Under the pieces are notes generated by a model. That model was not told the origin of the DNA. It saw only the letters and a list, made by a program, of their open reading frames with translations, and made no database searches. This document shows positions 1 through 64,000 of a stretch of 64,000 bases of DNA, in pieces. The translations under genes were made by a program, and so were the position numbers. Source of the stretch: Gammaproteobacteria bacterium. Lineage in GTDB: Bacteria; Pseudomonadota; Gammaproteobacteria; Pseudomonadales; Azotimanducaceae. The stretch lies in the NCBI GenBank assembly GCA_009841635.1, contig VXLJ01000009.1:18812-82811 (forward strand). Reading direction: 5' to 3'. Every line of letters begins with the position of its first letter. Positions within the stretch are counted from its first letter, which is position 1.

Positions 1-473
1 TGCCGCTGCTTCAGCGTCATCGCCATTTACTGCTGCTGCGAACATTCTCGAAAGGCTATTCACTGGCGGGGGCGCGAGTGGGTTACTTATTGGGCGATCC
101 AGACCTTATCCACGAGCTCGAAACGAAAGTTCGCGACAGCTACAACGTCAATACCGTGTCGCAGGCGATAGCGCTGGCTGCATTAGGAGATCAAGAACAT
201 GCCCGTACAGCTTGGGCGGCCGTGCGCAGTGAACGAGAGCGAGTCACTGGCGCGTTACGTTCAGATGGTTTTCAAGTGCCAGAATCACAAGCAAACTTTG
301 TGTTACCGCGCTACGCCGATCGCGCGAACATGGCACCGACGTTCAACCGCTTGCGAGATGCGAACATTTTGGTTCGCTACTTCAAGACACCTCGTTTACA
401 AGACAGATTAAGGATTACGATCGGCACGCCAGCGCAAAACGATACCTTGTTGGACGCGCTTCTGACCAAGTAG
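1..473 (+). CDS. hisC: Histidinol-phosphate aminotransferase-like, 5' truncated
   Basis: The reading frame is open from base 3 to the stop at 471-473; the start lies outside the window. The visible part begins just before the PLP-lysine motif TFSKGYSLAGARVGY (Lys encoded near base 51), followed by the HisC-like YNVN segment and the C-terminal small domain, where the Arg in RLRITIGT would bind the substrate carboxylate. Class I/II aminotransferases of this type transfer an amino group from glutamate, in HisC to imidazole-acetol phosphate in histidine synthesis. The visible sequence fits HisC best, but related phosphonate, cobalamin or aromatic aminotransferases share these motifs. No other his gene is visible in the window. 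Confidence 0.8.
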   Translation, partial: PLLQRHRHLLLLRTFSKGYSLAGARVGYLLGDPDLIHELETKVRDSYNVNTVSQAIALAALGDQEHARTAWAAVRSERERVTGALRSDGFQVPESQANFVLPRYADRANMAPTFNRLRDANILVRYFKTPRLQDRLRITIGTPAQNDTLLDALLTK

Positions 474-496
474 CACGACCGTGGATGACATGCTTG

Positions 497-514
497 GTCG
501 AGTTTAGGCTCGAC
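497..514 (+). terminator. Hairpin downstream of the aminotransferase
   Basis: A perfect 6-bp stem GTCGAG/CTCGAC with loop TTTAGG lies 23 bases after the hisC stop and is followed by TGTATT. The T-tract is weak, so this is only a candidate transcription terminator. Confidence 0.35.
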
Positions 515-579
515 TGTATTCGCACAATTTCTCGCACAGATGCAAATCCACTTTCCGCCGACTTGATCAAGGAGTGCTC

Positions 580-1482
580 ATGCGTAAACCCGCCGTAAGT
601 CTTGCCGCCGTTCCAGGACGTCGGCTGCGCACGTTGGAACTGGTGCAGCGTATTGAAGAAGGAGGCTTCGCAGGCATTTTCGGACCGAGCATGTCAGATA
701 GCTTGGCACTGTGCACAGCGTTAGCGTTTAAGACGAAGCGCATTCAGTTCGGCACGACGATTTCACCCATTTACACGCGCCAACCACAAGACTTTGCCAA
801 CGTCGCGAGCTTCATTCATGAGGTTTCAGAGGGGCGCTTCCGGTTCGGCATCGGCGTGAGCCATGAACCTGCCATGAGTCGACTCGGCATCAAACAAGGC
901 AAACCGTTAGCTGACATTCGGCAATTCATCTCTGATCTGAAAGCTGTGCCTCGAGCGGGTGAATTGCCACCTATCGTTCTCGCGACGTTGCGCAAGCGCA
1001 TGATTCAACTTGCGGAAGAAATAGGCGATGGCATGGTATTTGCAAATGGCGCGCGTTCGCATATGAGCGAGTCCTTAGGTTCTCTTTCCGCTCCGACGCG
1101 CGCCAGCGACACATTCTTCATTGGCAACATGATTCCGACATGCATCAACGATGACGTGCAAGCCGCTGCCGCGGTCAACCGCAGAACTTTGACTAGCTAC
1201 GCACTATTGCCCAACTATCGCAACTATTGGAAAGAAGCGGGTTACGTCGAAGAAATGCAGGGCGTTGAAAAATGTATGGCTGACAACGATTTGGACCGGG
1301 TGCCGCACTTTCTTACCGATCGTTGGCTCGCTGACACCACGCTATTCGGCACCACCGCACAAGTTCGCGAAGGCATTGAGGCGTGGTTTGATGCCGGCAT
1401 TAAGACGCCGATCATCGTGCCTTCGGCGGTATCCGGCGGACAGTTTCAGGCGTTTGAAGATTTTTTCGGGCTGTGGGATTAA
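580..1482 (+). CDS. Luciferase-like (LLM class) flavin/F420-dependent oxidoreductase
   Basis: About 300 residues with the TIM-barrel pattern of the bacterial luciferase-like monooxygenase family: the GFAGIFGPSMSD segment near the N-terminus, the strand TKRIQFGTTISPIYTRQP, the FGIGVSH segment, and a C-terminal region with GTTAQVREGIEAWFDAGI. Members use FMNH2 or F420 to oxidise or reduce diverse small substrates in the cytoplasm. I chose the ATG at 580 because AAGGAG at 569-574 lies 5 bases upstream; an in-frame GTG at 574 overlaps that ribosome binding site. The stop overlaps the stop of the convergent DUF35 gene within a shared TTAA. A second LLM gene begins at the right edge of the window. 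The substrate is unknown. Confidence 0.85.
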   Translation: MRKPAVSLAAVPGRRLRTLELVQRIEEGGFAGIFGPSMSDSLALCTALAFKTKRIQFGTTISPIYTRQPQDFANVASFIHEVSEGRFRFGIGVSHEPAMSRLGIKQGKPLADIRQFISDLKAVPRAGELPPIVLATLRKRMIQLAEEIGDGMVFANGARSHMSESLGSLSAPTRASDTFFIGNMIPTCINDDVQAAAAVNRRTLTSYALLPNYRNYWKEAGYVEEMQGVEKCMADNDLDRVPHFLTDRWLADTTLFGTTAQVREGIEAWFDAGIKTPIIVPSAVSGGQFQAFEDFFGLWD

Positions 1483-1892
1483 CCCAGGCGATAGCGCAGC
1501 AACGTCACCTTATCACTGACATGGTCGAACACGGGCACTACTTTCGCGCCGACCGTTAGTTCTTCAGGATCGTTTGTGACCATCGTAGAGGTCAAACGAA
1601 CGCCTTCGTTCAAGTCGATCATGGCAATCAACTGCGGTACTTCGTCCACAAAATGCGGCGAAGTTGCTTGACGCGCGATGGTGAACGTATAGAGCGTACC
1701 CTCGCCGCTCACTTGCCGCCATTCAAGATCAGAACTGAGACACTTGTGGCAGTTTGACCGAGGATAGAAGATCCATGCGCCACAGGAGCAACATTTCTGC
1801 AGCAACACCTGCTCATCGCGCAAGCCTTGCCAAAACGTCTCGGTCTCTGGGGTTGGTATTGGATGGGGTTTCGTCAAGTCCAAGTCATTCAC
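1479..1892 (-). CDS. DUF35 Zn-ribbon/OB-fold protein, partner of the thiolase-like enzyme
   Basis: 137 residues. The N-terminal part has a rubredoxin-like zinc ribbon with Cys34-x2-Cys37 and Cys48-x2-Cys51; the C-terminal half is the OB-fold seen in DUF35 proteins (GEGTLYTFTI, then PQLIAMIDL). DUF35 proteins typically pair with thiolase-like or hydratase partners, for example ChsH2-DUF35 with the aldolase Ltp2, and help position acyl-CoA substrates. Its start overlaps the end of the thiolase-like gene by 8 bases, so the two are almost certainly co-transcribed and translationally coupled. I infer that they form one enzyme complex. Confidence 0.88.
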   Translation of the reverse strand: MNDLDLTKPHPIPTPETETFWQGLRDEQVLLQKCCSCGAWIFYPRSNCHKCLSSDLEWRQVSGEGTLYTFTIARQATSPHFVDEVPQLIAMIDLNEGVRLTSTMVTNDPEELTVGAKVVPVFDHVSDKVTLLRYRLG

Positions 1893-3084
1893 CTGCCAGA
1901 ATCAAGGCAGCTTGTTCGCTCATGATCCCACCGGTCCCGGATACGTAAACGTGTTCACAGCGTGGAATTTGACGATTCTCCGCACGACCCATGATTTGGC
2001 GCGCACCTTCAATCACTTGGGTCATGCCACCAGCGCCGCCGGCTTGCCCCACGCCTAGCTGACCGCCATGTGAATTCACTGGAAAGTCGCCTAAACACGA
2101 GAGATCGTGCGAGCGAATGAACTCCATGCCTTCGCCTTTACCACAGAAGCCAGCGTCTTCGAGGGTAAGCAGCACCGTAATGGTGTAGCAGTCGTAAATT
2201 TCGCAAGCATCAATATCTGCTCGTGCCACGTTGGCCATCTCAAATGCGGTGGTTGAAGCGGGACCGACTGGACTGTGGCATAAGTCCTCGGAAAATGTGG
2301 GTGTTTTCATGGTGAGATATTCACCAAATCCTTTTATCCAAGCGGGTCGATGCTTGCACCGTTTCGCAATCTCTTCACTCGCAACGATGACAGCCGCACC
2401 ACCAGCGACGGGCATCACGATTTCCAACATACGCAGCGGGTCTGCAATGAGCTTGCTATTAAGGACGTCGTCTATGGTCACTGGTTTGTCATAGAACACA
2501 GCGTTTGGGTTCATGGCGCCGCTGCGGCGTTGGTCGACAACGAGTTTTGCCATGGCACGCGGGTCGTACTCATACTCAGCCGCATAACGTTGCGCGATCA
2601 TGGCGTAGCCGCAGTTCTGTGCGAGGTTGCCGTAGGGGATTTCAAACTCAGCTTGTGGCGAACCCCAGTTAGCGCTGGAGGATTGAAAGTAACGGCGCGG
2701 GTCGACGGGACCTGGGTTCGGATTCGTGGGAATCGGTTGGCCCGGCAACGCACACACCACGACATCGGCTAGACCTAGTTCGATCGCAACTGCAGCACGC
2801 CATACCATGCTGACCGCGTTCGCCCCACCGAGATCGACGCGCTCGGCGAAATTCACAGGCTGACCTAGATACTCAACGATGGTGGCAGGCGTGAAGCCTG
2901 CGGTCTCACGTATTTCCGTACATACGAGCCCATTGATGTCGCCAGCTACCAACCCAGCGTCCTCGAGGCTCAGTCGCGTCAAATCCGCCCACTGACCTAG
3001 TGTGAATTTACGCTTACCTGTGAACTTGCGAATATGCGGATATTCGTGATAGCCAACGATCGCGGCTTTGCCATCAAGTTGCAA
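1885..3084 (-). CDS. Thiolase-like protein of the SCP-x/Ltp2 (lipid-transfer) type
   Basis: 399 residues with the double thiolase fold. The C-terminal SHGGQLGVGQAGG motif and the YDCYTITVLLTLEDAGFC segment match the SCP2-thiolase/Ltp2 branch. At the position of the usual nucleophilic Cys the sequence reads GGANAVS (about residues 86-92), without a cysteine. This is typical of thiolase-like retro-aldolases and lipid-transfer proteins rather than true acetyl-CoA acyltransferases. With the overlapping DUF35 gene it resembles the Ltp2/DUF35 aldolases that remove side-chain carbons from steroid-CoA thioesters. That role is inferred from family and neighbourhood; ordinary thiolysis is less likely without the Cys. 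Confidence 0.85.
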   Translation of the reverse strand: MQLDGKAAIVGYHEYPHIRKFTGKRKFTLGQWADLTRLSLEDAGLVAGDINGLVCTEIRETAGFTPATIVEYLGQPVNFAERVDLGGANAVSMVWRAAVAIELGLADVVVCALPGQPIPTNPNPGPVDPRRYFQSSSANWGSPQAEFEIPYGNLAQNCGYAMIAQRYAAEYEYDPRAMAKLVVDQRRSGAMNPNAVFYDKPVTIDDVLNSKLIADPLRMLEIVMPVAGGAAVIVASEEIAKRCKHRPAWIKGFGEYLTMKTPTFSEDLCHSPVGPASTTAFEMANVARADIDACEIYDCYTITVLLTLEDAGFCGKGEGMEFIRSHDLSCLGDFPVNSHGGQLGVGQAGGAGGMTQVIEGARQIMGRAENRQIPRCEHVYVSGTGGIMSEQAALILAGE

Positions 3085-3199
3085 CGTTCAGTTCCTCAAT
3101 TCGCCTGCATAGTGAAGTGTACGGAGCGCTTTTTGCCGGCGAACGTCTCTCAAGTGCTGGTTAAATTGGCTTTATTCGAAGCAGCAGAAGGGTTGGTTC

Positions 3200-3616
3200 A
3201 TGCCAAATGCACTCGTTGCAACACTGCAAAAACGCCCAATCTATATGAACTTGATGTGGTTCTTCTGCATATATATGACATTTATTTACGCGCCTTTCGA
3301 CATATTTTTTAAACCAGTCGAACAAGACGCAGAAGTATGGTTCGGTTTTACGTTATATGGGTGGTGGGCTAAAGCCACTGCACCGGTGCACTGGCTAATC
3401 TACGGTGCTGGTGCTTATGGATTTTGGAAGATGAGCCGTTGGATGCACCCGCTCGCGTTCATATACGTTGCGCAGATTGGGATCAGCATGTTGGTATGGA
3501 ACCTTGTTTCGCCGGCCGGTAGTGGCTGGATCCCTGGCTTAGTAGGGCTTGCGGTCCTGATGGTGCCGACGATCGCGCTGTGGCGTGGTCGCCGACACTT
3601 TAGTGGAACTGTTTAG
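3200..3616 (+). CDS. Small four-helix membrane protein, function unknown
   Basis: 138 residues with four hydrophobic stretches at roughly residues 14-35, 55-77, 82-104 and 109-128, and a short basic C-terminal end. The start ATG has a GAAGG-like ribosome binding site (3187-3191) 8 bases upstream. I recognise it only as an uncharacterised inner-membrane protein of a type common in marine Gammaproteobacteria. Its stop overlaps that of the convergent ankyrin gene by 4 bases. No catalytic motif is visible. Confidence 0.7.
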   Translation: MPNALVATLQKRPIYMNLMWFFCIYMTFIYAPFDIFFKPVEQDAEVWFGFTLYGWWAKATAPVHWLIYGAGAYGFWKMSRWMHPLAFIYVAQIGISMLVWNLVSPAGSGWIPGLVGLAVLMVPTIALWRGRRHFSGTV

Positions 3617-4569
3617 TTCGAAGACAGCATGGTGACGACAGCCTTTTTACCCGCAATGACTTCATCGTAATTCAATTGGATGTTTAAAAGACCGGCGAGC
3701 ATGTCGACAAACGCCATATCCGCTTGAGCAGCGGCTAGTGGCGTCGAGCCTTCATTGTTTGTAAGCGATTGATCCGCGCCGTTAGCTAGCAAGATTTTGA
3801 CAACCTCCTCGCGCCCGAAAAAAGCGGCGACAAGCAATGGTGTTGCACCATCGCCACCTCGTTGGTCGACGTCAGCACCGGCGTCGATCAGCGTTTCGAC
3901 CACGTCGCTGAAACCGAAAATTGCCGCAATCGACAACAACGAAGCTTGAGACTCCTCATTCAACGCATTTAGATCCTCGGTCTTCCGCGCTAAGCGCTTG
4001 ACGTACTTGTCGTTCCCGGTAAGGACCGCCACCCAAATATCCGAGCGGGCGAGTTTTTGCGTGGCTTTTTCGAGTTGCTCGCCGATTTTCTCTCGGCCAG
4101 CGTTGACGTCTGCCTCAACGACTTCAATTTGCAGCATTGATGCGATGTATTGCGTCGTTTGCCAATCGGTATTGATGACAGCACCAGGAATTTGGCCTTG
4201 CCCATTAGCCTGCATCGGGTCCGCGCCAGCTCGCAACAGTTCCTTTGCGACTTTGTCGTAGCCGAGAAACGAAGCAGCGTGCAGCGGTGTGTTGCCGTCG
4301 AGCGAGCCGCCATTCACGTCCGCGCCATGCTTCAAGAGCAAGCGAACGGCCTTTGGTTGGTTGCCGAGCACTGCGAAATTGAGAGCTGAAAACCCAAAAC
4401 TCGGGTCTTTGGCGTCAACATCTTGACCATCTTTCAATAGTTGCTTCAACGTTTTGACATCGCCTTCATTGGCGACCGTCCAAATGTCCTGTGCACTTGT
4501 TGGCATCGCCAACGAAACCGCGACGAACGCGAGCAATGCGAATAACCGGTTATGGAAGAGCGTGGTCAT
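3613..4569 (-). CDS. Secreted ankyrin-repeat protein
   Basis: 318 residues from the ATG at 4569. That start gives a clean signal peptide (basic MTTLFHNR, a hydrophobic core, cleavage near PTSAQ-D); the longer open frame upstream is rich in Arg, His and Pro and looks non-coding. The mature protein carries at least five ankyrin repeats in two blocks, for example GNTPLHAASFLGYDKVAKEL and GATPLLVAAFFGREEVVKIL, separated by a linker around residues 155-200. Ankyrin repeats bind proteins; in bacteria such exported proteins may act as periplasmic scaffolds or protectants. It lies downstream of the PhyH gene on the same strand, but the 110-base gap suggests its own promoter. Confidence 0.85.
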   Translation of the reverse strand: MTTLFHNRLFALLAFVAVSLAMPTSAQDIWTVANEGDVKTLKQLLKDGQDVDAKDPSFGFSALNFAVLGNQPKAVRLLLKHGADVNGGSLDGNTPLHAASFLGYDKVAKELLRAGADPMQANGQGQIPGAVINTDWQTTQYIASMLQIEVVEADVNAGREKIGEQLEKATQKLARSDIWVAVLTGNDKYVKRLARKTEDLNALNEESQASLLSIAAIFGFSDVVETLIDAGADVDQRGGDGATPLLVAAFFGREEVVKILLANGADQSLTNNEGSTPLAAAQADMAFVDMLAGLLNIQLNYDEVIAGKKAVVTMLSSN

Positions 4570-4679
4570 GACGACAACTCGTAGATGGGAGTGAAAGCGG
4601 GCGTCTAGGGGCGACGGCGCGTAAGAACTATACGAATAAAAGCAGCTAGGCTTGGCCCAAAAACCTGACTTGGTGGGTA

Positions 4680-5834
4680 CTAAGTAGCAGGCGTGGTTCG
4701 AAGCTCGCCGACTGGTGCGGGATTGTGAATGCTGATCCCCATCATATGGCGAAGCCTTGGGCTGAGTTTCTCGTAAACCTCGGTCGGTACATGCAGGTTT
4801 GCCGTGGATTGCTCGTGCAATGCGCGGACAAAGTGGCGGTTGTAATGACAACGCATGGCGTATCTCGTGCCTTCCGCGGTACGGCGTCCGCCGCCGTGTA
4901 GGACGCGTGTGTCCGTCAAGATACACGTACCAGGCGGGGCGCAAATTGCCACCAACCCTGGCTCGCCTTCAACGAGTCTCACCAAGTTCGCACCGTCATG
5001 AAAGCTCGTGGAACCATTCGCGGTTCGGTGCGAACCAGGCACGACGTATGTGGCACCGTTTTCTAAGTCAAATTCGGTGTAACACCAAATAATCAGCGAA
5101 CCAAACGGAAAGGGTGGGTAAGGCATGGGTATGCCACCTTGATCCACATGGAGCTCTTGCAAACCCCCGCCTTGGTGGACGATAGAGCCGTGCGCACAAC
5201 CGAGGCCAAAGCCTTCACCCATGATCTTCGTTAATAAGGTGTCGACCAGCTCGCCCCGTTGCGCTGCAGATGGTTTGAATTCGACCGCATCGCGAAATAC
5301 TTGACCTTTTAGCACCAGGTTGTTCACAAGCTGCGCACGTTCATTGCGACTCGTCATGATGGCGCTTTCGAGCTTACGCTCTTCGGCTGCTTGTTCGATA
5401 AGCCGGTCCACTTGCGCTTGCACTTGAGCTGGGGACATGGCATCTGCCACGAGACAGTAGCCCCAGCGCACGAAATCTCCCTCTAGTTGCGCCTGATCTG
5501 CGGACGGCTTCGGTAAATAGTCGAATTCACTGCTATTACGGATGAGTCCATCTTTCATGCGTTGTTTAGCAATGCCGCTCAGCTGACGCAAGAGCCTGCC
5601 TGCGGACAGGGCGCTGGTGGTCGAATGGTCGTCGGAATAGGTGATGCCATTGGCTATCGCCGCGTCCCAGTGAGCGTCAGTCGGATCAATCTGATGGCTA
5701 CGCAATTGCGCAAGCTCTGCTCTAAGTTGAGCGTTTTCTTCGCGCAGGGTTTCTAAGGATGCTGCAGTCGACGGGACGACCGGCAGCTCACCGGATGCGG
5801 ACGAAGCTAAATCCTGTTGGGGTTTCGTTGCCAT
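4680..5834 (-). CDS. Phytanoyl-CoA dioxygenase (PhyH) family protein with N-terminal coiled coil
   Basis: 384 residues. Residues about 28-47 form a short Leu/Glu heptad coiled coil (LETLREENAQLRAELAQL), which is unusual for this family and may mediate dimerisation. The dioxygenase part has the Fe(II)-binding triad His229-x-Asp231 (in LHVDQGG) and His313 (RVLHGGG), and an Arg about 11 residues on (GTRYAMR) to bind 2-oxoglutarate. PhyH enzymes hydroxylate activated methylene carbons of lipids, terpenoids or natural products using O2 and 2-oxoglutarate. It is divergently arranged to the broken SixA gene. This is one of four Fe/2OG-type dioxygenases in the left half of the window; the substrate is unknown. 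Confidence 0.88.
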   Translation of the reverse strand: MATKPQQDLASSASGELPVVPSTAASLETLREENAQLRAELAQLRSHQIDPTDAHWDAAIANGITYSDDHSTTSALSAGRLLRQLSGIAKQRMKDGLIRNSSEFDYLPKPSADQAQLEGDFVRWGYCLVADAMSPAQVQAQVDRLIEQAAEERKLESAIMTSRNERAQLVNNLVLKGQVFRDAVEFKPSAAQRGELVDTLLTKIMGEGFGLGCAHGSIVHQGGGLQELHVDQGGIPMPYPPFPFGSLIIWCYTEFDLENGATYVVPGSHRTANGSTSFHDGANLVRLVEGEPGLVAICAPPGTCILTDTRVLHGGGRRTAEGTRYAMRCHYNRHFVRALHEQSTANLHVPTEVYEKLSPRLRHMMGISIHNPAPVGELRTTPAT

Positions 5835-5998
5835 GCTCTTGGACGTTTAGTCGTGGTTGCACGCATACAGTTATTTTTGCTTTCGCGAGCTACCAAACAA
5901 CTGAATCGTGAAAGGTGGTTAATGGTAGTGTGGTTGTCGTAAGCGGTTACTACAGCGTATTGTTCGTAAGATAGTAGAAGATTAGCTAGGAGAAATAC

Positions 5999-6496
5999 TT
6001 GAGCGATCGCAGGCTCTGGTTGATTCGGCATGCGAAGACGAAAGCAACGGGAGAGACGGACCACGAGCGTTAACTTTCACGACGTGGTTATCGCCAATGC
6101 GTGGAAATGGGGCGGTTTCTCGAAACTCTCGATTTTCCACCTGCGATTTTTCTAGCAAGCGATGCGCGTCGTACACAAACCACTGCACATGTGCTGAGCG
6201 CGTTCGTAGCAGGCAAAGTCAGTACTTTTCGAGCGATGTACACCTTTGGTGTTAATTCGCTGTGGCAGGCTGTTGGCGATGTGATTCTCTCTGGCATCTT
6301 GGACACCGAACATAGCGTGGCGGTGGTGGGTCACAACAGCGCGGTGTCAGATCTAGGGGTCGAGCTTGCGTGCCATCATGACGCGGGTTCATTGCCAACG
6401 CTCGGCATGGTCGAACTGACGTTCGCAGGTAACTGGGATGCGCTCTTGAAAGGTGAGCGCGTGTCATTAGCTCAACGTTTAGAACCGCAAGCGTGA
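5999..6496 (+). pseudogene. SixA-like phosphohistidine phosphatase interrupted by an in-frame TAA
   Basis: From the TTG at 5999, with AGGAG at 5988-5992 six bases upstream, the frame reads LWLIRHAKTK, the canonical catalytic RHAK motif of SixA, and runs to DHER. It then meets TAA at 6071-6073, exactly where the family has the Pro of RPLS. The same frame resumes as LSRRG and continues with the SixA-like ASDARRTQTTAHV and the second catalytic motif VVGHNS. Without the stop it would be a full-length protein of about 165 residues. Reinitiation at GTG 6101 would give a 131-residue fragment lacking the catalytic His. SixA removes phosphate from histidine-phosphotransfer domains. The choices are a recent pseudogene, readthrough, or a base-calling error. 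Confidence 0.75.
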
Positions 6497-7077
6497 GTGA
6501 TAACGTCGTAGACCCGTTGGTTCTGCTCGCAAGCGATCGATCCGTCGCTCGGGACCGGCAGGATCCGCTCGTGGACCGGTGTGTGTTGGGAACACTCACC
6601 CGAGAAGGGCGTGCGGCGTTGCGGACCTTGGTGTTGCGCGATATCGACGAACGACTCGCCATCTTCTATAGTCGCTCGAGCGCGAAACACCTCGAATTGA
6701 TGAATCACGATTGCCAAGCATCGTTGTTGGTTTGGCTACCGAGCATTGAGGTGCAGTATCGACTTGAAGCGCAATTTGAAGAAATGCCAAAGGTCGAAAT
6801 TGATGACCGTTGGCAGCTCAAGCCGAATGCCGCGAAACGCTTAGATGCGATTTACGAACGAAGTCCCCAAAGTACGCTCATTGAAGACGTCGAAAGGTTC
6901 GAGACACTATTTGCGGCAACCGTGCCGCCAGTGAGGGCACCCCACAACGCGACGGGTTGCTACATCAAGCCAATGCGGGTTGAAAGATTGGCATTGCGGA
7001 AAGATCCACACATGCACGATCGTCGCGCGTACACCCGCAACGGCGAATTTTGGACGATGCGAAGGCTGGTCCCTTAG
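6493..7077 (+). CDS. Pyridoxamine-phosphate-oxidase-like FMN-binding protein
   Basis: 194 residues beginning with GTG at 6493, whose last two bases overlap the TGA stop of the SixA-like frame, so translation is probably coupled. The sequence has the PNPOx split-barrel features: GTLTREGRAALRTLVLRDID, then FYSRSSAKHLELMNHDCQASLLVWL, an acidic helix KRLDAIYERSPQS, and a C-terminal GCYIKPMRVERLALR. This pattern resembles the Alr4036-type pyridoxamine 5'-phosphate oxidase-related family, which binds FMN. The reaction is unknown. The gene ends one base before the convergent stop of exporter half A1. Confidence 0.78.
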   Translation: MSDNVVDPLVLLASDRSVARDRQDPLVDRCVLGTLTREGRAALRTLVLRDIDERLAIFYSRSSAKHLELMNHDCQASLLVWLPSIEVQYRLEAQFEEMPKVEIDDRWQLKPNAAKRLDAIYERSPQSTLIEDVERFETLFAATVPPVRAPHNATGCYIKPMRVERLALRKDPHMHDRRAYTRNGEFWTMRRLVP

Positions 7078-7078
7078 G

Positions 7079-9124
7079 CTATTCGTTCGCCGCTACGGTT
7101 TGTAATTCCACAAACCTTCGGTACTGACCGCCGTCAATGGCCATAAGTTCGTCGTGGCTGCCTTGCTCCAGCACTTCACCTTGATCCAAAAACACGATGT
7201 AATCTGCTTGACGGATCGTGGAAAGACGATGCGCGATGATGACAACCAAGCGATCTTTCGCCGCTTCATGCAACGACTGCACAAGATACTGTTCTGTTTC
7301 CGGGTCTAGCGCCGACGTGGGTTCGTCCAAAATCAAGATCTTCGATTCGCGCAACAGGCCTCGTGCTATGGAGATGCGTTGCTTTTGACCGACCGATAGC
7401 TTGCTCATCGTGGTGCCGAGCTTCGTCTCATAACCTTCTGGCAAGCCGGCAATAAAGTCATGAATGCCTGCGACTTGGGCGACGCGAATGACCTCGTCCA
7501 AGCTAGCTTCTGGCTTGCCGTAACGAATGTTGTCCAGTATCGAAAACGAAAAGAGTTGAGTTTCCTGGAACACGTAAGTGATTTGGTCGCGCAAGCTTGC
7601 CAGCTCGAGCTCATTGACATCATGACCATCAATGAGCACCCGACCTTCGGTCGCCGCATGGTAGCGAGGTAGAAGATAGGCGAGGCTGGTTTTACCAGCA
7701 CCCGTAGGTCCTACAAAGGCAACGATTTGACCTAGCGATGCTGTAAATGACACATCGTTCAACGCCCGGCGTCCATCAGGATATTGCAACCCAACGTTTT
7801 GCAGTTCAACGCCACGTTCGATTGGGGGCAGCACGACGTTGCCGAGATCCTGCTCTTGGGGTAAATCCATGATGGCGAACACGCGCCGCATGCCCGCCAC
7901 GAAACTCTGGAGATGAATCCATAGTGAGGCGAAGCTATCCGCTGGACCGCGCATCCACCAGAAATAGAAGAAGATGGCGGCGTAATCGCCTGGCGATAGC
8001 GCACCGTCGATGATGTTCGTAGTGATCACGAAGAACACCGTAATGAAGATCGCCTGGAAGGCGAGTTCTTTACTCCGACCGATCAGGATGTCGAGCAGCA
8101 CCGTGCCGCGAAACCGTAGAAACGATTCTGAGCTGTCCGAGCCAAAGCGTTGGCGCTCATTTTTGTTGCCACCCAAACTTTGCACCGCCAGCATGTTGTC
8201 CATGCCTTCTTCGATGGTGCTGGTCACGATCGTACCGGCAGCCCGGCTTGCCTGATGGCGCCGTCGTACGAAACGTGAAAATGGGATCGAAATCAGGAAA
8301 TACGCCGGGAATAGCGAACCAGTTAACCAAATCACGGAGTCGACATGCTGGTACGCGCTCACCAGATTGAACATGGCTGCGACGAACACCGCCGTGGACA
8401 TGGTCGGCCGATTAATAACTTCATAAAAAATCTGGTTAATCGAAGGCGCGTCGTACATGACCCGATACACGGAATCCCCGATTCTTTGATCGTCGAGCAG
8501 CGTCATTGGGATGGCTTTGATCCGCTCGAATAGCTTGGATCGAACCATGTGATTCACGGTCTGGGTTAGCCGTGAATTCATCTTGTATTCGTAGTAGCCC
8601 CAGATACCACCTGCAAAACTATGGCCGCCGTGGGTGAGGTTTTCTTGGCGAGTCGCAGTGTCTTGCCCTTCAATCATGCCACCATCGGTGGTGTCATTAG
8701 CGCCGCCGGGCGCATAGCCCCCTACTAATACGATGAGGAACACCGAAATGATCGTGAGCGTGATCAGGATTTCGAGGGAGCTCACCGTCATAAAGTGATT
8801 GATCAATGGATGGAGCCAAATCGGGTAGCCGTCGGTGCTTTCGATGGGGGCGTTGAGCACGACATGATCGACGATGATCTTGGCGCCCCACGGCAACACG
8901 AAGACTGGATACATGAGCGCGCCGAATAGCAGTACCCACTTGATGAGGAATCGACCCCAGACGTAATTGATGATCATCCAGCCACGTGCAATGACCTTCA
9001 CCGTGTCGATGAAGCCAAGATCCCAATCCGAATCCAAGATGCTCGCGCGTTTGCTTAGCTCACGTTCAGCCTCGACATTGAATCCGCCTGGCTTGCGAAC
9101 GCTGTTTTCAGTCGGTTCGCTCAT
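7079..9124 (-). CDS. ABC exporter half A1 (TMD-NBD)
   Basis: 681 residues: a six-helix exporter transmembrane domain, then a nucleotide-binding domain. Walker A GPTGAGKT is at about 472-479, signature LSVGQ at 576-580, Walker B ILILDE near 596-601, and the H-loop His near 632. Residues 153-176 carry the A-type segment GQDTATRQEN...GGIWG, and 210-221 LDDQRIGDSVYR with MYDAPSI following. Its start overlaps the stop of half B1 by 4 bases (ATGA), so the two halves almost certainly form a heterodimer. Walker B is followed by Glu, so this half can complete a hydrolytic site. It is the last gene of a six-gene minus-strand series starting with a TonB receptor. The substrate is unknown. Confidence 0.92.
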   Translation of the reverse strand: MSEPTENSVRKPGGFNVEAERELSKRASILDSDWDLGFIDTVKVIARGWMIINYVWGRFLIKWVLLFGALMYPVFVLPWGAKIIVDHVVLNAPIESTDGYPIWLHPLINHFMTVSSLEILITLTIISVFLIVLVGGYAPGGANDTTDGGMIEGQDTATRQENLTHGGHSFAGGIWGYYEYKMNSRLTQTVNHMVRSKLFERIKAIPMTLLDDQRIGDSVYRVMYDAPSINQIFYEVINRPTMSTAVFVAAMFNLVSAYQHVDSVIWLTGSLFPAYFLISIPFSRFVRRRHQASRAAGTIVTSTIEEGMDNMLAVQSLGGNKNERQRFGSDSSESFLRFRGTVLLDILIGRSKELAFQAIFITVFFVITTNIIDGALSPGDYAAIFFYFWWMRGPADSFASLWIHLQSFVAGMRRVFAIMDLPQEQDLGNVVLPPIERGVELQNVGLQYPDGRRALNDVSFTASLGQIVAFVGPTGAGKTSLAYLLPRYHAATEGRVLIDGHDVNELELASLRDQITYVFQETQLFSFSILDNIRYGKPEASLDEVIRVAQVAGIHDFIAGLPEGYETKLGTTMSKLSVGQKQRISIARGLLRESKILILDEPTSALDPETEQYLVQSLHEAAKDRLVVIIAHRLSTIRQADYIVFLDQGEVLEQGSHDELMAIDGGQYRRFVELQTVAANE

Positions 9125-11658
9125 GTCGCTGCGGCTCCTGCGAGATCTGATTCCGTTTCGACAAAGGTCCGATAACGACCATTCGGGATTTGCATGAGGC
9201 TGGTGTGGTCGCCGCTTTCGTAAATGCGTCCGTCGTCGAGATACAGGATGTTGTCAGCGCGCCGAATCGTTGAAATTCGATGCGTGATAAGAAAAATGGC
9301 TCGTTGTTCACCCCACTGAGCAAGATTGGTCATGACTCTATGTTCAGTGTCCGCGTCCAACGCGGCGGTTGGTTCGTCCAGAATGAGAATCGGGGTGTCG
9401 CGGACGACTGCCCGAGCGATGGATAGCCGTTGCTTTTGGCCTGTCGACAACTTGCCGCCGCGGTCGCCAAGGATTGTGTCCAAGCCTTGCGGCAGGCTAT
9501 TGACGTAATCGTCCATACACGCGACTTTGATCGCCGTAGCGACTTGTTGGTCTGTCGCGTCGGGCGCGACATATCTGATGTTGTCGCGAATCGATAGGGC
9601 GAATAAGACGTTTTCTTGCAGCGCGATGGCAGTCTTTGCGCGCAGGCTGTCGACCGTGTAGTCGCGCAAATCGCTACCGTCGATGGTGATCGACCCTTGG
9701 GTTGGGTCATAAAGCCGGAGCAATAACCCCATCATGGTGCTCTTGCCGGAACCGGTTGGGCCTACGATGGCCGTGATCGAGCCAACCGAGCTCTTGAAAT
9801 CGACGGCACTCAGCACGGGTCTGTCATCGGTATAGCTAAATGCGACGTTTTTAAATTCGATGTCGCGTTTGAAGCGATCCAACGGTTGGGCATTGGGAGA
9901 GTCTTTCACATCTGGTTCGATGTCAAGGATGTCGAACACGCGCTGCAGACCCATGGCCATGTCCTGGGATGCAAGCCATTGCCGCATGATGTGGCGTACG
10001 TTGTTGGTCGTTTCGTGAAAACGGTCCCGCCCCCAATTGAAAGCGCCGAGCGTCCAGATGGTGAAGCTGAGACCGATGACGGCAATGAGTTCTTTTGCGA
10101 ACGCCTCATTGCCCTGATTTGCGTAAATCGCCATGGCGAATTCGCCTGTAAGGAGGATGCCGCCGGCGATGGTGAACATCAAAATCGTCACCAATGCGAT
10201 CATGAGCCGCACTTGGAATGCCGCATTGAAAGCGACGACGGAATCTTCTTCCATCTCTTGCTGCACGCGGTCTTCGACTCGATAAGCCTTGATCAATCGA
10301 ATCGCTGCGAATGACTCTTGAATGCGCGAGGTGATATCACTGGTCGCGGCGCGATACACCAAGCTGCGCGTCCGCATTCGCGGCATAGCCCAGCGTGATA
10401 GCAGAATGGCGGGAATAACGATGGTGACCGCGATCAGACCGATCGTAGGACTTAAAAACGACACGAGCACCGCGGCCAGAAAGTAACGCCATACCCCAAT
10501 GGAGCAAGTGACGAGCTGCCCGATCACCGCTGTGACCTGAGCGCTGTCTTGGTAAATTCGATATATCGAATCACCAGTGCGATGGTCGCTGTGATAGCTC
10601 AGCGACAGTTGATGCCAGCGTTCGACCAGGGCAAGACGCAAGTCTTGATTGATGCGTTGCATGATCCAAACGTGGTAGTAAGGTCGACTTATTTCGAATG
10701 GAAGCATCAATAGCCATAAACCGATCATGAGCCAGATGTACCACCACTTGATCACGTGGCGTTGCTCGGCGGACAAGGTTTCAGCCACGCCCCGCGCCCA
10801 TGCATCCTGTCCGAAAAACTCCGCGACGGCCGGCATGAGCGGGTCGCTTAAGAGGATGGATTGCGAAAGCATGTCCGTCATGACCAAGGCCATGGCGATT
10901 TCGATAAAGCCTTGAATGCCGAGTAGCAAATAGAAGTACGCCAAGTGGGCGTGCAGGCGAAAGCGATACTTGAACCGCTTGAATAGTGATGTGGATTCGC
11001 TCTTCGCATCCGTGGTTCGAACTTGCAACATCCAACCTAGCAGGACGACAACCGTGATGGCCGCCATCCACAGGTTGTCAAGAAAACCGTCGACAGCGAG
11101 CACGGCAAGCAAATTAGCGACGAAAACAGCGAAGGTGAGCACGATCACTGCTGTGCCTTGAATCCTGGCTTGACCGCTCGTAGCTGCTAGCAGCCAAAGC
11201 GTTGCAAGAATCGCGGCGACGCTAATGTAGAGGAATGGCGCCGGGTAATCAAGATTTGGCGGTGCCCAGCCGCTGAGCGGACCCAATGCCACCAATACTG
11301 TCGCCAGAATCGGCGCATACCAATAGTGGTAGCCATGGCTTGAAACGTTGTCGGCGATGACCGTATCGGTGCCGCGTTCTGGGTAGTACCACCGGCCTAG
11401 TAATTGAATGCGAATAAAGGGCCACGAACGCAAAAAAAGCTTGAGGATCGCGGTAAATGTATGCCGATCCTCACTGACATCGCGATCGCGTTCGGATGGG
11501 ATGGTGCCATTGCCGATGAATGGGAGCGCTCGCGACCGGCGCGTGTCGCCGGGATCCTTGTCCGCGTTGATCGTGCGCAACCCAATGAAATAGGTCACGA
11601 TGGGAATCGTGAACGCGATAACAAACGTGGCGATGGCCACGAGCATGAAAGGATTCAT
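9121..11658 (-). CDS. ABC exporter half B1 with extra N-terminal membrane block
   Basis: 845 residues, about 160-200 longer than B2 and B3. Residues 3-27 form an extra TM helix. After the elbow-like LRSWPFIR (about 77-83) there is an inserted block with four more predicted helices (about 113-130, 141-160, 168-190, 197-212) before the normal exporter TM1 near 238. The rest is standard: a segment GDSIYRIYQDSA, Walker A GPTGSGKS (633-640), signature LSTGQ (737-741), Walker B ILILDE near 757-762, H-loop THR near 793. It pairs with A1 downstream. The hydratase gene ends 23 bases upstream. The added helices may recruit a partner or shape substrate access; that is inference. Confidence 0.92.
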   Translation of the reverse strand: MNPFMLVAIATFVIAFTIPIVTYFIGLRTINADKDPGDTRRSRALPFIGNGTIPSERDRDVSEDRHTFTAILKLFLRSWPFIRIQLLGRWYYPERGTDTVIADNVSSHGYHYWYAPILATVLVALGPLSGWAPPNLDYPAPFLYISVAAILATLWLLAATSGQARIQGTAVIVLTFAVFVANLLAVLAVDGFLDNLWMAAITVVVLLGWMLQVRTTDAKSESTSLFKRFKYRFRLHAHLAYFYLLLGIQGFIEIAMALVMTDMLSQSILLSDPLMPAVAEFFGQDAWARGVAETLSAEQRHVIKWWYIWLMIGLWLLMLPFEISRPYYHVWIMQRINQDLRLALVERWHQLSLSYHSDHRTGDSIYRIYQDSAQVTAVIGQLVTCSIGVWRYFLAAVLVSFLSPTIGLIAVTIVIPAILLSRWAMPRMRTRSLVYRAATSDITSRIQESFAAIRLIKAYRVEDRVQQEMEEDSVVAFNAAFQVRLMIALVTILMFTIAGGILLTGEFAMAIYANQGNEAFAKELIAVIGLSFTIWTLGAFNWGRDRFHETTNNVRHIMRQWLASQDMAMGLQRVFDILDIEPDVKDSPNAQPLDRFKRDIEFKNVAFSYTDDRPVLSAVDFKSSVGSITAIVGPTGSGKSTMMGLLLRLYDPTQGSITIDGSDLRDYTVDSLRAKTAIALQENVLFALSIRDNIRYVAPDATDQQVATAIKVACMDDYVNSLPQGLDTILGDRGGKLSTGQKQRLSIARAVVRDTPILILDEPTAALDADTEHRVMTNLAQWGEQRAIFLITHRISTIRRADNILYLDDGRIYESGDHTSLMQIPNGRYRTFVETESDLAGAAAT

Positions 11659-11661
11659 GCG

Positions 11662-11680
11662 GCGCTCTTACTCTGAGCGC
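11662..11680 (-). promoter_or_regulatory. Hairpin over the B1 translation-start region
   Basis: A perfect 6-bp stem GCGCTC/GAGCGC with a 7-base loop fills the 23-base gap between the hydratase stop and the B1 ATG (11656-11658). There is no T-tract. It could limit ribosome access to B1 or protect an mRNA end, setting the ratio of enzyme to exporter. Confidence 0.3.
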
Positions 11681-11681
11681 G

Positions 11682-12494
11682 TTATGCTACTTGTAGCTTA
11701 TCGTTTACGTTGCAACAGATAGGAGCTAAACCACCAAGCGATACTTCGATCTGGGTGGCTTTAGCAATGGGGAAAACTTCTGCAGCGGAGCCGCAGAGCA
11801 CGGTCGCGCGAGTTGCAGGAGATGGCCTAGAACTGTTTTTAGGCAATTCACAACGCAACCACGCCAACGAGTTTAGGATGATGTGGCGCAGCTCCTGAGG
11901 CAACACTTCCGCGACTTGCTTGCCGTCCAGGCTGATAGTTAGAGGCTCTTGAAGCTCACACAATGGCACGCTTTCGTCAGCTACGACGAAGCCCGCATGT
12001 ACAGCGTTATTTGCGATGAGCACCGATGCTTGCAGCTGCGCACGGGGAATGGCAAAGTGATGCAGTTCGATCACAGGTTGAACGTTTTGAATCACCTTTT
12101 CCAGTGCTTGTGAAGAGCTAGGCAAGTCCCTTGGATCAACCGCAAGCCGCACGGCTAGTTCGCCTTCAATGGCTAAACCCGCGAAATGTCTGAGCTCGAC
12201 GGTCGCTGGGTGTGAAAGTTCGTGCTGCGCAAACAATCGACCCCAGATAGGGGTTTGGATACCGACTTGCGCTTGTATACGAGGTGACGTGCAACCGACC
12301 TTGTAACCGATGGGTCGCTCCCCCCGCGCGATTCGCAGCTCTGCAACACGTTGCTGTAGGACGTAGGAATCCGCGATGGCAACGTCGAGAAACGGACTTG
12401 AAATTAATCGAGGAGGCTTTTCATCCTGCGCGGCTAGCACGTCGGTGGCGCATTGAGTGAGATCCAATGCCACGAAATTGTCAGCTCGCGACAC
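11682..12494 (-). CDS. 2-keto-4-pentenoate hydratase-like (FAH superfamily) enzyme
   Basis: 270 residues with the MhpD/FAH-superfamily pattern: RPIGYKVGCTSPRIQAQVG, then WGRLF, and the metal-site region with the acidic AIEGELAVRL, followed by VQPVIELHHF and LIANNAVHAGFVV. Family members (MhpD, HsaE/TesE, and related decarboxylases) hydrate or decarboxylate 2-keto-enoates at the end of meta-cleavage pathways, using Mg2+ or Mn2+. The start overlaps the CMD gene by 14 bases and the gene is followed 23 bases later by exporter half B1. No extradiol dioxygenase or aldolase for a classical meta-cleavage pathway is nearby, so here the enzyme may act on another keto acid. Confidence 0.8.
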   Translation of the reverse strand: MSRADNFVALDLTQCATDVLAAQDEKPPRLISSPFLDVAIADSYVLQQRVAELRIARGERPIGYKVGCTSPRIQAQVGIQTPIWGRLFAQHELSHPATVELRHFAGLAIEGELAVRLAVDPRDLPSSSQALEKVIQNVQPVIELHHFAIPRAQLQASVLIANNAVHAGFVVADESVPLCELQEPLTISLDGKQVAEVLPQELRHIILNSLAWLRCELPKNSSRPSPATRATVLCGSAAEVFPIAKATQIEVSLGGLAPICCNVNDKLQVA

Positions 12495-12792
12495 CTATTT
12501 CACACTCAGCGCCACTACAAGCTTCTTCGAGACCATTGCGTTTGACGCCTTCAATCGCGGTGCGCATGGTGACGCCCGCATTGACGGCTGCCGCTAGATC
12601 CAAGGCCGCGCGAATGGTTTCGTATTCAATACCCTCATCGAGTGCACCTTCGATTCGACCACCGGTGCATGCGATGCAACCACGTGTAACCGTCACCGCC
12701 AAACCGACTAGATGCTTTTCGCGTTCGGTTAAGGCGTTGGTTGCGCCAGTGGCATCCAGTGCTTCTTTGACTTTGAAATCCGTCGCTTCCAT
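12481..12792 (-). CDS. Carboxymuconolactone decarboxylase/AhpD-like protein
   Basis: 103 residues, all-helical CMD/AhpD fold. It carries TEREKHLVGLAVTVTRGC followed by the redox-type motif CIAC and a His-less continuation TGGRIEGALDEGI, then ALDLAAAVNAG. AhpD-like proteins with CxxC act as small thiol peroxidase or disulfide partners; CMD enzymes open lactones. The CIAC motif favours the AhpD-like redox side. Its gene lies 56 bases after the PhyH-HEAT gene and overlaps the hydratase start, so it belongs to the same transcription unit. The partner is not evident from sequence. Confidence 0.82.
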   Translation of the reverse strand: MEATDFKVKEALDATGATNALTEREKHLVGLAVTVTRGCIACTGGRIEGALDEGIEYETIRAALDLAAAVNAGVTMRTAIEGVKRNGLEEACSGAECEIGVAS

Positions 12793-12848
12793 GTGTTGTT
12801 CCTAGTTGGGAATGATTGGTTGTGTAGGTGAGTGTGAAGAGGCGCTGA

Positions 12849-14480
12849 TTAGCCAGCGCGTTCTTTGGGTGGTTCGAACGAAAAGGCATCCCAGCGGCGC
12901 GGTTGCAGATACTGCACGGCTGCTTTAAGACCACGTGTGGTCCCTAGCGTTTCAAGACCCTGACAAAGGACCGCAGGTGTGTAGCCAGATTCATATTGCA
13001 ATGCTGCCACCATCACATCTTCGAGCTCAGCGGGTGGGTTAGGTGCAGTTGCGCGAGCTCTTAGTGCCCACGCCAACGCATATCTAGTTTGATTTTCGAT
13101 GGTCCACCGACCACCTAGATTCGGTTCGCCCATCGCCGCCATCTGCCAATCTTCACGAGATTGCGTGAGTAGATGCCGTATGCGTTGCAATGTCGCTGCC
13201 CCGTAGGGCACCCAGCACAACGCGTCCGCAGTGGCACGCACTACCTGATGCAGCTCGTCCGCAAGCAGTGAACCCGCCAAGTCCGCGTCGCTGGGTGAAA
13301 CTGCGTCACCTAGTTCACCCATCGCGTACACGGCATTGATCCGAATCCACGGATCGTCGTGGTGAAGGAGCTGTTTTAGAACGCCTAAACTCGGTCCGCC
13401 AATCGCCCCCAATGCGATTGCAGCGTCTTCCGGTACGAATTGCCGTTGGGAATATCGTCGCTGCAATGGGTCAGGGGACATGGCATAGTAGCCGGGGTCG
13501 TTTTGTGCCGGTGAAATATGGCGATCTTGCCCAGCGGTGGACAACAATTTGCTGACGAGGGGTTCGACTGCTATTTCACCCTTGCGCACGAGGTCATACA
13601 AGGCACCTAACCTCGTTTCGTTATCAGCGCTATCCATCGCCGCTAGTAAATCTGGCATTGATACCGACGAGCAGTCAGACTGGTCTGGCTTCATAGCGTC
13701 GCCACGTAACCAATCCCATAACGTCTCCCAAGCTTGCGGGATGTTTGTTGGGCTAAGTAAGTCTTGCGGGGCGCTCCAGCTGGGGTCCTGGCAATGCCAA
13801 CTTGGCCTTTGAGGTTGACGCATGCGCAGGGCGACAAACTTCAGCATGTAGCGAGTCTGTGCGGTGCGATTGGGCGTCCCGGCGTGGCCCAAGTCGAAAT
13901 CGGCAACGATGACGGTGCCTGCTTCGAGCGGCTGGTGAAACACTTGCGAAGCCTTGGCGTCGCGAAGCGTCGCATAGAGGTGCGAGCCGCCTAAAACACG
14001 CGTGGGTCCCATTTCGAGCGGCACATCGTGCGGGAAATAGAACACGTTAATCGCTTTGAAGGTATGCCAACGACTTCGCGCGGCCTTGGAATGCCCGTCT
14101 TGATGCCAACCCGAACCGGAGATTGAACCTTTGCCCATGACCGGCTGATTTTCAAAAGGATCGAAGTCCGTTACGTCATTCGGATCATCAAGGGGTTCAC
14201 TGTTATGTGGGAAACGATGGGGTGCCCACGCAAACTCTGGACCTAACAAACTCCGCAACGCGCCTACGACGCAAGGGCTCTTAAGCACCTTGTCGAGCGA
14301 AGGCACGCGAGGGAGTAGGTTATCGCCAAGCCATTTCGATTCGTTTTTTAGACTGAAATGCAGTTCTCGCGTAATTTCTTCATTGACTGAGGCAGGCACT
14401 TCTGCGTGTAGCACAATGAATCCGTCCGCAATAAAACGGCGGACCAATTCATCGCTAAGCAGCTGTGGCCTAGTATTCAT
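12849..14480 (-). CDS. PhyH dioxygenase fused to HEAT-like repeats
   Basis: 543 residues from the ATG at 14480. An upstream in-frame ATG at 14543 would overlap the TonB receptor gene by 32 bases and only adds a poorly ordered leader. Residues about 1-225 are a PhyH Fe(II)/2-oxoglutarate dioxygenase: His126-x-Asp128 in GWHQDG, distal His199 in DLGHAG, and Arg near 210 in QTRYMLKF. From about residue 265 to 520 there are HEAT/PBS-type helical repeats, for example AAIALGAIGGPSLGVLKQLL and WIRINAVYAMGELGD. Repeats of this kind usually bind a protein or a carrier. The gene lies 31 bases after the TonB receptor on the same strand. The substrate is unknown. Confidence 0.85.
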   Translation of the reverse strand: MNTRPQLLSDELVRRFIADGFIVLHAEVPASVNEEITRELHFSLKNESKWLGDNLLPRVPSLDKVLKSPCVVGALRSLLGPEFAWAPHRFPHNSEPLDDPNDVTDFDPFENQPVMGKGSISGSGWHQDGHSKAARSRWHTFKAINVFYFPHDVPLEMGPTRVLGGSHLYATLRDAKASQVFHQPLEAGTVIVADFDLGHAGTPNRTAQTRYMLKFVALRMRQPQRPSWHCQDPSWSAPQDLLSPTNIPQAWETLWDWLRGDAMKPDQSDCSSVSMPDLLAAMDSADNETRLGALYDLVRKGEIAVEPLVSKLLSTAGQDRHISPAQNDPGYYAMSPDPLQRRYSQRQFVPEDAAIALGAIGGPSLGVLKQLLHHDDPWIRINAVYAMGELGDAVSPSDADLAGSLLADELHQVVRATADALCWVPYGAATLQRIRHLLTQSREDWQMAAMGEPNLGGRWTIENQTRYALAWALRARATAPNPPAELEDVMVAALQYESGYTPAVLCQGLETLGTTRGLKAAVQYLQPRRWDAFSFEPPKERAG

Positions 14481-14511
14481 TTTTGGCAGGCTGTCAGTTT
14501 TCGGAGCTTGG

Positions 14512-17100
14512 TTAGTAGTCCCAGCTCCAAACAACGCCAGCAAACCTTGGATCGGTCAGGGTGGCGTCTTGATAGTAACCAGCATCCCAACCGTTTGATT
14601 CCAATTCCATGATGCCAATGTCGTTCAAGACATTTTCAACAAACGCTGACACGGACATTTTGCGATTGGCACTCCGCCAGCCTACCATCGCATCGAAGCG
14701 GCCGTACGAATCGAGCCGATCATTCGGGATATTGAAGATTCGATTGAATCGTTCACCGGTGAACGAGTATGTGACACCCCAATTGATGGTTGCGCCGCTA
14801 TTCAACATTCGTTGCCAGTCCGCTGACACAGACCATTTATTACGCGGCATATTGGGGAGTTCATTGCCTTTAAGCGCGAACTGTTCCCCTACCACACCCA
14901 TTCTTGTTAAGCCGGTTACAGGATCCGTGTAGCTGACGGTTTCAAACCGCTGGTTGGGATTCACCGGGTCTGATGAATAGACTTCGCCCAGCCGCGAGTT
15001 TTGCAGGGCGTAGTAGCCTCGAAGGGAAAAATTGTCGGTCACGATCCAAGTGCCTTCAATTTCGACACCTGTCAAGGACGTATCGGGCAAATTGTCGATG
15101 ACGAAAAGATCATAGATAAATGGTGAGAACTGTCGTACAAGAATCGGTTGCTGGTAGTTTTCGAAGTTGTACACGAACCCTGAAACCAGCATGCGCAACT
15201 TATCGTTGAACATGTCGGCTTTGTAACCGAGTTCAAGCGATAGCAAATCCTCGTCGTCGTAGGAGTCGTATTCGTCTGGTGCGCCAGGCGTGATGCCACC
15301 CGCTCGATAACCTGTAGCTACGCGACCATATAGCAAACGATCTTCGTCAGGCGAGTGCTCAAGCGAAACGTTCCAAGTCAGCTTTTGGAATTCTTCTTTT
15401 TGACCAGGATTGATTTCGTTGAAACGGGCCGGAATAACGAAGTCGTCTAGTGGATTCTCTTCCTCGAAATCGATAACTGCCCAAAGCGAATCTGTAAGAA
15501 CCTCTTTTTCATCATTGGTATAGCGAAGCCCAGCTGTCAATTGCCATTGGTCGTGTAACGAGAAACTCGTTTGCCCGTAGAACGCATAGGAATCCACGGT
15601 ACGTTCGTTAATGACGTCGATGAACTGATGCGAACCATCGGCCACATGCGAGTTGATGAAAACCCCTGGATTGCTCTCGTCAGGATAAAAAACGTCTGAG
15701 CCGAATATGAACTGTAGTGGAACGGCATCCGCGCTACTGACGTTCGCCGCCCGATTGGCGATATTGAACAATTTGTACTCGTTGTAAATTTCCTGGTCGA
15801 AGAGATATGCGCCCGCTAACGTCGAAACGTTGCCACTATCGAAAGTCAGTTGAAATTCGTGGGTTGTTAGTCGCACGTCAAATTTCGCTCGGATCGTGCA
15901 ATCATTGAAAGGACGACCAGCGGTTTCGGATAGGTAAGGGTCCTCTGCACTGCCACGAACACTTGACCCGTCACAATCTTGGTCTAGCAAACCAAATGCT
16001 AGATCAGAGGTGCCGAGGATGTACTTACCGGTCAAATTCTCAGAAAAGTCGTAACTGGCATGGATTGAAACGGCATCTCGCAGTACATCCGTGGTACCAC
16101 CGTTGTTCATATCAATGACGTTTTTGAGGTCGTCTGAGCCGTCTTTCGCCGGTGGGTAGATGCGAGGATAGAGATAGAACTGATTGCGTTCTTCACTAGG
16201 GCTGCCATCTTCCGGGTTGATATGGAACTCAACCCCTGTGTTGGGGTAGCGCACTGGCACCCGCAGTTCACTTGCTGAATCTTGTTCAAAACGCGCATAG
16301 CGAATATTCACGTCGATCGGACCGTCGGCATAGCGCAGTTGCGGCGCAATGTTGTAGTCGCCTCGACCACCCATATCAGGTCCGGATATGTTCTCCTGAT
16401 TGCCTTCTGCTTCTTGCCACTCTGCAGTTAAACGCAGCGCAATGGCGTCCGATAAAGGTTGATTGACAAAGCCATTGAGACGCCTGCCGTTAAACATGGC
16501 AACTTCTGCTAATACACCGACGTCAAACGCGCTTGGATCGGGTCGCTTATTTACGTAGTTGATCGCTCCTGCGATGGAATTTCTCCCATACAACGTGCCT
16601 TGCGGACCACGCAACACTTCAACGCGTTCCATGTCGTACAACGAACTTACGACGCCGTACGGCTCGTCAAAATACAGGTCGTTCGAGTATTGAGCGACGG
16701 CGACGTCACCCCCGACACCTCTATAGAGCGAGCCTATGCCGCGAATGGTGGCAGGGCTGTCGAGACCAAATTGCAAGCCAGGTACGCGCACTTCTAAATC
16801 TTTCAGGTTCGTCACCTGATAGTGCTCAAGCGTTTCCGCATCGAAGCTAGTCACTGAAACCGGTACTTCTAGGATTGATCGCTCTAAGCGTTCAGCCGTA
16901 ACAGTTACTTCTTCAAGTGCAAAGTCACCGGATTCCTCTTCATGTTCTTCGGCTAGCGCGGAACCTTGGATCGCGACTAAGAGAAATAATGTATTTACAC
17001 AGAGTGCGCGTATAGCAAGTTTTGAAAACAACTGGGTGAACCTAAAGCTGAAAAATGATGGTGAATTTGACAATTCTACAGTGAAAATTGTTCGACCCAC
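14512..17100 (-). CDS. TonB-dependent outer-membrane receptor 1
   Basis: 862 residues. A long N-terminal leader contains the hydrophobic signal core near residues 30-48, ending SALA-EE; a start at an internal TTG would shorten it. The TonB-box-like EEVTVTAER follows, then a plug domain (ATIRGIGS, FDEPYG, VEVLRGPQGTLYGRNSIAGA) and a 22-strand barrel ending in an aromatic residue (WSWDY). Such receptors import bulky ligands (iron chelates, cobalamin, glycans, lipids or terpenoid-like compounds) with energy from TonB-ExbBD. It is first in a minus-strand series with PhyH-HEAT, CMD, hydratase and the B1/A1 exporter. The ligand is unknown. The AT-rich upstream region probably holds its promoter. 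Confidence 0.93.
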   Translation of the reverse strand: MGRTIFTVELSNSPSFFSFRFTQLFSKLAIRALCVNTLFLLVAIQGSALAEEHEEESGDFALEEVTVTAERLERSILEVPVSVTSFDAETLEHYQVTNLKDLEVRVPGLQFGLDSPATIRGIGSLYRGVGGDVAVAQYSNDLYFDEPYGVVSSLYDMERVEVLRGPQGTLYGRNSIAGAINYVNKRPDPSAFDVGVLAEVAMFNGRRLNGFVNQPLSDAIALRLTAEWQEAEGNQENISGPDMGGRGDYNIAPQLRYADGPIDVNIRYARFEQDSASELRVPVRYPNTGVEFHINPEDGSPSEERNQFYLYPRIYPPAKDGSDDLKNVIDMNNGGTTDVLRDAVSIHASYDFSENLTGKYILGTSDLAFGLLDQDCDGSSVRGSAEDPYLSETAGRPFNDCTIRAKFDVRLTTHEFQLTFDSGNVSTLAGAYLFDQEIYNEYKLFNIANRAANVSSADAVPLQFIFGSDVFYPDESNPGVFINSHVADGSHQFIDVINERTVDSYAFYGQTSFSLHDQWQLTAGLRYTNDEKEVLTDSLWAVIDFEEENPLDDFVIPARFNEINPGQKEEFQKLTWNVSLEHSPDEDRLLYGRVATGYRAGGITPGAPDEYDSYDDEDLLSLELGYKADMFNDKLRMLVSGFVYNFENYQQPILVRQFSPFIYDLFVIDNLPDTSLTGVEIEGTWIVTDNFSLRGYYALQNSRLGEVYSSDPVNPNQRFETVSYTDPVTGLTRMGVVGEQFALKGNELPNMPRNKWSVSADWQRMLNSGATINWGVTYSFTGERFNRIFNIPNDRLDSYGRFDAMVGWRSANRKMSVSAFVENVLNDIGIMELESNGWDAGYYQDATLTDPRFAGVVWSWDY

Positions 17101-17449
17101 AGTAAGGGTTACAGCGAAATTAGACCTATAGATGTAACTTCCTGAGTGTTGTGAGTCTATCTATTAGATAGTAAAGATCATTCTTCGAAGTCCTTCGTTA
17201 AGACAAAGGTTTCAAGAATCGAATACGTTCGACATCAAAGCTAAATATGAGTACGGTAGGCGGTGATGCAAGTTAGAATTTATACAAGAACCGTAATTTC
17301 GGACTACAAGAAAATGAGTAATTTTTTCAAGTGTAAAAATTTACTCACGCTTAAGCGCTACTACTCATTATTCATACAAATGTTACTTTTTGCCAATTAA
17401 AAAACAGATAAAGAAAAAATCTAATTATCAGCCGATTGTTATCGGAGAT
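17101..17449. other. AT-rich non-coding region upstream of TonB receptor 1
   Basis: About 350 bases without a credible gene and clearly AT-richer than the surroundings. It holds the likely promoter of TonB receptor 1, a 6-bp hairpin CTATCT/AGATAG at 17157-17171, the long inverted repeat at 17316-17346, and a hairpin CCGAT/ATCGG at 17432-17445 just past the stop of the exonuclease gene. The last is followed by a T-rich stretch on the minus strand and may be a weak terminator. Confidence 0.5.
17316..17346. repeat. AT-rich inverted repeat
   Basis: GAGTAATTTTTT (17316-17327) faces AAAAATTTACTC (17335-17346), complementary apart from one mismatch, with a 7-base spacer. Either strand would form a stem ending in runs of A/T, so it could be a bidirectional terminator or an operator. 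Confidence 0.4.
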
Positions 17450-18631
17450 TTATTGCTTGAAATTATCAATCTCCCTAAGAAATTGCTCAGCGGATACAAC
17501 GGGAACGTCATAACCCCTAGCTATTTTAGCTTTTCCTGAAAAGCTGGTTACGTCAGCTGCAACTAGCAGACTCAGTGATTTCGTTACATTATTTTTAGCT
17601 ATTAATCCTCTACTTTCAGCGATCTTAGACATCGAAATTTTATCGAGCATTCCTTGGCCTGAGCCAGTAAAGCAAACGGTCATACCTAGACGTAATTTAA
17701 AAGTAGCTCCACTGGTTGTGTTTGGCTTGTATTCGATATCGAGCGAAGATGCTAGTTTTGTGAGCATTTGCGTTTCAAAATCGGATAGTTGTCCATCGCG
17801 CTCGGCAGCTGCACAAGCTCTGTCGAATAAGAGGTTACGTTGTTCTTCCGCCTCTTCTTCGCTTAACCCAAGTTCCTTACGCAGTGCTTCAAGCTCCAGT
17901 TTTTCTGAGGAAGAGAGTTCGCCGTTATCTAGTGCAAGGTTTAGTGCATAGCGATAGTCTCTTTTTGGGTCCTGCCAAGGTGACCTTGCAATTCGTTTAA
18001 TGTCTGAACCCAGAACCGTGTTTTCGCGTCGAAGCGTCCTGATTACCACGTCACTGCTGTCTACTACGCATCGAGCGACGGTCTTTTTTGCCAGATCGTT
18101 TACTTTATCTCTTGATTCTTTCAGGAACACCCTCAATAAGCCAGCTGTAGCACGCGCGTCAGTGAGCGCACGGTGTGCCTCTTCAAGATTAACGCCTAAT
18201 TCGCGACATGCTTTTTTTAACTTTAATCCACCAGATAATTGAAGTGTGCAAACAGGATTACCAGGTCTGAAAGTTGCTTTTATCCTAGAAAATTCTTGCT
18301 CTAATATTCTCATATCGAAATGCTGATTATGTGCAACCAAGTATGCACTATTCAATCTCTTAGCTACTGCGGGGGCGATCTCCTCGAACGTTGGTGCGGC
18401 TTCGAGAATTGATGGCGTCAACTTGTGAATGCGGGTAACATCATTAGGAATGTCTCGTTCAGGATTAACTAAAGTGTCGTACTCTTCTATTGTTTCAAGG
18501 GTTTCATAATCTATTGTGATGATTGAAATTTCTACAATGCGATCAGCCTTAGCGAAGCCAGTTGTCTCTACGTCCAATACAGCATACGGAGTAGGTGCTA
18601 TATTCGTTATTCTTGTCTTTGGATTTCTCAT
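17450..18631 (-). CDS. DnaQ-type 3'-5' exonuclease with C-terminal BRCT domain
   Basis: 393 residues. The N-terminal DEDDh exonuclease has Asp20 and Glu22 (DVETTG), Asp106 (HNQHFD), and His153/Asp158 (HRALTDA). The middle region (about 215-300) has two acidic helical segments (NGELSSSEKLELEALRKEL and ERDGQLSDFETQMLTKLA) reminiscent of TerB-like or EF-hand pairs. Residues about 315-390 form a BRCT domain (GMTVCFTGSG, then AESRGLIAKNNVTKSLSLLV), as in DNA ligase and DinG/DnaQ-like repair proteins. The gene probably acts on DNA in repair or defence. It has a lower GC content and different codon use from its neighbours, suggesting transfer. Confidence 0.85.
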   Translation of the reverse strand: MRNPKTRITNIAPTPYAVLDVETTGFAKADRIVEISIITIDYETLETIEEYDTLVNPERDIPNDVTRIHKLTPSILEAAPTFEEIAPAVAKRLNSAYLVAHNQHFDMRILEQEFSRIKATFRPGNPVCTLQLSGGLKLKKACRELGVNLEEAHRALTDARATAGLLRVFLKESRDKVNDLAKKTVARCVVDSSDVVIRTLRRENTVLGSDIKRIARSPWQDPKRDYRYALNLALDNGELSSSEKLELEALRKELGLSEEEAEEQRNLLFDRACAAAERDGQLSDFETQMLTKLASSLDIEYKPNTTSGATFKLRLGMTVCFTGSGQGMLDKISMSKIAESRGLIAKNNVTKSLSLLVAADVTSFSGKAKIARGYDVPVVSAEQFLREIDNFKQ

Positions 18632-18857
18632 GCGGTTTTTATATGAAACGGATCTATTATTTTATATCTAGCGATAATACTTACATGCGGTGATTAAGTG
18701 GATTCTGTGGTAGATTGATCACTATTTTTAGCGTCGGGTTGGCATTTTTGTAAAGTGTTGGGAGTTTCTTAAAGTAGGTTCTTAACTAGCGTTTGAGGAA
18801 ATCGTTTATATTGGGGTAAATGATGTGCAACAGGTGCAAAATTCGGACAGCTAAAAG

Positions 18858-20429
18858 CTAAGAGCGAAGTATTTCTTGGGCCGCATTTCGGCCGGGAATG
18901 CCGCTAACACCCCCTCCCGGGTGCGCGCCTGCACCGCAATGAAATAAGCCACGCAACATTCCCTTATATGAGGCATACCCCGATAAAGGTCGATTTACCC
19001 ATATTTGACTAGGGATATGCGCACCGTGAAAAATGTCGCCGCCCGGCAAATGAAAACGGCGTTTGAGATCCAGTGGGGTCAATATCTGTCGCGCGATGAC
19101 AGAGCTGCTGAAATTCGGTGCGAATTTGTCAATGGTTTGGAACACTGAATCGGCCGCAAGTTCACGATGCTTGTCCCAGTCGCGTGCGTACGGGAAATAT
19201 TGACAAAACAGACTCGCTACATGCTTGCCTGGTGGTACAAGTGTTGAATCAACGGTTGACGGAATGACCATTTCAATGACTGGCGCAAGCGACCAGCGAC
19301 CCTGCCGGGCGTCAAGATACGCTTGTTCCATATATTCAAGCGAGGGTCCTATCACAATGCCTGCACGATGATGTTCTGCTTCGCTTGTACTTGGTTTGCA
19401 GGTAAATTGCGGGAGATCTGAGAGTGCTACATTGATGCGCAATACAGCGGATTCTGTACGAGTGACAGCTATACGACGCCGTTGTTCACTATCTAAATAG
19501 TCACGATCGATCAAGTCACAGTAAAGTTGCTTCGGCGCGCAATTTGCTGCAACCACTTTAGCGTCATAGATCGAACCGTCCCTCGTCAAAACTCCGCAAA
19601 CTCGACCGTTTTGAATCAGTACTTTAGAGACTTCGGCGTTAGTTTCAACATGCACACCTAGTTTTTGCGCTTGTCGCAACATGGCTTGAGTGATCGCTCC
19701 CATACCACCGATTGGGTGCCCCCATGCACCATACTGACTCGCGACTTCGCCTAAAGCATGATGCAAGAGGCCATAGGCTGTGCCAGGAGTGTGTAAAGAT
19801 GCATAGTTGCCAACCAGCGCATCGAAGGCTAAAGCTGCTTTAACGTGAGTGTTCTCAAAATAGAGGTCAAGTAGGTCAGCGATAGGCAGCGTGAATAAAT
19901 CGACCAAGTTCCTGCGCCGGATCGAATTGAGCTTTAAGAAATCTCTACCTAGCCGCAGGAGTTTTAGCCACTCTCGAGGATGGTATCCGAACTTTGGTGG
20001 CGTTTCGTGTAGGTAATTCCTTACGAAATCACCTACATCTCGCAACATCGCACGGAAAGCTGGCAATGCATCCGCATCGTGAGCAGAAAAGTTAGCGAAT
20101 TGATGCGTATCACGTTCAAGGTCGTTAAAAATCGACAAACTACGGTCGTCAGCTAGCGGCAGAAAATTTGCCATCGAGCGCGGTACGATTTCCAAGCCAT
20201 GCTCGTGTAATTGCAAATCCTCGATGATTGTCGGGTCTAGCAGACCAACGGTGTAGCTAGCGGTTGAGTTTCGAAAGCCAGGGTGGAACTCCTCCGTAAC
20301 CGCCGCGCCACCAACGATGCCACGCCTTTCCAATACCAGTACACGTTGCCCCGCGGCCGCTAAATAGCAAGCGCAAACTAGGCCGTTGTGTCCAGCACCT
20401 ATTAGGATTGCATCGTATGGCGTTGTCAT
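18858..20429 (-). CDS. PYROXD2/phytoene-dehydrogenase-like FAD oxidoreductase
   Basis: 523 residues. The N-terminal Rossmann motif is ILIGAGHNGLVCACYLAAAG with the acidic ERRGIVGGAA; the C-terminus has the family end FHCGAGAHPGGGVSGIPG. This combination is that of PYROXD2-like proteins in the CrtI/phytoene desaturase superfamily, FAD enzymes that oxidise isoprenoid or lipid-like substrates. The gene stands alone on the minus strand, with a 206-base gap upstream and a 226-base AT-rich gap downstream. A carotenoid pathway is not supported: no phytoene synthase gene is in the window. Confidence 0.85.
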   Translation of the reverse strand: MTTPYDAILIGAGHNGLVCACYLAAAGQRVLVLERRGIVGGAAVTEEFHPGFRNSTASYTVGLLDPTIIEDLQLHEHGLEIVPRSMANFLPLADDRSLSIFNDLERDTHQFANFSAHDADALPAFRAMLRDVGDFVRNYLHETPPKFGYHPREWLKLLRLGRDFLKLNSIRRRNLVDLFTLPIADLLDLYFENTHVKAALAFDALVGNYASLHTPGTAYGLLHHALGEVASQYGAWGHPIGGMGAITQAMLRQAQKLGVHVETNAEVSKVLIQNGRVCGVLTRDGSIYDAKVVAANCAPKQLYCDLIDRDYLDSEQRRRIAVTRTESAVLRINVALSDLPQFTCKPSTSEAEHHRAGIVIGPSLEYMEQAYLDARQGRWSLAPVIEMVIPSTVDSTLVPPGKHVASLFCQYFPYARDWDKHRELAADSVFQTIDKFAPNFSSSVIARQILTPLDLKRRFHLPGGDIFHGAHIPSQIWVNRPLSGYASYKGMLRGLFHCGAGAHPGGGVSGIPGRNAAQEILRS

Positions 20430-20635
20430 TTAGTCGTCGTCGGTGCGTGCAGGCTTGCACGGAGCATTGAAATTGGCGTGGTTTGGTGGCGAGAATTTAA
20501 CCAACCATGGCGTAGAGTTTGGCCATTCAGTCGATAGTGCGATCGAAGTATCGATTACCGCAGATTCTGACTGAGCTCCCACAGCCGAGCTAGCTGCGAT
20601 AGCGAACGCAGACTTTGGTCAAACCAACAATCTGG

Positions 20636-21040
20636 CTATCTCCGATGAAAACGTCTCTTTCGATGACCTATCGTTATCAGAATCGGCGGGTCGTGTTTTG
20701 CAATTAGGTAAATATTTGATTTATCTGCTAGTTGGGCGTACTTTGAGCCTAATGCCTTTGCTAGTTCCCGACGGCTTTTCTGATCGAGAGATATGGAATA
20801 AGTGCGTTCAGTATCGTCTTCGATTCCACCATACCACTTTGGGCTGGCTTTAGTAGGATAACTGCGGCCGAATAGCAGCACGGCAACGAGAATTTCTAAT
20901 TTAATGCCACGCTGTTGAATTCGCTTTTCGGCATGCCGGCTAAGTGCAATATACTCGAAAGCCTGCAGTCTTTTTAGTGCTCGTCCATTGAGCTTTAGAG
21001 CTGAGCCAAAGACGTCGCGTATTACCTCTCTTAATCTCAT
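20636..21040 (-). CDS. Small DUF4258-like protein
   Basis: 134 residues, basic. The segment ALSRHAEKRIQQRGIKLE resembles the RHAxxRxxxRGI motif of DUF4258, a small domain found in toxin-like and mobile-element-associated proteins. The C-terminal part (KSNIYLIAKHDPPILITIGHRKRR) would be the matching strand region. No obvious antitoxin gene is adjacent. The composition is AT-richer than the exporter genes. I am moderately sure it is a real gene and only weakly sure of the family. Confidence 0.6.
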   Translation of the reverse strand: MRLREVIRDVFGSALKLNGRALKRLQAFEYIALSRHAEKRIQQRGIKLEILVAVLLFGRSYPTKASPKWYGGIEDDTERTYSISLDQKSRRELAKALGSKYAQLADKSNIYLIAKHDPPILITIGHRKRRFHRR

Positions 21041-21184
21041 TGGTCAAGAATTTGCCGGACCCACTCATTTCATGAAGACCACAAAATCATAGATAGGCGT
21101 GTTCCGCATCATTTTCACTTTCAATGTGCGAGTAGAAATCTGATAAACGGATCGTTTAGCCAATGACCGAATCCAAAAATTCAC

Positions 21185-23197
21185 TCAGTCTTCTAGTTGC
21201 TCAATCGTCTGTAAATTAACGTATTCGGCGTACTTTTGATCGAGTTCTATTAATTCGCTGTGGCTTCCTTGTTCCACAACATGACCGTCTTCCAGAAACA
21301 GGATTAAGTCGGCGGTTTGAATGGTTGACAAACGGTGCGCAATGATGAACACCATGCGGTTACTTTTAGCGACGTCGAGGGATTGAATCAACGCTTGTTC
21401 CGTCGCTGGGTCGAGAGCGGCGGTAGGCTCGTCCAATATCAGTATTGGCGAGTCGCAGATTAGCGCTCGAGCGATGCTTAGTCGTTGCTTTTGACCGACT
21501 GATAGGTTGGCACCATTGGCACCCAACATGGTGTCCTTGCCTTGAGGCAAATCATCGATAAATTCACTTACGCCACTCAATTCGAAAGCTCGTTGCACAC
21601 TTTCGGCGTTTGCCTTGGGATTCCCTAACGCTGCATTTTCGAGCACTGTTTGCGAAAACATCGTGTGTTCTTGAAAGACATGGGTGACATGCCGTCGTAA
21701 GTCGCCAATGTCGTATTCGGTAAGGGGGCGATCGTTAAGTCGAATCGTGCCACTGTTAGGCTCAAGAAATCGAGGGAGCATGTAGACGAGCGTGGTTTTA
21801 CCCGCGCCAGTTGGGCCCACAAGTGCGATGGTCTGTCCTGCTTCCGCTGAAAAACTCGCCGCCGCGAGTGCCGGTTCGGCATCGCCGTAGTTGAAGCCAA
21901 CGTCTTGAAACTCGATCTTCTCCAATCTTGTAGGAAATGGTGTATTGCCAGAGAGCGTGTCGTCGCTGGGCAAATCAAGATAGAAAAGGACGCGTCGAAC
22001 CCCAGCGACGTTGTGCTGCAAGTCGATCCAGAGTCGCCCGAACGTTATCGACGTACCAGCGATCGTGCCGAATAGCGCGAACATGACCACCATGTCGCCG
22101 GGCAACAGTTCGCCTTGAATGATCCGCTGGGAGACCAGGAGCACCATCCACAGCCACATGAGTGCGAGGGCACCACCGGCAGTCAATGTATCTATGCCAA
22201 TATTGACCAAGACAACTCGACGAAAGCGACGAAATGATTCGCGGCTTGCCTCTGCAAAGTTCTTTCGTTCTCGATTCCCAGCACCATGACTTTGCACCGC
22301 TGCGATATTGCTCATGTTTTCTTCGATGCGATTGGTGGTCGCTGTACCCGCACCACGACTTTGTTGGCTTGCTCGACGGGCATATTGCACGAGCGGCACG
22401 GTAAATAACAGCGACAACGGCATGGTGGCCAAGCCCAACCAGACCAATTCGGGAATGGTGGCGCCGTAGCTGTACTCCATGACGGCTAAGGCTGTGAACG
22501 CGCCAAGCAACGCAATAACAGGCATCAGCGTAATGTCGAAGCAAACGCCTTGGATCGCGGGTGCGTCGTACATTGTTCGATACACGCTATCGCCAATTCG
22601 CTGATCGTCAAGCGTGCGCATGGGTAGGCGGAGCAACCTCTCAAAAAGGTCAGTTCGCAATAAATTGGTGACACGTTGCACAAGGCGGATATTGCAAAGT
22701 AAGTCGCCGAATCCCCATATGCCGCCGCTCATCGACCAGCCTGCACTGATCATGTTTTCCGATTGGGTCGCGGTGTCTTCACCTTGAGCCATAAATGCGA
22801 AGTGACCCTCCCCACCGCCCGCACCCGCGCCAAAAAGCACGACCAGGACCACCAGAAAAGCGAGCGTCGCGAGCAGTAACGAAAGCGGGTCAAGTCCGGT
22901 CGTTGCATCGACGAATGGTTGGATATACGGTGGGAACTGCGCCGCCGACGCGTCATACGGATTACCCAAAATGACATAGTCAGCCAAGATCTTTAGCACC
23001 CAAGTCGTGACCAATGCTGGGACGAAGCTGCCTAGCATCAGAAAGAACTTAAGGATGAAGAGATTGCGTGCCGGCCAAATGTAACTCAATGCGCGCTTGA
23101 GAATGACCATGACCTCGCGTGTATTAAGGTCTGTGTCCAGATCGATACGATCGTCAAAACGCTCCGGCGTTGAACCGTGTTGGGAGGCGAGGGTCAT
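21185..23197 (-). CDS. ABC exporter half A2 (TMD-NBD)
   Basis: 670 residues, the same architecture as A1 and A3. It shares the N-terminal FDDRIDL..DL.T.E leader with A3, so these two are closer relatives. A-type landmarks: GEDTATQSEN (139-148), GGIWG (158-162), TLDDQRIGDSVYR and MYDAPAI; then Walker A GPTGAGKT, signature LSVGQ, Walker B ILILDE, H-loop AHRLSTI. Its likely partner is B2 (25593-27536), but two opposite-strand dioxygenase genes lie between them, unlike the directly adjacent pairs B1/A1 and B3/A3. It is divergent from the PhyH gene at 23340. A 5-bp hairpin AAACG/CGTTT (21145-21157) follows its stop. Confidence 0.91.
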   Translation of the reverse strand: MTLASQHGSTPERFDDRIDLDTDLNTREVMVILKRALSYIWPARNLFILKFFLMLGSFVPALVTTWVLKILADYVILGNPYDASAAQFPPYIQPFVDATTGLDPLSLLLATLAFLVVLVVLFGAGAGGGEGHFAFMAQGEDTATQSENMISAGWSMSGGIWGFGDLLCNIRLVQRVTNLLRTDLFERLLRLPMRTLDDQRIGDSVYRTMYDAPAIQGVCFDITLMPVIALLGAFTALAVMEYSYGATIPELVWLGLATMPLSLLFTVPLVQYARRASQQSRGAGTATTNRIEENMSNIAAVQSHGAGNRERKNFAEASRESFRRFRRVVLVNIGIDTLTAGGALALMWLWMVLLVSQRIIQGELLPGDMVVMFALFGTIAGTSITFGRLWIDLQHNVAGVRRVLFYLDLPSDDTLSGNTPFPTRLEKIEFQDVGFNYGDAEPALAAASFSAEAGQTIALVGPTGAGKTTLVYMLPRFLEPNSGTIRLNDRPLTEYDIGDLRRHVTHVFQEHTMFSQTVLENAALGNPKANAESVQRAFELSGVSEFIDDLPQGKDTMLGANGANLSVGQKQRLSIARALICDSPILILDEPTAALDPATEQALIQSLDVAKSNRMVFIIAHRLSTIQTADLILFLEDGHVVEQGSHSELIELDQKYAEYVNLQTIEQLED

Positions 23198-23281
23198 TAG
23201 ATCGTCTTGGACAGCTCTTTGCTAGTGCAAGTCAGTTGGACAGGCTGTAAAAGGATATTGTGGTGTACGCCGCATTAACAT

Positions 23282-23293
23282 TTCATGCATGAA
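23282..23293. promoter_or_regulatory. 12-bp palindrome between divergent A2 and PhyH genes
   Basis: TTCATGCATGAA is a perfect palindrome in the 142-base divergent region, 46 bases before the PhyH start. It is a plausible operator controlling both directions; no regulator is assigned. Confidence 0.35.
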
Positions 23294-23339
23294 TGAACCC
23301 GCAATGTTCAAAGCTCGAAACCGCCTGTACGTGATCTAA

Positions 23340-24413
23340 ATGGTTGGGTTATCCACCGACTTAATGCCATTTCTGGATGAGGCAGTAGCAAGTTGCGACG
23401 CGCTAACGCGAGCGGAAGCGCTGCACTTCGTTGAGCATGGCCACGTTATCGTCAAAAACGCAATGCCTAAAGCGCACGCCGAGCTTGTCAGGGAACGTGC
23501 CTGGAGCGAGCTGGAAACTGAGCACGGTGTCGATCGATCCAACCCTTCTACTTGGGCTAAACCTCAACCAGGTCGACGACCGGCCGGCTATGCACGGCTG
23601 AAAGGCACTGCACAACGCTACCTGCTAAAGACGACTGCACCGCGCGCGTTCAAAGCGCAAGCCGATCTTGTGGGCGGAGCAGCACGCTTGTCTGCCGACG
23701 GCGACGAAGTGTTTTGGGGCGATGGTGTCATTAGCAACCTGGGGATCGAAGATGATCCGAGATGGGAACCGCCTGGACCGAAACAGCCTGGCTGGCATAA
23801 AGATGGCTGGCATTTTCGACACTTCTTGAACTCACCAGAACAATCCTTGGTAACCGTGCCTCTGTATAGCGATATCCAACCCCGCAGCGGCGGCACGTAT
23901 CTTGCCGTCGATTCCATCGCCCCCGTAGCAAGGTTGCTGCGAGACACGCCGCAAGGCTTGCATCCAGATAGTGTGCAAGGCGCAGGCTTCCTGATCCCAG
24001 GACTTATTGAGCAATGCACCAACTTCGTCGAATTGACTGGCGAGGCTGGCGATGTCGCCTTTTTGCACCCTTACATGATGCATCGAGTTAGCATCAATGC
24101 TTCCACTCGACCTCGATTCATCGCGAACATGGCACCAGTTTTGAAAGAACCTATGTGCTTTAAACGACCGCAAGGCGAGGCATATTCGTTGGTTGAATTG
24201 GCGGTTTTGCATGCCTTGTCAGAACCTAGCTACGACTTTCAGCAAACAAGAGATATGCAGGGATTTAAGCCTTTTCCATTTCGCGAAGAGGGTGAGCGCG
24301 AAGCACAGCAAGCGTTGTTGCGTAACGAAATGCGCTCGTTTGCTGAACGCGGCATCGTGACGCCTGCATGGTCGGCCGAATGTGGGTATATGACCAACCA
24401 GGCGTACGCCTGA
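23340..24413 (+). CDS. PhyH-family Fe(II)/2-oxoglutarate dioxygenase
   Basis: 357 residues. The jelly-roll core has His153-x-Asp155 in GWHKDGWH, the distal His248 in FLHPYMMHRV, and Arg257/Arg259 in STRPRF for 2-oxoglutarate. The sequence between the two halves, LVTVPLYSDIQPRSGGTYLAVDS, follows the PhyH pattern. It differs clearly in length and flanks from the other two PhyH proteins in the window, so these are not simple recent duplicates. It is followed on the same strand by the CmcJ/NvfI-like gene and the two together separate exporter halves A2 and B2. The substrate is unknown. Confidence 0.88.
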   Translation: MVGLSTDLMPFLDEAVASCDALTRAEALHFVEHGHVIVKNAMPKAHAELVRERAWSELETEHGVDRSNPSTWAKPQPGRRPAGYARLKGTAQRYLLKTTAPRAFKAQADLVGGAARLSADGDEVFWGDGVISNLGIEDDPRWEPPGPKQPGWHKDGWHFRHFLNSPEQSLVTVPLYSDIQPRSGGTYLAVDSIAPVARLLRDTPQGLHPDSVQGAGFLIPGLIEQCTNFVELTGEAGDVAFLHPYMMHRVSINASTRPRFIANMAPVLKEPMCFKRPQGEAYSLVELAVLHALSEPSYDFQQTRDMQGFKPFPFREEGEREAQQALLRNEMRSFAERGIVTPAWSAECGYMTNQAYA

Positions 24414-24596
24414 CCTAACGCTAAGTCAAACAAGACTAGCGCATCGCGACCTGTATGTTGCCAAGCGTGGTGCGACGCGGTCGCGTAAAGGGTGGATTTG
24501 AGCGTTTGCAGACCAGCCGTATGACATCACGCTATTCCCTGTCGCTTTCTAAAATGTGAGTGCTTGTCGCTGACGTTTTAATCCAGCCAAAACTTC

Positions 24597-25583
24597 TTGT
24601 TCGACCCTCTAAAACCCCTCGATTCACCGGCCTCGTTCGAATCGAATATGCACTTTGCCAATGCATTGCATCGGGGTTATCGAGTACCTAATCAGTATTC
24701 GGTTAAAGATCCCGCGGAACTTAAAACAACGGGTCAAACACACCGCGTCACGGTCCATAACGCTAGGTTGCTGGACCCCGCGCCGACATTGGATTCACAT
24801 GGCTTTCAGTTGGTGCATGCACCATGCGATTTGGACTTGATGGACACCGAGGTCGTAACCAGCGCTTACTACGAGCATTGTCGCGAAGTCGTGCAGCAAA
24901 TCACGGGTTGCTTTGAAGTGCGCGGTGGCGGTCATGAATATCGCAATGGGTTCGGTGGTCAAAGCGGCGAACGAGGCATCAAACCAACGCCAAACGGTAG
25001 CGGTGGTGGCTACGGCATGGGCATTCACTCTGACATGTGCGCAGCTGTCGAAGATGCTTTTGCAAAGATCGTCCCGGATGAACGTCACTTCCAAAGCTTG
25101 AATATTTGGCGAAGCGTTAAGCGAGGGGAGTTGGTGTTTACTGCGCCCCTTGGCATGTGCGACATGCGTTCCGTCGATCCCGCTGACATCGTGTTCGGCG
25201 ATGGCACAGCAACCGGCAACATCAAACAGTATTACAAGGTCGTAGACCAACGGGTCGTGTTTTCACCTTCGCAACGCTGGTACTGCTTTCCCAACATGAC
25301 AGAAGACGAAGTGTTGGTGTTTCGCCAGTACGACACCCGACAAGAACCGCTTAATCTAAGGACTGTTTTCCATAGTGCGGTCGTGGATCCAAACACACCC
25401 GATGACGCGCCGATGCGCTATACCATCGAAGTGCGCATGCAGGCCATCTTCGAAAAAGAAACGGACAAACCAGCTCGAACGGCACACTTTAAAGCGCAAA
25501 TCACGGATGTTTACCGTGATGGGACCAAGAGCGATTGGTGGCGCGGTCCGATTGAAAACTATGTGCCGCCTGCCGACGCGTAA
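24597..25583 (+). CDS. CmcJ/NvfI-family oxidoreductase
   Basis: 328 residues from a TTG at 24597; an ATG at 24648 gives 311 and neither has a clear ribosome binding site. The family signature is well preserved: NIWRSVKRGELVFTAPL, RWYCFPNMTEDEVLVFRQYDT, TVFHSAVVDP and MRYTIEVRM. A His144-x-Asp146 pair in GIHSDM and His259 probably bind iron. This superfamily includes CmcJ of cephamycin 7-alpha-methoxylation, NvfI, and fungal AsaB-like enzymes, often in natural-product tailoring. It is rarely discussed beside ABC exporters. Its stop lies 9 bases from the convergent stop of B2. A stretch of 183 bases separates it from the PhyH gene. Confidence 0.82.
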   Translation: MFDPLKPLDSPASFESNMHFANALHRGYRVPNQYSVKDPAELKTTGQTHRVTVHNARLLDPAPTLDSHGFQLVHAPCDLDLMDTEVVTSAYYEHCREVVQQITGCFEVRGGGHEYRNGFGGQSGERGIKPTPNGSGGGYGMGIHSDMCAAVEDAFAKIVPDERHFQSLNIWRSVKRGELVFTAPLGMCDMRSVDPADIVFGDGTATGNIKQYYKVVDQRVVFSPSQRWYCFPNMTEDEVLVFRQYDTRQEPLNLRTVFHSAVVDPNTPDDAPMRYTIEVRMQAIFEKETDKPARTAHFKAQITDVYRDGTKSDWWRGPIENYVPPADA

Positions 25584-25592
25584 AAAAGTGAT

Positions 25593-27536
25593 CTATGCCG
25601 CCACGGGTTGGCTACTGGCTTCTGCTTCGACAAAGGCACGGTAGCGACCTTCGGCAAGCGCGAGCAATTCGTTAGGTGGACCAACCTCGGCCACATAACC
25701 GTCTTCAAGAAAAACGACCTGGTCTGCACGGGTTGCTGTGGCAACTCGGTGAGTGATCAGAAACACGATCTTGTCTTGTGCCCATGCGTCGATGTTGCTA
25801 AGCAGTTTTTGCTCGGTTTTCACGTCTAACGATGCCGTCGGTTCGTCAAGCACCAAGATCGGTCCGTTCTTGACGATGGCGCGAGCGATTGAGATCCGTT
25901 GCCGTTGTCCCGTAGAGAGCTTGGCACCTCGTTCACCTAGCTCGGTGTGCAGACCATCTGGCAGATCGTCTAAGAACTCATCGACGCAACTAATACGCAA
26001 GGCATCTTGCAAGGCTGCGTCACTGGCTTCTGGCGCAGCGAAGCGCACGTTCTCTTCAATGGATGTAGGGAATAACGCGTTTTCCTGCAACACAATAGAA
26101 ACTGCGTTTCGCAAAGACTCCTGACGTAGTTCACGAACATCGACGCCATTCACCTTGATGCTGCCTTGGTCGACGTCATATAACCGGATGAGGAGGTTCA
26201 TTAAGGTCGACTTACCAGCGCCTGAACTTCCCACGATCGCAGTCACCGTGCCAGGCTTGGCTTCGAAACTCACGTCCCGCAGCACGGGGTATGTAGGTTC
26301 GTATTGAAAAGCAACATGGTCAAATACGACAGCTAACCCTGCCCCAGGTACATCACGTGCGTCAGCTGCGTCTTGAACCTCCGGTTCTAGCTCAAGTAAG
26401 AACATGGCGCGTTGTAGACCAACTCCCATGTCTTGCAGTACGCTCCACGTGAACGCCATGCCAACCAACGAACCACCCGCACTATTCATATGCTCGCGGG
26501 CAGCTTGAAATGCGCCTAAATTCCAGACCGCGAAGCCAACCACCGCAATGACGCCATAGCCGGCCGTCGCATCCTCATTCCAAACCATTTGCACCATAAA
26601 GTAGTCGGCAATCAAGGTCACAACGGCGGCGCAGAAAAACACGCCGAGATTGAGCAACACGACGGTGCGACGCAATACATACGCACGATCAAGCGCATGT
26701 TGCGATCGATCCATGAATTTAGTCAATGCGCCTCGTTCTGCGTTAAGCGCTTTCAGCAGCTTGCTACCCTGAATGCTCTCTTGAATATGCGAGGTAAGTG
26801 CGCTATTCGCCAATCTCGCCGCGCGACTGAGTTTCCTGAGTTTGCTCGTCATGAACTTTGCCAGCAACGCCGCTGGGACGCTAGCGACTAAAAACAATGT
26901 GGCGAGATAGAGATTGAATGCCGCAATCACGGTTAGCACAAACAAAAAAGAACCGATCAAGATGATGGGTTGGATGATGCCAGTCTGCAAGATGGAGACC
27001 ACCATCGCGCTATCTTGATACACACGATAGATGGCGTCGCCGACTTGACCTTTATGATGAAAGCGCAGGGATAGTTGCATGGCGTTATTCACCATTTCTT
27101 CGCGCAAGTGCTGGTTGACTCGTTGCAAAATCCAGGTTTGGTAATACCCCATGCCTTGACTCAGCGCAAAGTGAAATACCACGATGCTTCCGAGCAGAAT
27201 CAAAACAATCGTTCGCAGCTGAAATCGCGATGCTTCGGCAAGGGATTCAACGTACACAAACTCGTCGGTCGACAAGCCAAGCATTTGTGCTTGCAATTCG
27301 GTGAGTGGTTCGGCGAGAAAGATCTTGTTCGTCAGTAGATCAGAACTGAATAGCGCGATACCTGTGTTCAGAGCTAGGGTCACTCCTACCAGAAGCAGGA
27401 GTGCCGCAAAATGCGGCCATTGCGGGATTAGGTAACGGCGACATTTCCAGAAAGCATGCAACATCGTAAGTTGCGCTGGGTCTGGCTGTTCAGTTGCTGC
27501 AACCGCATTTGGTTCGGCCTCTACAACGTCTGACAT
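25593..27536 (-). CDS. ABC exporter half B2 (TMD-NBD)
   Basis: 647 residues, the most compact B-type half. After an N-terminal cytoplasmic leader it has six TM helices, with the extracytoplasmic segment DLLTNKIFLAEPL between TM1 and TM2 that B3 (DLFTNKVLIGEKL) and B1 (DMLSQSILLSDPL) share. Then GDAIYRVYQDSAMV, Walker A GSSGAGKS, signature LSTGQ, Walker B ILVLDE, H-loop THRVATA. The last of these is the most divergent H-loop among the six halves. It follows metR by 15 bases on the same strand and is presumably co-transcribed with it. Its partner is inferred to be A2. Confidence 0.91.
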   Translation of the reverse strand: MSDVVEAEPNAVAATEQPDPAQLTMLHAFWKCRRYLIPQWPHFAALLLLVGVTLALNTGIALFSSDLLTNKIFLAEPLTELQAQMLGLSTDEFVYVESLAEASRFQLRTIVLILLGSIVVFHFALSQGMGYYQTWILQRVNQHLREEMVNNAMQLSLRFHHKGQVGDAIYRVYQDSAMVVSILQTGIIQPIILIGSFLFVLTVIAAFNLYLATLFLVASVPAALLAKFMTSKLRKLSRAARLANSALTSHIQESIQGSKLLKALNAERGALTKFMDRSQHALDRAYVLRRTVVLLNLGVFFCAAVVTLIADYFMVQMVWNEDATAGYGVIAVVGFAVWNLGAFQAAREHMNSAGGSLVGMAFTWSVLQDMGVGLQRAMFLLELEPEVQDAADARDVPGAGLAVVFDHVAFQYEPTYPVLRDVSFEAKPGTVTAIVGSSGAGKSTLMNLLIRLYDVDQGSIKVNGVDVRELRQESLRNAVSIVLQENALFPTSIEENVRFAAPEASDAALQDALRISCVDEFLDDLPDGLHTELGERGAKLSTGQRQRISIARAIVKNGPILVLDEPTASLDVKTEQKLLSNIDAWAQDKIVFLITHRVATATRADQVVFLEDGYVAEVGPPNELLALAEGRYRAFVEAEASSQPVAA

Positions 27537-27551
27537 GGCAGCTAGGTTGGT

Positions 27552-28487
27552 CTAGGCGACTTTCTCCCGAGTGCTTCGAGAGATTGTGAAATCCGACTCG
27601 AACGAGCGACGGGCTGTAGCGCAAAAATCTTGGATGAACGGCAGGGTCTTATAGTCGCGTCGAATCGCGGCGAACAGAGTTGGAAATACACCCTTTCTTC
27701 CTAAGCGCTTAGAAACGATGTAACCGTTTTTTTCGTAATCTCGTAGCACCCAATCTGGCAAACACGTGACGACGCGCCCGCTCGCAACACGCTGAATCAT
27801 GAGCGACGTGATTTCCGCGGTACGCACCTGCTGCGGCTGGACACCTGCTTCGTCCAGAAATGAAGTGAAAACATCGAGACGTGAGCGTTCAACTGGGTAG
27901 GTGATCAACGTCTCGCTCTCAAGGTCTTCTGGCACCACATGCGAACGTCGAGCTAGACGATGGGTGCTTGAAACAGCCAAACGCGCCTCGTACTTAAAGA
28001 GCGGAATATACGCCAGCCGTTGGTCGTCGATGGGGTCCGCGGTGATCACCAAATCCAGTTCGCCCCGACATACCGCGTCTTGTGGCTGGAAGCCAAATCC
28101 TCCGGATATATCGACGTCCACATCCGGCCATGAGCGTTGGTACTGGTCTAGCGTTGGCAATAGCCAATCGTAGCAGCTATGGCACTCGATGGCGATGTAT
28201 AGCCGTCCGGCATCGCCTTCGGCGAGGCGTGCAATGTCGGCATTAGCATCTTGAATTTTCGGCACGATCTCGTCAGCTAGGTCCAGCAGGCGTTGTCCTG
28301 CGGACGTGAACGCATAGGGCTGTTGGCGACGATAGACCAACACGCAATTGAGGCGTTCTTCAAGTTCTCGCATCTGGTGCGAAATCGCCGAAGGTGTGAC
28401 GAACACGCGTTCAGCTGCATCCGTCAAGCGTTCGGTGTCGCGCAAGGCTTGCAGCGTGAGCAAATGTTTGAGCTCAAATTTGATCAA
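27552..28487 (-). CDS. metR: MetR-like LysR-type transcriptional regulator
   Basis: 311 residues. The winged-helix N-terminus (LKHLLTLQALRDTERLTDAAE, then TPSAISHQMRELEERL) is followed by an effector domain with strong MetR features: AIECHSCYDWLLPTL, GELDLVITADP, and ETLITYPVERSRLDVF. MetR activates methionine-synthesis genes (metE, metF, metH, glyA) and responds to homocysteine. Here no metE or metF is adjacent: it is divergent from an M16 protease gene and, 15 bases downstream, leads into exporter half B2. A MetR-box-like site lies 35 bases before its start, consistent with autoregulation. A link to the exporter is an inference. Confidence 0.88.
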   Translation of the reverse strand: MIKFELKHLLTLQALRDTERLTDAAERVFVTPSAISHQMRELEERLNCVLVYRRQQPYAFTSAGQRLLDLADEIVPKIQDANADIARLAEGDAGRLYIAIECHSCYDWLLPTLDQYQRSWPDVDVDISGGFGFQPQDAVCRGELDLVITADPIDDQRLAYIPLFKYEARLAVSSTHRLARRSHVVPEDLESETLITYPVERSRLDVFTSFLDEAGVQPQQVRTAEITSLMIQRVASGRVVTCLPDWVLRDYEKNGYIVSKRLGRKGVFPTLFAAIRRDYKTLPFIQDFCATARRSFESDFTISRSTREKVA

Positions 28488-28521
28488 GATGAGTAAAACT
28501 CAATAAAAAATCGTTGTGTAT

Positions 28522-28534
28522 TGAATTCTATTCA
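28522..28534. promoter_or_regulatory. MetR-box-like site
   Basis: TGAATTCTATTCA fits the MetR consensus TGAA-N5-TTCA (the central base is C where A or T is preferred). It lies 35 bases upstream of metR, in the 201-base region between metR and the M16 protease gene, so it could serve either. Confidence 0.5.
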
Positions 28535-28580
28535 GCTGTTAATAACCAGGTATGGAGGTCTAACGTGGTTTGGTGGGCTC

Positions 28581-28592
28581 ATTCGCGGCGCG
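28581..28592. repeat. Direct repeat, copy 1 of ATTCGCGGCGCG
   Basis: A 12-base GC-rich direct repeat in the metR/M16 divergent region. The second copy is at 28639-28650, 58 bases away start to start. Confidence 0.4.
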
Positions 28593-28638
28593 GCGAGATG
28601 AGATCTAGGGCTCTGTGGGCAAAGATCGCATTCTCATA

Positions 28639-28650
28639 ATTCGCGGCGCG
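28639..28650. repeat. Direct repeat, copy 2 of ATTCGCGGCGCG
   Basis: Second copy of the 12-base repeat, 38 bases before the M16 protease start; both copies could be binding sites for one regulator of that gene. Confidence 0.4.
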
Positions 28651-28688
28651 TTTTCCGCTATCGTTGCCGTTTTATAAGGCTACCGTTC

Positions 28689-31466
<2,778 letters not shown>

Positions 31467-31562
31467 TGCCGGGAGCTAACCGTTCAGTTGTCGATTAGTG
31501 GTGGATTTGATCACGACGTGATTAAAGCCTAAAACAAGCCAGGATAGGAGCTGAACAAAGCC

Positions 31563-31835
31563 ATGGCAAGCGACGATTTATTCATTTCGATCAAGAACAC
31601 GGTCCTCCGAATTAGGAAATCCGACGGCAGCGAGGTGTGGCGTTCGAAGCTGCCACGCAGTGCATCGACGTTGGTTACGATTGCTGTTGAAGAAGACGGT
31701 CTATATGCCAGTGCCGGCGGTGAGGTCTATCGTTTAAATCCGGATACTGGTCAACTCATGTGGACCAGTGAACTGCCGAAATTAGGTCGCGGCACCGTCC
31801 TGATTGCCTCACAAGCGCCGTCCAGCGACGAATGA
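31563..31835 (+). CDS. Tiny PQQ-like beta-propeller fragment protein 1
   Basis: 90 residues without signal peptide. It contains two PQQ-type blades: LRIRKSDGSEVWRSKLP and VYRLNPDTGQLMWTSELPKLGRGT. An AGGAG lies upstream of the ATG at a fairly long distance (about 12 bases). The following gene overlaps it by 4 bases and encodes a paralogue with the same blade pattern. Complete PQQ/WD propellers have six to eight blades, so this protein would have to oligomerise or pair with its neighbour. Function unknown; it is not obviously a decayed fragment of a larger protein because both frames keep their own starts and stops. Confidence 0.75.
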   Translation: MASDDLFISIKNTVLRIRKSDGSEVWRSKLPRSASTLVTIAVEEDGLYASAGGEVYRLNPDTGQLMWTSELPKLGRGTVLIASQAPSSDE

Positions 31836-32188
31836 AACTCAAATCGATGCTCATCTTGGGTGTCAAAGGGCATGTGGTATGCCTCCGCAAAGAAGACGGC
31901 AGGGAAGTGTGGCGAACTCATTTACGAGGTAGAGGCAATACCACCGTTTTACGTGACGGCGATCGAGTTTTTGCGGCGACAAAGGGTTACTTGTATGCCC
32001 TTGATATTCAGAGCGGCTCGATTCTTTGGGTTAACGGATTACCCAAATTGGGATTTGGCACTTGCATTATGGGTTCGCCGAATCAGGGTGTCATGGCCGC
32101 CATAAACATCATTGTTCAACAACAGATGGCGGCAGCTGCCGCTGCAAGCGCAGCGGCTGGCGCTTCGGCCGCAGCAGCTTCAAGCTAG
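31832..32188 (+). CDS. Tiny PQQ-like beta-propeller fragment protein 2 with Ala-rich tail
   Basis: 118 residues starting within the previous gene's stop (ATGA). Two blades match those of the upstream paralogue: CLRKEDGREVWRTHL and LYALDIQSGSILWVNGLPKLGFGT. The C-terminal region from about residue 96 is QQQM followed by an Ala/Ser/Gly-rich low-complexity tail, perhaps a flexible or helical linker. It probably arose by tandem duplication. No secretion signal is visible, so a cytoplasmic location is inferred. Function unknown. Confidence 0.75.
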   Translation: MKLKSMLILGVKGHVVCLRKEDGREVWRTHLRGRGNTTVLRDGDRVFAATKGYLYALDIQSGSILWVNGLPKLGFGTCIMGSPNQGVMAAINIIVQQQMAAAAAASAAAGASAAAASS

Positions 32189-32193
32189 CTTGA
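32180..32193. terminator. Palindromic hairpin at a gene end
   Basis: TCAAGCTAGCTTGA is a perfect 14-base palindrome that includes the stop codon of the second PQQ-like gene. It lies between convergent genes and may act as a bidirectional terminator, although it has no T-tract. Confidence 0.35.
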
Positions 32194-32239
32194 GCCGCAA
32201 CGGAGTAGTTAGTCGCTCACAAGCATCGTGGCATGCAGG

Positions 32240-32989
32240 TTAGCGATAACCCTGTGCTGCATAGGTGAGCCAAGGTTCGTTTTCCCCAGCGGCAAAGCCG
32301 GTGATCATTTGCTGCCTAAACCAACCCCGAAAGCTCTCGTGTGCGTCGAGCGCGGGAATTTGATCCAAAGCTTGTAACCAAGGGGTTGGGTCGTAGTTCA
32401 CGTGGTGGAAAGTAAAGTCATGGTCTTCGAGCAGTCCATAGCACGCTGTCACATGACCGCAACGATTCTGCCCCACGCTACCAGGATTGATGAAATTTTG
32501 TTCGGCAATCGTACGACGAAATTGAATGTGAGAGTGCCCGAATAGCACGGGTGCTTGGGTTTCACCGTAGGTGAAAGGACCGAACTGTTCTGCTTTCATA
32601 TCAGGTAGTACATGACGAACGTCCGGACTTTCATCGCCGTGCGCGAGGACGATCTTATGGTCGCCGACCTCAAAGAGGCCTGGTTCTTGAAAATCCGTCA
32701 GAAAATCCACGCCGCTAGGGTCGAATACGTCATAGATCCAATGCATAAACGCCTTAAACCCATCTGGCCATCGCTCAACCGAATCGGGATTCAGCATCGT
32801 ATATTCATGATTGCCACGAATGAAAATGCCATCAAGCTCGCTTAGAAGTTCAAGCGTCTCATTAGGCTGAGGACCAGGTGATACCGCATCGCCTAGAAAT
32901 ATGACAGAATCGAACTCTGGTTCTTGTTCTAGGACGGCTTGAAGCGCGGTTGCATTGCCGTGCACGTCGCCGAAGACGAGGGTTTTCAT
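32240..32989 (-). CDS. Calcineurin-like metallophosphoesterase (YfcE/MJ0936-like)
   Basis: 249 residues with all metal-binding blocks of the family in order: GDVHGN (residues 7-12), GDAVSPGP, GNHE, a His in LAHGDES, and GHSH. Such enzymes hydrolyse phosphodiesters using two metal ions; the closest functional group is the predicted phosphodiesterases of the YfcE type, but the natural substrate is not predictable. It is divergent from the methyltransferase gene, with a 174-base region between them that contains the near-palindrome GCTCGAGCGAGC. Confidence 0.88.
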   Translation of the reverse strand: MKTLVFGDVHGNATALQAVLEQEPEFDSVIFLGDAVSPGPQPNETLELLSELDGIFIRGNHEYTMLNPDSVERWPDGFKAFMHWIYDVFDPSGVDFLTDFQEPGLFEVGDHKIVLAHGDESPDVRHVLPDMKAEQFGPFTYGETQAPVLFGHSHIQFRRTIAEQNFINPGSVGQNRCGHVTACYGLLEDHDFTFHHVNYDPTPWLQALDQIPALDAHESFRGWFRQQMITGFAAGENEPWLTYAAQGYR

Positions 32990-33163
32990 TGATTGAAATT
33001 AAAAGCTCGAGCGAGCAACCTGAATTTGCGCTAGAAGCGAATTGAAGTGAATTTACACGCGCAATTGTGCATTGAAATAGGTTTGAATAATCCCAATTTA
33101 GCGATCGTTGACCGTTCAAAAATCATCACGCCTTCGAAAGGAGGCTGAATCTGAAGCACAATC

Positions 33164-33949
33164 ATGGATAAAAACACCTACTTCACCGATCATTGGCAGG
33201 ACATTGAGCCAGCTCGGATCGCACGTTACGAGCAGATGTTTCAATGGCGAGATGAGCATGCTGCCATGCTTCAGCCACTGCAACCAGAAGCAGGTTGTCG
33301 AATACTTGATTACGGATGCGGCCCTGGGTTCGTGAGCATGGGGTTAGCCGAGGTAGTAGGTGAAACCGGTCATGTCTATGGTGTCGACTTAAACGCTCAG
33401 TTTGTGGCGGATTCAGCACGACGTGCCGAGGGCAAGCCGAATGTGACCTTTCATCAAACGAACGGTTACGAAGTACCTTTGGACGACGGTGCGGTCCATC
33501 GCGTGTTTTGCAAAAATGTGCTGGAGTATGTGGCCGATCCAGCTCAAACCTTGGATGAATTCAAGCGGGTGCTCGCAAAGGACGGGCGCATGTTATTGAT
33601 TGATAGCGATTGGCGATTCGTGCTCGTCGAGCCTTGGGGTCAAGCACGTACCGAACGTTTTTTTGAAGCCGCGGCCATTGCTTTTAAGACGCCGACCATA
33701 GGCAGGGCACTGCGCGCATTGGTTCAAATGGCGGGGTTCGAACAAGTCGAAGTCAGCATTCGAGCGGGTGTAGACACCACGGGCGGAAGCCTCGCCGTCA
33801 TTCGCAATATGGCAAGCTACATTGCTGAATTTGAGCGATTGCCGCACGAGGAAGTTGACGAAATGCTTGCGGAGCTTGAAGCTGCAATTGAATCCGGCAA
33901 GTACATGTTTAGCTTGCCTCAGTTTTTTATTACTGCCTCACGACCATGA
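33164..33949 (+). CDS. Class I SAM-dependent methyltransferase
   Basis: 261 residues. Motif I LDYGCGPGFVSMGLAEV is followed by the acidic VYGVDLN, then NVTFHQTNGYEVPLDDGAV and the post-motif FKRVLAKDGRMLLIDSDW, the standard Rossmann-fold layout of methyltransferase domain 11. The acceptor is unknown. An AAAGGAGG sits 18 bases before the ATG, rather far, so a different effective start is possible although none is in frame nearer. It precedes the PEP-synthase-like gene by 141 bases on the same strand. Confidence 0.87.
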   Translation: MDKNTYFTDHWQDIEPARIARYEQMFQWRDEHAAMLQPLQPEAGCRILDYGCGPGFVSMGLAEVVGETGHVYGVDLNAQFVADSARRAEGKPNVTFHQTNGYEVPLDDGAVHRVFCKNVLEYVADPAQTLDEFKRVLAKDGRMLLIDSDWRFVLVEPWGQARTERFFEAAAIAFKTPTIGRALRALVQMAGFEQVEVSIRAGVDTTGGSLAVIRNMASYIAEFERLPHEEVDEMLAELEAAIESGKYMFSLPQFFITASRP

Positions 33950-34050
33950 AGAGCTGACTCAGAGTGTGAGAGAAGGAAGGCTTCCCCAATTATCCGACCT
34001 ATCAAGCTAGCCTCTTTCAGAAACCTTCCAAAATTAAAATCACATGCTTC

Positions 34051-34066
34051 CTCGACGCCCGTCGAG
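34051..34066. promoter_or_regulatory. Perfect 7-bp inverted repeat upstream of the phosphotransferase-like gene
   Basis: CTCGACG/CGTCGAG with a 2-base spacer, 24 bases before the start at 34091. There is no T-tract, so an operator or mRNA stem is more likely than a terminator. Confidence 0.35.
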
Positions 34067-34090
34067 ACAGTCCACCGAGACTAACCTCAC

Positions 34091-36952
34091 ATGTCTGAAT
34101 TCATTGAACCCTTTGCCACCTCGCAAGACAATCTTGAACTGTTAGGCGGTAAAGGACGCTCGTTAACGAACCTAGTCAATCATGGATTCCAGGTACCGAT
34201 TGGATTTCATGTAACGACGCGAGCTTATCGTCGATTTATTGAGCAAAACCATCTTCAAGAGCGGATTCTCGCGGCGGCAAAGCCAACTTTGATGCGTGGC
34301 CAAGCCTCTTTCGAACAGGCTTCGAAGAACATTCACGAACTTTTTGAGGAAGCGAGCATTCCTGCTGAGATTGCGGCAGCGATTCGTTCGTCGTACGAGG
34401 CATTTGAGCACGACGACCCAGCTGTTGCGGTCCGTTCGTCTGCCAACGCAGAGGACCTGCCCAATTTGTCCTTTGCAGGACAACAAGAGACCTATCTAAA
34501 TATCTGTGGCGCGGAAGAAATTGTGGCCGCCGTGAAGCGTTGCTGGGCTTCGTTGTGGACACCACAAGCATTGAATTACCGCCACCAAAACGGTATCGCT
34601 CAAGAGTCGGTCGCTATGTCGGTAGTGGTGCAAGAACTGGTACCGGCTGATGTCGCGGGAATCCTGTTCACCGCGAATCCAGCGACGGGCGAACGTTCCG
34701 AGATGGTGATCAACGCTAGCTATGGGCTAGGTGAGGCTGTTGTGAGCGGGCAGGTGACACCTGACACATTTATTGTCGATCGAGCGAATGGCTCAATCAA
34801 AGAGTCCATGGTCGGTACAAAGGAACTCCAAATCACCGCATCGACTGGCCAGGGCACGCAGGATCAAGAAGTCGCTACCGAGCTCCGTGGTGAAGCTGTC
34901 CTCGACGAAGAACAAGTCCAAGCGCTTTGGGATACCGCTGAACAGATTGTGACGGTCTATCAAGATGTTCCACAAGACATTGAGTGGGCGATAAGCGACG
35001 GCGAAATTCATGTGTTGCAAGCGCGCCCAATAACGAATTTACCGGTACAACCAATTGATATTGATTGGGTGGTTCCGAAGCCCGCCATGTATGTATCGAG
35101 GCGGCAAATCGTCGAGAACATGCCTGACCCAATCAGTCCACTCTTTGAAGAACTTTATTTGACGGAGGGTCTGGAATCTACGCGCAAGGGTAAGAGCCTC
35201 ATGATCGGTGGCGGACCGATGTTCATTACCGTCAACGGCTATGCGTACCAGCGCTTTGATTTTTCAGTCGTGCACGAACAAGCGAAAGACAAAGGTCTAT
35301 TGCCGGTCAATGAAGCAGAGATTGATTTAGCGGAGCTAGAGGCGGAGAAGGCCGCACAAATCGAAAAAGACAAGAAGGCAAGTAAAGCGGCCATGGATCG
35401 TTTGCGGAGGAACGTCCGGGACGCCCGCGACATTAAGGAACGCGAAGCCGACGTGGCCATGTTCAGAGATTCGCTGTCAGAATCGGATTGCGCCGCGTTC
35501 GATGATTGGCGAGAAAGTGAAGATGGTGAAGGTTTTGCCTTACGTCTCACGCTGCCAGAAAGCGAGAACCCGACGTACGTAGCGTTCAACAGCAGTGCTT
35601 GGAACGATAGGCAGAGTGGCGAGTGGTTTACGACGACACGACCTCGTCTCGAGAGCGTACGTGAAAAATGGCGTGCGGTCGATTTAGCGGCGGCGAGCGA
35701 TTCGAAATTGCTCGACGGCATTCGGTCGATGGGGATCGAAGAGGGTTACTACTGGTCAAGCAACTCAAGCCATACATTTGGTGTTGCGAAATCCACCGAT
35801 GATCAACTGCAGTGCTTTTTGCGCGAGACGCTTCCAGATCATCACTTTATCAGTGGTCAGTTTCTCTCCGGCATTGAATCCAAAACCATGCAAGCGAATG
35901 CAGATCTCTTTGCAATTGCTCAACAAATTCGTGCCAATGAAGATTTGGCGTTTGTGTTCCAAGCTACGCCAGTCCGCTTCCTGTTAGGTGCGCTGGAACG
36001 ACGCAATGATTCGCAAGGTGTTCTGCATGCTATGCGCAGTTACCTTGAAACCTATGGTCATCAAGGTTACAGCATGGATTTCCTCGAACCAACGCAAGCG
36101 GAAGACCCCGCTGCCATGCTGACTTCACTCAAGGCCATGGTTAGCGACCTGGATTACCATCCAAGTCAGCAAGATGAGCGCGCTAGCAACACCCGCGAAG
36201 AAAAACACAAAGAGATCAGAGAAGTTCTCGACGGTTTGCAGTACTGGCAATTCCGATTCCGCCTCTGGTTGGCACGTAAATACCACCACTTACGAGAAGA
36301 AGTAGCATTCATGTTCGGCTATACCTGGGGTGTTTTGCGCCCCATGGCACATGAACTCGGCAAGCGGCTTGTAGACGTGGGGACCTTAAATGACCCAACC
36401 GACATCTATTTCTTAGTCACCAAAGAAATAGCCGAAGCCATTGAAGCGAAAGGCGCAGGTAAAGCGATGCCGGAACTGGCTGCTCTCACCGCGGAACGGC
36501 GGGAGTTGCGCGAAGCTCGCAAACGTCACCATCCGCCGGGTACGCTACCGATGGAAGCCAGTCAAATCGACGGTATCGCTTTCAAGGAAACCCAAATCAA
36601 AAATGACGCGGATTCAGCGGTTATGCGAGGCTTCCCGGTCAGTTCTGGTCGTGTGACGGCACCAGCGTCCGTGATTACGAGTGGGGCGGACTTTGAAAAA
36701 ATGGTGCCAGGTTCGATATTGGTGAGCCCATTAACGACGCCGGCCTGGACGCAGCTGTTTGCTCATGCTGTAGGTCTCGTAACCGATGTCGGGAGCATCT
36801 TGGCGCACGGCTCTATCGTCGCAAGGGAATATGGCATTCCGGCGGTGCTCGGTGTCGGCGACGGCACCAAACGGATCAAGCACGGCCAAATGCTCAGCAT
36901 TGACGGCGATCAAGGCACGGTCGAAATTCACGACGAGCAATCAGCTGGCTAA
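34091..36952 (+). CDS. PEP-synthase-like enzyme with rifampin-phosphotransferase architecture
   Basis: 953 residues. The N-terminal ATP-grasp (PPDK_N) domain has GGKGRSLTNL, AVRSSANAEDLPNLSFAGQQETYLN and GILFTANPATG. A long central domain (about 320-830) binds the acceptor in such enzymes. The C-terminal swivel domain carries the phosphorylated His906 in GSILAHGSIVARE. The protein ends right after the swivel domain and lacks the C-terminal TIM-barrel PEP/pyruvate domain of true PpsA. The order ATP-grasp, acceptor domain, His domain is that of rifampin phosphotransferase. It may phosphorylate a small hydrophobic compound. Resistance to rifampin is not implied. The start has no strong ribosome binding site. 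Confidence 0.85.
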   Translation: MSEFIEPFATSQDNLELLGGKGRSLTNLVNHGFQVPIGFHVTTRAYRRFIEQNHLQERILAAAKPTLMRGQASFEQASKNIHELFEEASIPAEIAAAIRSSYEAFEHDDPAVAVRSSANAEDLPNLSFAGQQETYLNICGAEEIVAAVKRCWASLWTPQALNYRHQNGIAQESVAMSVVVQELVPADVAGILFTANPATGERSEMVINASYGLGEAVVSGQVTPDTFIVDRANGSIKESMVGTKELQITASTGQGTQDQEVATELRGEAVLDEEQVQALWDTAEQIVTVYQDVPQDIEWAISDGEIHVLQARPITNLPVQPIDIDWVVPKPAMYVSRRQIVENMPDPISPLFEELYLTEGLESTRKGKSLMIGGGPMFITVNGYAYQRFDFSVVHEQAKDKGLLPVNEAEIDLAELEAEKAAQIEKDKKASKAAMDRLRRNVRDARDIKEREADVAMFRDSLSESDCAAFDDWRESEDGEGFALRLTLPESENPTYVAFNSSAWNDRQSGEWFTTTRPRLESVREKWRAVDLAAASDSKLLDGIRSMGIEEGYYWSSNSSHTFGVAKSTDDQLQCFLRETLPDHHFISGQFLSGIESKTMQANADLFAIAQQIRANEDLAFVFQATPVRFLLGALERRNDSQGVLHAMRSYLETYGHQGYSMDFLEPTQAEDPAAMLTSLKAMVSDLDYHPSQQDERASNTREEKHKEIREVLDGLQYWQFRFRLWLARKYHHLREEVAFMFGYTWGVLRPMAHELGKRLVDVGTLNDPTDIYFLVTKEIAEAIEAKGAGKAMPELAALTAERRELREARKRHHPPGTLPMEASQIDGIAFKETQIKNDADSAVMRGFPVSSGRVTAPASVITSGADFEKMVPGSILVSPLTTPAWTQLFAHAVGLVTDVGSILAHGSIVAREYGIPAVLGVGDGTKRIKHGQMLSIDGDQGTVEIHDEQSAG

Positions 36953-36960
36953 ATAGCGTC

Positions 36961-36997
36961 AGCCGGCCGCGGCTTCCGCGCGAGTTCGGGTTGCGCG
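36961..36997. terminator. GC-rich double hairpin between convergent genes
   Basis: A stem AGCCG/CGGCT (36961-36974, loop GCCG) is followed by CGCGC/GCGCG (36977-36997). They fill the gap between the PEP-synthase-like stop and the stop of exporter A3, fitting a bidirectional terminator. Confidence 0.45.
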
Positions 36998-36999
36998 CG

Positions 37000-39036
37000 C
37001 TAGGTTGAAGCGGCTTGCAGATTGACAAATTCACGGTACACACCGTCGGTGCGTGCCATCAGTTCGTCATGTGTACCGGTTTCTTGAATCTTGCCATCTT
37101 CCAGAAACACGATCTGATCTGCTTGCCTTATCGTGGATAGACGGTGGGCTATCACGATGACTAAACGTTCTTCCGAAGCATCGCGCAAGGATTGAAGCAG
37201 AGCCTGTTCGGTTTCGGGATCGAGCGCCGCCGTTGGCTCATCTAAGATGAGTACGCGTGTTTCTCGAATCAAACCGCGAGCAATTGACAACCGCTGTTGC
37301 TGACCAACGGATAGCGTGTCGCCGCCGCGCCCTAGCCGCGTGTCTAGGCCAAGTGGCAATTCATCGATGAAGTTTTTGCAACCGGCTAGTTCTAGAGCGT
37401 TAAACATCTGCTGCTCTGTCGCATGGGGATTTGCTAACAGCAAGTTGTGGCGAATCGTGGCGGAGAGAAACGTGTGCTCTTGTAAGACATAAGCGACGTG
37501 CCGACGGATACTGTCTAGATTTAGTTTTCGGGCGTCCTCGCCATCAATGAGAACGCGACCCGCCGACGGCATGAGCAATGACGGCACGAGATACGCGAGC
37601 GTAGTCTTGCCGGAACCGGTAGGTCCTACGATTGCCACGAGCTCACCGGTTCGCAGTGTGAGATCGATGCCGTCAAGCGCTTGCGTGCCGTTAGGATAGC
37701 TGTAACTCACATGCTCAAGCTTGATTTCGTTCTCAATATCGGCGCAATCCCTGCCGGTAGGTCGATCTTCCTCCGATTCAAAATCCATGAAGAAGAACAC
37801 CCGCCGCACGGCGGCAATGACATCTTGAACCTTGATCCAGTATGCGCCTAGATATGACGCTGGCGCGACAATCCCATAGAAAACGCCAAACAGCACGGCA
37901 AAATCGCCGACCGTCATGACGCCATCGATGATTCGATCGCTGATCAGAATCGTCACGTAAATCCCTGCGAGGCCAGACACGCCGGCAAAGATCGACGCAC
38001 AGACGATGACCACTGCTATGTAGTAGCGTTCCCGTTGAAATGATTGAGAGCTACGTTCCGCGAAGCGACTCGATTGCTGCCCCGCCGCATCCAAGCTCTG
38101 CACCGCAGCAACGTTGCCGACTGATTCCTCCATGGCGTTGGTGGTTGCGGAACCGGCCGCGCGCTTGTTTTGACTGGTGCGACGGACCGCGCCAGAAAAC
38201 GGGTATGTGATGAAAAACGCAGCGGGCACCGTGAAGTAGGCGATCCAAATCAGCTCCGGCGACACATCCCCGTAGGAGTACTGTAGCACCCATAAGTTGA
38301 TGACTGCGTTCACGGCCATGAAAAACGGCACGATGGTGACTTGATGAAACAAATCTGGTGCCATTGGCACGTCGTACATGACTCGATAGATGCTGTCGCC
38401 AATGCGTTGGTCATCCAAAACGGCCATGGGGAGTCGACTCAAACGCTCAAACAGGCGAGTTCGTAGCCGATTAGCCAATCGTTGGGTGAGACGAACGCCG
38501 ACCATGAATGCGGCGAGACCCCAGATGCCTCCTCCCCAGGAGTACGACGCGCTGATTTGGTTTTCGGCTTGGGTCGCGGCGTCTTGGCCTTGTAACAAGC
38601 TTGCGCCGAGTTCACCACCGCGTAGCCCAAGTACGAGCAAGCCAACGATGGAGATGATTGAAATGATCAGAACGATCTGGATTGGATCTTGGCCTTGTAC
38701 GAGATTGAGGATGGGATCCATGAAAGGTGGATACTTGACCTCGGTGGTATTGAACGGTTCACCACGCAGAGCATTGTCGATCAGGATTTTTGCAAGCCAC
38801 GGCGCGTACAAACCCGGTAGCAAGAGCCCGAATTCAAGGACGAGCTTGGTGGCGAATAGACCTTTGACCGCTGAAATTTGACGCAGCGCGCGACCGAGTA
38901 TCCCAACCGCTTCCCATGTCGTTAGGTCAGACTGTAGATCGATGCGGTCATCGAACGCATTTTTGCCAGCAATCTCGCGAATGAGATTGGCAGTTTTGCC
39001 ACGTTTGGCGGTGGTTTCTTGCGTTAACTCGCTCAC
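37000..39036 (-). CDS. ABC exporter half A3 (TMD-NBD)
   Basis: 678 residues, A-type. It has the FDDRIDL..DL.T.E leader shared with A2, GQDAATQAEN (150-159), GGIWG (169-173), VLDDQRIGDSIYR and MYDVPMA. In the nucleotide-binding domain: Walker A GPTGSGKT, signature LSVGQ, Walker B VLILDE, H-loop AHRLSTI. It starts 6 bases after the stop of B3 and is certainly its partner. It is the last gene of the pair; no further minus-strand gene follows before the convergent PEP-synthase-like gene. The substrate is unknown. Confidence 0.92.
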   Translation of the reverse strand: MSELTQETTAKRGKTANLIREIAGKNAFDDRIDLQSDLTTWEAVGILGRALRQISAVKGLFATKLVLEFGLLLPGLYAPWLAKILIDNALRGEPFNTTEVKYPPFMDPILNLVQGQDPIQIVLIISIISIVGLLVLGLRGGELGASLLQGQDAATQAENQISASYSWGGGIWGLAAFMVGVRLTQRLANRLRTRLFERLSRLPMAVLDDQRIGDSIYRVMYDVPMAPDLFHQVTIVPFFMAVNAVINLWVLQYSYGDVSPELIWIAYFTVPAAFFITYPFSGAVRRTSQNKRAAGSATTNAMEESVGNVAAVQSLDAAGQQSSRFAERSSQSFQRERYYIAVVIVCASIFAGVSGLAGIYVTILISDRIIDGVMTVGDFAVLFGVFYGIVAPASYLGAYWIKVQDVIAAVRRVFFFMDFESEEDRPTGRDCADIENEIKLEHVSYSYPNGTQALDGIDLTLRTGELVAIVGPTGSGKTTLAYLVPSLLMPSAGRVLIDGEDARKLNLDSIRRHVAYVLQEHTFLSATIRHNLLLANPHATEQQMFNALELAGCKNFIDELPLGLDTRLGRGGDTLSVGQQQRLSIARGLIRETRVLILDEPTAALDPETEQALLQSLRDASEERLVIVIAHRLSTIRQADQIVFLEDGKIQETGTHDELMARTDGVYREFVNLQAAST

Positions 39037-39042
39037 GATGCT

Positions 39043-41109
39043 TTAAGTTTGTTCGACCGTGGCTTGGGCAGAAGCCGCTTGCGATTCTGCATGCACAAAT
39101 GCCGCATAGCATGAATCCGGATTGGCCATTAGCTGATCGTGTGCGCCCGTCTCGACGATCTGGCCGTCTTGGAGGAATGCGATTTGGTCGGCGTTTTGAA
39201 TGGTCGACAGTCGGTGCGTGATCAATAGGATGACTTTTTCCGTGCCCCACGCCGCGAGATTCGCGAGCACGCGCTGTTCGGTTCGGGCGTCCAACGATGC
39301 CGTTGGCTCGTCCAATATCAGAATCGGGGTGTCGCGCACCACCGCCCGTGCGATGGACAATCGTTGCCGCTGTCCAGCTGAGAGTTTGCCGCCGCGTTCA
39401 CCGAGTTCGGTGTCGTAGCCTTTCTCTAGCTCGCGCACAAATTCATCGGCATCGGCAATCTGCGCTGCGCGCTCAATTTGGGTACGACTGACCTGGCCTG
39501 CGCCAAACCCGATGTTGTTCGCAACAGTCTCGCTAAACAGCACGTTTTTCTGCAGTGCAATAGCACAGTGGCGTCGCACATCGGAAATGCGTAGATCGCG
39601 TAAATCCACGTCATTGATACGTACGTGCCCGCCGTCCGTCTCGAACAAGCGCAACAACAACGACATCATGGTGGATTTGCCGGAGCCCGTGACGCCAACA
39701 ATGGCGGTAACAGTGCCTGCCAAGGCAGTGAGCGAGACGTTAGTGAGCACTTGCGGACCGTCTTCTAGATACTTGAAAGACACATCGTTCCACGAAACGG
39801 ATGCGATGGAGGAGGGATAGTCGACAGGGTTTTCTGACTCTTTGACCTCCACCGGCGCGTCGAGTAAATCGAATGCTCGCCGCAATGCGATAAACAGGTC
39901 CTGCATTCGCATCCATATGTTCAACAGATAACTGGCATTACCACGCAGGCTGTCAAACCGATGCTGTGCGGATTGAAAGGCCCCGACGTTCCAGATAGCA
40001 AAGCCAATGAGTCCCGCAACCGCGGCACCGAGAAATGTTTCCCGTTCGACGATGACCCAGCGCGCTGCGACATACTCTGCGCCGATGATGAAAACACCGC
40101 CAATGAACATCACGGTAAGAGATAGCAGCACCATATCGAGGCGCAGGTGGTAAGCGGCGTCGAGCGCTCGTTTTGAATCCTCGTCGAATTGGCGATGAAT
40201 CTGCGGTTCTGAGCCGTTGGCTTTGATGACCTTGACCGCGGTGAACGACTCTTGAATATGGGATGTAAGGTTGCTATTCGCAAGACGGTTTGCAAGTGCT
40301 CGACGCCGAATACGTGGTGTTGAGCGAACCATCAAGTAGATAAAAGGAATCGCGCCAATCACGCCGAAGAAAGCAATCCATGGATCGAACGCTAGCACGA
40401 CGACAAACGCGACTAACAAGGCGTACAACGTCATCGCTGGTTCCATGATGCCACTCTGAATGAGATTGACGATCATGGCGCTATCTTGGTAGACGCGGAA
40501 GATGGCATCCCCGACGCGTGCTTCGTCGTGATATCTAAGCGATAACGACTCGGCTTGTTCAACCATGGCGACACGCAAGTTTTGATTGACTGCTTGCCAG
40601 ATCCAGGTGGTGTAGTACCAACCGCCGTAACCAAGGGCCACGCCCAGTATCCCGCCAACGATGGACCACATGATCAAACGGTTGCGTACGGTTCGTCGTT
40701 GGTCAGGCGTGAGTTGGTCGACGGGTTCGATGGCAGCGTTGTCGAGCTCCTGGTCTTTCTCGAGTTCGGAATCACCAAGTTCAATGTTCGAGGACTCACC
40801 CAACTTTCGTGGGTCAGTGGTCACGTATTCGTCGCCGACGAACAGAACAGTCGCTTGAATGGGTTGGAGTTTTTCGCCGATGAGTACTTTATTGGTGAAT
40901 AAATCGACGCCCACGAACGCACCGGCTATCGCGGTCACCATGCCCACTGCCGCCAGTCCAACCAGCGCAACAAGATGAACGATGAGCGGACGCAAATACG
41001 GCCATGTGCGCAATGAAAGCTGAGCCATCGTGCGCAAGGTGAGACGCGGCGGTTCTTCCGCGGTCTCGGCCGACAGCGTGTAACCTTCAAGCAGAGGCAG
41101 TTGTCTCAT
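39043..41109 (-). CDS. ABC exporter half B3 (TMD-NBD) with acidic loop
   Basis: 688 residues, B-type. The elbow LRTWPYLRPL is followed by TM1 and the extracytoplasmic DLFTNKVLIGEKL. Between TM1 and TM2 there is a longer, strongly acidic loop at about residues 93-138 (with EKDQELDNAAIEP) not present in B2. Then GDAIFRVYQDSAMIV, Walker A GVTGSGKS, signature LSAGQ, Walker B ILILDE, H-loop THRLSTI. All catalytic residues are present. The divergent upstream gene is the unrecognised gene at 41252; the promoters of both must lie in the 142 bases between. Confidence 0.92.
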   Translation of the reverse strand: MRQLPLLEGYTLSAETAEEPPRLTLRTMAQLSLRTWPYLRPLIVHLVALVGLAAVGMVTAIAGAFVGVDLFTNKVLIGEKLQPIQATVLFVGDEYVTTDPRKLGESSNIELGDSELEKDQELDNAAIEPVDQLTPDQRRTVRNRLIMWSIVGGILGVALGYGGWYYTTWIWQAVNQNLRVAMVEQAESLSLRYHDEARVGDAIFRVYQDSAMIVNLIQSGIMEPAMTLYALLVAFVVVLAFDPWIAFFGVIGAIPFIYLMVRSTPRIRRRALANRLANSNLTSHIQESFTAVKVIKANGSEPQIHRQFDEDSKRALDAAYHLRLDMVLLSLTVMFIGGVFIIGAEYVAARWVIVERETFLGAAVAGLIGFAIWNVGAFQSAQHRFDSLRGNASYLLNIWMRMQDLFIALRRAFDLLDAPVEVKESENPVDYPSSIASVSWNDVSFKYLEDGPQVLTNVSLTALAGTVTAIVGVTGSGKSTMMSLLLRLFETDGGHVRINDVDLRDLRISDVRRHCAIALQKNVLFSETVANNIGFGAGQVSRTQIERAAQIADADEFVRELEKGYDTELGERGGKLSAGQRQRLSIARAVVRDTPILILDEPTASLDARTEQRVLANLAAWGTEKVILLITHRLSTIQNADQIAFLQDGQIVETGAHDQLMANPDSCYAAFVHAESQAASAQATVEQT

Positions 41110-41251
41110 CGAACGTTGTTATTCCTTTCAGGTGGTACTAAGCGCTTGATTTGCATTGCCATTATTCAAAGAAGCGTGGGTCAATGCTTCAGTAGGTATG
41201 ACGAGTCGCATAATCGAAAGGGAACGGACCCCAAACTAAGGAGCAGCAAAT

Positions 41252-41884
41252 ATGCCCATTAACGTAGCAGAACTCAAACCCGTTGGTGAATTTGGGTCGA
41301 AAGCGTGGTGCGTGGCCTGTGCGAAAGCTGGCGTGCAGCTTTTGGAAGAAGGCAACATTCCTGATGATGTTCAGTGGGGGTTTAGCGAGATCTACATGAA
41401 TCCACCAGCTAGGTTGTTAGCGGATGGTCGTAAGCTGGCAGCGTATTACTTTATGGTTAAAGATGGTGTCATAAGTGGTGGCGACGGCGCCCCTGAAGCA
41501 TGTCGCGCATTACCCGGTTTTCACGTTGAAGCGCCATGGGCGGCGATTTGCAATCAATCTGGCGCTAAATATGGTCGAGAGGGTCAACGCCAGCGTTCCG
41601 CCGACGAAAAAGTCATGTACTCGGCGATTGCGGAACATCTTGGCCGGCCGAGCGCAGTCAAGGTAGGCTTCATGAAAGAGGTGGTTTGGCCTCCTGCAGT
41701 TGCTGCGGCGTTAGGCGCCGGTAGCGAAGAAGGCGGGGGTCTGCATAACATCGCAGCAACTATTCAAGCACCTTCACCTGAATTTGCGGAGTACCCAACG
41801 ACTGAATTAGGCGTGCCAATATTCGCTGAGATGACCGATGCACAAAAGCAGGAGTTCTTGGGTTTGCTTGGCATTGAGACTTAG
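41252..41884 (+). CDS. Unrecognised 210-residue protein between exporter 3 and TonB receptor 2
   Basis: I do not recognise this protein. It has a good AAGGAG ribosome binding site about 8 bases before the ATG, no signal peptide and no membrane helix, so it should be cytoplasmic. Notable segments are WCVACAKAG near residue 20, the aromatic IYMNPPARLL, and a glycine-rich GAGSEEGGGLHN near residues 155-166. Three Cys residues in the first half could bind a metal or cofactor. It is divergent from exporter B3 and precedes TonB receptor 2 by 124 bases on the same strand, so it may belong to the same functional module. Confidence 0.75.
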   Translation: MPINVAELKPVGEFGSKAWCVACAKAGVQLLEEGNIPDDVQWGFSEIYMNPPARLLADGRKLAAYYFMVKDGVISGGDGAPEACRALPGFHVEAPWAAICNQSGAKYGREGQRQRSADEKVMYSAIAEHLGRPSAVKVGFMKEVVWPPAVAAALGAGSEEGGGLHNIAATIQAPSPEFAEYPTTELGVPIFAEMTDAQKQEFLGLLGIET

Positions 41885-42008
41885 CTTGTCACGTTAAAGT
41901 AGAAGGCACGCATTTCGCACGCAATGCCAGTCAGAACGAAATAGCTTGTATTCCGCTTCTTAACTCATACACTAAACGTTAAGTCGGGCGCTTTAGGGGG
42001 ATTTGTGC

Positions 42009-44786
42009 GTGCGAATTCATAAGGGAGCTTTATTCGCGTGTACTTTGATCTTGGGTTTCAATGTCGTGGGACAAGAATCCGAAGAGAGTACAGAGTCAGA
42101 AGCTAGTGATGATGGTAAATACATCGAACAGGTTATCGTAAAAGGTGATCGTGGCGACGTGAACGCCATGGAAATGCCGATGACGGTGACTGGCTTCAAC
42201 GAAGCCATGGTCGATCAACTCGGGATCAATAACAACAACGACTTAGAAGCCTTGGTGCCAGGCTTACAGATGGGGCACCGAGGTCAAGGGTCCGGTAAAA
42301 ACGAAGACGATCACATCTACATTCGCGGTATCGGATCCCAGCGAACCGTGAATTTCTTTAGCGACGTAGCCGTCGCAACCTATATAGATGGGATTTACAC
42401 AGATAACCAATACGCGCTTGAACCAAGCAATATGTTTGACGTAGAACGTATCGAAGTAGCGCGGGGACCACAAGGCACTACAGGTGGTCGGCCGGCGATT
42501 GCAGGCGCAATCTCCTACTACACCAAGAAGCCGACCGATACGTTTGATCTTCGGTTCATGAATGAATTCACGGATCAATTTACCCAACGCTACAACTTGG
42601 CGTTCGGTGGTCCGATTGGTGACAGCAATTTGTCGTATCGCTTGACCACGTTGTATTGGGAAGGCGATGGCGCGCAAAAAAACATCGGCACCGGCGGTGA
42701 TTACGACGCGCCCGATCAGCTGAGCTACACGCCGCAATTGCGCTACAAGACGGATCAGTGGGATATCAATCTGCGTTACAACTACACGCGAGATCAAGGT
42801 GCGCCGAAGACGTCCGTTGAGTTGTATGGTCGCGACACCACGACCGCATGTTTGGTACCAGGTACAGATGCCAATGGCAACTCGATTTGTTTAGCGGAAA
42901 ACCCGTTTTACGGCGCGGAAAACCAATCACCATCGGTACGTGATTGCGACTTGGATGACCCAAATCGAATCATCTGCGCCGGCGAAGACTTGCGCAATGA
43001 AATCGACTACAACCGACCTGGTGATATGGACAGCGATGCATCTCAATTTAGTCTTGATGCGTCGTACAACATCGGTACTGAGTACGTCCTGAACTATCGG
43101 GCCGGTCGTCGTAGCCATAAAGAAGATTCATGGAACGATACAGACGGTACGTCACGAGTCGGCGGCGGTATTAATCCGGCGACTGGTTTGGCCGATCCGT
43201 TTTATGCCATGGACGGTAAGCAAGGCGGCGTTTTCGCAGACGCTGCGACACACGTTGTGCGCGAATCATGGCAAAACTCGCACGAGATTTCGCTCTATTC
43301 GACTTTCAGTGGACCGTTTCAATTTGTCGTCGGTGCAACTACATCGGAAGGCGACGATCCGTACGCATTTCATTCGTCAGATTGGGCCGAGCCGCTGTTC
43401 AATACTCCGCAAACATGCACCAATGACATGATCATTGGACTTGGTTGGACGCCGCCGCTCGATATGAACAACGATGGTCAGGTCACGCCAGACGAGATAA
43501 CCGCGGCAGGTGGGAATGCGCACTACACGTGTCCTGGGGCATTGCCGCATTACTCGAACACGAGCTCAAACAGTTCGACCACCAACAATATGGAAGGTAA
43601 CTACTTCACGTTTTACGGCGATGTGGCCTGGCAGTCGGAAGGCGTCTACTTCAATTCTGAATACGAGCTGAATGACGCATGGACCGTTTTTGGTGGTGTT
43701 CGATACGACCAAGACAGCAAGCAGCATCTACAAAACGGCTTTCGCTTTGGCGCGACCTGGACGGGGTTTTTAACGGAATATTGGATATTGCGCGATGGTA
43801 GCGTCGATGTTGCGGTACCCGGTGTTTGCGATGCCTGCGGTTATGACGCGAAGAAAAACGCTGATTGGAGCGGACTGACCTGGAATCTAGGCTTTGAGTA
43901 TCTCCAGCGCGAAGATTTGATGTACTACGCGCGTGCATCAAAAGGGTATCGGGCTGGTGGATTTGCCGGCTTTGGCGCAGCCCATACGGCCGCCCAAGAA
44001 GGCCGCTTCGATGCCATAGCCTTTGATGCCGAAGAGCTCATCAACTACGAAGTTGGTGTGAAAGGACTTTACTTAGATAACGATCTTCAGTTGTCGGTGA
44101 GTTTATTCCTGAACGACTTTGACACATACTGGATGCACGGTAGTGAATTGATTCCAGTAGAAGAACGCATTCAAGGCGAATCGCCATTCCGCGGCGACAT
44201 ATCTGGCATTCCGGGCGTATGGATACGCGGTTTTGAAGTAGAAGGTGCGTTTCGATTGACAGATCGCACGACGGTTCGCGGCTTTTACAACTTCCTTGAT
44301 TCGCATATCAGTTCGTTCGAAACGATTTACTGGGGTTGGGATCAATCACTCAATTTACAACCGATCACGCTAACTGATCGACTTGGTAATACGTACACGG
44401 AAGAGTATGCGTTCGTGAATTTGGAAGGCAATCGTTTGCCGAATCAACCCCGCCACAAGTGGGCTGGCACCATCGTTCACAAACCCGAACAGAATCTCAT
44501 CGCGGGTGAGGTGACATTGCTCACGACACTCACCTTTACAGGTGAGAAAGACGCGGACTACGTGAATTTGCCGCAGTACACAGTGCCTGACTACACGCGC
44601 TGGGATGCGAGAGCCATTTGGGATTCGCCTGATAACAAATGGTCAGTTTCCTTATTCGCAAAGAATCTGCTAAATCAAATCGCCGTGCAAGCATGGTTCC
44701 CGCTGGAATCAGGCGGCAGCGCACCCCGAGGCACGTTAACAGATGAACGCGAGCTAGGGATTCAGGTTCTCTGGCAAGGCATGTAA
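42009..44786 (+). CDS. TonB-dependent outer-membrane receptor 2
   Basis: 925 residues from the GTG at 42009, chosen because AGGGGGA (41994-42000) lies 8 bases upstream; an in-frame TTG at 42003 is too close. A short signal peptide (core GALFACTLILGFNVVG) precedes the TonB-box-like IEQVIVKG, the plug (IYIRGIGSQ, YIDGIYTD, VERIEVARGPQG) and a barrel ending LWQGM. The plug motif, usually TLYGRNAIGG, here reads TTGGRPAIAG. Extracellular loops contain several Cys residues and an EF-hand-like DMNNDGQVTPDE loop. It is only distantly similar to receptor 1. The ligand is unknown; the flanking exporter pair suggests a shared substrate pathway. Confidence 0.92.
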   Translation: MRIHKGALFACTLILGFNVVGQESEESTESEASDDGKYIEQVIVKGDRGDVNAMEMPMTVTGFNEAMVDQLGINNNNDLEALVPGLQMGHRGQGSGKNEDDHIYIRGIGSQRTVNFFSDVAVATYIDGIYTDNQYALEPSNMFDVERIEVARGPQGTTGGRPAIAGAISYYTKKPTDTFDLRFMNEFTDQFTQRYNLAFGGPIGDSNLSYRLTTLYWEGDGAQKNIGTGGDYDAPDQLSYTPQLRYKTDQWDINLRYNYTRDQGAPKTSVELYGRDTTTACLVPGTDANGNSICLAENPFYGAENQSPSVRDCDLDDPNRIICAGEDLRNEIDYNRPGDMDSDASQFSLDASYNIGTEYVLNYRAGRRSHKEDSWNDTDGTSRVGGGINPATGLADPFYAMDGKQGGVFADAATHVVRESWQNSHEISLYSTFSGPFQFVVGATTSEGDDPYAFHSSDWAEPLFNTPQTCTNDMIIGLGWTPPLDMNNDGQVTPDEITAAGGNAHYTCPGALPHYSNTSSNSSTTNNMEGNYFTFYGDVAWQSEGVYFNSEYELNDAWTVFGGVRYDQDSKQHLQNGFRFGATWTGFLTEYWILRDGSVDVAVPGVCDACGYDAKKNADWSGLTWNLGFEYLQREDLMYYARASKGYRAGGFAGFGAAHTAAQEGRFDAIAFDAEELINYEVGVKGLYLDNDLQLSVSLFLNDFDTYWMHGSELIPVEERIQGESPFRGDISGIPGVWIRGFEVEGAFRLTDRTTVRGFYNFLDSHISSFETIYWGWDQSLNLQPITLTDRLGNTYTEEYAFVNLEGNRLPNQPRHKWAGTIVHKPEQNLIAGEVTLLTTLTFTGEKDADYVNLPQYTVPDYTRWDARAIWDSPDNKWSVSLFAKNLLNQIAVQAWFPLESGGSAPRGTLTDERELGIQVLWQGM

Positions 44787-44801
44787 CACATAGCTCTGAA
44801 A

Positions 44802-44822
44802 TTAGTCGTTTAGCACGACTAA
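44802..44822. terminator. 8-bp hairpin between convergent genes
   Basis: TTAGTCGT/ACGACTAA with loop TTAGC lies 15 bases after the TonB receptor 2 stop. On the plus strand it is followed by AAAA and on the minus strand by TTTC, so it may be a bidirectional terminator between the receptor and crotonase genes. A second short palindrome AAGTCAGTGACTT is at 44885-44897. Confidence 0.5.
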
Positions 44823-44919
44823 AAACAAGTGACGCAAAATCGGCTGCAACGCAAGTTGTGGCCGGTTATGTCACCAAGTTGAGTAAGTCAGTGACTTGAT
44901 TTCACATTTAAGACGCTGG

Positions 44920-45600
44920 CTAGGACGCTAACCCAGCGAGTATTTCTTCAATGGCTTCACCTCGTAAGCCTTGCTTAACCGCCGCGTAGGCACCACCATC
45001 CAATTCGCTATACGAAGTAGCTACGGCTAGAGCTGCGTTGCGAAGCTCTTCTTTCGTAACTGCAGCATCTAAAAAACCCGCATCTTGCGCTCCCGACGGC
45101 GAAAACATGGCGGCCGCCATCGTTGCGCGACTCAGATGACGCTTGGATAAGCGTTCGCGTGCGAGCATCAAGCCAAACGGGGGCAAACTCATGCCGAGCG
45201 ACGTTTCGTTCAAGCCGATTCGAAATTCACCGGCGGTGCCGATTCGATAGTCTGCGGTTAGGAGACAGAAAGCACCCAATGCAATGGCATGCCCACTCGC
45301 CGCTATGACGAACGGCAGCGGCAATCCGTATAGCCGCATCATTAAGCGAGTGCCGCCGAGTCTCATGTCCACGGCTGCTTGTGGGTCGTCGCCGCGAATG
45401 ACGCGCAAATCGAAACCGCCAGAAAAGATCCCATCGCGACCAGTCAATACGATAGCTTTCGCTTCGGCTTCAGCACGATCGAGTTGCGCGTTCACGGCAG
45501 CGATCATGTCAGGACTGAATGCATTGGCTTTCCCATCGTCCATAGTTATGACGGCCACTTGATCTATGAGCTCGTAGGTTGCCGTTGAGGACATACTCAA
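44920..45600 (-). CDS. Enoyl-CoA hydratase/isomerase (crotonase) family protein 1
   Basis: 226 residues, short for the family. The first oxyanion-hole segment is TGRDGIFSGGFDL and the second SGHAIALGAFCLLTADYRIG. At the usual catalytic Glu positions it has NETSLGMSLPPFG, so a Glu is present near the second site. Crotonases act on acyl-CoA thioesters by hydration, isomerisation or decarboxylation. It is last in a minus-strand series with the carrier, crotonase 2, carboxyltransferase and a tiny membrane protein. Confidence 0.85.
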   Translation of the reverse strand: MSMSSTATYELIDQVAVITMDDGKANAFSPDMIAAVNAQLDRAEAEAKAIVLTGRDGIFSGGFDLRVIRGDDPQAAVDMRLGGTRLMMRLYGLPLPFVIAASGHAIALGAFCLLTADYRIGTAGEFRIGLNETSLGMSLPPFGLMLARERLSKRHLSRATMAAAMFSPSGAQDAGFLDAAVTKEELRNAALAVATSYSELDGGAYAAVKQGLRGEAIEEILAGLAS

Positions 45601-45679
45601 TACGCTATTGCCATTCGTTTGTCATGTGAAACATGCGACATTAAGTTTTAGACTGTCTATCGTAGGACGTTTATTTCGC

Positions 45680-45880
45680 CTAATTGGCAGACATCAGGTC
45701 CGAAATAACAAATATGACCAATGGCAAAACAAACACCGCCGCGATGCCCATATATGAAAGCACATTCAGTACTTCGTTCTGTACCGGATCTTCGTTTAGC
45801 TTCAACCGAGGTCCGATGATCAACCAAGCTAATGCGCCAATGACGACGGATGCCGCGACGCTCAAAATCAATGCAGCCAT
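45680..45880 (-). CDS. Tiny two-helix membrane protein
   Basis: 66 residues with two hydrophobic helices (about 4-24 and 42-60) joined by a charged segment KLNEDPVQNE. It sits between the carboxyltransferase (9 bases) and crotonase 1 (79 bases) on the same strand. A same-length frame exists on the other strand at 45684-45884, but it looks non-coding and is in the wrong orientation. The location recalls the small membrane subunits of biotin-dependent decarboxylase pumps, but those usually have one helix and no pump beta subunit is present, so I make no assignment. Confidence 0.6.
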   Translation of the reverse strand: MAALILSVAASVVIGALAWLIIGPRLKLNEDPVQNEVLNVLSYMGIAAVFVLPLVIFVISDLMSAN

Positions 45881-45889
45881 ATAGCTAGA

Positions 45890-47446
45890 TTATGGTCGCA
45901 TCGTAAACCTAACTGGACCCTTCAATTCATCGAGTTGTGGCTGAATCCAGTCGATCCACTGACACAACGCCGGCCGAGTCTCACGTGGATCAATGAGCTC
46001 ATGCACCCCAAATGATTCAGCGCGAGGAAAAGGTGAACGTGCTGCTCGAAGTCGTTCTTCAATTTCGGTTCGCTTTGCAACTGGGTCATCGGCCGCCTCA
46101 ATTTCTCGATGAAATGCGACCGCGACGCCACCTTCTAACGGCAGCGCGCCTGACTCAACGGACGGCCAAGCGAGCACATAAGCGTTAGGTGCGTAGTGCG
46201 CTGCCGTTGCGACGCCGAAGCCTTTATGAACTTGAATGGCGCACCATGGCATGGTGGCTTGGGCAGCTGCTGCGACGGCCGCCATGCCGTATCGGATAGT
46301 GCCTTTCTTTTCGGCATCAGGACCAATCATGAAGCCTGGCTGATCGATGAAATTGACGACAGGTATGTGGAACGTATCACACAATTCGACGAATCGACGA
46401 TATTTTTGCGCCGCTTCGGCTGTCATTGCACCTGCATAGACCCGATTGTTGTTGGCAAGAATGCCTACAGGCTGGCCGTCGATACGCGCTAGACCTGCGA
46501 TTTGGCTGCGCCCAAAATGCTTGCCAATTTCGAAAAATGAATCAAGGTCGACAATCATTTCGATCACTGTGCGCATGTTGAACACACTACGAGAGTCTCG
46601 GGGCACCATGTGCAGCAATTCTTCTTCCATGCGTTCCTTGCTGTCATCGCATGCGCTGCGAGGCGTTCGCGTGTACACGCTGTTGGGCAAGTAACTCAGA
46701 AAACGTCGACATTCCATGAGCGCGTCGGCTTCGGTCGCCGCGACGTTGTCGACAACGCCGCTCTTGGCATGTATGTGCGCGCCACCAAGTTCGTCTTTGG
46801 TCATGTCGACGCCAAGCGCACGCTCGACGACCTTCGGACCCGCTACGAGAATTTGCGCGGTTTCAGCTGACATGACCGAAAAGTGTGACGCCGCCATGCG
46901 ACCCGCTGGAAAACCAGCGACGGCACCCCCTGCCATTGAAACCACAGGGACTTCACCCATGGCGTCGCAGATGATTTTGAAGCGAGGTTCGCCAAATACG
47001 GATTCGCCACCGGAGGCACCGCCGCGTCGACCGCTGCTTTTTACGCTACCGCCACCACCTTCAAGCATGCGTACGAGCGGAATCTTGTACTGCACCGCAA
47101 GGTGTTCGGCGTAGATACTTTTGCGCAATCCAGCTGAATTTGGCGAGCCGCCTTTGAGCGTAAAGTCTTCGCCACCAACGACAACTCGCCGGTCATTGAT
47201 GCGCCCGAAGCCCAGCACGTAGTTTGCTGGCACAAAACCCAGAAAGTTGTCGTCGTCATCGTAATCGGGAATCGCCGTGGCTTTTCCCTGTTCTTGAAAT
47301 GAACCTTCGTCAAGCAGCGTATCAATGCGCTCGCGAATCGTGAGCCGTCCGTAGCCGTGTTGTTTGGCGACTCCTTCGGGCCCACCTTGCTGTTTTGCTA
47401 GCTCACGACGCCGATTGAGCTCTTCAACTTCCTTAGCCCAACTCAT
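45890..47446 (-). CDS. Acyl-CoA carboxylase, carboxyltransferase (beta) subunit
   Basis: 518 residues of the propionyl/methylcrotonyl-CoA carboxylase beta family. It has the N-terminal RRRELAKQQGGPEGV, the first crotonase-like domain with GRRGGASGGES and MAGGAVAGFPAGRM, and the C-terminal domain with FIDQPGFMIG and the VESGALPLEGGVAVAF segment. The C-terminal domain normally accepts the acyl-CoA and the N-terminal the carboxybiotin side. A separate 73-residue biotin carrier is nearby, but no biotin carboxylase is encoded in the window, so that subunit must be elsewhere or the system may instead be a decarboxylase. Substrate unknown. Confidence 0.92.
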   Translation of the reverse strand: MSWAKEVEELNRRRELAKQQGGPEGVAKQHGYGRLTIRERIDTLLDEGSFQEQGKATAIPDYDDDDNFLGFVPANYVLGFGRINDRRVVVGGEDFTLKGGSPNSAGLRKSIYAEHLAVQYKIPLVRMLEGGGGSVKSSGRRGGASGGESVFGEPRFKIICDAMGEVPVVSMAGGAVAGFPAGRMAASHFSVMSAETAQILVAGPKVVERALGVDMTKDELGGAHIHAKSGVVDNVAATEADALMECRRFLSYLPNSVYTRTPRSACDDSKERMEEELLHMVPRDSRSVFNMRTVIEMIVDLDSFFEIGKHFGRSQIAGLARIDGQPVGILANNNRVYAGAMTAEAAQKYRRFVELCDTFHIPVVNFIDQPGFMIGPDAEKKGTIRYGMAAVAAAAQATMPWCAIQVHKGFGVATAAHYAPNAYVLAWPSVESGALPLEGGVAVAFHREIEAADDPVAKRTEIEERLRAARSPFPRAESFGVHELIDPRETRPALCQWIDWIQPQLDELKGPVRFTMRP

Positions 47447-47463
47447 GGTGTCAAGTCGTGCCC

Positions 47464-48288
47464 TTATACGCTATCGGGGAACTGGGGATCACGATTTTCG
47501 AAGTTCGCTTTAATCGCCTCCACTTGATTTGGTGAGCCGATCAAGCCAGTTTGCAGCTTTGCTTCCAACCCAAAGCCAGCATCGTCTGCGGCGTGCCAGG
47601 TAGTCTCATAAAGGTGCTTGCCAGCGCGGACAGCCGTAGGTGAACGACCAGCAATTTCTTGGGCTAGTTCTAGTGCGGCCTCACGCGGATTCTCGGTTAC
47701 GTGGGTAACCAACCCCAATCGCTGGGCTTCTTCGGCATTGAGAATCCGACCTGTGAATGTGAGTTCTTTCGCAACGTCCATGCGGACGGTTTGACGGAGG
47801 GTTTGCGTGATAGACATGTCCGGAATCAAACCCCACTTGATTTCAAGCACGGACATCTTCGCAGAAGGATCTGCGAAGCGAATGTCGGCCGCCAGCGCAA
47901 TTTGGCAGCCGCCACCATAGGCGACGCCGTGAATTGCCGCAATGACAGGCATGGGTAGCCGTCGCCAGACGTAAGCCGCGCGTTGCGCACTGTTTTCTGC
48001 GGTCGGCGTTCGATTGACCGGCACGTCGGATGAACGCGACGACTCATTGTCACGATTTTCCGCCCGATCCGCCATGCCTTGAAAACTGCCCATATCCAGG
48101 CCTGAACAAAACCCCGGACCATTGCCAGAAAGGACTACCGCGCGGACATCATCAGCCTCAAGCAGCTGAGTACCAGCGTCGTTGAGCGCTTGGAACATCT
48201 CAGGCGAGATGGCGTTGTACTTATCGGGACGATTGAGACGTACATCGGCGATGTGGCCTTCAACGCTAATCGTTACAAGATCGGACAT
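47464..48288 (-). CDS. Enoyl-CoA hydratase/isomerase (crotonase) family protein 2
   Basis: 274 residues, regular family length. Oxyanion-hole segments GNGPGFCSGLDMGS and GVAYGGGCQIALAADIRFA are clear; the C-terminal half has LTFTGRILNAEEAQRLGLV. The position usually carrying the second catalytic Glu reads KWGLIPDMSI, without Glu, so it may be an isomerase or another crotonase rather than a classical hydratase. The gene lies 17 bases upstream of the carboxyltransferase and 40 bases downstream of the biotin carrier, in one likely operon. Confidence 0.88.
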   Translation of the reverse strand: MSDLVTISVEGHIADVRLNRPDKYNAISPEMFQALNDAGTQLLEADDVRAVVLSGNGPGFCSGLDMGSFQGMADRAENRDNESSRSSDVPVNRTPTAENSAQRAAYVWRRLPMPVIAAIHGVAYGGGCQIALAADIRFADPSAKMSVLEIKWGLIPDMSITQTLRQTVRMDVAKELTFTGRILNAEEAQRLGLVTHVTENPREAALELAQEIAGRSPTAVRAGKHLYETTWHAADDAGFGLEAKLQTGLIGSPNQVEAIKANFENRDPQFPDSV

Positions 48289-48328
48289 GAGAAATTCCTT
48301 TTAGATTGAGCGACGCCGTTGATTTGAG

Positions 48329-48550
48329 TCAGCTTTCAATGACAGCGACGACCTGATCTTCCTGCACGGCCTCTTCTGGTTCGACCCGTAGTTCGGCTAC
48401 GGTACCATCGGTGGGGCTCTCGACAGGAATTTCCATCTTCATCGATTCAAGAATGAGCAGCACATCGCCTTCAGAGACAGCATCGCCCACTTCAACTTGA
48501 ACCTTCCAAACGCTGCCGGTTACTTCGCTTTCGACGTTGTGTTTGGCCAT
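48329..48550 (-). CDS. Stand-alone biotin/lipoyl attachment (biotin carrier) protein
   Basis: 73 residues covering exactly one biotinyl domain: GSVWKVQVEVGDAVSEGD, the biotinylation motif ESMKMEIP, and PTDGTVAELRVEPEEAV. The Lys in MKM is the attachment site. Carriers of this size are used by multi-subunit carboxylases and decarboxylases. It is first of the 48550-to-44920 minus-strand series. Confidence 0.93.
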   Translation of the reverse strand: MAKHNVESEVTGSVWKVQVEVGDAVSEGDVLLILESMKMEIPVESPTDGTVAELRVEPEEAVQEDQVVAVIES

Positions 48551-48746
48551 GAAAACGGCTCGCTAGGTATTAAAGATGGTGAAATGACCCCTTTGACCAC
48601 AGGCCAATTGACCCAAGGTTGGGACGCGGGATTTTACTAGGGGAGGCGTTTCTAGACTGTCTTGGTATGTCTTCTAGATGGCCGCGCTAATGCCCCCTGT
48701 AGACCGCAAAAACTCCGGATTGAGTGGTGCATTGGGACGCTTGCGC

Positions 48747-49079
48747 TCACTTGGCCAACCAATCCACGTACTCCTCCCAGCTGCGAATCAGACCGTTCAG
48801 GTTGCGCTCGGTAGCGCCATCGTGAAGTTTTCCCTGTGCTCTTGCTTGCTCGAGTTCTTCAATAATGGCTAGAACGTTTGCTTTTGACAGGTCGACTCGT
48901 AGCACGTCAGTTAACTCGTTGCCTTTGTGATCGGGAGGTTTTTGGAGCGGTTCGGTCTGCATCGCGGTCGCCAATAGCTGTGCTAATGGCTCGCTCAAAT
49001 GCAAACCAGATCGTTTCAGTGCCCAGCGTGTGAAGTACTCCGGGTTATGGCTTAGTTCCTTGTAGGTTGCCCAGTCCAA
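48747..49079 (-). CDS. Small uncharacterised protein downstream of purC
   Basis: 110 residues, predicted helical, soluble, with WALKRSGLHLSEPLAQLL near the N-terminus and a charged EELEQARAQGKL region. I do not recognise a family. It starts 5 bases after the purC stop and should be translated from the same mRNA. A 196-base gap then leads to the biotin-carrier gene. Confidence 0.65.
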   Translation of the reverse strand: MDWATYKELSHNPEYFTRWALKRSGLHLSEPLAQLLATAMQTEPLQKPPDHKGNELTDVLRVDLSKANVLAIIEELEQARAQGKLHDGATERNLNGLIRSWEEYVDWLAK

Positions 49080-49084
49080 TTGAA

Positions 49085-50011
49085 CTAAAGCGATAACGTC
49101 GATTCGGTTAAATGTTCGTAAGCTTCCAAGTAGCGACTCATCGTTTGATCGATGACGCTTTCGGGTAAATCAGGGCCTGGTGGTGTCTTATCCCAAGTCC
49201 CTGCGGCAACCAGCGTTTCGAGGTAGTTCCGCACGATCTGTTTGTCGTAACTGGACTGTTCTTTACCTGGTTCCCATTCATCAGCTGGCCAGAATCTAGA
49301 ACTATCTGGCGTGAATATCTCGTCAATCAGAATCGGCTCCGCGTCGCCATTCTGCACGCCGAACTCAAGCTTGGTGTCAGCCAGAATGATGCCGCGTTCC
49401 AACGCATGGGCGCGGGCTCGGTGATAGAGGGACAACGTCGTGTCTCGCAGCCATGTCATCTTGGCTTCACCCACCACTTTAATGCCTTGTTCGAAACTGA
49501 TGTTCTCGTCATGATCACCCACTTCGGCTTTCGTCGACGGCGTGAATAGCGGTTCTTCCAATCGATCGCTGTTGCGAAGTCCATGTGGCAAAGAAATGCC
49601 GCAAACCTTGCCGCTGTTTTGGTAGTCCTTCCAACCGCTACCTGTGATGTAACCTCGTGCGATGCATTCGACGGGCAATACCTCAGTTTTTCGACACAGC
49701 TTTACCCGACCTTTTAGTTGTGCGCGTTCTTCACTCGACAGACCAGGAATTTCCTCTACATCCGTCGTCACCAAATGGTGATTCACATCGTCCGCGAAAA
49801 AATCAAACCAGAATTTAGAAATTTGGGTCAGGACGATGCCTTTGCCTGGCAAACCACTGCCAAGCACGACGTCGAATGCGCTCACTCGATCTGTGGCGAC
49901 GATTAAAAGTCCTGGTTCGCCACTGGGGAGTGTCGTCTCATACAGGTCACGGACTTTGCCGGTACGTTTGTTCGGTAGATTTAAATGTGTTTCGGTGACT
50001 AATTGAACCAT
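49085..50011 (-). CDS. purC: SAICAR synthetase (phosphoribosylaminoimidazole-succinocarboxamide synthase)
   Basis: 308 residues, the longer form of PurC. Landmarks: GKVRDLYE at the ATP-binding start, ATDRVSAFDVVLGSGLPGKG, VECIARGYITGSGWKDY, and the terminal IDEIFTPDSSRFW. It joins aspartate to CAIR in step 8 of purine synthesis, using ATP. Unusually, it sits in a run with an SDR and a PLP enzyme, not with other pur genes. The upstream SDR stop is only 8 bases away. Confidence 0.95.
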   Translation of the reverse strand: MVQLVTETHLNLPNKRTGKVRDLYETTLPSGEPGLLIVATDRVSAFDVVLGSGLPGKGIVLTQISKFWFDFFADDVNHHLVTTDVEEIPGLSSEERAQLKGRVKLCRKTEVLPVECIARGYITGSGWKDYQNSGKVCGISLPHGLRNSDRLEEPLFTPSTKAEVGDHDENISFEQGIKVVGEAKMTWLRDTTLSLYHRARAHALERGIILADTKLEFGVQNGDAEPILIDEIFTPDSSRFWPADEWEPGKEQSSYDKQIVRNYLETLVAAGTWDKTPPGPDLPESVIDQTMSRYLEAYEHLTESTLSL

Positions 50012-50019
50012 TGCCTTAC

Positions 50020-50787
50020 CTATGCGGTGTTACCACCGTCGACGGTATATACGGAACCTGTAACCCAAGACGCTTCATCGCTAAGGAGAAACGCCATTAC
50101 TTGTGCGATTTCGCGTGGGTCTGCGTAGCGTCCAAGCGGTATGTTAGACGCGATGCGCATTTTAGCTGCGTTTGTGTCGTTCGGTGCCATACCGGCTTCA
50201 AGACTGCGCATCATGCGCGTTTCAACCGGCGAGGGATTGACCGTATTGACACGGATGTTGTAACGGGCGTACTCCTTGGCGACACCGCGCATGAGTCCAA
50301 TCACCGCATGCTTGCTCACGCTGTAAGGCGTGATACCAGGGCTACCGCGCAGACCTGCCACGCTTGACGTAATTACGATGCTGCCGCCTTGTTGTTCAAT
50401 CATCTGTGGGATCACGGCTCGTAAGCCAAGCCAAACGCCTTTGACGTTCACGGCCATCACTTTGTCGAACATATCCTCGTCATAGTTCAAGGTGTCGGTG
50501 ACATCGCCTTCGATGCCTGCATTGGCGAAAAACCCGTCAATCCGACCAAATCGATCAATCGTCTTCGCCGCCATTCGATCGTTATCAGCTTCTTGCGTAA
50601 TGTCCGCTTCGCAGACCATGACCTTGTCAGGATTTAAACCCTCGACGCTGGTAAGCAAAGCACTTTCCTCAAGATCAACAGATACGATATTCGCCCCTTC
50701 CCCGGCGAGATACCGTACCGCCGCGGAGCCAATCCCACCGGCACCGCCGGTCACAATGACTGTCTTGTTATTGAATCGTTCGTTCAT
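50020..50787 (-). CDS. Short-chain dehydrogenase/reductase
   Basis: 255 residues, classical SDR. The cofactor motif is TGGAGGIGSA, followed by NAGIEG, the catalytic Ser in TSSVAG and YSVSK. The acidic VSVDLEE after strand 2 suggests NAD(H). The C-terminus has the usual VTGSVYTVDGGNTA. Its ATG overlaps the stop of the PLP-enzyme gene (ATGA), so the two are translationally coupled. The substrate is unknown; secondary alcohols of fatty, steroid or sugar type are common for the family. Confidence 0.9.
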   Translation of the reverse strand: MNERFNNKTVIVTGGAGGIGSAAVRYLAGEGANIVSVDLEESALLTSVEGLNPDKVMVCEADITQEADNDRMAAKTIDRFGRIDGFFANAGIEGDVTDTLNYDEDMFDKVMAVNVKGVWLGLRAVIPQMIEQQGGSIVITSSVAGLRGSPGITPYSVSKHAVIGLMRGVAKEYARYNIRVNTVNPSPVETRMMRSLEAGMAPNDTNAAKMRIASNIPLGRYADPREIAQVMAFLLSDEASWVTGSVYTVDGGNTA

Positions 50788-52016
50788 GTCGTTGCCTGAA
50801 AAGCTCGTTCAAAGTCCTCTAGTAAATCGTCCACATCTTCAATCCCTGTTGAAATGCGAATGAGTGAGTCATCTATGCCCATGCTCGCACGTCGCTCAGG
50901 ACCCATTTCGAAATAGATCGTGTGCGCCACGGGAATCGCCAGCGTTCTCGTGTCACCGAGATTGCTGGACTTGATCACGATCTGCATGGCATTCATGAAC
51001 TCAAAAGGGTCGATGCCATCATGAAGTTCAAATGAGAAAATCGCACCGGGATGCTTGAAAAGTCGTTTCGTACGCTCAAATTCGGGATGGTGCGCTAAAC
51101 CGGGATAGTAAACAGTCTTGCATCTCGGATGCGCTATGAGGTAATCGCATAACCGTTGCGCGTTTTCGCACTGCTTTTCGATGCGGAGCGCAAGTGTTTC
51201 TGCCCCCAATGCGATGCGATTAGCCGCCTCGGCGTCCAATGTGCCACCAAAGTCACGTAAGCCTTTCTTCCGAATCTGCGTGATTCCCCATTTCCTAGGA
51301 TCGCCTTTTTGATAGGTGTCATAGATGTTGCCGAACGACTGCCAGTCGTAGCGACCGGTGTCGGTGATAGCGCCGCCAAGTACATTGCCGTGCCCACCGA
51401 TGTACTTTGTCAGGCTGTGGATCACGATGTCTGCGTCGGAATCGATTGGCTGGTACAAAAAAGGTGTCGTCATCGTGTTATCAACGACATAAATCAGGTT
51501 GTGTTGCTGGCATACATTTGCGATGCCTTCTAGATCGGCGACTTGGGTGCGTGGGTTGGCGATGGTTTCGACGAATACCAGTTTTGTGTCATCGCGAATG
51601 GCGGCTGCGACGTGTTCAGCGCGTGTCGCATCGACAAATGAAACTTCGAGTCCGTGCGCGGTGAAGCTATTGAAGAGACTATTGGTGTTGCCGAACAAAA
51701 AGGAACTTGATACGAAATGGTCGCCACGCCGCAATAGAGCGAACAACAGGGTGCCAATCGCGGCCATACCCGTAGAAAAGCAGACGGTTTCAAACCCCCG
51801 CTCCATGTCATTGATCTGTTTTTCGAGGGCTGCTACGGTTGGATTGACTTGCCGTCCGTAGGAATAGCCTTTATGTGTGCCTTGAAATACGCCTGCCAGG
51901 TCGCGCGCATCGGCATATCCGTAGGCTACGGATCCATGCACAGGTTTGTGCAATGAACCGTGTTCTATCGCATCTTGCCGATCCGAGTGCAGGATCCGTG
52001 TCGTGAAGCCAACCAT
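50784..52016 (-). CDS. Cys/Met-metabolism PLP-dependent enzyme (O-acylhomoserine sulfhydrylase / gamma-synthase type)
   Basis: 410 residues from the ATG at 52016. A more upstream in-frame start at 52082 would overlap the Nudix gene and adds a non-conserved leader. Features: HKPVHGSVAYGYADA, TGMAAIGTLLFAL, and VVDNTMTTPFLYQPI, with the PLP-lysine in HSLTKYIGGHGN. The C-terminus has HTIYFEMGPERRASMGI and a DSLIRISTGIED segment typical of the family. Members include MetB, MetZ, MetY and methionine gamma-lyase; the exact reaction cannot be fixed. It may connect to the MetR-like regulator at 27.5 kb, but that is only suggestive. Confidence 0.87.
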   Translation of the reverse strand: MVGFTTRILHSDRQDAIEHGSLHKPVHGSVAYGYADARDLAGVFQGTHKGYSYGRQVNPTVAALEKQINDMERGFETVCFSTGMAAIGTLLFALLRRGDHFVSSSFLFGNTNSLFNSFTAHGLEVSFVDATRAEHVAAAIRDDTKLVFVETIANPRTQVADLEGIANVCQQHNLIYVVDNTMTTPFLYQPIDSDADIVIHSLTKYIGGHGNVLGGAITDTGRYDWQSFGNIYDTYQKGDPRKWGITQIRKKGLRDFGGTLDAEAANRIALGAETLALRIEKQCENAQRLCDYLIAHPRCKTVYYPGLAHHPEFERTKRLFKHPGAIFSFELHDGIDPFEFMNAMQIVIKSSNLGDTRTLAIPVAHTIYFEMGPERRASMGIDDSLIRISTGIEDVDDLLEDFERAFQATT

Positions 52017-52033
52017 GGTGGTAAAGGCAGGAA

Positions 52034-52666
52034 TTACAAGCGCGTAAATGTAGCAAACGCGGGCGTAAAAGGACGCTCCCACAGCCTAAATACGCGGGAT
52101 AAAGCAGATAACGCGAGGGCGTGGCGTAGTGAACCATCATTGATGGCGGCCTGCAGTTGTTCTAGATTACAGAGTTCGAGTTGGATGGCTTCGCCAGCGC
52201 CTAGCTCCATTTCGCCGACTCGATAAGCGTTGGCGGCGAGAAAATGGTGGCATAGATGGGGGTGAAAAGCAGGATTAGGTTCGACCGCGCCTAAGTAGGT
52301 CCAGTCGTCGCTTGTATAGCCCGTTTCTTCGAGCAATTCGCGTTTCGCCGCTTCAAGCGGCGTTTCGCCTTCATCGACCATGCCGCCTGGCGTTTCCAAG
52401 GTGCAAGCTTCGATACCAAAGCGATACTGGCGGACCATGACAGATTCGTTGTCCGGTGTCACGGCGACGATATTGATCCAATCGACGCTTTCTAGCACCA
52501 AACGTTTCATGATGGCTTTCGACGTGGGATGCTCGAGCCAATCGTGTCGGACCCTAAGGATGTTCAAGTCTTCGCCGGCTTCGGATCGAATTTTGCGCCA
52601 CGTTAATGCAGCGTCGCCGCTAGTGGCATCCTGTTCAGAAGAAATCGTGCAATCCTTCTCTCGCAC
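52034..52666 (-). CDS. Nudix hydrolase (ADP-ribose pyrophosphatase-like)
   Basis: 210 residues with a complete Nudix box starting at [18 protein letters not shown] and continuing LEETGY. The preceding TPGG and the N-terminal [20 protein letters not shown] region fit the ADP-ribose pyrophosphatase (NudF-like) group. It hydrolyses nucleoside diphosphate derivatives with Mg2+. It is followed 17 bases later by the PLP-enzyme gene. Confidence 0.88.
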
Positions 52667-52690
52667 CGAGCGAGCAAGCTTACTTTGGTG

Positions 52691-53779
52691 TTAGTAACCT
52701 GTTAGCTCTAAATAGCCTGAACCTACTTGTTGTTCCGCGACATGAACGAAAACCACGCCTTCCCAGTATGCTAGCGATGTCGACATTAATTGGTCGTCAA
52801 ACGCCGCCTCGATCTTCAGTGGTTCACCATCCAACTCCAAATGCCATGCTACCGGCCAACTACCCCAATGCCGTCGAGGTTCGAGCGACCATCGGTTGGT
52901 GTCAAGGCGTTCGCGCGTCCCGTCTGCCTTGACTAGCATGCCAACAGGCATGAGCGGTATTTCATCGCTCTTAGGAGTCAGGTTAAAGAAGACCAAGTCT
53001 CGACCATCTTCTAGATGTAATGCGAGCCAATGCCAACCTTGGTAGTTGGCATCAATGACGCCAGTGCTCCATTCGCGATCGAGCCAAGCGTCTCCGCTGA
53101 CGTTGAAGCTGCCTTTGGGTGTAGCTAACGTACCAGCGGTTTGTATGCGGGGAATTGAGTAGTAATAGCTTGCGTTTGTAGGTGATTTTTTCGACAAACC
53201 TGATTCACCGTGTGGAACGGGTGGTTTGGTGGCAATCAGTGTCAAGTCCAATGCAAATTGCTCTTCTTTGACGCGTAGTTCGAGCGGCGTCAAGTCAGTC
53301 GGGTGGGAGCTTGACATGGACCAATCCTCTAAAAAAGCGCGAAATGGTTCAAGTTCCACACCTGCAAGTTGTGGATGGCCGCGCGAGAAGCGCTCGAACG
53401 AAGTGTGCTCATGACCTTGAATATCGGCAATTGCGAAATGCGCCATGAAAAGCTGGCCGCTTTGCCAGTCGCTTGCTTGCTTTCCGTTTGGCGTCAGCGC
53501 TTGCCTAAAAAGGGTGAACTGAAAGCCGAAGGATCTGTCATTCGCATCGCTCACGATGCCAACCACGTACCACCACTCCGTTTGGAAATCCAGATGTGCG
53601 CCGTGATCCCGTGGAAATTCCAAGGTAACTGGCTGGTCAGCTTTTTGAAATCCTTCGATTGCAGGATTTTCGTATAACGCAGTTAAGGTCAGAGGACCCG
53701 AATCTTGCGCGCCGCGACATGCGCTCAGCAGGGCTAGCGCAGTGCAAATTAGCAGCAGCTTTTTAAGTGACACTGACAA
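52691..53779 (-). CDS. AttH/CrtC-like lipocalin-domain lipoprotein
   Basis: 362 residues with a lipoprotein signal: hydrophobic core LLLICTALALL and lipobox LLSAC. The CrtC/AttH-type lipocalin double barrel follows, with HLDFQTEWWYVVGIV, GFQFTLFRQAL, the tract LDREWSTGVIDANYQGWHWL and HWGSWPVAWHLEL. These proteins work with FtsX-type ABC permeases (AttEFGH); their substrate is unclear, perhaps a hydrophobic compound. The start overlaps the permease gene by 17 bases, so the protein is the third member of the operon. The cell location is the periplasmic face of a membrane. Confidence 0.88.
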   Translation of the reverse strand: MSVSLKKLLLICTALALLSACRGAQDSGPLTLTALYENPAIEGFQKADQPVTLEFPRDHGAHLDFQTEWWYVVGIVSDANDRSFGFQFTLFRQALTPNGKQASDWQSGQLFMAHFAIADIQGHEHTSFERFSRGHPQLAGVELEPFRAFLEDWSMSSSHPTDLTPLELRVKEEQFALDLTLIATKPPVPHGESGLSKKSPTNASYYYSIPRIQTAGTLATPKGSFNVSGDAWLDREWSTGVIDANYQGWHWLALHLEDGRDLVFFNLTPKSDEIPLMPVGMLVKADGTRERLDTNRWSLEPRRHWGSWPVAWHLELDGEPLKIEAAFDDQLMSTSLAYWEGVVFVHVAEQQVGSGYLELTGY

Positions 53780-56090
53780 TCGGTTGCGAGATCACGCGAT
53801 TCAATGTGCGACGCATAGGTTCTAATCCTGCAAGAATTGCCGCAGCGATGCCTAAAGAGCTAGGTAGTGCAATCGGCAGCCAAGTAAAAGTGAGGTCGAA
53901 TGTCCAGCCATAGGCTCGCGGGTTCACGTGGTAGCAGAGATTCCACGCAATCGCAAAACTCAACGGCAACGCCACAACGACCGCAAACAAACCTATCAGG
54001 CCGTTCTGTACGACGGCGTGAAGTTGCAGCTTGGGTCGCGAAAATCCCATCATGGTTAGCAAGCGCATCTCGCGAAGTCGCTTTGCCTGTAGGCCAAACA
54101 GCGCGGAGGCCATACCAATCACTGCTACAAATATTGCGACGTTCACCATGATTTGCGCCGTCGCAAAACTTGCGTCAAAAATCCTAATCGCTTGTTCGCG
54201 TATTTCGTTGGAATTCACGATTTGAGCAGCGGGATGACGCGAAGCAATCGCCAGTCGAACTGCCTGTGGATCCGAAGCATCCACGCTATAGCGATCAGCT
54301 ACCAAGTTGTCGAGCTCAACAGCATCGCTTGGTACGACGATGCGACTATTTGGCTCCCCGTAATCCTTGAATATGTGCAAGATCGGCAAGGCATCGACAG
54401 CGATATCAAGCAATACCAGGTCGCCAGTACTTAGCTCATGGCGTCGGGCAGCTCTTTCGTTCACGAGCACGCCGACTTTGGCAGTGCCTGGGTAGCCATA
54501 ACGTTTCCGTTCAAAGGCGTCGAGTTCTGCCGCAACGACCTGAACAGGTATGCCATTCATTCGCGTCTCGCCGCGGTAGTAGCTTCGCACCCCAAGCACG
54601 TCGTCTCGGTTTTTAAGCGCTTCGATATCAAGTCCAGCTGCGTTTGACACATGAAGATCACTCGCGAGACGTTGGTCGAGAAGGCCGATAAACTCCCCGC
54701 GAAAACTCACCAACATCAGGCCAATGCCGATTGCCGTTGCCACTGCGATCGAGAGTGCATTGAGCGCTAGCCGAATATCTTGAATGGTCTCTACGGTGTT
54801 GCGCAAATCCATTCTCAAAACTAGCAAGTTGGTTTGAAGCTGGCGAATCCCCACAAGTGCGCCACGCACTGCAAGCGGTGTGACGCAGAAAACGCTGAGA
54901 ATGCAAAAACAGACGCTCAGCAAAGACGCACCGAGCAAACCACTGTCTTCATGCAGACCATACAAGAGACCGACTAGTGCGAGGCCTGACGCGGCCCAGC
55001 TAACAAGCGACGAATTACTGCCTTCGTTTCGATTTACCGCCAAACCAACGATGACGGTGGTTGCGAACCCGAGTCCAGTTGCTTTCGCGATGCCAACAGC
55101 GCTCATCTCACGCCATGTAGCCAGAGGATTTGTATCGAAGATGACACCAAGTAAAGCTACGCTGAACAAGACGCCTAGCACGCATCCTAAAACGCCAAAT
55201 GAAGTGCACTGGATGCTTACCAAGACGCGTTGCATGAGTTCACTGCAGCCCATGCTGTCGAGCAACTCGGCTTGTCGTGTGCGTTGCCTTATATTGCTTT
55301 GCGTGGCTTGAAATACGATGAAACCAGCGACTAACAAAGTCAATAGGCTGAGCATGCCGAGGTTGAATACGATGGCATCGCCTAGCTCTTGAGACGGATT
55401 CCACCAGGTAAATGGCAACACGGTGTAGTTACTTAGCGTAAATCCAGTAGCAGTGCTTCGCGCCGCTGCGCTCAATCCCGGTACAAGGTTGTCCCACCAA
55501 GGTCGCCTGACATTTTGGGTGCGTAGCCAGACCGCGTTGATTTCGCCTGTTTTCGCTAGTAATCGTTGCGCAGAAGGCAGATCTGCCAACAAGCGCGGTG
55601 ACGAGCCCTCAGAATGATTCAGCACAAGCGCACCATGAACTAAATCGTTCTTGCGCAAATTGCCGCCGATGGCGACAACACTAAATTGAGTCATGAAGCG
55701 CGGGTCAGCTTGCACGGCCGCAATTTCCATGGTCCTGGTTGGCAAGGTTGCAGCGGGGTCGTAGCCAAGTACGTCATACACCGTACCGTTTACGTTCACC
55801 AGCCCTTCGACAACCGGGACCATGTGGGTGACGTCAGGGAATGAGCCAGCGCGCCAACGCCGCCGCAACTCAAAATACTCGCGCTCCGTTTGGGTTGGCA
55901 AATAAACGATGTAGTCATATGCGCCCTGTGGACCGTTTGCCTCAAACCGCTCGACGATTGACGTACTCAATTCGTGAATGACCAGCACGCTCATCACGCC
56001 GATACTCAGGCTCAAAGTCACAAAAAAAGTGTTGAGCGGATTGCGCTTCAGGTCGCGCAGTTCGCTTTTAAGGAGCAAGGAGCCAAGCAT
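53763..56090 (-). CDS. FtsX-like ABC transporter permease (AttF/G type)
   Basis: 775 residues with two FtsX-like blocks: an N-terminal TM near residues 17-37, a long periplasmic part, a TM cluster around residues 245-420 (with a second periplasmic segment after about 460) and three more TM segments at the C-terminus. This is the MacB/LolC-like fold with duplicated modules. It pairs with the ATPase at 56142-56801 and the lipocalin-type lipoprotein. It is predicted to move a lipid-like substrate or exert force at the membrane. Confidence 0.9.
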   Translation of the reverse strand: MLGSLLLKSELRDLKRNPLNTFFVTLSLSIGVMSVLVIHELSTSIVERFEANGPQGAYDYIVYLPTQTEREYFELRRRWRAGSFPDVTHMVPVVEGLVNVNGTVYDVLGYDPAATLPTRTMEIAAVQADPRFMTQFSVVAIGGNLRKNDLVHGALVLNHSEGSSPRLLADLPSAQRLLAKTGEINAVWLRTQNVRRPWWDNLVPGLSAAARSTATGFTLSNYTVLPFTWWNPSQELGDAIVFNLGMLSLLTLLVAGFIVFQATQSNIRQRTRQAELLDSMGCSELMQRVLVSIQCTSFGVLGCVLGVLFSVALLGVIFDTNPLATWREMSAVGIAKATGLGFATTVIVGLAVNRNEGSNSSLVSWAASGLALVGLLYGLHEDSGLLGASLLSVCFCILSVFCVTPLAVRGALVGIRQLQTNLLVLRMDLRNTVETIQDIRLALNALSIAVATAIGIGLMLVSFRGEFIGLLDQRLASDLHVSNAAGLDIEALKNRDDVLGVRSYYRGETRMNGIPVQVVAAELDAFERKRYGYPGTAKVGVLVNERAARRHELSTGDLVLLDIAVDALPILHIFKDYGEPNSRIVVPSDAVELDNLVADRYSVDASDPQAVRLAIASRHPAAQIVNSNEIREQAIRIFDASFATAQIMVNVAIFVAVIGMASALFGLQAKRLREMRLLTMMGFSRPKLQLHAVVQNGLIGLFAVVVALPLSFAIAWNLCYHVNPRAYGWTFDLTFTWLPIALPSSLGIAAAILAGLEPMRRTLNRVISQPIVSVT

Positions 56091-56141
56091 GAGGTAGCGG
56101 CTATTCAGCTGGATCGAATGAGGCTGTTGCTGTCTGCTGAA

Positions 56142-56801
56142 CTAGCTGGCAAGCGTTAGGACGTGATTGCAGCGTTCGCTCACGCGTTCGTCGTGAGATG
56201 CAACGATGAGCGTTGCATTGGACCGATTAGTTTCTTCCCATAGCAAATCAATCACCGCTAGTCCGGTTTCTTGATCGAGATTCCCAGTCGGTTCGTCTGC
56301 GAGTATCACGCTCGGGTTATGCGCGAAAGCTCGCGCGACGGCTAGTCGTTGTTGTTCACCGCCAGATAGTTCTTCTGGAAAGGCATGGCGGCGATCGGCC
56401 AAGCCAAGCGCGAGCAAGCGCGCTTCGGCCGCTTCATGCAGATCTTGCTGCTTCGTAAGTTCAAGCGGCAACAACACATTTTCCAGCGCGGTTAAGGTGG
56501 GAATGAGATTGAAAAATTGATAAATAAAACCAATTCGATGGGCTCTAAATGCGCGCAGGTCTTTTACAGATGCGCTGGTTAGATCGAGTGCTTCGCCCTT
56601 GGCGATATACCGGATCGTTCCCTCATTAGCGTTTATGAGCCCACATAAAAGGCTGAGTAGGGTGCTCTTACCAGAACCACTCGGGCCGACGATGCAGTTG
56701 AATTGGTGACTGGAAAAATCGTGTGAGAGGTTGCGAAAAATCCAGCGTTGTACGTCGCCGTCCTGATAGAACTTCGCAACGTTTTCTAGGACGAACACCA
56801 A
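56142..56801 (-). CDS. ABC transporter ATPase of the LolD/MacB family (AttE type)
   Basis: 219 residues: Walker [10 protein letters not shown]-loop [23 protein letters not shown], signature LSGGEQQR, Walker [14 protein letters not shown]-loop ASHDE. This is the standard FtsX-partner ATPase. It starts 16 bases inside the end of the Nudix gene and is followed 51 bases later by the permease. Confidence 0.93.
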
Positions 56802-57532
56802 GTGCCAACGTAGTACTGCATGCCTTGTTTGTGCAATGCCTCAGTGACGGGAATTCGATGCGAACCTCGCTGAACAGTGGCCATCAAGCTTTCCACATCG
56901 TCATAACTCGCGATCATGCGGAGCGTCGTTAATGTTGGCATGATCATTTGCCAGTTTTTCTCAGCGTAATGCTGCAAAGCTTCGGCAGGCGTTTGCCAGC
57001 CGCCAGCGACAGTCTCACCGGCGTAGTTTTGCGCGCTTTGAGTTTCAGGCACGCGTGCGATGAAAAAACGGGTATCAAAACGGGCCGGTGCAAACTCTGG
57101 GGTGATCCAATGGCTGAAATAGAGCACGGCATCGTCTTGAAATCGAAGCGTTGAGCGTTCGAAATAGTCTTTAAAACTCACCCGCTGATTCAGTACATCG
57201 GCGCGAAAGCGTTGTTGTTCCTTGGCATCCAACGGCCCGTCTTGGGTTTCCGCATAAAGGACGCCACACTCTTCGAAGCACTCACGCAAGGCCGCAGCCT
57301 TGAATTTCGGTGCGGGATGATTCGCAGACTGCGGTGGTGCAAGATGATCACCTAAAAATGCGTCATCGGCATCGACTTTGCCACCTGGAAACACATGCAG
57401 ATCAGGAAAAACACCGCGGCCCGGCCGCTGCAGCATAAACACTTCAGGTCCGTGCGAACCGTTACGCATAACTAGGACAGAAGCTGCTTCGCGTATGACC
57501 TTGTTTGGTTTCTCAGATTGCATTGGTGGCAT
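56786..57532 (-). CDS. Nudix hydrolase of the NUDT19/acyl-CoA type
   Basis: 248 residues. The N-terminal part EAASVLVMRNGSHGPEVFMLQRPGRGVFPDLHVFPGG leads to a modified Nudix box whose end is AALRECFEECGVLYA, as in NUDT7/NUDT19-like coenzyme A diphosphatases. The insertion between the GG and the REC helix is longer than in the standard box. Its stop overlaps the ATPase gene. CoA or acyl-CoA hydrolysis is likely from the family. Confidence 0.83.
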   Translation of the reverse strand: MPPMQSEKPNKVIREAASVLVMRNGSHGPEVFMLQRPGRGVFPDLHVFPGGKVDADDAFLGDHLAPPQSANHPAPKFKAAALRECFEECGVLYAETQDGPLDAKEQQRFRADVLNQRVSFKDYFERSTLRFQDDAVLYFSHWITPEFAPARFDTRFFIARVPETQSAQNYAGETVAGGWQTPAEALQHYAEKNWQMIMPTLTTLRMIASYDDVESLMATVQRGSHRIPVTEALHKQGMQYYVGTWCSS

Positions 57533-57744
57533 GCGGCCTTGCTAAGTTTTCCGGATGCAATTGTGAGTGCTAATTTTCAAGAATATAGATGTCTTGCGCG
57601 TTTGATTGTTCGAATTTATACAGGTCTTTTAAATTTTGTCGTCGTTGTGAGAACTGTGCGGTCATCCCTCCGTTCAAGCTAACGGTTTCGTGCTGAATGC
57701 TGACGTTTAGAGAGTTTTATGCCGTATAGGTTAGGCTCAACTCG

Positions 57745-59256
57745 TCATGTGGCCAATTGGTTGCCACTCACTTTGGCCAATGCGGCAATATGTCCCGGCA
57801 CGACGAATTTTTCGATGGTTTCAAACATCAGTTCTACCACAATCGCCATGAGTGCTGCTGCACCCGCACCGATTACGATCAGGCGGGTGTCATCGAGTTG
57901 CAGTCCTTGAAAAATCAAATCGCCTAAGCCACCGCCGCCTATGAACGCTGCCAGCGTGGCTGTGCCAATACAAATGATGGCCGATATGCGAATCCCAGCC
58001 AATATGGCAGGCAAAGAAAGCGGAATTTGAATATATCGCAGCGTCTGACCGCGGGTGTAACCCATGCCATCCGCAACTTGAACCAGAATAGGGTCTACCG
58101 TCGTCAACGCTGTTACGGTTGTCCGAATGATGGGAAGCAAAGAGTACAGGAATAGCGCGACAATGGCGGGTAACTTACCGATGCCGAAGAGTGGCACCAT
58201 CAACGCGAGCAGCGCGAGCGACGGGATTGTTTGGAGTAATCCTGCGCCGTAGGCAATAGCTTTCGACAACGAGGGCTGTGAATATACCGCGATTGAGATG
58301 GTCAACGCGATGGTGGTAGCTGCGAGTAAAGCCACAGCTGCTAGGAAAAGATGCTCAAGGGTGCGATCTATGAGTTTGTCGCCAATGGTTTCAGCTACAT
58401 AGTTGGATTTGACGTTGAGGGTCGCGAGAAAATTCCGCGCGACGGTGGCGGCAGGTTGCTGCTCGATATGAACCTGGTAGTTCAAATTTGCCATGGCAGC
58501 GTCAGTCAGTGAGTTGGCAGCGACGTTCAGGAGCTGTTTCACCTCAACTGGCAGGTCGGCACGCACGAGCGGCAACGCAAGATATTTCGGGAAAAACTGT
58601 AGATCGTCTTCGAGCACTTTAAGATCGAAGTGCTCTATTTCAGCATCGGTCGTATAAAGATCGGTGACGTCGATTTCTTGCTCGACGATGGCTCGCAGTG
58701 CCAAGGCATGCTCAATACCGTCGGCATCTTGTGTCAAGCCATAGTGTCGTTTCAAGCTCGGATAACCATCCTCCCGTTCGAGAAACTCGTGAGAAAAATA
58801 AAACCGCAACTCAGGATGATCTCGTAATTCAGAAATCTTGGTTAGGTTGGTTTCTTTCGCTAAATCTTCATGGATACCGAAGGCGTAGGAGTTGTTGAAC
58901 CCTAGTGGTTCAAGGGTTTCGATCCCTTGTTCCGCAAGGTCGGCGCTGATCTCCTGCAAGCTCAAGGTTCGCGAGCTTTTAAGAATCACTTCTTGAATGG
59001 TCCCTGAGTACTCCACGTAGGCGTGCACCTCACCTGTTGCGAGCGCGTTGAAAACGATTTTGGTGCCGCCTAGATTCAGCTTGCGATCGACTTGGTAGCC
59101 AGCCGATTCCAGCGTTTGCGCGAGTACTTCGGCAAGAATGTGCTGTTCGGTATGCAATTTCGAACCGATGACATAGGTTTCGGTGCGCGAGCAACCTGCG
59201 ATGGCGACCACAAGCGCAAGCACCATAGCGAGTGCCCCAAGCAGCAGCGGCTTCAC
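57745..59256 (-). CDS. Fused substrate-binding protein and permease, glycine-betaine/choline (OpuB/OsmF) type
   Basis: 503 residues. The N-terminus is a lipoprotein-type signal (lipobox AIAGC at about residues 18-22). Residues about 27-285 are an OpuAC/ProX-type binding domain with VIGSKLHTEQHILAEVLAQ and LNLGGTKIVFNALATGEVHAYVEYSGT. From about residue 300 a permease domain with five or six TM helices follows, with the EAA-like loop ADGMGYTRGQTLRYIQIPLSLPAILAGIR. The binding domain is N-terminal, the reverse of the better known permease-then-binding order (OpuABC, ProWX). Its ATG overlaps the ATPase stop by 4 bases. Substrates are quaternary amines or related osmolytes. Confidence 0.9.
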   Translation of the reverse strand: MKPLLLGALAMVLALVVAIAGCSRTETYVIGSKLHTEQHILAEVLAQTLESAGYQVDRKLNLGGTKIVFNALATGEVHAYVEYSGTIQEVILKSSRTLSLQEISADLAEQGIETLEPLGFNNSYAFGIHEDLAKETNLTKISELRDHPELRFYFSHEFLEREDGYPSLKRHYGLTQDADGIEHALALRAIVEQEIDVTDLYTTDAEIEHFDLKVLEDDLQFFPKYLALPLVRADLPVEVKQLLNVAANSLTDAAMANLNYQVHIEQQPAATVARNFLATLNVKSNYVAETIGDKLIDRTLEHLFLAAVALLAATTIALTISIAVYSQPSLSKAIAYGAGLLQTIPSLALLALMVPLFGIGKLPAIVALFLYSLLPIIRTTVTALTTVDPILVQVADGMGYTRGQTLRYIQIPLSLPAILAGIRISAIICIGTATLAAFIGGGGLGDLIFQGLQLDDTRLIVIGAGAAALMAIVVELMFETIEKFVVPGHIAALAKVSGNQLAT

Positions 59257-60014
59257 GACGCGGTCGACACGAGATTCTTAAGAAATGTCGGTTCCGGATC
59301 GTCTAGGACGGCTTGGGTCGGACCTTTTTGCACGACCGCCCCCTCTGCAAGAACCAGTAAATACTGGGCTAGCCTAGCAGCTTCCTGAATGTCGTGGGTG
59401 ACGAGCACCGCACTAATCTGAAGCTGCTGCTGAAGAACTCGAAACGCATCTTGAATTTCACGTCGAGTAATGGCGTCAATGGCTGAAAACGGCTCGTCTA
59501 GGAGTAGCACCTGCGGCTCCAGCATCAAGGCGCGACACAAACTAACTCGGTGTTGTTGTCCACCCGAAAGTTCGTATGGGAACCGTGTTTTAAGTTCCTT
59601 GGCTAAATCGGTTAGCTCGAGCAGGTCATCAAGCCGCTTTGCGATCCGCTCATGCGGCCACCCTTCTAACTTCGCGAGCTTGGTTATGTTCTCGGCGACT
59701 GTCATATGCGGGAACAAGCCAGCGCCTTGCACTGCGTAGCCGATATTGCGGCGAAACGCGTATTGATCGTGATCTGGCACGGGCTCGCCAAGCACTTTAA
59801 CGGAGCCTTCATCAGGTGCGTACAAACCATTAATGAGGCGCAATATCGTGGTCTTCCCGCTGCCACTGGCACCTATGACTGCGGTTACTTCACCTGCTGG
59901 TAGTTCTGCGTCGACGTCCCGAAAAATCCATCGGTTCCCTAGTCGTTTACCTACCCCCGCCAAACGGGCGCAACATTCGATATCAGACCTCATAGGATTG
60001 GGCGATTTCGTCAA
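59253..60014 (-). CDS. ABC ATPase of the glycine-betaine/choline (OpuAA/OpuBA) type
   Basis: 253 residues: Walker A GASGSGKT, Q-loop VQGAGLFPHMTVAENI, signature LSGGQQHR, Walker B VLLLDEPFSAID, H-loop THDIQEAARLA. It lacks the C-terminal CBS domains of OpuAA, typical of the OpuBA/YehX group. The ATG at 60014 overlaps the end of sbcB by 32 bases; an ATG at 59993 would reduce this to 11 bases. Partner: the fused binding protein-permease. Confidence 0.9.
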   Translation of the reverse strand: MTKSPNPMRSDIECCARLAGVGKRLGNRWIFRDVDAELPAGEVTAVIGASGSGKTTILRLINGLYAPDEGSVKVLGEPVPDHDQYAFRRNIGYAVQGAGLFPHMTVAENITKLAKLEGWPHERIAKRLDDLLELTDLAKELKTRFPYELSGGQQHRVSLCRALMLEPQVLLLDEPFSAIDAITRREIQDAFRVLQQQLQISAVLVTHDIQEAARLAQYLLVLAEGAVVQKGPTQAVLDDPEPTFLKNLVSTAS

Positions 60015-61443
60015 TATATGACGCTACGCTGTCAATCAAGTGTGCTTTTTCGGCATTCGCATTCGCTTCGTCTTCACGAAGGGTCTTGATTTCCTCACGT
60101 TTTGCATCAACGCCAACGTCTTTGCGTTTTAGTGCTTGCCGGACAAAATCAACATGCCATTGTTCGCCAATATCTAGCTCCTCCGGTCGAAGCTCGTAGT
60201 GTAGACGTGTCGCGAGGTGCTTAATGCGGGCATCACTGGCTTGCGTTTTTGGCCAACTGCTGTTGGTGCTTATGGCTTCGTGAATTGCTTCGCACAAGCG
60301 TTCATCAGACTTACCGGGAAAGCCTTCGTAGAGTCTTTCGGACGCGTCGCGCTCATCAATTTGGTCACTTGAGTATGCGTTTGCGAGGTTACACACTTCC
60401 CGCAATCGTTGATCGAACTCGGGTCCAGCGAGACGCGTGAGCAGCTCAATATTGCGGTTAACGACGTCTAAGTCAGAGGCAGTCGCTTCGGCCACCGCTG
60501 CTGGTAGGTTATTGACAGGAACCAGCACGGTGAATCGATTGGTTGCGATAGAGTGAATGGCAAGACGTTCGCGATTTTGTTTTTCTGCTTCTTCGGTTGA
60601 AAGAAAACGCGCGTCGTGCAATTCAGCTGGCGTTGCAGTTTCCAGCATGTCTAAATTTGCGGTTAGGTCCGCCACCCATATCTTGGTGTTAGATTTAGGA
60701 TCTCTCGCGATCATGCGAACTGGGGCGGCGAAAGCCCGTTTAGCGCCGTAATGGGCATCTACATGCATGTACATGCGATGCTTCTTTCGGAGGAGCGCTT
60801 CAGTACTTTTTTTATTGCAGTGCGTCAGCAGGTAGTCCCACATCTTTGGGTGATTTTGCTTGATGATGCGCGCGAGTGCAATGCTCATTTGAACATCTGC
60901 ATGGGCGTCATGAGCGCCGACAGGATCTATGCCGTTTGCGTTAGCCATTGCCGTTAGCGAAGTTGTGATGCGACCTTCTTCATTTCTCGGCCATACGAGG
61001 CACTCAGGAGCCATGGCTGCGCTCGCGCGCACGATGGTGAGGAGGTCAGCTCGACTGTTGCCGTTACGAAATTCACGCGCATACGGCGGCAACAAATTTC
61101 GAAATAACGCAAAACGAATGAATTCGTCGTCAAAACTGATGTTGTTGTAGCCAATGGTGCAGGTGCCTGGTTGACATAGCTCGGCGTGAATGGCATTGAT
61201 TGCGTCCCATTCGCTCATCCCTTCAGCTTGAATTTTTTGTGGGGTTAGGCCGGTTACCAACGTGGCAACTGCACTTGGTAGGACTTGATGCGGCAGGGCC
61301 ACGTAAAAAACCAAGGGATCGCCGACGGGATTGAGGTCGAGATCGGTGCGTTGGCCAGCAAATTGCGTGAACCGATCCCAACGTGTATTCAAGCCGGATG
61401 TTTCGAGATCGTACCAATAAAATGAATTTGCGAATGGAGTCAT
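59983..61443 (-). CDS. sbcB: Exonuclease I (3'-5' single-strand DNA exonuclease)
   Basis: 486 residues. The DEDDh active-site residues are in YWYDLETSGL near the N-terminus (Asp and Glu), NNISFDDEFIRFALFRN, and a His-x4-Asp in GAHDAHADV. The SH3-like and C-terminal helical regions follow the family layout. Exonuclease I degrades ssDNA in mismatch repair and recombination. Its start codon is 14 bases from the divergent SLC13 start. Confidence 0.95.
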   Translation of the reverse strand: MTPFANSFYWYDLETSGLNTRWDRFTQFAGQRTDLDLNPVGDPLVFYVALPHQVLPSAVATLVTGLTPQKIQAEGMSEWDAINAIHAELCQPGTCTIGYNNISFDDEFIRFALFRNLLPPYAREFRNGNSRADLLTIVRASAAMAPECLVWPRNEEGRITTSLTAMANANGIDPVGAHDAHADVQMSIALARIIKQNHPKMWDYLLTHCNKKSTEALLRKKHRMYMHVDAHYGAKRAFAAPVRMIARDPKSNTKIWVADLTANLDMLETATPAELHDARFLSTEEAEKQNRERLAIHSIATNRFTVLVPVNNLPAAVAEATASDLDVVNRNIELLTRLAGPEFDQRLREVCNLANAYSSDQIDERDASERLYEGFPGKSDERLCEAIHEAISTNSSWPKTQASDARIKHLATRLHYELRPEELDIGEQWHVDFVRQALKRKDVGVDAKREEIKTLREDEANANAEKAHLIDSVASYIDEIAQSYEV

Positions 61444-61457
61444 AGGTAATAAGGGCT

Positions 61458-62837
61458 ATGAGCGAGCGCAGCCGCTCAATTCTGATGGTCCTGGGACCTG
61501 TGATTGCGTTAATTGTCGCATTCATGTCCTATCAACTTGGGCTTGAACGCGACGCGGCACTCACCGCTGGTGTAACGACGCTATGTTTGGTGTGGTGGAT
61601 TAGCGAAACCATACCAATTCCTGTCACTTCGCTCGCCCCGCTCGCACTCTTCCCGATGTTAGGCGTGCTGCCGATGTCGGAAGTATCGACCGCTTACGGC
61701 AGTCCACTCGTGCTGTTGTTACTTGGCGGTTTCATCCTTTCGACCGCCGTGGAAAAGAGCGGCGCGCACCTACGCTTGGCGATGAACATGGTCAAGCTCT
61801 TTGGTGGCGGCAGTAGCCGTAGTTTGGTGTTCGGGTTCATGGTCGCCACCGCGGTTTTGTCGATGTGGATATCCAACACCGCAACCGCATTGATGATGCT
61901 GCCAGTCGCCATCGCAGTCATTCAGAAATCGCCGGATCCAGACTTGCCGCTGCCGTTGTTGCTCGCAATTGCCTATGGGGCGAGCATTGGTGGCATCGGC
62001 ACCCCGATCGGTACGCCGCCAAATCTGGAATTTATTGCGGTCTATGAGATTACGTTTGGCGAAACCATCTCATTTGGCGAATGGATGGCTTGGGGCTTGC
62101 CGGTCGTCATCGTGTTCTTGCCAATCGCCGGTTTGTGGCTAACACGCAACTTGAAATACAGCGGTAAGGTCGAAATTCCAGATCCCGGCGTTTGGACCAC
62201 ACACGAACGCCGCGTCATGATCGTCTTTATCTGCACCGCCATTGCGTGGGTGACTCGCACCGGACCGTTTGGTGGCTGGTCCGGTTTATTTGATCTACCG
62301 TACACCAATGACGCAATGGTCGCTTTCATTGCGGTCATCATGATGTTTCTTATTCCAAATGGAGATAAAGGTCGGTTGCTGACCTGGGATACCGCCATCA
62401 AAATTCCATGGGGCATGTTGTTGTTGTTCGGTGCTGGCATTAGCATCGCAAAAGCTTTTACGGCTTCTGGTCTGAGCGAAGTGTTGGGCGATAGTCTGAC
62501 CCAAGTTGCGGCCTGGCCAGTGTTATTGATGATGGCGATGATTTGCTTAGGCGTTACGTTTTTGACTGAAGCGACGAGCAATACGGCAACGACCACGCTG
62601 CTTATGCCGATCCTCGCGGCAGCTGCGGTCGGCGCGGCGATTGATCCGTTGTTATTAATGGTGCCAGCCGCAATGAGCGCAAGTTGCGCGTTTATGTTGC
62701 CGGTTGCAACCCCGCCCAATGTAATTGTTTTTTCGACCAATCAAGTCCCATTGACGCGGATGATTCGAGAAGGCTTCTTTTTGAATTTGATGGGCGTCGC
62801 TTTGATTTCTACGATCTGCTTCTTCGCCGTTAACTGA
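61458..62837 (+). CDS. SLC13/DASS-family Na+-coupled anion symporter
   Basis: 459 residues with about 11-12 TM helices. Both Na+/substrate signature repeats are present: SNTATALMMLP (first hairpin) and EATSNTATTTLLMP (second). The GTPIGTPPNLEF segment is typical of the DASS group that carries dicarboxylates or sulfate. An alternative start at a Met 9 codons in would leave more room for a promoter. The ribosome binding site is weak (AAGGG). The following acyltransferase starts 5 bases after its stop. Confidence 0.9.
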   Translation: MSERSRSILMVLGPVIALIVAFMSYQLGLERDAALTAGVTTLCLVWWISETIPIPVTSLAPLALFPMLGVLPMSEVSTAYGSPLVLLLLGGFILSTAVEKSGAHLRLAMNMVKLFGGGSSRSLVFGFMVATAVLSMWISNTATALMMLPVAIAVIQKSPDPDLPLPLLLAIAYGASIGGIGTPIGTPPNLEFIAVYEITFGETISFGEWMAWGLPVVIVFLPIAGLWLTRNLKYSGKVEIPDPGVWTTHERRVMIVFICTAIAWVTRTGPFGGWSGLFDLPYTNDAMVAFIAVIMMFLIPNGDKGRLLTWDTAIKIPWGMLLLFGAGISIAKAFTASGLSEVLGDSLTQVAAWPVLLMMAMICLGVTFLTEATSNTATTTLLMPILAAAAVGAAIDPLLLMVPAAMSASCAFMLPVATPPNVIVFSTNQVPLTRMIREGFFLNLMGVALISTICFFAVN

Positions 62838-62842
62838 ATACC

Positions 62843-63721
62843 GTGCAATTGATTGTTGGGTCGCTCGTTGCGCTAAGCGTTGCCATCAATACGGTGCTTG
62901 TATGTATACCGTTGTACGTGCTCGGCTTGGTTCGTCTATTGGTACCTATTCCTTGGTTGCGAAGAAAACTAGCGTATCCGATGGACACGGTGATCGATGT
63001 TTGGGTAAGCGGTTTTCATTTGCTCATCCGATGCTTCAGGCTGGTGGAAATCAACGTCGACTTCCCTCCGGGATTCGGCGATCGCAAGGTCTGGCAGGTC
63101 ATCATGTGCAACCATCAAAGTTGGGTGGACATCGTAATCTTGCAGGCGAGTTTTCGCCACGTCGCACCAGTACTGAAGTTCTTCACCAAGAAGGAGCTGA
63201 TCTGGGTTCCTTTCGTCGGCGTTGCGATGTGGTTTCTAGGGTTTCCTTACGTGTATCGACCCAAATCATCGGATCAGCACATGAGTGAATCACGGCGTGT
63301 GGTAAATGAAGCGGTTTTGCGACGTGAAAGCGCCCGTTTCCTCGACAAGCCTGTCGCCGTCATCAACTTTGTCGAAGGCACCAGGTTTACGCCAGCAAAA
63401 CGCGATGCGCGAGGCTCAAATTTCAAGCATCTTCTCAATCCACGCCGTGGTGGTTTGCATCAGACCTTGGTCGCATTGGATGAAAAGGTGGACACGGTTC
63501 TAAATGCAACGATTCGGTACGATGGTGTGGTCCCAGATTTTTGGGACTTGCTCTGCGGTCGAACCAACTCTGTTCATCTCACGGTTGAAGAAATTCCCAA
63601 ACCCTCGAATGACCACGATACGATGACGCTGTGGTTAAATGATTGCTGGCGAGCCAAGGACGCATTTCTATCGCACCAGAGCTCGCCTACTGCAAGTGCA
63701 AAAAGTCACAAGCCAGCATGA
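62843..63721 (+). CDS. YihG-like 1-acyl-glycerol-phosphate acyltransferase (PlsC family)
   Basis: 292 residues starting with GTG. An N-terminal hydrophobic segment is followed by the catalytic NHQSWVDI (NHx4D) and the FVEGTRFTP block, with PVVY-like and RRGG segments between and after. The overall pattern resembles E. coli YihG, an inner-membrane lysophosphatidic acid acyltransferase that adds unsaturated fatty acids. It starts 5 bases after the symporter stop, so it is in the same transcription unit. Confidence 0.88.
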   Translation: MQLIVGSLVALSVAINTVLVCIPLYVLGLVRLLVPIPWLRRKLAYPMDTVIDVWVSGFHLLIRCFRLVEINVDFPPGFGDRKVWQVIMCNHQSWVDIVILQASFRHVAPVLKFFTKKELIWVPFVGVAMWFLGFPYVYRPKSSDQHMSESRRVVNEAVLRRESARFLDKPVAVINFVEGTRFTPAKRDARGSNFKHLLNPRRGGLHQTLVALDEKVDTVLNATIRYDGVVPDFWDLLCGRTNSVHLTVEEIPKPSNDHDTMTLWLNDCWRAKDAFLSHQSSPTASAKSHKPA

Positions 63722-63740
63722 CCCCAAGGAACTTACTGCC

Positions 63741-64000
63741 GTGAAGATTGGAATTTCCCTCCCGGTTCGTGAAATGCGGAATGACATGACCGCAATTCGC
63801 GATTTCGCTCAAGCCGCTGAAGAGCTTGGCTTAACGCATTTGCGTGTGCCCGATCAAGTTTTTCGTAGAAACAGTGGTGAGTTGCATGAACCGATGATGC
63901 TGTTGAGCTACATCGCTGCGGTCACTTCAAACATTGAGTTAGTACCTTCGGTCATCATTCTGCCTTCGCGTCAAACGGTTCTATTTGCCAAACAAGCTGC
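63741..64000 (+). CDS. Luciferase-like (LLM class) oxidoreductase, 3' truncated
   Basis: A GTG at 63741, with AAGGA 10 bases upstream, opens a frame that runs off the window: VKIGISLPVREMRNDM, then AQAAEELGLTHLRVPDQVF and SNIELVPSVIILPSRQT. This is the N-terminal third of an LLM TIM barrel with the usual SVIILPSRQ strand. It follows the acyltransferase by 19 bases. Confidence 0.82.
   Translation, partial: MKIGISLPVREMRNDMTAIRDFAQAAEELGLTHLRVPDQVFRRNSGELHEPMMLLSYIAAVTSNIELVPSVIILPSRQTVLFAKQA

Follow-up and report, generated by a model that had tools for sequence, protein, structure and literature searches.

A TonB receptor, PhyH-HEAT oxygenase and ABC transporter gene set as a candidate transport-and-processing operon in gammaproteobacteria

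Described systems and the layout of the locus

Two described uptake systems combine a TonB-dependent receptor with an ABC importer of the exporter fold: FyuA with YbtPQ, for yersiniabactin (PMC10967856), and a TonB receptor with PchHI, for pyochelin (PMC10846271). The locus analyzed here resembles both in the pairing of such a receptor with a heterodimeric ABC transporter of the type IV fold, presumably for one ligand. It differs from them in having no detectable sequence match to the YbtPQ membrane domains, in the lack of any recognized chelator synthesis gene, and in the presence of a keto-acid hydratase and an Fe(II)/2-oxoglutarate (2OG) oxygenase. The exporters MsbA, TM287/288 and TmrAB share with the ABC pair of this locus the fold, the domain order, the NBD motifs and the closest membrane-domain sequences, while an insertion splitting TM2 of the A subunit, a hydrophobic N-terminal extension of the B subunit, and the linkage to TonB and oxygenase genes set the present pair apart.

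The enzymes of the locus also have characterized relatives. The PhyH tailoring oxygenases FtmOx1, SptF, KanJ and SnoK have the same double-stranded beta-helix core, HxD...H triad and 2OG-binding Arg as the oxygenase considered here (PhyH-HEAT), but the identity does not exceed approximately 20%, and the C-terminal half of PhyH-HEAT consists of HEAT repeats. Similarly, the 2-keto-4-pentenoate hydratases MhpD and HpcG share with the hydratase of the locus the metal-ligand ExE with a later Glu and the Lys of KxGxTS, while the latter scores far under the equivalog cut-offs and is not adjoined by the usual meta-cleavage genes. A literature search for the combination of TonB, PhyH-HEAT and ABC genes yielded no matching description, in agreement with the preliminary description of this DNA, which had recognized no described system of this kind.

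Table 1. Features of the candidate operon and its neighbourhood; positions refer to the window, that is, the whole analyzed stretch of 64,000 nucleotides
Feature	Position	Strand	Size	Basis or remark
TonB-dependent outer-membrane receptor	14512..17100	-	862 aa	ORF; true start possibly internal
PhyH-type Fe(II)/2OG oxygenase with C-terminal HEAT repeats (PhyH-HEAT)	12849..14480	-	543 aa	Pfam PhyH and HEAT_2
Small CMD-family protein with CxxC, optional member	12481..12792	-	103 aa	CMD, 5.5e-9
MhpD/FAH-fold 2-keto-acid hydratase-like enzyme, fast-evolving	11682..12494	-	270 aa	dmpE model, 4e-17
Type IV ABC half-transporter B	9121..11658	-	845 aa	ABC_membrane and ABC_tran
Type IV ABC half-transporter A, TM2 with conserved insertion	7079..9124	-	681 aa	ABC_membrane and ABC_tran
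Second PhyH protein	4680..5834	-		Downstream of the operon in relatives; 70% identity in L105
Promoter-like site TTGGCA-18-AATAAT	17367..17396	-		Consensus match only; region as a whole not above chance
ABC half-transporter A, second pair	21185..23197	-		Same clade as operon ABC-A in distant MAGs
PhyH-like protein between the halves of the second pair	23340..24413	+		Motif only (GWHKDGW, HPYMMHR); no Pfam match
CmcJ/NvfI-family oxidoreductase	24597..25583	+		NF041278, 160 bits (cut-off 80)
ABC half-transporter B, second pair	25593..27536	-		ABC half-transporter

The six co-directional ORFs of the minus strand in window positions 7079-17100 follow in the order TonB receptor, PhyH-HEAT, CMD, hydratase, ABC-B, ABC-A (Table 1). 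The junction spacings given earlier (31, 56, -14, 23 and -4 bases in the gene order) proved exact when the ATG at 14480 was taken as the start of PhyH-HEAT. In particular, 31 bases separate the TonB stop (14512) from this ATG, 56 bases the PhyH-HEAT stop (12849) from the CMD ATG (12792), and 23 bases the hydratase stop (11682) from the ABC-B ATG (11658), while the CMD stop (12481) overlaps the hydratase GTG (12494) by 14 bases, and the ABC-B stop overlaps the ABC-A ATG (9124) by 4 bases.

Promoter and terminator scans of the region 6400-17600 were compared with shuffled sequence, and the number of sites, which are consensus matches and not evidence of transcription, did not exceed that in the shuffled sequence. 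No terminator-like or promoter-like site was found in the minus-strand junctions of this region, which agrees with the earlier remark that no strong terminator is visible. The only minus-strand promoter-like site ahead of a gene, at 17396-17367, lies approximately 270 bases before the TonB start, and two further ones are inside the TonB gene. The tight co-directional spacing and the conservation of the genes as a set (see below) suggest an operon-like unit, as had been proposed.

Components of the gene set

The protein families were assigned with Pfam and NCBIfam models. The Plug (PF07715, 2.1e-14) and beta-barrel (PF00593, 1.2e-29) domains of the TonB receptor were both identified by Pfam HMMs above the cut-off. 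Its orthologs show 57-74% identity in four relatives from the same genus and approximately 53% in distant MAGs. In one of the relatives, G009, the TonB gene (L038:5208-7784) contains an in-frame TAG and is possibly interrupted there.

In PhyH-HEAT, the oxygenase domain (PF05721, 5e-9) scores 37.2 bits, the cut-off being 22, and HEAT_2 is matched at 2.9e-12. The iron triad (H126-x-D128 and H199) and the 2OG-binding R210 are invariant in 19 homologs. The AlphaFold model (pLDDT 81.7) consists of two halves, the oxygenase being rich in strands and the HEAT part helical, and the PhyH part of this predicted structure is nearest to FtmOx1, SptF and KanJ, with approximately 190 residues aligned and Z about 15 for FtmOx1. 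The comparison of the PhyH-HEAT profile with PDB sequences retrieved for the most part generic HEAT proteins and designed alphaRep proteins, the PhyH matches (DhiD and ThoJ) being weak, and it suggested no function.

The CMD protein matches PF02627 with 36.3 bits (cut-off 23), and its CxxC is CIAC. In AhpD, the peroxidase motif consists of this CxxC followed by the active-site His (CxxCxxxH). In the present protein the position of this His is occupied by Arg46, the same being true for the other known copy, so the peroxidase role was rejected and the "AhpD" label of the preliminary description, apt with respect to CxxC, is wrong in detail. Within the genus, CMD is present only in this genome and G004, directly after PhyH-HEAT in both, and, judging by the loci compared, it is the least fixed part of the gene set.

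The hydratase has no Pfam match. It matches the 2-oxopent-4-enoate hydratase (dmpE) model at 4e-17, though its 62.5 bits are far below the cut-off of 408.8, so that the equivalog level is not reached. Alignment to the solved MhpD and homologs (the solved relatives are MhpD and HpcG) shows that the residues KxGxTS, ExE and IE (with the metal-ligand Glu) are retained. The protein shares 42-47% identity with its counterparts in genus relatives, compared with 80-92% for the adjacent ABC genes, the catalytic motifs being kept.

Both ABC chains contain ABC_membrane and ABC_tran domains with intact Walker A, signature, Walker B Glu and H-loop, which places them in the type IV ABC class, and both sites look catalytically intact by these motifs. 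ABC-B proteins of the 9121 clade are extended at the N-terminus by approximately 215 residues, which include several predicted membrane or hydrophobic segments; the 25593 type (647 aa) lacks this extension. The insertion in ABC-A, of approximately 35-40 residues, is common to nearly all A subunits compared (window positions 7079-9124, 21185-23197 and 37000-39036, and loci L095-L134), L125 being without it; its consensus is QGxDxATxxEN, followed by Ser and GG.

Recurrence of the gene set and its neighbourhood

Absence of the set from all related genomes, which had been named as the outcome speaking against an operon, was not observed, and several of these genomes carry it. Within the genus, the order TonB, PhyH-HEAT, hydratase, ABC-B, ABC-A, without CMD, is found in G001, G009, G016 and G017, and G004 has TonB, PhyH-HEAT and CMD. 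G015 carries only the hydratase and the ABC pair, with no TonB or PhyH-HEAT orthologs, and hence the unit is separable. At the threshold used, no PhyH-HEAT homolog was found in eight genomes of the genus, and three more have only a distant paralog.

The conserved neighbourhood extends beyond the six genes. The second ABC pair (21185-27536) is split by two plus-strand genes encoding the PhyH-like and the CmcJ/NvfI-family proteins, of which the former (23340..24413) belongs to the neighbourhood in G009, G016 and G017 as well. In the same three genomes, an ABC-A gene of the 21185 type is situated immediately upstream of the TonB gene, while the window has an exonuclease gene and a CrtO-like gene in between. 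Since this ABC-A adjoins TonB in these relatives, the conserved neighbourhood is nearer to 7079-27536 than to 7079-17100. The second PhyH protein (4680-5834) is encoded near the operon in all carriers from the genus. In total, 35 kb of the window (positions 7079-41109) contain three heterodimeric ABC pairs that belong to one family. The CrtO-like protein (18858-20429) is an FAD oxidoreductase that scores under the equivalog cut-off; farther on, at 52691-53779, the window encodes a CrtC-family protein.

Because conservation within the genus extends to the flanking genes, the same-genus synteny is weak evidence when taken alone, and the genes might be adjacent due to general synteny or shared ancestry, not forming one pathway. 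The separation of two halves of the set in G015 and the irregular occurrence of CMD and the hydratase among loci are in line with this explanation. However, it has to be set against the distant genomes. Among the 19 named loci found with PhyH-HEAT, L093, L094 and L104 from distant gammaproteobacteria contain TonB, PhyH-HEAT, hydratase, ABC-B and ABC-A, so that the hydratase is situated between PhyH-HEAT and ABC-B both in the genus and in this distant lineage. The order TonB, PhyH-HEAT, ABC-B, ABC-A without the hydratase is observed in L095-L098 (L096 is cut by the contig end). In L099 and L105 the ABC pair is ahead of PhyH-HEAT, with TonB between them in L105, and the hydratase is missing from both. 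At L100-L103 and L106, which hold more distant PhyH-HEAT homologs (43-54% identity, some on short contigs), the gene set was not seen.

The flanks of L093-L098 and L104, as well as of the reordered L099 and L105, differ from those of the present locus, while the core is retained. Moreover, the same slot is filled by paralogous ABC pairs, of the 9121/7079 clade in the genus and of the 25593/21185 clade in the distant MAGs. A constant slot with a changing occupant matches the prediction for a functional link, and this sequence pattern argues for functional linkage. General synteny or common ancestry as the whole explanation therefore seems very improbable to us, and the gene set, whose order recurs in distant genomes, is, on this comparison, a real conserved unit beyond chance.

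Direction of transport and possible function

The core of the unit (the TonB receptor, PhyH-HEAT and the heterodimeric ABC transporter) is kept together across separate lineages despite the change of paralogs, which points to functional linkage. The reading that we tentatively prefer, at somewhat less than an even chance, is that of an operon for transport and processing, conserved in sponge-type gammaproteobacteria and combining uptake, oxidation, a hydratase step and putative export. The ligand, a small organic molecule or metal complex in scarce supply, would cross the outer membrane through the TonB receptor. In the cytosol it would be oxidised by PhyH-HEAT, which would use Fe(II), O2 and 2OG, its HEAT tail possibly serving as a docking or substrate-presenting scaffold, and the hydratase-like enzyme could add or remove water or cleave the resulting keto acid. 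The ABC pair would then move the product or a harmful intermediate outward across the inner membrane. The "complete import-modify-export pathway" of the preliminary description is plausible from the gene content, but unproven as a complete one: CMD is missing at most homologous loci and the hydratase at some, and, the ABC pair apart, no importer of the inner membrane is encoded in the gene set.

The latter observation bears on the direction of transport. If the ABC pair were an exporter-fold importer, the missing inner-membrane step would be supplied: the ligand would pass through the TonB receptor into the periplasm and through the ABC pair into the cytosol, to be degraded or relieved of its metal there by PhyH-HEAT and the hydratase, with no export step. 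TonB-linked importers of this fold are known (FyuA with YbtPQ, PMC10967856; PchHI, PMC10846271), and the fold of the pair matches YbtPQ (Z 30.3) and IrtAB (Z 29.9). However, all type IV exporters match equally well, exporters and exporter-fold importers alike falling at Z 29-31, and the fold was therefore rejected as an indicator of direction. By sequence, the closest solved matches of the membrane domains are the exporters MsbA, TM287/288 (TM288), TmrAB and Sav1866, while no match to YbtPQ or IrtAB was found at E up to 1; this similarity serves only as a lead towards the outward direction.

Genome-wide context also bears on import. In the 2.9-Mb genome, about 22 TonB receptors and nine such ABC pairs are encoded, and TonB genes are enriched beside the pairs (within 5 kb of four of the nine, 0.85 being expected; p 0.007), an enrichment that counts in favour of both the preferred operon and import. 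The remaining five pairs have no TonB gene within this distance, which speaks against import. On balance, inward transport by the ABC pair is considered rather unlikely. Another cluster of an ABC pair and TonB in the same genome adjoins genes for an ArsP-like permease (L111:3326-4615) and a ZIP transporter (L111:2040-2999).

Receptor plus exporter is a common layout of siderophore loci. Accordingly, in one more alternative the oxygenases (PhyH-HEAT, the PhyH-like and the CmcJ/NvfI-like proteins) would modify a chelator or signal destined for secretion, with the ABC pair as its exporter, and the TonB receptor would recover the loaded form. Four oxygenase-type genes within about 20 kb fit this scheme, as does the modeled PhyH fold being closest to the natural-product tailoring enzymes FtmOx1, SptF and KanJ. 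Still, the window proteins scanned included no recognizable NRPS, PKS, terpene cyclase or siderophore synthetase, and the structural match covers only approximately 190 residues and gives no substrate, so that a make-and-retrieve cycle appears improbable. An arsenosugar-type role, suggested by a match to TIGR04169, was rejected, as the score was only 33.5 bits at the cut-off of 120.

The genome that carries the present locus contains 63 PhyH matches, of which 62 are above the cut-off. In the genus (G000, G001-G017), ten genomes contain 45-86 PhyH candidates and eight contain 0-4, and all operon carriers in the genus belong to the PhyH-rich group. PhyH genes near the ABC pairs are not significantly enriched (p 0.16; nine pairs, one genome), and such enrichment was rejected.

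Several records of carriers bear the isolate codes COS, IRC and RHO, which would correspond to the sponges Coscinoderma, Ircinia and Rhopaloeides (PMC8163846), and thus the carriers are probably mostly sponge-associated. In Poribacteria, the PhyH family is described as hugely expanded in sponge symbionts, its function being mostly unassigned (PMC3909097). The present genome is similar in having a large and diverse PhyH family in a probable sponge symbiont, but it belongs to a different phylum, and the available part of that source describes no TonB-PhyH-ABC operon (PMC3909097).

It is conceivable, though doubtful at present, that the locus represents a previously undescribed class of TonB and type IV ABC systems built around PhyH-HEAT, with A subunits marked by the TM2 insertion QGxDxATxxEN. 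Such a class would have expanded within a single sponge-symbiont lineage alongside dozens of PhyH genes, and the operon would handle a metabolite, made by the host or the symbiont, that is of central importance to their association. By tying a PhyH enzyme to a receptor and a transporter, a conserved operon offers a practical route to the PhyH substrate, and expressing the six genes makes the substrate question testable.
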